Source: Candidatus Muproteobacteria bacterium RIFCSPHIGHO2_01_FULL_65_16
GTDB taxonomy: Bacteria; Pseudomonadota; Gammaproteobacteria; Acidiferrobacterales; Sulfurifustaceae
Assembly (NCBI GenBank): GCA_001785175.1
Contig: MFSY01000013.1
Span: 587 to 16,071, forward strand
Direction of reading: 5' to 3'
Length of the DNA stretch: 15,485 bases
Positions 1 through 15,485 of the stretch are shown here, one piece after another (within the stretch, counting starts at the first letter, position 1; every line of letters begins with the position of its first letter). The notes beneath the pieces are model-generated. The model saw only the letters and a list, made by a program, of their open reading frames with translations. It had not been told where the DNA came from and ran no database searches. The translations under genes were made by a program, and so were the position numbers.

Positions 1-652
1 GAAATGGATTAAGGTCGTCCGCGGGACCGGCCGCGACGGGCCACCACGAGCCGTTACAGTCAGGCAACGTGGCGCAGCTCAGGGCCGCGAAGTTGGCGCT
101 TACCAGTCCGCCGAGCGTGATCTGCGCGCCGAGCAAGGCGAGGCCGATGTACGCCGCGATTTTTAGGCCGCGCGGCGCCGCCGGCGCCGGGGCCGGCCTT
201 ATGTCCAGCCATAGCCACCAGAGCACGGCCAGCATGGCGAACCCGGTCAGGATGTTGGCGAGCGTTATTACCGGCAGGGTCAGGGTCGGGGTCCATCGGC
301 CCAGTATGGCAAGGAATGCCGTGAGCCCGAGCAGCACGAGCGAAAGCAGCCGGTGGCGCGCGGCGGACCGGCCGCGCCAGGAGAGAAATACGATGGCGAG
401 AATGACCATCCCCATGACGCCGCCCGCGAGCCGATGGGCCACCGCCTTCCATGAGCCCGCCGGCGCATCCCGGCCGCCGGGTTCAGTCACCCTGTCGGGC
501 CCGGTGATCCGGCCGTAACACGCCGGCCAATCGGCGCAACCCAGCCCCGCGTGCGACAGGCGCAGGGCGGAACTGAAAACAATCGCCCCCGCCATCAATG
601 CGACCGCCGTCGTCACCAGGAAAGTAAAGACGGGTGATGTCCGGGCGTTCAT
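1..652 (-). CDS. ctaA: Heme A synthase, CtaA/COX15 family (partial, 3' end outside window)
   Basis: Membrane enzyme that oxidises heme O to heme A for heme-copper oxidases. Translating the complement from the ATG at 652 gives 217 residues still open at the window edge; the family is usually about 330-370 aa. Visible hallmarks are an N-terminal membrane segment (about residues 8-30), the conserved GLGCADWPACYG stretch (36-47, with the Cys39/Cys45 pair), the heme-ligand motif AHRLAGG (His73), and a later loop SCATLPDCNGSWWP typical of the proteobacterial form. Several hydrophobic spans lie between these. No clear Shine-Dalgarno precedes the ATG, and the start lies 27 bases downstream of the lipoprotein stop, so the two may be co-transcribed. 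It matches the heme needs of the heme-copper enzyme encoded on the other strand. The family call is secure; the exact start is less so. Confidence 0.9.
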   Translation of the reverse strand, partial: MNARTSPVFTFLVTTAVALMAGAIVFSSALRLSHAGLGCADWPACYGRITGPDRVTEPGGRDAPAGSWKAVAHRLAGGVMGMVILAIVFLSWRGRSAARHRLLSLVLLGLTAFLAILGRWTPTLTLPVITLANILTGFAMLAVLWWLWLDIRPAPAPAAPRGLKIAAYIGLALLGAQITLGGLVSANFAALSCATLPDCNGSWWPVAAGPADDLNPF

Positions 653-679
653 TTTTGGGGTTGGGCGCGGCGCCGCGGA

Positions 680-1330
680 TTATTTTTTTATGTTCGCGGT
701 GCCGCGCACGAGGCGCACGTGCAGCGGCTCGATTTTTTGCGCGACGTAGTCGTAGCCGTAATCGAAGCGCCAGGTCCAGGCGCCGCTCTCGTGCGAGCCG
801 AAGGGCGTCTCCGCCCAGTAGCTGCCGGCCGGGGTGTTGGGGAAATATTTGATCTCGATCGTGGGCCCGGGATAGAAGATGCTGCCGTCAATGATCGTGG
901 CCACCTCCATGCGTTGCGGCAGGCGCCAGTCGCTGAAGCCGCACAGGCGCTTGGCGTTCACCGCGGACTTGTAGGACTCGGTGTCGCAGCGGCCGCTGGT
1001 GCAGGAGCCGCCGTCGCGCTTGCCCGCGTCGCCGCCGTTGGTGTTCTCATCCGGGTTGTACCAGGTGTAGGTACTTTTTTCGTACCGCAGGCCCGGCTTG
1101 GCGGTTTTGACTTCCCAGACCAGGGTGGTCTGGTTGTCGCGCACGCAGGCCCACGGCTGTTTCGCGTAATCGCCCGTACCTCTGTAGACGCTGCCATCCG
1201 CGTTGAGACGCGTGAAGTCGAACACCGGCGGCTTGGGTGAGTTGCAGCCGGCGAGCAGCAGACCGAGCAATGTCACGGCGGCGCCGGCCGGCTTCAAGCG
1301 GGCGCTGAATGTGCTGGAACGAATATTCAT
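680..1330 (-). CDS. DUF1566 / Lcl C-terminal domain lipoprotein
   Basis: Predicted 216-residue lipoprotein. The reading frame extends upstream to 1399, but the ATG at 1330 is preferred because it starts directly on a lipoprotein signal (Arg/Lys-containing N-region, hydrophobic core, lipobox LLAGC with Cys29). The mature part carries the DUF1566/Lcl signature: a polar segment with LVWEVKT, a WYNPDENTNGGDAG loop, the CGFSDWRLPQRME motif, YWAETPF, and a terminal HVRLVRG strand. Several cysteines could form disulfides in the periplasm. Proteins with this domain are often surface-exposed and of unknown function; no enzymatic role can be assigned. No strong ribosome site is visible, but a good minus-strand promoter lies at 1370-1399. 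The link to the respiratory genes around it is unclear. Confidence 0.85.
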   Translation of the reverse strand: MNIRSSTFSARLKPAGAAVTLLGLLLAGCNSPKPPVFDFTRLNADGSVYRGTGDYAKQPWACVRDNQTTLVWEVKTAKPGLRYEKSTYTWYNPDENTNGGDAGKRDGGSCTSGRCDTESYKSAVNAKRLCGFSDWRLPQRMEVATIIDGSIFYPGPTIEIKYFPNTPAGSYWAETPFGSHESGAWTWRFDYGYDYVAQKIEPLHVRLVRGTANIKK

Positions 1331-1369
1331 GGGAAAGTTTGTCTTTTGTGTGAGATTCGAAGGCGCGGC

Positions 1370-1399
1370 ATTATCACGGAAACACCGGGAGGTGTTCAA
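1370..1399 (-). promoter_or_regulatory. Sigma70-like promoter for the lipoprotein gene, with dyad in the spacer
   Basis: On the minus strand, TTGAAC (1399-1394) and GATAAT (1375-1370) are separated by 18 bases and point at the lipoprotein ATG at 1330. The spacer and -35 region contain a perfect 6-bp dyad, aacacc-ggga-ggtgtt (1381-1396), which could be an operator. This is seen by pattern only, with no experimental support. Confidence 0.42.
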
Positions 1400-1450
1400 G
1401 CCGCGTTAACTTCAGGCTCTGCGGAAGTATGATCCTAGAAAAAGCAGTCT

Positions 1451-1579
1451 AACCGCCAAGACGCCAAGAACGCCAAGTGAATGTGCGACTTACGCCCCAA
1501 GACTGCGTCACCCAACCGGTGAGTCGCATTTCATTCTTAGCGTTTTGATTCTCTTGGCGACCTTGGCGTCTTGGCGGTT
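1451..1579. repeat. Inverted-repeat element with CGCCAAG-type arms
   Basis: The left arm (1451-1477) is built from repeated CGCCAAG units. The right arm (1553-1579) is its reverse complement with 2 mismatches in 27. The arms enclose about 75 bases with no gene. The layout is like a short non-coding dispersed element (MITE- or REP-like). A related element with CGCAAAG-type arms sits between dsrA and dsrB. No target-site duplication is obvious. Confidence 0.7.
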
Positions 1580-1685
1580 CAAGTGCCGTTTTTAGGATGA
1601 AACGCCCACCCGGCCTGCCATCGTTCAAGAACAATCGTGCCGGGTCAACAGCCATGGGCTTTCTCCGATGTTTAGATTTGATCTA

Positions 1686-1721
1686 GCAGGTTGCTGAAAA
1701 ACGAGTTTTTCAGCAACCTGC
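1686..1721. repeat. Perfect 17-bp palindromic hairpin
   Basis: Arms 1686-1702 and 1705-1721 are exact reverse complements (GCAGGTTGCTGAAAAAC and its complement), separated by two bases; in practice the loop would be about four bases. The sequence is symmetric, with A- and T-runs next to the loop rather than after the stem, so it is not a standard terminator. A degenerate relative lies just before dsrA (12877-12917), which suggests a dispersed palindromic family. Confidence 0.75.
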
Positions 1722-1750
1722 CGGGTCTGGCGTTTCCCAGGTGCCGGCCA

Positions 1751-1816
1751 TATAATCCGACGCCGCAAGAAGCCTGTCGAAGACGCGAAGGATTACGCTG
1801 GGTTAATCGGATTAAC
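1751..1816 (+). promoter_or_regulatory. Consensus -10 box and 15-bp dyad upstream of the small membrane gene
   Basis: TATAAT occurs at 1751-1756, but no good -35 box stands 16-18 bases upstream, so a promoter here would need an activator or another sigma factor. Downstream, GTTAATC-G-GATTAAC (1802-1816) is a perfect 7-bp dyad in the presumed leader and looks like an operator. Both lie ahead of the gene at 1868. Confidence 0.4.
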
Positions 1817-1867
1817 GTCTTGCTTTACCTCATTTTTCAAACACTTGATTAGCTGGAGGAATTTCAG

Positions 1868-2008
1868 ATGGCGGAAGGAAAAACCGAGATCGCTAAAGGG
1901 TCCTTCATACAGCGGCTGTCGGACAACGGGCCGAAATTGCTGTTTTATACCATGATCGTCGCCTCAATATTAATATTCACCGTGGGGCTTATTAGAATAT
2001 TAAGATAA
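1868..2008 (+). CDS. Small single-span membrane protein (46 aa) upstream of heme-copper oxidase genes
   Basis: A 46-residue protein starting MAEGKTEIAKGSFIQRLSDN, followed by one transmembrane segment of about 20 residues (roughly 21-42) and a basic C-terminus (RILR). A strong Shine-Dalgarno, GGAGGA (1855-1860), sits 7 bases before the ATG, which supports real translation. The charged N-terminal tail and single helix suit a small accessory subunit of a heme-copper enzyme, comparable in size to subunit IIa of the Thermus ba3 oxidase (about 34 aa). No specific family motif was recognised, so the role is inferred from size and position. It is followed by a separate promoter, so its expression may be independent of the downstream genes. 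Confidence 0.65.
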   Translation: MAEGKTEIAKGSFIQRLSDNGPKLLFYTMIVASILIFTVGLIRILR

Positions 2009-2048
2009 TCTAAGTAACCAAAATTTTGATTTCTCGCGGCCCGATTAC

Positions 2049-2078
2049 TTGCAAAAGAAAAAGCGCGCGCGCTATAGT
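2049..2078 (+). promoter_or_regulatory. Sigma70-like promoter for the heme-copper oxidase operon
   Basis: TTGCAA (2049-2054) and TATAGT (2073-2078) are separated by 18 bases, in an AT-rich stretch that contrasts with the GC-rich surroundings. The next gene downstream is the small membrane protein at 2167, followed by the subunit II and I genes. The match is close to consensus but untested. Confidence 0.5.
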
Positions 2079-2166
2079 TAGCCCGTTTTTAAAAATAAAT
2101 TTTTGACCCCGAAAATCAACGAGCAACCGGTGGCGCCCGCCATCGAAATAGACGGAGGAATTAATA

Positions 2167-2313
2167 ATGTCAGACAAGAATGAGCGCTTGCCCGTCATGC
2201 AGAAGGTGCTTGACGATCCGTTCCTGCTGTTATTTATATGCGTGTCGGCCCCGATCATCCTGTTCACCATCTGGGGCATCATGGAAATCATCACCATCCC
2301 ACTGGCCAAATAA
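2167..2313 (+). CDS. Small single-span membrane protein (48 aa), possible subunit IIa-like component
   Basis: A 48-residue protein with a polar N-terminus (MSDKNERLPVMQKVLDD) and one hydrophobic helix (about residues 18-39) that includes Cys25, followed by a short tail. GGAGGA (2154-2159) lies 7 bases before the ATG. It is the first gene after the promoter at 2049-2078 and lies 75 bases before the CuA subunit II gene, so it probably belongs to that operon. Tiny one-helix subunits are known companions of B-type heme-copper enzymes (CoxIIa family), but no diagnostic motif was recognised. The two small proteins are not obviously homologous to each other by eye. Confidence 0.65.
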   Translation: MSDKNERLPVMQKVLDDPFLLLFICVSAPIILFTIWGIMEIITIPLAK

Positions 2314-2388
2314 ATAAAACGTGCCGCACCTTCACCTCGGCACAAATTCGGCACAAATAAATAAGTTATAAGAAGGAGAATCGCTACA

Positions 2389-2931
2389 ATGCCAACATCA
2401 TATACTCCCCCCTCAGAGCGCCTCTGGTGGAATGAGCCCATAGAGCGCACCGAGATCCTCTGGATCGTCATCGCGTTCGCATGGTGTCTGTTCATGTTCT
2501 ACTACATGATCGCCTGGCACTGGACGGGCAAGCAGAACCTGGCCAACGAGGCCTACAAGATCACCCCCGAGGCCTACGGCAAGAAGGTCCAGGCCATGGT
2601 CGAGCAATACACCGTGCGCAAGGAGACCGAGCAGAATATCCCGGTGGTCCGTCCGCCGGCGGGCAGCGACGTCTACCTGGCCGGAAGCCTGTGGCAGTGG
2701 CGCCCGCTGCTGGAGCTGGAGAAGGGCAAGTCGTACCGCCTGCACGTGTCGTCCCTCGACTGGATGCACGGGTTCTCGCTGCAACCGGAGAACATCAACC
2801 TCCAGGTGTTGCCCGGCTATGAAATGGTCATAACCGTCACTCCCAACAAGACCGGTACCAATACCGTCATGTGTAACGAGTACTGCGGTATCGGCCACCA
2901 CACCATGTTGGGCAAAATCTACGTCAAATAA
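2389..2931 (+). CDS. Heme-copper oxidase/reductase subunit II, ba3-type, with CuA site
   Basis: A 180-residue electron-entry subunit: one N-terminal transmembrane helix (about 22-44), then a periplasmic cupredoxin domain. All expected CuA ligands are visible: His127 in DWMHGFS, then Cys162, Glu164, Cys166, His170 and Met173 in the motif CNEYCGIGHHTM. The length and single helix fit the short B-type (ba3) subunit II rather than the two-helix A-type. It would accept electrons from a cytochrome c or cupredoxin and pass them to subunit I, which starts 20 bases downstream. AAGGAG (2373-2378) precedes the ATG. The intact CuA site matters because the partner subunit I has an unusual active site; CuA-containing NO reductases are also known, so the presence of CuA does not prove oxygen reduction. 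Confidence 0.92.
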   Translation: MPTSYTPPSERLWWNEPIERTEILWIVIAFAWCLFMFYYMIAWHWTGKQNLANEAYKITPEAYGKKVQAMVEQYTVRKETEQNIPVVRPPAGSDVYLAGSLWQWRPLLELEKGKSYRLHVSSLDWMHGFSLQPENINLQVLPGYEMVITVTPNKTGTNTVMCNEYCGIGHHTMLGKIYVK

Positions 2932-2951
2932 AGCAAAAAGCAGATAAGACC

Positions 2952-4655
2952 ATGACAATACTATCCGATGCTCAATATTTTCGTACCGACCCCGTGTCCG
3001 GCATGCGCTTCCACAAGCCGGCCGCGGCCCTGACGAAGGCGAACGCGGTAGCGGCGGTCGTCTTCCTGTTGATCGGCGGCTTCTTCGGCCTGCTGGTGGC
3101 GCTCACCCGCTGGCCGGCCGTACACCTGCTCCCGGCGGACCAGTTTTATCTGGCGCTGACGGCGCACGGCGTGGACGCGCTGCTGGTCTGGATCATCTTC
3201 TTCGAAGTCGCGGTGATGTATTTCTGTGCCTCGACCCTGCTCGGCAGCCGTATCGCGACGCCGAAGATGGGCTGGTTTGCGTTCTGGCTCATGATCATCG
3301 GCGCGGTGATGGCCAATGTGGTCGTGCTGCAGGGCAAGGCGACCGTGATGATGACCTCCTATCCGCCCATGACGGCGTCCCCGTGGTTCTATCTGGGGCT
3401 GATCATCTTCGCCGTGGGTGCGCTCATCGCGTGCTTCATCTTCATGGGCACGCTGGTGGTCGCCAAGGAAGAGAAGACCTATGAGGGCTCGATCCCGCTG
3501 GTGGTGTTCGGCGCGCTGACGGCCTGCGTCATCGCGATCTTCACCATCGTGTCGGGCGCCATCATCCTGTTGCCCACCTACCTGTGGTCTGTCGGCCTCA
3601 TCAGTCACATAGACCCCCTGATGTACCGCATCATGTGGTGGGCCATGGGCCACTCGTCGCAGCAGATCAACGTCGTGACCCACATCTCGCTCTGGTACTT
3701 CGTCGCCGCCCTGCTGTTCGGCGCCAAGCCGATGTCGGAGAAAGTGAGCCGCGTGGCGTTCCTGCTGTACATCCTGTTCCTGCAGTTGGGTTCGGTGCAC
3801 CACGAACTGGTTGACCCGGGTCTGAGTTCGGCGTGGAAGATCTTCAACACCAGCTACGCCATGTATCTGGCGGTGCTGGCGAGCATGATCCACGGCCTGA
3901 CCGTTCCGGGCTCGATCGAGGTGGCGCAGCGCCGCCAGGGTCTGAACAAGGGCCTGTTCGAGTGGTTCCGCAAGGCCCCCTGGGGCAACCCGGTGTTCTC
4001 CGGCACGATCCTTTCGTTGGTCCTGTTCGGTTTCATCGGCGGCGTCACCGGCGTGGTCATGAGCGTGGAGCAGATCAACCTGATCATTCACAACACGGTT
4101 TATCTGCCCGGGCACTTCCACGGCACCGTCGTCGGCGGCACCACGCTGGCCTTCATGGCGATCACCTACTGGCTGATCCCGACGCTGTTCCAGCGCGAGG
4201 TGATCATGAAGCCGCTGGCGGCGATCCAGCCGTACCTGTTCGGCGGCGGTCTCGCGGGTTTCGGTCTCGCCATGATGGGCGCCGGCACCCTGGGCGTGCC
4301 GCGCCGGCACTGGGATATGTCCTTCGCCGGCCAGCCCCTGGCCCATGACTGGCCCGGTCTGGCGTATCTGTTGATGACCATCACGGAAATCTCGGCGATG
4401 GTGATGGTGGTCGGCGGCGTGATCTATATCCTGGTCACCGTCGGTTCGATCCTGTTCGGCAAGAAGATCCCGGAAAACGCCAGGCCGTGGCCGCGCGTCC
4501 CGGATGCCGACACGGTCGGCGGGCACAAGGAGATCGGGCTCGGTGGTTTCGAGGCGCCCGGCACCTTCATCTTCGCCATGATATTCTTCGCGACCCTCGT
4601 TCTGTACTACTTCATCAACTGGAAGTATCTGGCGACCGTGTGGCCGCTGACATAA
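2952..4655 (+). CDS. B-family heme-copper oxidase subunit I with Gln at the tyrosine position (oxidase or NO reductase)
   Basis: A 567-residue integral membrane catalytic subunit with about 13 or more hydrophobic spans. Heme and CuB ligands are present: His72 (low-spin heme, LTAHGV), His234 (CuB), the His283-His284 pair (SVHHELVDPG), and His388 and His390 (PGHFHG). The overall pattern follows Thermus ba3 subunit I, including VDPG, PWGNPVF and NVPRR-like segments. However, where oxidases have the cross-linked tyrosine four residues after the first CuB histidine (HPxxY), this protein reads HSSQQ, so Gln238 replaces Tyr. That substitution occurs in heme-copper relatives thought to reduce NO (eNOR-type, from memory), which makes the substrate uncertain. 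Partners are the CuA subunit, the small helices upstream, and the ctaB and SCO maturation genes downstream. The Shine-Dalgarno is weak. The family is secure; the substrate is not. Confidence 0.9.
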   Translation: MTILSDAQYFRTDPVSGMRFHKPAAALTKANAVAAVVFLLIGGFFGLLVALTRWPAVHLLPADQFYLALTAHGVDALLVWIIFFEVAVMYFCASTLLGSRIATPKMGWFAFWLMIIGAVMANVVVLQGKATVMMTSYPPMTASPWFYLGLIIFAVGALIACFIFMGTLVVAKEEKTYEGSIPLVVFGALTACVIAIFTIVSGAIILLPTYLWSVGLISHIDPLMYRIMWWAMGHSSQQINVVTHISLWYFVAALLFGAKPMSEKVSRVAFLLYILFLQLGSVHHELVDPGLSSAWKIFNTSYAMYLAVLASMIHGLTVPGSIEVAQRRQGLNKGLFEWFRKAPWGNPVFSGTILSLVLFGFIGGVTGVVMSVEQINLIIHNTVYLPGHFHGTVVGGTTLAFMAITYWLIPTLFQREVIMKPLAAIQPYLFGGGLAGFGLAMMGAGTLGVPRRHWDMSFAGQPLAHDWPGLAYLLMTITEISAMVMVVGGVIYILVTVGSILFGKKIPENARPWPRVPDADTVGGHKEIGLGGFEAPGTFIFAMIFFATLVLYYFINWKYLATVWPLT

Positions 4656-4670
4656 GAGGCTGAAAGGGTA

Positions 4671-4698
4671 GGAGAGCGGGCCCGTGTGCCCACTCTCC
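4671..4698 (+). terminator. Hairpin after subunit I gene (no T tract)
   Basis: GGAGAG-c-GGGC (4671-4681), a 6-base loop, then GCCC-a-CTCTCC (4688-4698) make a 10-bp stem with one mismatch, 16 bases after the subunit I stop. No run of T follows, so it may stabilise the transcript end or act with the second hairpin at 4729-4786 rather than terminate by itself. Confidence 0.5.
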
Positions 4699-4728
4699 GA
4701 TCCCGGTCGTGGCAATCACGGTTTTCCG

Positions 4729-4786
4729 GAAGAGGCCTCTAAATCTAAGGCAAGGAGCGGCAGGCTGCTTTAGATTTAGGGGCTTC
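4729..4786. terminator. Long imperfect inverted repeat between subunit I and ctaB
   Basis: The arms around CTCTAAATCTAA (4737-4748) and TTAGATTTAGGGGCTTC (4770-4786) pair over about 16 bp with one bulge and one mismatch, enclosing a 21-base loop. The right arm is followed by a short T-rich stretch (TTTC). It is plausible as a bidirectional or weak terminator, or as an mRNA-stability hairpin. Confidence 0.45.
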
Positions 4787-4877
4787 TTTCGGTTAACGCC
4801 ATAAAAAAACGAACCCGCCTCCGCGTGCGTCGTAGCGAGGCGAGGAAAAGTACAGCGATGGAGGCAGGCGCATAATC

Positions 4878-5735
4878 ATGGTCGCGCAACTCGTTAATGT
4901 ATTTAAGCTGCGTATCGGCACGCTCATCGCCCTGGCGGCTCTCGGCGGCTTGGCCATCGCTCCGGGCCCGGCGTTGCCGGCCTGGAAAATCATGGTCCTG
5001 GCGGTGGCGGTGCTCATGGCCTCGGCCGCCGCCGGTGCGTTCAATCAATATCTGGAAACCGACATAGACGCGCGCATGGCGCGCACGCGCAAGCGGCCGT
5101 TCGTCACCGGGGCGTTCGCGCACAATCGTTACTGGCTGCTGGGGATCGGCGTGCTGCTGCTCGCGGCGGTGCTGCTGGCGGCGTTGGTGCTGAACGCCGC
5201 ATCGGCGCTGTACGTATTCCTCGGCGCGTTCACGTACGCCGTGGTGTACACCGTGTGGCTGAAGCGGCGCACGTGGATCAACATCATCGTCGGCGGGCTG
5301 GCGGGCAGTTTCGCCGTGCTGGCCGGGGCCGCGGCGGTGGATCCGGCGCTCGGGCCGCTGCCGGTGATCCTGGCGCTGGTGCTGTTCCTCTGGACGCCGT
5401 CGCATTTCTGGAGCCTGGCGATCGCGCTGCGCAAGGATTACGCCGCCGCCGGCGTGCCCATGCTGCCGGTGGTGAAGGGCGATCACGTCGCCGCCTGGGC
5501 GATTCTGGTCAACACGGTGCTGCTGGTCGCGGTCTCGCTGCTGCCGGTGTTCTACGGCGCGGGCTGGATATACTTCGCCGGCGCCCTCGCGGGTGGGGTG
5601 TATTTTCTGGCGCGCAACGTGCAGCTCGTGCGCCACACGACGACCCAGACCGCGATGACCAATTTCTTCGCCTCCCTGGTGCAGCTCAGCCTGCTGCTTG
5701 GGGCGGTGCTGCTGGAGGCGGGCCTGGCCGCGTGA
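4878..5735 (+). CDS. ctaB: Protoheme IX farnesyltransferase (heme O synthase)
   Basis: A 285-residue UbiA-family prenyltransferase that attaches farnesyl to heme B, giving heme O, the substrate of CtaA. Seven to nine hydrophobic spans are visible. Key motifs are present: the first Asp-rich site NQYLETDIDARMARTRKRP (about 56-74), the YTVWLKRRTWINIIVGG segment, and the second loop LWTPSHFWSLAIALRKDY with the following GVPMLPVVKG. Length is normal for the family. A GGAGG (4860-4864) lies 13 bases before the ATG, rather far, but no better start fits the family's N-terminus. It sits after two hairpins that follow the heme-copper genes and before a rho-independent terminator, so it may be transcribed at a different level from the structural subunits. 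Confidence 0.95.
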   Translation: MVAQLVNVFKLRIGTLIALAALGGLAIAPGPALPAWKIMVLAVAVLMASAAAGAFNQYLETDIDARMARTRKRPFVTGAFAHNRYWLLGIGVLLLAAVLLAALVLNAASALYVFLGAFTYAVVYTVWLKRRTWINIIVGGLAGSFAVLAGAAAVDPALGPLPVILALVLFLWTPSHFWSLAIALRKDYAAAGVPMLPVVKGDHVAAWAILVNTVLLVAVSLLPVFYGAGWIYFAGALAGGVYFLARNVQLVRHTTTQTAMTNFFASLVQLSLLLGAVLLEAGLAA

Positions 5736-5814
5736 AGTGCGCCCGGCCGGCGGAGAGGACGGCATGATTCAGCGGCACACGGAATCCCCCCAAGAAAAAG
5801 AAATGCCGTGAGGG

Positions 5815-5820
5815 TATAAT
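5815..5820 (+). promoter_or_regulatory. Consensus -10 box upstream of the SCO gene
   Basis: A perfect TATAAT at 5815-5820 lies 66 bases before the SCO start codon, but no convincing -35 box precedes it. If it is used, transcription would begin near 5827 and read through the terminator hairpin at 5844-5865 before reaching the gene. Confidence 0.35.
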
Positions 5821-5843
5821 GCGGCGTTTCCGCGCTTGACCAG

Positions 5844-5865
5844 AAAAGCCCGGAAGGGCTTTTTT
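5844..5865 (+). terminator. Rho-independent terminator
   Basis: AAAAGCCC (5844-5851), loop GGAA, GGGCTTTT (5856-5863), ending in a run of six T (5860-5865). This is a textbook intrinsic terminator, 108 bases after the ctaB stop and 21 bases before the SCO start. It may end ctaB transcription, or act as an attenuator if the -10 box at 5815 is active. Confidence 0.8.
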
Positions 5866-5886
5866 GGTTTCTGTGTAGAGTCGGTC

Positions 5887-6885
5887 ATGAAAGCAAAAGA
5901 CGACGGTGAATTCGGGACGGCGCGCGTTGCGCTTTACGCACCGGCGCGCGTTGCGCGCCCTGGGCATCCTGCGCCGCTGGCGTGCCTGCTCGCAGTCCTT
6001 GCCCTTATGACGAGTGCGCCGTCCCGGGCGCAGGACCATGCCGCAAATGCTCAAAGCGGCAAGGAGCGTGCGGCGCCGGCGCAAAAACATGTCGCTGCGC
6101 GCACGGAGGACCAGGCGCGCCGGCAGGTCTACAACCCCGCCCGCGGCTTTGACGAGACCGCCGCCATGAAGATCAGCCAGGGGGCCATCGGCCGCGCATT
6201 GGGCGACTACGTCCTGCGCGACCGGGCGGGGCGGGACGTGCGTCTGGCCGATTACCGCGGCAAGCCGCTGATCGTGAGCATGGTCTATACCAGTTGCTCG
6301 CACGTGTGTCCCGTGACGACGCAACACCTGAAGAAAGTGGTAAAAGTGGCGCAGGAGGCGCTCGAGGCCGACAGCTTCAACGTGATCACGATCGGTTTCG
6401 ACACCGCGCGCGATAATCCTCCGGCCATGGCCCATTTCGCGCGCGCGCAGGGCGTGGATCTGCCCGGCTGGGAATTTCTGAGCGCGGACGCCGCCACGAT
6501 CGAGCGCCTGAGCCGGGATCTCGGTTTTCTCTATTTCCCCTCGCCCAAGGGATTCGATCACCTGACGCAGGCCAGCCTGGTAGATCCGCAGGGCAAGGTC
6601 TATCTCCAGATCTACGGCGAGGATTTCAAGCTGCCGCTATTGACCGAGCCTTTGAAGGGGCTTGTCAACGGCGTCCAGTCCAGCTATCCGGGGCTCGAGG
6701 GCCTGAGCAATCGTATCCGCCTGTTCTGTACCGTCTACGACCCGGCGAACGAGCGCTACATGAAGGACTATTCATTTTTCGTCGGCCTGTTCGTCAGCGT
6801 CGCCTTCATCATCCTGATGACGACAATCATTATTCGCGAGGCGCGGCGCAGCCCGCGGCCGCGCGGCCGCGCCGGCCGGCAGTAG
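5887..6885 (+). CDS. SCO1/SenC-family copper chaperone with C-terminal membrane anchor
   Basis: A thioredoxin-fold copper protein that delivers copper to the CuA site of heme-copper enzymes. The ATG at 5887 gives 332 residues; an in-frame TTG at 5836 lies before and within the terminator hairpin region and is unlikely. A hydrophobic segment (about 29-46) ending near SAPSRAQ acts as signal peptide or anchor. The copper site is complete: Cys137 and Cys141 in TSCSHVCPVTT, and His225 in GFDHLTQ. Unlike short SCO proteins it has a C-terminal extension with a second membrane segment (about 296-317) and an Arg/Gly/Pro-rich tail. The neighbouring CuA subunit gene supports the role. The ribosome site is weak. 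Confidence 0.9.
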   Translation: MKAKDDGEFGTARVALYAPARVARPGHPAPLACLLAVLALMTSAPSRAQDHAANAQSGKERAAPAQKHVAARTEDQARRQVYNPARGFDETAAMKISQGAIGRALGDYVLRDRAGRDVRLADYRGKPLIVSMVYTSCSHVCPVTTQHLKKVVKVAQEALEADSFNVITIGFDTARDNPPAMAHFARAQGVDLPGWEFLSADAATIERLSRDLGFLYFPSPKGFDHLTQASLVDPQGKVYLQIYGEDFKLPLLTEPLKGLVNGVQSSYPGLEGLSNRIRLFCTVYDPANERYMKDYSFFVGLFVSVAFIILMTTIIIREARRSPRPRGRAGRQ

Positions 6886-6924
6886 ACCTAGATCAAGTCG
6901 TCCTTCCCCTGGGTCTGATAAATT
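6883..6924 (+). promoter_or_regulatory. Possible FNR/DNR-type box and -10 before the cytochrome b / NOR-like operon
   Basis: TAGACCTAGATCAA (6883-6896) matches the FNR/DNR palindrome TTGAT-N4-ATCAA at 8 of 10 defined bases. It overlaps the SCO stop codon. A TGATAAATT stretch (6916-6924) provides a -10-like box at about the spacing expected for a class II activator site centred near -41.5. This would fit oxygen- or NO-responsive control of the genes that follow. It is suggestive only. Confidence 0.32.
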
Positions 6925-6965
6925 CAGCGCGTGATTTCTGATCGGTTTCCCGAAGGAGAAGTATT

Positions 6966-8894
6966 GTGATCAAGCTGATACAACGCGCCGGGCAGTGGGT
7001 GTTGCTGCGTTTGGAGAACGGCGGCAACGCCCTGTTCGGCGAGGCGCAAAATCCCCTTTATTACCTCGGCGGCATCACCTTCATGCTGTATTGGGTGGTG
7101 GTGGGAAGCGGGTTTTTCATCTACGCCTTTTTCAAGACCGGGGTGGACGAGGCCTACAACTCGGTTGAATACATAACCCATACGCAGTGGTATCTCGGCG
7201 GCGTCATGCGCAGCCTGCACCGCTACGCCGCCGACGGCATGGTCATAACCATACTGCTGCATCTGACGCGCAATTTCATGTTCGACCGCTACCACGGCTT
7301 CCGCGCCATGTCCTGGATCACCGGCATGGTGTTGTTGTGGTTGACGTACATCTCCGGCGTCAACGGCTACTGGCTGGTGTGGGACAAGATGGCGCAGTTC
7401 GTGGCCGTGGCCACGGCCGAGTGGCTCGACTGGTTCCCGATCTTCAACGGCGTGCTGGTGCGCAATTTCATGTATCAGGGATCCGTCAACGACCGCTTCT
7501 TCTCGCTGCTGGCGTTCGCGCACATAGGCATTCCGCTGATCCTGCTGTTCTTCATCTGGATCCACACCCAGCGCGTGCCGCATGCCCGGATTTACCCGCC
7601 GCGCCAGACGGCGGTCGCGCTGCTGCTTTCCCTGCTGGCGCTGGCCCTGATCAAGCCCGCCGTCAGCCAGGGCCCCGCGGATCTCGGGGCCGCCCCCACT
7701 ACCCTGAACTTCGACTGGTTTTTCCTGGCGGTCTATCCGCTCATTTACAATTGGTCGCCGGGCAAGCTCTGGGCGCTTATCGGCGGCGTGACCCTTGCTG
7801 TTGTCGTGCAGCCGTGGCTGTCGCGGCCGAAGCGCCTGCCGGAGGGTGAGTTTCAGATCACCTCCAAGCCGTGCAACCACATCGTCACGGCCCGGCCCGG
7901 GGAGACCATATTGGACGCGGCCCTGCGTCAGGGGCTGATGCTGCCCTACTTATGCCGCGACGGCGCCTGCGGCACGTGCAAGGGCACCGTCCTGCAAGGC
8001 AGTGTGGATTACGGCACCTACCAGCAGAGCGCCCTGAGCGAAGCGGAGAAGCAGGCGGGCAAGGCGCTCTTCTGCTGCGCCAGGCCGCTTTCCGACGTAG
8101 ACATCGAATGCCACGAGGTCTATGCCCTGAAGAACGTGCCGGTCAAGCGGTATACATCCAGCGTGCAACGGATCGAAATGGTCGCCCCCGATGTCATGGT
8201 CGTGTCGCTCAAGCTTGCGGACGGCGAAGCGCTGTCCTTCCTGCCCGGCCAGCACATCAGCGTCCTGCTCGAAGACGGCAAGCGCCGGAGCTTTTCGATC
8301 GCCAATCCTCCGCACGTCAATGATCGTGTGGATCTGCATATCCGCAGGGTGGAAGGCGGACGCTTCACCGGCCACGTCTTTACAAAGATGAAGGCCGGCG
8401 ACGTCGTGCAGTTCGATGGTCCCCTGGGGTCGTTCTTCCTGCGCGAGGAGTCGCACAAGCCGATTATCCTCATGGCCGGCGGCACCGGCTTTTCTCCGAT
8501 CAAGAGCATTGTCGAACATGTTCTGCACACGGGCGGCAAACGGCGCATGCTGTTTTACTGGGGCGGCAGGGCGCGCAAGGATCTCTACATGATGGACCTG
8601 GCCCAGACCTGGCAGAGGGAGCACGAATTCATCACCTTTATCCCGGTGCTGTCGGAGGCCGCGCCCGCCGATAACTGGGACGGCAAAACCGGATTCGTGC
8701 ACGAGGCCGTGCTCAAGGACCACGAGACCCTCAAGGGCCATGAAGTCTACGCCTGCGGGCCGCCGCCCATGGTGGCGGCCGGACGCGAGACCTTTATTCA
8801 GCGCGGGTTGCCGGAGGCCGCCTACTTCGCGGACGCCTTCTTGCAGTGCTCGTACTCAACCGACGAAACATCCAAGGCGGTGACCCATGGCTAA
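6966..8894 (+). CDS. Cytochrome b fused to [2Fe-2S] ferredoxin and FAD/NAD(P) reductase
   Basis: A 642-residue fusion. Residues 1-290 are a bc1-like cytochrome b with four heme ligands in two pairs 14 apart (His85/His99, His186/His200), so two b hemes spanning the membrane. Residues about 300-385 are a plant-type [2Fe-2S] ferredoxin (Cys330, Cys335, Cys338, Cys370). Residues about 395-630 are a ferredoxin-NADP reductase-like module with FAD motif RSFS (441-444), nucleotide motif GGTGFSPI (505-512) and CGPPPM (598-602). The likely reaction is electron transfer between NAD(P)H and a quinone or partner enzyme through the b hemes; direction is unknown. The start is GTG at 6966, with GGAG (6955-6958) upstream. 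The Qo-type PEWY motif reads FDWF (249-252). It is the first gene of an operon and its stop overlaps the next start by 8 bases. Confidence 0.9.
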   Translation: MIKLIQRAGQWVLLRLENGGNALFGEAQNPLYYLGGITFMLYWVVVGSGFFIYAFFKTGVDEAYNSVEYITHTQWYLGGVMRSLHRYAADGMVITILLHLTRNFMFDRYHGFRAMSWITGMVLLWLTYISGVNGYWLVWDKMAQFVAVATAEWLDWFPIFNGVLVRNFMYQGSVNDRFFSLLAFAHIGIPLILLFFIWIHTQRVPHARIYPPRQTAVALLLSLLALALIKPAVSQGPADLGAAPTTLNFDWFFLAVYPLIYNWSPGKLWALIGGVTLAVVVQPWLSRPKRLPEGEFQITSKPCNHIVTARPGETILDAALRQGLMLPYLCRDGACGTCKGTVLQGSVDYGTYQQSALSEAEKQAGKALFCCARPLSDVDIECHEVYALKNVPVKRYTSSVQRIEMVAPDVMVVSLKLADGEALSFLPGQHISVLLEDGKRRSFSIANPPHVNDRVDLHIRRVEGGRFTGHVFTKMKAGDVVQFDGPLGSFFLREESHKPIILMAGGTGFSPIKSIVEHVLHTGGKRRMLFYWGGRARKDLYMMDLAQTWQREHEFITFIPVLSEAAPADNWDGKTGFVHEAVLKDHETLKGHEVYACGPPPMVAAGRETFIQRGLPEAAYFADAFLQCSYSTDETSKAVTHG

Positions 8895-9390
8895 GCTTTT
8901 ACGTTATCTGGGCCAGGCGATCTTCTATATCCTGTTCGTGAGTGTGATCGGGTATTTCTCGACCTACCCGGTCTATACCCATCTGCCGCCGGACCAGGGC
9001 CTGGTCAAGCTCTCCTTCATCCACACCGCGCAGCGCAAGGGGGCGTGCCGGGAGCGCACGGACGAGGAGCTGGCGAAGCTCGCGCCCAACATGCGCGTGC
9101 GCAAGGTCTGCCCGCGCGAGCGTTCCGATGTGGTGGTGGAGCTCGACGTGGACGGCAAGCCGTTGTATCACGTGGTGCTGCCGCCATCCGGCGTCACGCG
9201 CGACGGCTCCTCGGCGGTCTATCGGCGCTTCCAGCTGCCCGCCGGCCGCCATCATTTCACGGCGCGTCTGAAGGACTGGGAGTCGGCCGAGTTCAATTAC
9301 ACCGGCGCGGCCGACGTCACCCTCGCCCCCGGGCGCGTAATGGTGATTGACTTCAAGGCCGGGGCGGGCGGGTTTCTTTTCAAGAGCTAG
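8887..9390 (+). CDS. Membrane-anchored hypothetical protein in the cytochrome b / NOR-like cluster
   Basis: A 167-residue protein of no family I recognise. One N-terminal transmembrane helix (about 8-28) is followed by a soluble, probably periplasmic domain. That domain is rich in alternating hydrophobic/polar strands (VVVELDVDGKPLYHVVLPP, then FQLPAGRHHFTARLKD), which suggests a beta-sandwich. Two cysteines (Cys54, Cys75) could pair; no heme-binding CxxCH or CuA motif is present. The ATG overlaps the upstream stop by 8 bases, so translation is probably coupled to the cytochrome b fusion. The NOR-like catalytic gene starts 23 bases downstream. Position and topology make it a candidate accessory subunit of that enzyme, taking the place usually held by NorC or a CuA subunit, yet it has no visible redox centre. 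Confidence 0.8.
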   Translation: MAKLLRYLGQAIFYILFVSVIGYFSTYPVYTHLPPDQGLVKLSFIHTAQRKGACRERTDEELAKLAPNMRVRKVCPRERSDVVVELDVDGKPLYHVVLPPSGVTRDGSSAVYRRFQLPAGRHHFTARLKDWESAEFNYTGAADVTLAPGRVMVIDFKAGAGGFLFKS

Positions 9391-9413
9391 TCATCGAGCA
9401 AGCGGCGCGCTAC

Positions 9414-10826
9414 ATGAATAGAACGTCCTCCAAGGCCGCCGCTGCCGGCGCCGCCCATCCGCGCGCCGGCGCGTTCATTCCGCCGTCACCGCCGGCGGCC
9501 AGTCTGCGGCTGGCCTCCGGCTGGCTCTGGCTGGGCATGGCGTCGCTGGTGGGCGCCGGCCTGTTCGCGGTGCTGTTGGTGCTGTCCCGCACGCCGTACG
9601 TGCAGGACATCTTCCCCTGGGTTGATTTCTTCCACTCGGCGCTGGTGGTGCACGTGGATTTATCGGTGCTCTTTTGGTTCCTGGCCTTCGCCGGCGTGAT
9701 CTGGAGCTTCAACGCCTCCGCGCGTTGGATCTATCTGGGCTGGCCGGCCTTGGCGCTGGCCACCGCCGGCGCGCTGATCGTCGCCGCCGCGCCGTTCGTG
9801 GATTCCGGCAAGCCGATCATGAGCAACTATATCCCGGTGTTGCAGGGGCCGGTGTTCCTCTCCGGGCTGGTGCTGTTCGCCGGCGGCATCGCGTTTCTGG
9901 TGCTGCGGAGCTTGGTTGCGGCCCTGCCGGCTGGGCGGGGCACGACGGGCGCGGGCGCGTTGCGCTTCGGCATCGTCGCCTCGCTGGTGGCGGCGGCCTT
10001 CGCCTTGATCGCTTATGCCTGGTCCTACGCGCAGGTCCCGGATGAATTGACCGGCACGCCGTACTTCGAGCTGTTGTTCTGGGGCGGCGGCCACGTGATG
10101 CAGTTCAGCTACACCCTGTTGATGTTGACGGCCTGGCTCTGGCTCGCCTCCGCCTCCGCCTCCGGCATGCGGCTCAGCGTAAGCCCGAGGCTGGCGACGC
10201 TGCTGTTAGCGCTCGGCCTGCTCCCGGTCTTCCTCACGCCGTTCATTTATCTGGCGCATGACATTATTTCAAGCAGGCATGTGGAGCAGTTCACCTTGCT
10301 GATGAAGGTCGGCGGCAGCCTGGCGGCCGCGCCTCTGGGCCTGGCCGTCGCCTACGGCCTGCTGCGTGGCAGGAGGGCGGAGCCGCCTTTGCAGCCGCTG
10401 CGCGCGGCGCTGATTTCCTCGCTGATTTTATTTGCCGTCGGCGGCGGGATCAGCCTCATGATCCAGGGCAGCAACACCATCATCACCGCCCACTACCACG
10501 GCACCGGCGGCGCCGTGAGCCTGGCCTTCATGGGATTGACCTATTATCTTCTGCCGGTGCTTGGTTATCGCGCGGCCGACCTGAAATGGGCGCGCATTCA
10601 GCCCTATGTCTACGGCGCCGGGCAACTGTTGCATATCATCGGCCTGCTCTGGTCCGGCGGCTATGGGGTGCAGCGCAAGGTCGCCGGCGCCGCCCAGGAG
10701 CTGCACACCATCGGTCAGAAGGCCGGCATGGGGCTGATGGGCCTGGGCGGACTCATCGCCGTCATCGGCGGACTGATGTTCCTGGTGGTGGTGTTCCGCG
10801 CCATGCGCCGCCCGGCCGGGCGCTGA
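9414..10826 (+). CDS. Divergent heme-copper catalytic subunit, NO-reductase-like (gNOR-like), with His-to-Asp at CuB
   Basis: A 470-residue membrane protein with about 12 hydrophobic spans, shorter than the subunit I at 2952. Heme ligands are retained: His80 (low-spin), His360 (high-spin) and His362 (AHYHGTGG). The first metal ligand is His227 (GGGHVMQF), with no tyrosine at +4 (Phe231). The normal His-His pair reads His282-Asp283 (YLAHDIISS), so one metal ligand is Asp. Automated annotation would probably call it a cbb3-type subunit I, but the Tyr loss and Asp ligand fit the unusual NO-reductase lineages (gNOR, from memory) better. No CuA or cytochrome c partner is encoded beside it; instead two cytochromes b and a small anchored protein flank it, so it may take electrons from quinol or directly from b hemes. 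No clear Shine-Dalgarno is seen before the ATG. Confidence 0.85.
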   Translation: MNRTSSKAAAAGAAHPRAGAFIPPSPPAASLRLASGWLWLGMASLVGAGLFAVLLVLSRTPYVQDIFPWVDFFHSALVVHVDLSVLFWFLAFAGVIWSFNASARWIYLGWPALALATAGALIVAAAPFVDSGKPIMSNYIPVLQGPVFLSGLVLFAGGIAFLVLRSLVAALPAGRGTTGAGALRFGIVASLVAAAFALIAYAWSYAQVPDELTGTPYFELLFWGGGHVMQFSYTLLMLTAWLWLASASASGMRLSVSPRLATLLLALGLLPVFLTPFIYLAHDIISSRHVEQFTLLMKVGGSLAAAPLGLAVAYGLLRGRRAEPPLQPLRAALISSLILFAVGGGISLMIQGSNTIITAHYHGTGGAVSLAFMGLTYYLLPVLGYRAADLKWARIQPYVYGAGQLLHIIGLLWSGGYGVQRKVAGAAQELHTIGQKAGMGLMGLGGLIAVIGGLMFLVVVFRAMRRPAGR

Positions 10827-10868
10827 AGCAGGCTGGACCACGGTCGTGACGGACGCGATCATGCTCAG

Positions 10869-12431
10869 ATGATCAGGCGTTTTCAGCTGGCCGGACAGCG
10901 CGCATGGTTGCGCATGGAGGGCGCGCTCAGCGCCGTGTTCGGACCGGCGCTGAATCCCTTCTATTTCCTCGGCGGCATCGCGTATTTTCTGCTGTGGGTG
11001 CTGGTCGCCAGCGGCTTCTACGTTTACTTTTTTTTCGACACCGGCGTAGTTCTGGGCTATCAGTCGCTCGAAGATCTCACGCGCAAGCAGCCGTATCTCG
11101 GCGGCGTCCTGCGCAGCCTGCACCACTACGCCGCCGACGGCATGGTCCTGGCCATGACCCTGCACCTGCTGCGCGAGTTCTTCATGGACCGCTACCGCAA
11201 TTTCCGCTGGTTCTCCTGGGTCACCGGCGTGCCGTTGCTGTGGCTGGTCTATGCCTCCGGCATCGGCGGCTACTGGCAGGTGTGGGACCGCCTGGCGCAG
11301 TTCATCGCCATCGGCACCGCCGAATGGTTCGACTACTTCCCGATCTTCGGCGAGCCTCTGGTGCGCAATTTCCTCGAGGACGGCGGGGTGAGCGACCGCT
11401 TCTTCTCCCTGCTGGCGTTCGCGCACATCGGCATTCCGTTGCTGCTTATGGTGTTCCTCTGGGTGCACACGCAACGCATCACCCGCGCCGTGGCCGCCCC
11501 GCCGGCGCCCGTGGCGCTGGGCATATTGCTGGCACTGGTGGCGCTTTCGCTGATAAAGCCGATCCTGAGCCACGCCGCGGCCGATCTGGGCGCGGTACCG
11601 AACAATCTCAAATTCGACTGGTTTTACCTGGCGGTCTATCCCCTGCTGTATATCTGGTCGCCGGGGGCGGTCTGGGCGCTGACCGGCGGCTTTACCCTGC
11701 TGCTCTTTCTGCTGCCGTGGCTGCCGCCGCGGATGCACCAGGAGCCGATAGTGGAAGTCCATCTGGACAATTGTAACGGCTGCGGCAACTGTGTCGCCGA
11801 TTGTCCCTACGCTGCTCTTAGCCTGGAGCCGCGCACGGACGGCAGGCGGTTCGTGCACGAGGCGGTACTGCGACCCGACCTGTGCGCGAGCTGCGGCGTG
11901 TGTGTCGGCTCGTGCCCGTACGCCATGCCGTTTCGCAGCGTGGGCGAGCTGGTGAGCGGGGTTGATCTACCCGACGTTCCGGTGCGCGCCCTGCGCGCGA
12001 CGACCGACAAGGCCGTCGCCGCCCTTGCGGGGGAGGTGCGCGTCATGGTCTTCGGGTGCGATCACGCCCCCAAGATCGTAAAGGCGCCGGGCGTGGCGTA
12101 TGTCGGGTTGCGCTGCATCGGCATGCTGCCGCCGTCGTTCATTGACTACGCCCTGCGCGGCAGCGCGGTGGACGGCGTCTTCATCATCGGCTGCGCGGAT
12201 TGCCGCTATCGCCGCGGCGATCAGTGGCTCAAGCAGCGTCTGGCGGGGGAGCGCGATCCACGGCTGCGGGGTCGGGTGTCGCGCGAGCGCGTGCACCATT
12301 GTTCGGTCACCGATATTCCCGGCGGCCGCGTTACGGCGCACCGTGAATTCGCGGAGTTCCGCGAGCACCTCCGGCGCCTGCCGCGGCGTCGCGTCGGATC
12401 CGAAACCGGCTCCGCGACGCCGCGCGGCTAG
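10869..12431 (+). CDS. Cytochrome b fused to two [4Fe-4S] clusters and an MvhD/FrhD-like domain
   Basis: A 520-residue fusion. Residues 1-290 are a bc1-like cytochrome b with heme ligands His85/His99 and His186/His200, colinear with the paralogue at 6966. Residues about 295-352 are a bacterial ferredoxin domain with two [4Fe-4S] motifs (Cys302-305-308-312 and Cys339-342-345-349). Residues about 390-480 resemble the hydrogenase delta subunit MvhD/FrhD, which normally carries electrons to heterodisulfide reductase; four cysteines remain (Cys397, Cys416, Cys442, Cys445) in FGCDHA, LRCIGM and GCADCRYR. The tail is Arg-rich. It probably links a soluble low-potential donor, such as ferredoxin or an Hdr-type protein, to the membrane. 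The ATG at 10869 aligns with the paralogue's first residues; the ribosome site is weak. Its TAG overlaps the stop of the convergent gene. Confidence 0.9.
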   Translation: MIRRFQLAGQRAWLRMEGALSAVFGPALNPFYFLGGIAYFLLWVLVASGFYVYFFFDTGVVLGYQSLEDLTRKQPYLGGVLRSLHHYAADGMVLAMTLHLLREFFMDRYRNFRWFSWVTGVPLLWLVYASGIGGYWQVWDRLAQFIAIGTAEWFDYFPIFGEPLVRNFLEDGGVSDRFFSLLAFAHIGIPLLLMVFLWVHTQRITRAVAAPPAPVALGILLALVALSLIKPILSHAAADLGAVPNNLKFDWFYLAVYPLLYIWSPGAVWALTGGFTLLLFLLPWLPPRMHQEPIVEVHLDNCNGCGNCVADCPYAALSLEPRTDGRRFVHEAVLRPDLCASCGVCVGSCPYAMPFRSVGELVSGVDLPDVPVRALRATTDKAVAALAGEVRVMVFGCDHAPKIVKAPGVAYVGLRCIGMLPPSFIDYALRGSAVDGVFIIGCADCRYRRGDQWLKQRLAGERDPRLRGRVSRERVHHCSVTDIPGGRVTAHREFAEFREHLRRLPRRRVGSETGSATPRG

Positions 12432-12661
12432 GGACTGCGGTTATTCTGTGGCGCTACCGGAGGCGGGGTGTATTCATCCGACGGCACCATCAGGACGCGG
12501 ATCACACCGAAGGTCAGCATAGCCAGCGTCAGGATGATGGCGAAATAGACCAGGTGCCGGTGTTTGAACGGCGCGCCGCGGCGCGCCTCCAGGCGCTGGA
12601 GCACCCAGTCCGACATAAAATAGAGGCCGGCGGCCACCAAGGTGTAATACACGATTTCCAT
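12428..12661 (-). CDS. Small two-span membrane protein of unknown function
   Basis: A 77-residue protein on the minus strand. It has two hydrophobic helices (about 3-21 and 38-58) joined by a basic loop (LEARRGAPFKHRH), and a Pro/Asn-rich tail. A strong G-rich ribosome site (AAAGGGGG on the minus strand, just above 12661) precedes the ATG. Its TAG overlaps the stop codon of the cytochrome b fusion on the opposite strand, within a shared CTAG, so the two transcripts converge with no room for a terminator between them. It is divergent from dsrA, with which it shares a regulatory gap. No family was recognised. Confidence 0.7.
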   Translation of the reverse strand: MEIVYYTLVAAGLYFMSDWVLQRLEARRGAPFKHRHLVYFAIILTLAMLTFGVIRVLMVPSDEYTPPPVAPQNNRSP

Positions 12662-12933
12662 GATCCCCCCTTTATCATTTCGCGCCCGTGCCGGCGCGCT
12701 GTGGATGGAGCGACGTAATAATATACGATTCCCCCTCCAACGGGATAGGTGCTCTATCCCTCCTGACCTCTCAGATCATGCCGCGCGCCGGCGATATACT
12801 TGTACATATCGCCTCCGGTCGCGCTGGTTAATCTAACTCCGGAACGTCGTGCCGCGGGCGGACGATCGTATGCATTCTGAAAAAGTCCTGGATGGGTTTT
12901 TTCAGCAATCTACTAGATTCGAGGAGACGCGTT
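12662..12933. promoter_or_regulatory. Divergent control region between the small membrane gene and dsrA, with two perfect dyads
   Basis: 272 bases without a gene. Dyad 1 is GGGATAG-N5-CTATCCC (12742-12760). Dyad 2 is GGCGATAT-N8-ATATCGCC (12790-12813). Both are exact and have operator-like spacing. No single strong -35/-10 pair for dsrA could be fixed by eye. In Allochromatium vinosum the dsr operon is sulfur-regulated and DsrC has been reported to bind upstream of dsrA, so a regulator site here is plausible. Confidence 0.5.
12877..12917. repeat. Degenerate copy of the palindromic hairpin, next to dsrA
   Basis: CTGAAAAA (12877-12884) pairs with TTTTTTCAG (12897-12905), and the right half TTTTCAGCAATCTACTAGAT matches the reverse complement of 1680-1700 at about 18 of 21 positions. 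The left arm has lost most of its pairing. It lies directly before the dsrA ribosome site, so it may have been recruited as part of the leader. Confidence 0.5.
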
Positions 12934-14160
12934 GTGACGAAGAAAATGCACGCCACCCCCATGCTGGATCAGCTCGAAAGCGGTCCCTGGCCCAGCTTCG
13001 TGAAAGGCCTCAAGCGCCTGGCCGCCGACAAGGACATGATGGTGGACCTGCTCGGGCAGCTCGAGTTCTCCTACAAGACTCGCACCGGCTATTGGAAGGG
13101 CGGCACCGCGAGCGTCATCGGCTACGGCGGCGGCGTGATCCCGCGCTTCTCCGAGATCGCCGACAAGTTTCCCAAGTCCGCGGAGTTTCACACGCTGCGG
13201 ATCATGCCGGCCCCGGGGATGCATTACACGACCGACATCCTGCGCAAGTTCTGCGACATCTGGGAGCAACACGGCTCCGGCCTGATCGCGCTGCACGGCC
13301 AGAGCGGCGACATCATGCTCCAGGGCTGCACCACGGAAAACATCCAGCCCGCCTTCGACGCCGTGAACGAGCTCGGCTTCGACATGGGCGGCGCGGGCCC
13401 CTCGGTGCGCACCTCCATGTCCTGCGTCGGGCACGCGCGCTGCGAGCATTCGTGCTACGACGAAGGGCGGGCGCATCGCACGGTCATGAACAACTTCACC
13501 GACGAGCTGCATCGCCCGGCGCTGCCGTACAAATTCAAGTTCAAGTTCTCCGGCTGCGCGAACGACTGCATGAATTCGATCCAGCGCTCCGACATGGCCG
13601 TCATCGGCACCTGGCGCGACGACATCCAGGTGCAGCAGGACGAGGTGAAGCAGTTCGTCAAGGCCAAGGGGCGCGACTACGTGATTGACAACGTCGTGAC
13701 GCGTTGCCCGACGCGCTGCATCAAGCTCAACGGGGACGACACGCTCACCATAGACAACCGCAACTGCGTGCGCTGCATGCACTGCATCAACGTCATGACC
13801 AAGGCCCTGGCGCCGGGCAAGGACCGCGGCGTGACGGTCCTCGTCGGCGGCAAGCGCACCCTGAAGATCGGCGACCTGCTGGGCACGGTGATCATACCGT
13901 TCATGAAGCTCGAGACCGACGACGACCGCGAAAAGCTCGTGGAGCTGGCCAAGCGCATCATTGATTTCTGGGCCGAGAACGGCCTGGAACACGAGCGCTG
14001 CGGCGAGATGATCGAGCGCATCGGGCTCGCCAACTTCCTCGAAGGCCTCGGCCTCGAGGCCGACCCCGCCATGCTGGCGCATCCGCGCACCAACTCCTAC
14101 GTCCGCACCGACGGCTGGGAGGCGGAGGTCGAGCGGCTGAAGCAGGCCAGGATTGGATAA
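12934..14160 (+). CDS. dsrA: Dissimilatory sulfite reductase alpha subunit, DsrA (probably oxidative type)
   Basis: A 408-residue subunit of the siroheme enzyme that in sulfur oxidisers runs in reverse, taking stored sulfur carried by DsrC to sulfite in the cytoplasm. The start is GTG at 12934, because GAGGAG (12921-12926) sits 7 bases upstream and the product then begins close to the known HATPMLDQLESGPWPSFV N-terminus; the frame extends back to 12892 inside a repeat. Siroheme/[4Fe-4S] ligands are Cys164 and Cys170 (CVGHARC), then Cys208 and Cys212 (SGCANDC). A ferredoxin domain follows with Cys258, Cys262 and the cluster CVRCMHC (278-284). Length matches A. vinosum DsrA (about 417). Oxidative direction is inferred from the neighbouring aerobic and respiratory genes, not proven by sequence. 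Confidence 0.95.
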   Translation: MTKKMHATPMLDQLESGPWPSFVKGLKRLAADKDMMVDLLGQLEFSYKTRTGYWKGGTASVIGYGGGVIPRFSEIADKFPKSAEFHTLRIMPAPGMHYTTDILRKFCDIWEQHGSGLIALHGQSGDIMLQGCTTENIQPAFDAVNELGFDMGGAGPSVRTSMSCVGHARCEHSCYDEGRAHRTVMNNFTDELHRPALPYKFKFKFSGCANDCMNSIQRSDMAVIGTWRDDIQVQQDEVKQFVKAKGRDYVIDNVVTRCPTRCIKLNGDDTLTIDNRNCVRCMHCINVMTKALAPGKDRGVTVLVGGKRTLKIGDLLGTVIIPFMKLETDDDREKLVELAKRIIDFWAENGLEHERCGEMIERIGLANFLEGLGLEADPAMLAHPRTNSYVRTDGWEAEVERLKQARIG

Positions 14161-14169
14161 TAATTTTTT

Positions 14170-14311
14170 GACGCAAAGGCGCAAAGGGGACAAAGGGTAC
14201 AAAAGATGAGACGCCGTCTCAGAAACCCGGCACCCCGATGCCATTTTGGGACAGCCTCGATGGATGCTCAACTTTTTCTTGCCGTCCTTTGCGTCTTCGC
14301 GCCTTTGCGTC
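14170..14311. repeat. Inverted-repeat element with CGCAAAG-type arms between dsrA and dsrB
   Basis: The left arm (14170-14196) contains ACGCAAAGGCGCAAAGG. The right arm (14286-14311) contains its reverse complement GCGCCTTTGCGTC plus a variant unit. The interior of about 90 bases contains a small dyad (GAGACGCCGTCTC, 14208-14220) and no gene. It belongs to the same style of element as 1451-1579. It separates two genes that are normally adjacent and whose products assemble together. Confidence 0.65.
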
Positions 14312-14336
14312 GGAAATTCATATAGAGGAGATACCG

Positions 14337-15410
14337 ATGTCCACACAACCGCGTATGCCCATCGAGTCCGGCGTGCCGGACCATTTCCAGTACCTGCACC
14401 CGGTGCTCAAGAAGAACTACGGGCAGTGGGCCTGGCACGAGCGCCCGCGCCCGGGCGTGTTGCACCATGTCGCGCACAACGGCGACCAGGTATGGACCGT
14501 GCGCGCCGGCACGCCGCGCCAGTTGGACGTGCACACGATCCGCAAGCTGTGCGACATCGCCGACAAATACGCCGAGGGCCATGTGCGCTTCACCATCCGC
14601 TCCAACATCGAGTTCATGGTGGGCGACGCAAAGAAGGTCAAGCCGCTGATTGACAAGCTGCAACAGGAAGGTTTCCCCGTCGGCGGCACCGGCAACTCGG
14701 TCTCGATGATCGCGCACACCCAGGGCTGGCTGCACTGCGACATCCCGGCCTCCGACGCCTCGGGCGTGGTCAAATCGCTGATGGACGAGCTGTACCAGGA
14801 ATTCGTCAACGAGGACATGCCGAACCGCGTGCGGATCTCGACCTCGTGTTGCCAGATCAACTGCGGCGGCCAGGCGGACATCGCCATCAACATCCAGCAC
14901 ACCAAGCCGCCGCGGATCAATCACGATCTCGTCGCCAACATTTGCGAGCGCCCGTCGGTGGTGGCGCGCTGCCCGGTGGCGGCGATCCGGCCGGCGCTGG
15001 TGAACGGCAAGCCCTCGCTCGAAATAGACGAAAAGAAATGCATCTGCTGCGGCGCGTGCTATCCGCCGTGCCCGCCGATGCAGATCAACGATCCGGAACA
15101 TTCGAAGATCGCGATCTGGGTCGGCGGCAAGAATTCCAACGCCCGCAGCAAGCCCACCCTGCACAAGCTCGTGGCCGCCGGCATCCCGAACAACCCGCCA
15201 CGCTGGCCGGAGGCGGCGGCGATCGTGAAGAAGATCCTGCGCGTCTACAAAGAGGACGCCAAGGACTGGGAGCGCATGGCCGACTGGATCGAGCGCATCG
15301 GCTGGCCGCGGTTCTTCGAGCTCACCGAGCTGCCGTTCACGCGCTACCACGTGGACAACTGGCGCTGGGCGCGCCAGGGCCTGAACGCCTCGACGCATAT
15401 CCGTTTTTAG
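14337..15410 (+). CDS. dsrB: Dissimilatory sulfite reductase beta subunit, DsrB (probably oxidative type)
   Basis: A 357-residue partner of DsrA in the alpha2beta2 siroheme enzyme. The ATG at 14337 is chosen because GAGGAG (14325-14330) precedes it and the length agrees with A. vinosum DsrB (about 356); the frame is open back to 14238 but that part is repeat-derived. Siroheme/[4Fe-4S] ligands are Cys134 and the TSCCQINCGG motif (Cys171, Cys172, Cys176), with the same 37- and 5-residue spacings as known DsrB. The ferredoxin domain has Cys212 and CICCGACYPPC (235-245). dsrEFH, dsrC and dsrMKJOP, usual downstream partners, lie outside the window if present. Confidence 0.95.
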   Translation: MSTQPRMPIESGVPDHFQYLHPVLKKNYGQWAWHERPRPGVLHHVAHNGDQVWTVRAGTPRQLDVHTIRKLCDIADKYAEGHVRFTIRSNIEFMVGDAKKVKPLIDKLQQEGFPVGGTGNSVSMIAHTQGWLHCDIPASDASGVVKSLMDELYQEFVNEDMPNRVRISTSCCQINCGGQADIAINIQHTKPPRINHDLVANICERPSVVARCPVAAIRPALVNGKPSLEIDEKKCICCGACYPPCPPMQINDPEHSKIAIWVGGKNSNARSKPTLHKLVAAGIPNNPPRWPEAAAIVKKILRVYKEDAKDWERMADWIERIGWPRFFELTELPFTRYHVDNWRWARQGLNASTHIRF

Positions 15411-15460
15411 CCCCTCGTTAAATTTGAGCGGATCCTGACCACCACGCCGCCTCGTGTCGA

Positions 15461-15477
15461 GCCGCCCTGCGGGCGGC
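15461..15477 (+). terminator. GC-rich hairpin after dsrB
   Basis: GCCGCCC (15461-15467), loop TGC, GGGCGGC (15471-15477) form a perfect 7-bp stem, 50 bases after the dsrB stop. Only GTGTACTT follows before the window ends, so whether a T tract exists cannot be seen. It could be a terminator, or an intercistronic hairpin ahead of further dsr genes. Confidence 0.4.
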
Positions 15478-15485
15478 GTGTACTT

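Follow-up and report, generated by a model that had tools for sequence, protein, structure and literature searches.

Cytochrome b-redox arm fusions at an eNOR-type nitric oxide reductase locus and their possible role in electron transfer

Results

The window, that is, the whole 15,485-nucleotide stretch of DNA analysed, is from Candidatus Muproteobacteria bacterium RIFCSPHIGHO2_01_FULL_65_16. Near its start, on the reverse strand, there is a gene for the CtaA/COX15 heme A synthase (2..652, cut by the window end; PF02628, E 5.9e-28). The other genes described here are all on the forward strand. The first two encode a membrane-anchored CuA-type (cupredoxin) protein, predicted eNOR subunit II (2389..2931; PF00116, E 1.8e-4; motif CNEYCGIGHHTM plus an upstream His), and a B-family heme-copper protein, predicted eNOR catalytic subunit I (2952..4655; COX1, E 1.2e-69; aligned with ba3). 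Downstream are genes for a CtaB/CyoE-like protein of the UbiA family, probably a heme O synthase (4878..5735; PF01040, E 1.6e-51; the subfamily name is taken from position and similarity rather than from a specific model), and an SCO1/SenC copper-site assembly protein (5836..6885; PF02630, E 4.7e-16; TTG start uncertain). CtaB, SCO and the nearby CtaA look like assembly genes of eNOR, judging from sequence and genome comparison; CtaA is a frequent neighbour of the cluster, its protein cluster being present in 15 of the 29 loci compared (window included).

Then follow a cytochrome b6-type part fused to a [2Fe-2S]-FAD-NAD(P) reductase arm (6966..8894, GTG start; assigned by Pfam, hydropathy and alignment), a small anchored protein, 'sml' (8887..9390), a heme-copper paralogue of eNOR subunit I (9414..10826), and a second cytochrome b6-type part fused to two [4Fe-4S] domains and a FlpD/MvhD [2Fe-2S] domain (10869..12431; assigned by Pfam and cluster Cys). 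A sequence-only reading had flagged these four genes as consecutive and tightly spaced, and all four frames are indeed present, with an 8-nt overlap followed by gaps of 23 and 42 nt. Sulfur-oxidation genes adjoin them. Both fusions proposed in that reading were confirmed, each domain passing the cut-off of at least one Pfam model: Cytochrome_B, Fer2, FAD_binding_6 and NAD_binding_1 in the first cytochrome b protein; Cytochrome_B, [4Fe-4S] domains and FlpD in the second. The order and co-occurrence of the genes recur in other genomes, but the unit begins at 2389 rather than 6966, taking in SCO, CtaB, the heme-copper subunit I and the CuA-type subunit.

The NO-reductase signature is found in the upstream subunit 2952-4655, outside the four flagged genes. 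Helix VI of this protein reads GHSSQQ and aligns with the GHPIVY stretch of ba3, a Gln replacing the cross-linked Tyr (H+4). The HH and HFH ligands of heme and Cu_B are kept, and H72, H234, Q238, H283, H284, H388 and H390 are invariant in 21 of 21 rows of alignment A4 (rows of A1, A2 and A4 were hand-picked). The nearest solved structures are 7deg and ba3. According to the excerpted text of PMC8756737, eNOR is marked by an active-site Gln in a B-family heme-copper protein, and two subunits are mentioned. The window pair has the Gln in place of Tyr, the B-family ligands and a cupredoxin-type subunit II immediately upstream. PF00116 (COX2) scored 21.9 bits on 2389-2931, 0.1 bit under the cut-off of 22. 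A strict CuA motif (C-x3-C-x3-H-x2-M) was found in 34 of 54 related subunit II rows; among 12 of the 20 non-strict rows that we inspected, 11 were Gallionellaceae-type (two Ferrigenium loci included), keeping Cys, Cys, His and Met with extra residues in between, and one was disrupted (L025). The catalytic pair at 2389-4655 is thus a CuA-type subunit plus a Gln-type heme-copper subunit, a predicted NO reductase.

The heme-copper paralogue (9414-10826) is a different matter. Its predicted model (pLDDT 88, pTM 0.91) has the subunit I fold of the heme-copper superfamily; Foldseek matched the model to 7deg_A (E 2e-7, TMq 0.65), and its profile match to eNOR subunit I had an E value of 4e-29. H80, H227, Q230, H360 and H362 are invariant in the family. 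The sequence-only reading had named an Asp as a metal ligand of this protein, which like gNOR is a heme-copper protein. An Asp (D283) is indeed there, yet its column varies in an alignment of 68 hand-picked rows (D 27, E 11, G 8, A 7, P 5, N 3, others 7), as does the neighbouring His column (Y 25, H 20, F 18, others 5). Three conserved Cu_B His are not found in this family, in which H227 is invariant and the helix-VII pair variable (68 rows). The H+4 position, to which we equate the 'active-site residue' of Table A4 in PMC8756737 with its gNOR marker Asp, is Phe in 64 of the 68 rows (Ile in 2, Tyr in 1, Leu in 1); the paralogue is set apart from gNOR by this published criterion, not by comparison with gNOR sequences. 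Homologues were found in 18 of 23 genomes with eNOR and in 12 of 251 without (class sample described below); one of the five eNOR genomes lacking it (G318) has eNOR at a contig end. In some genomes, homologues also adjoin aa3 oxidase or CtaB genes. With two of three Cu_B ligands unconserved, Phe at the marker position, and such a distribution, the earlier proposal of a terminal reductase or gNOR was not supported, and we hold it highly improbable that the complex is built around 9414-10826 as a gNOR-like enzyme that turns over NO and binds Cu_B through an Asp. The protein is a heme-bearing and probably non-catalytic relative of eNOR that shares its denitrification setting; candidate roles would be to bind NO, to help in assembly or to carry additional electrons.

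The membrane parts of the two cytochromes b share a diheme core. Heme His 85, 99, 186 and 200 are conserved at about 98%, and D250 and W251 of a DWF loop at 99% (110 rows, window rows counted twice). There is a b6-like GYxxxWD stretch, and the DWF loop sits at the place of PEWY; the Qo part is therefore a variant, the catalytic Glu of PEWY being replaced by Asp. Five clear hydropathy helices together with the His-bearing helix B put the arms on the N-terminus side of the membrane. In the 71 rows with a FeS arm (window copy counted twice), 12 Fe-S cluster Cys are conserved at 100%, among them C397, C416, C442 and C445 of the FlpD [2Fe-2S] domain. The other arm (6966-8894) resembles oxygenase reductases and NqrF. 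A separate flavodoxin/FAD (diflavin) arm is found on a cytochrome b in G211, and in L119, an eNOR locus of the class, a second, diflavin-armed cytochrome b lies nearby. One cytochrome b membrane core thus occurs with three arm types, as assigned by scripted cysteine patterns, which left one truncated row as 'other' and called L106 flavin-armed though it shows a FeS/FlpD arm (L106 is not among the tree rows). Flavin-armed cytochromes b form one tree group (support 98/90). They may stem from the FeS-armed form by duplication and arm exchange, a direction that rests on their narrower distribution, since midpoint rooting of the tree serves drawing only.

The small protein (167 aa) had no Pfam or NCBIfam match at 1e-3. 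Its predicted model (pLDDT 94) consists of one N-terminal helix and a beta-rich domain, and C54 and C75 are invariant (30 rows).

To survey these genes, we used 274 genomes drawn evenly from the window's class, 235 of which have a completeness of 90% or more and a contamination of 5% or less; incomplete ones were kept. eNOR was found in 23 genomes, the cytochrome b-[4Fe-4S]2-FlpD protein in 24, and both in 22. The latter protein is present in 22 of the 23 eNOR genomes versus 2 of the 251 others (Fisher 3.9e-29, a value that, like the Fisher value below, is overstated because related genomes are not independent, with three same-genus pairs among the 23); in the two genomes without eNOR, the cytochrome b gene is near contig ends. 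The small protein was found in all 24 genomes with the cytochrome b-FeS-FlpD protein. Adjacency proved not to be rare: 15 of the 22 other class loci have the FeS/FlpD cytochrome b and the small protein downstream of eNOR. Among the remaining loci, five reach a contig end and two, of one genus, keep the partners 13-16 kb away on the same contig. The FeS/FlpD arm is present in all 15 of the other class loci in which the sequence extends far enough and the cluster is not split. In the class sample, eNOR has two near-constant partners, the small anchored protein and the FeS/FlpD-armed cytochrome b, and several genomes have them close to cytochrome d1 (nirS-type) genes.

The exact set of four genes, with both cytochromes b, is restricted: not one of the other 22 eNOR loci of the class (five of which end early) had the [2Fe-2S]/FAD/NAD arm; G005 carries a flavin-armed cytochrome b far from its eNOR. 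The flavin arm is therefore not needed by eNOR. As to gene content, the idea of one NO-type terminal reductase associated with b-type cytochromes that bear redox arms in the cytoplasm was borne out.

Could the genes be neighbours merely by shared regulation, or as one transferred island, with no physical or electron-transfer link? Both window cytochromes b group with Nitrosomonadales copies, while the same-family relative G005 (L115) is placed elsewhere on the tree, which suggests block transfer. Against this, eNOR and cytochrome b still occur together in genomes that have them apart on one contig (G212, G322) or on separate contigs of draft genomes (G175, G266, G273; distance unknown), and in G212 the small protein and cytochrome b are fused in one frame. 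We consider it very unlikely that the genes are neighbours without such a link.

Cytochrome d1, the mark of nirS-type loci, was found among the matches listed in 19 of the 23 eNOR genomes versus 34 of the 251 others (Fisher 6.8e-12), with a model that also catches heme d1 proteins that are not nitrite reductases. Of these 19 genomes, at least 8 have it within 20 kb of eNOR, and in L131 eNOR is divergent from a cytochrome d1-nirJ gene run. This association points to NO indirectly. Four of the 23, including the window's genome (79% complete), had no cytochrome d1 among the matches listed; nirK was found in none of the 23.

Discussion

Compared with the eNOR in the available part of PMC8756737, for which two subunits are mentioned, the window adds FeS- and flavin-armed cytochromes b and a small anchored protein. 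These partners may already have been described in the primary eNOR paper (PNAS 2024, e2316422121). The architecture suggests that this enzyme locus exchanges electrons with carriers inside the cell. The four genes 6966-12431 form the tail of an eNOR-type gene cluster. In our main reading, which as a whole has a probability of about 0.4, they are its part for electron transfer, and the electrons from quinol are divided between eNOR on one side and NAD(P)+ or a carrier of low potential on the other.

Three known systems bear on this reading. Like cytochromes b6f and bc1, the window proteins have four heme His, the b6-like stretch and a loop at the PEWY place; unlike them, they have DWF, about six helices and a C-terminal cytoplasmic redox arm, and a Rieske motif and cytochrome f/c1 were not seen at the locus. 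The FeS/FlpD arm shares the ferredoxin-then-FlpD order and the cysteines with the C-terminus of HdrA2 and with MvhD (FlpD): positions 573-749 of NCBIfam HdrA2 match it at 1.8e-10, below the model cut-off, and MvhD chain 9sw2_D at E 1e-4. Here, however, it is part of one polypeptide with a membrane cytochrome b, and the window encodes no HdrA-like flavoprotein. In the anammox complexes (Kuste4569-4574, Kustd1480-1485), a b6-type cytochrome b is likewise combined with a cytoplasmic NAD(P) reductase; as far as the excerpt of PMC12954380 goes, these Rieske/cytochrome b complexes are proposed bifurcators of quinol electrons, with a reaction at higher potential as the driving force (in one case, the reduction of nitrite). 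The window differs in having no Rieske motif or multiheme cytochrome c at the locus and in the fusion of the arm, and the sink would be eNOR.

In this main reading, the two cytochromes b would form a b6f-like heterodimer next to eNOR, with the small protein fastening it from the outer side of the membrane. Quinol would be oxidised at a Qo-like site made of the GYxxxWD helix and the DWF loop. One electron would enter eNOR at its CuA domain and end on NO, replacing the missing Rieske branch, and the other would cross the hemes b to a cytoplasmic arm, reaching NAD(P)+ through the flavin arm or a low-potential acceptor through the FeS/FlpD arm. NO reduction would then pay for reductant, a useful arrangement for iron and sulfur oxidisers, which take in electrons at high potential. 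No Rieske motif was found in ORFs of at least 60 aa in 133 partly overlapping loci, so that the usual partner in bifurcation is lacking there, and direct transfer from Qo to CuA has, to our knowledge, no precedent. Furthermore, eNOR is termed quinol-dependent in the accessible text of PMC13274419; entry through CuA would be unnecessary there, which argues against the mechanism. We think it unlikely that this Rieske-less bifurcation, with eNOR CuA taking the high-potential electron and the heterodimer serving NAD(P)+ and a FeS/FlpD-linked acceptor, is correct in all its parts.

Electrons may also run the opposite way, with NAD(P)H feeding the flavin arm and ferredoxin, or some other donor of low potential, feeding the FeS/FlpD arm, and pass through the hemes b to quinone or eNOR, in the service of NO detoxification; this equals the sequence-only reading with eNOR as the terminal enzyme. 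The resemblance of the flavin arm to NAD(P)H-using reductases (oxygenase reductases, NqrF), the regular pairing with eNOR and the absence of a Rieske motif all speak for it. The conserved Qo-like DWF and GYxxxWD, however, would be puzzling features of an enzyme that is only a dehydrogenase. Moreover, NADH is costly under reverse electron transport, and using it up on NO would seem a waste. The excerpted PMC10734462 describes Gallionellaceae as having genes for such transport. We regard the donor direction as somewhat unlikely, and the direction from quinol to NAD(P)+ or a low-potential acceptor as slightly more likely. The regular eNOR pairing, the intact diheme core with its Qo-like loop and the three arm types on one core would also fit a cytochrome b that acts as a Rieske-less bc1 surrogate feeding eNOR only, the arms sensing or gating with little flux. 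The 12 fully conserved cluster Cys argue instead for real electron transfer via the arm, and we find this alternative quite unlikely.

eNOR itself is already in print for Gallionellaceae, in four of six narGH genomes (PMC10734462), and the portion of that paper available contains no mention of its cytochrome b partners. eNOR now gains two further near-constant components with a candidate role in electron transfer. In the excerpt of PMC12622760, 'Ca. Ferrigenium straubiae' is described as without a canonical nor gene, NO removal being left to the community. The locus of its isolate KS03 (L043) contains the complete cluster, the eNOR Gln included, and so do the loci of F. altingense and F. bremense, and the KS03 cluster bears on this open point of NO removal. 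If quinol electrons do reach NAD(P)+ by way of this locus, denitrification would supply reductant directly, which would bear on CO2 fixation by iron and sulfur oxidisers that use high-potential donors.

eNOR genes upstream of the cytochrome b genes

In the window, genes for a CuA-type subunit II (2389-2931, +) and a heme-copper subunit I (2952-4655, +) are followed by CtaB (4878-5735, +), SCO (5836-6885, +) and the four genes at 6966-8894, 8887-9390, 9414-10826 and 10869-12431; after a gap of 460 nt come dsrA (12892-14160, +) and dsrB (14238-15410, +), and a partial CtaA gene (-) is cut at the left edge. The contig (C13) belongs to a genome of 1.7 Mb, 79% complete. Both fusions described in the sequence-only reading were recovered, one joining cytochrome b to Fer2, FAD and NAD domains (6966-8894) and one joining it to two [4Fe-4S] motifs and FlpD (10869-12431), and the tight spacing of the four genes was borne out (-8, 23 and 42 nt). 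That reading had also taken the 9414-10826 product (the 9414 protein) for the reductase, which lies instead upstream of the four genes, with subunit I at 2952-4655.

The solved structures closest to subunit I are 7deg and ba3-type (B-family) oxidases. In the alignment, its helix VI reads GHSSQQ where the ba3 counterpart reads GHPIVY; Gln therefore occupies the position of the Tyr that is cross-linked in oxygen reductases. According to a published table (PMC8756737), Gln marks the nitric oxide reductase type eNOR and Asp marks gNOR; a biochemical characterisation of eNOR is stated in PMC11388526. Across 21 hand-picked rows, this Gln did not vary, nor did the ligands of heme and copper. The strict CuA motif was kept in 34 of 54 subunit II rows, the window's included as judged by its sequence; the Gallionellaceae-type rows displayed have the four motif letters with extra residues between them.

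The 9414-type paralogue of subunit I adjoins aa3 oxidase or CtaB genes in four compared loci (L061, L089, L146 and L148), with an Rrf2-family regulator after it in L061. In genome G034 (L019/L026) it is in three pieces, one with a stop, and is apparently decayed or misassembled. A small-protein gene lies near it in L094, a contig titled Gemmatimonadales that is possibly mis-binned. dsrA is close behind it in five genomes of the same family (L004, L005, L006, L007 and L010), and in the window, whose dsr genes span 12892-15410, the second cytochrome b stands between the two; this closeness points to a stable gene neighbourhood more than to a link in function. A protein with an Lcl_C domain (Pfam) lies near several clusters (5 of 29 loci compared; window 680-1399, -; L138:4666-5430).

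Cytochrome b and the small protein accompany eNOR

In a set of 80 loci, biased because it was selected by the 9414 protein, many loci showed the order CuA subunit-subunit I-(CtaB)-SCO-cytochrome b-small protein, and in some the 9414 protein was accompanied by different oxidase genes (e.g. L061, L069, L089, L096 and L103). For a less biased test we used 274 genomes of the window's class and an eNOR threshold of E up to 1e-100, which placed eNOR in 23 genomes. Downstream of eNOR, cytochrome b-FeS and then the small protein (8887-9390 in the window) were found in 15 of 22 loci, the window excluded. Cytochrome b extends off the contig in one further locus (L127), the contig ends before its position in four (L117, L120, L126 and L128), and neither gene was at the downstream place in two loci of one genus (L131 and L132). 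In that genus the cluster is split, and the two genes are found 13-16 kb away from eNOR, still on its contig.

Searching the 274 genomes for cytochrome b-FeS-FlpD yielded 24, namely 22 of the 23 eNOR genomes and two others, in which the gene adjoins SCO or CtaB/SCO, and these extend to 0.7 kb or less from a contig end. This gene was missing from a single eNOR genome, G318, whose eNOR genes lie at the end of a contig. The small protein was present in every one of the 24 genomes with cytochrome b and in one more, 25 in all; in this last (G154, no cytochrome b) it is likewise close to a contig end. Fisher tests, inflated by shared ancestry, gave 3.9e-29 for cytochrome b with eNOR and 1.4e-33 for the small protein with cytochrome b. 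In G212 (L135:4842-6932) the two share an open frame of 697 residues, and this natural fusion supports contact between them; a joint frame, cut by the contig, also occurs in G322. These comparisons established the gene content, its conservation and its co-occurrence; as far as gene content goes, the cytochromes b are partners of eNOR.

Cytochrome b core and its arms

Across 110 cytochrome b rows, in which each of the window's two copies appears twice, conservation was 98% for the four heme His and 99% for a b6-like Gly-Tyr...Trp-Asp stretch; a DWF loop (Asp and Trp 99%, Phe 95%) occupies what we take to be the place of PEWY in bc1/b6f. Hydropathy indicated five clear helices, six with the His-bearing helix B, and positive loops on the arm side, which places the arms in the cytoplasm. 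In the FeS/FlpD arm, the 12 cysteines of the clusters were kept at 100% in 71 rows.

Flavin-armed cytochrome b occurred in 37 loci, a count that includes the window and leaves out the mistyped L106; titles of the others mostly name Gallionella, Gallionellaceae, Gallionellales, Ferrigenium and Nitrosomonadales. A tree of 94 membrane parts placed all 29 of its flavin-armed rows in one group (98/90), nested in a 38-row group (100/97) with one untyped and eight FeS-armed rows, among them the window's FeS-armed copy. Probably cytochrome b was duplicated, one copy acquired a new arm and the pair was later gained by the window's lineage, an order that we infer, as the tree has no outgroup root. In G211 (L119:2-2224, -) the same core carries a flavodoxin/FAD_binding_1 diflavin arm, which is a third arm type and a second NAD(P)-type arm unrelated to the first. 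In G005, of the window's family, a flavin-armed cytochrome b (L133:5586-7583) lies about 1.9 Mb from the eNOR cluster by contig coordinates.

Association with heme d1 loci

Cytochrome d1 domains were found in 53 of the 274 genomes, 19 of 23 with eNOR versus 34 of 251 others (Fisher 6.8e-12). The family also covers other heme d1 proteins, NirF and NirN, so the domain marks heme d1 loci, not nirS alone. At least 8 of the 19 genomes with both have the domain no farther than 20 kb from eNOR (distances of 1.6 to 18.2 kb); in G301, the one compared among the matches listed was 2.6 Mb away. In L131, eNOR and a run of genes encoding a cytochrome d1 protein and NirJ, which passed its cut-off, are arranged divergently. 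After the cytochrome b-small protein pair of L139 come a hemerythrin gene and one whose product combines cytochrome c and d1 domains. The hemerythrin-domain protein adjoining this pair is at L139:6338-6763; similar-looking proteins in L100, L114, L121 and L123 fall into one protein cluster. nirK was not associated with eNOR (0/23 versus 16/251 genomes). Cytochrome d1 was not found in four eNOR genomes, the window's included (G000, G166, G175 and G282), which counts against the NO link.

A possible electron-splitting complex

eNOR, its Gln mark (PMC8756737) and its presence in Gallionellaceae are already published. PMC8756737 tabulates a Chloroflexi protein that combines cytochrome b6, ferredoxin-like and FlpD domains, so the fusion itself is already in databases. 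Our literature searches found no published account of cytochrome b-FeS/flavin partners of eNOR, which the primary eNOR paper may show.

A b6f-like cytochrome b dimer may dock to eNOR; the complex would oxidise quinol and send some of the electrons to NO and the others to the cytoplasmic arm. Direct electron transfer to CuA is a conjecture. We put the probability of this electron split at roughly 0.4 and prefer its direction over the reverse, partly because anammox complexes of similar build have been proposed to split electrons (PMC12954380). NO reduction driven by NAD(P)H or ferredoxin seems to us somewhat less likely, as the Qo-like residues are kept. The main weakness of the electron-splitting reading is the missing Rieske protein: no Rieske motif was found among the ORFs of 133 loci that overlap in part. 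Quinol oxidation with an electron split is also preferred because the flavin arms occur mainly in Gallionellaceae-type genomes, those of iron oxidisers without cheap NADH.
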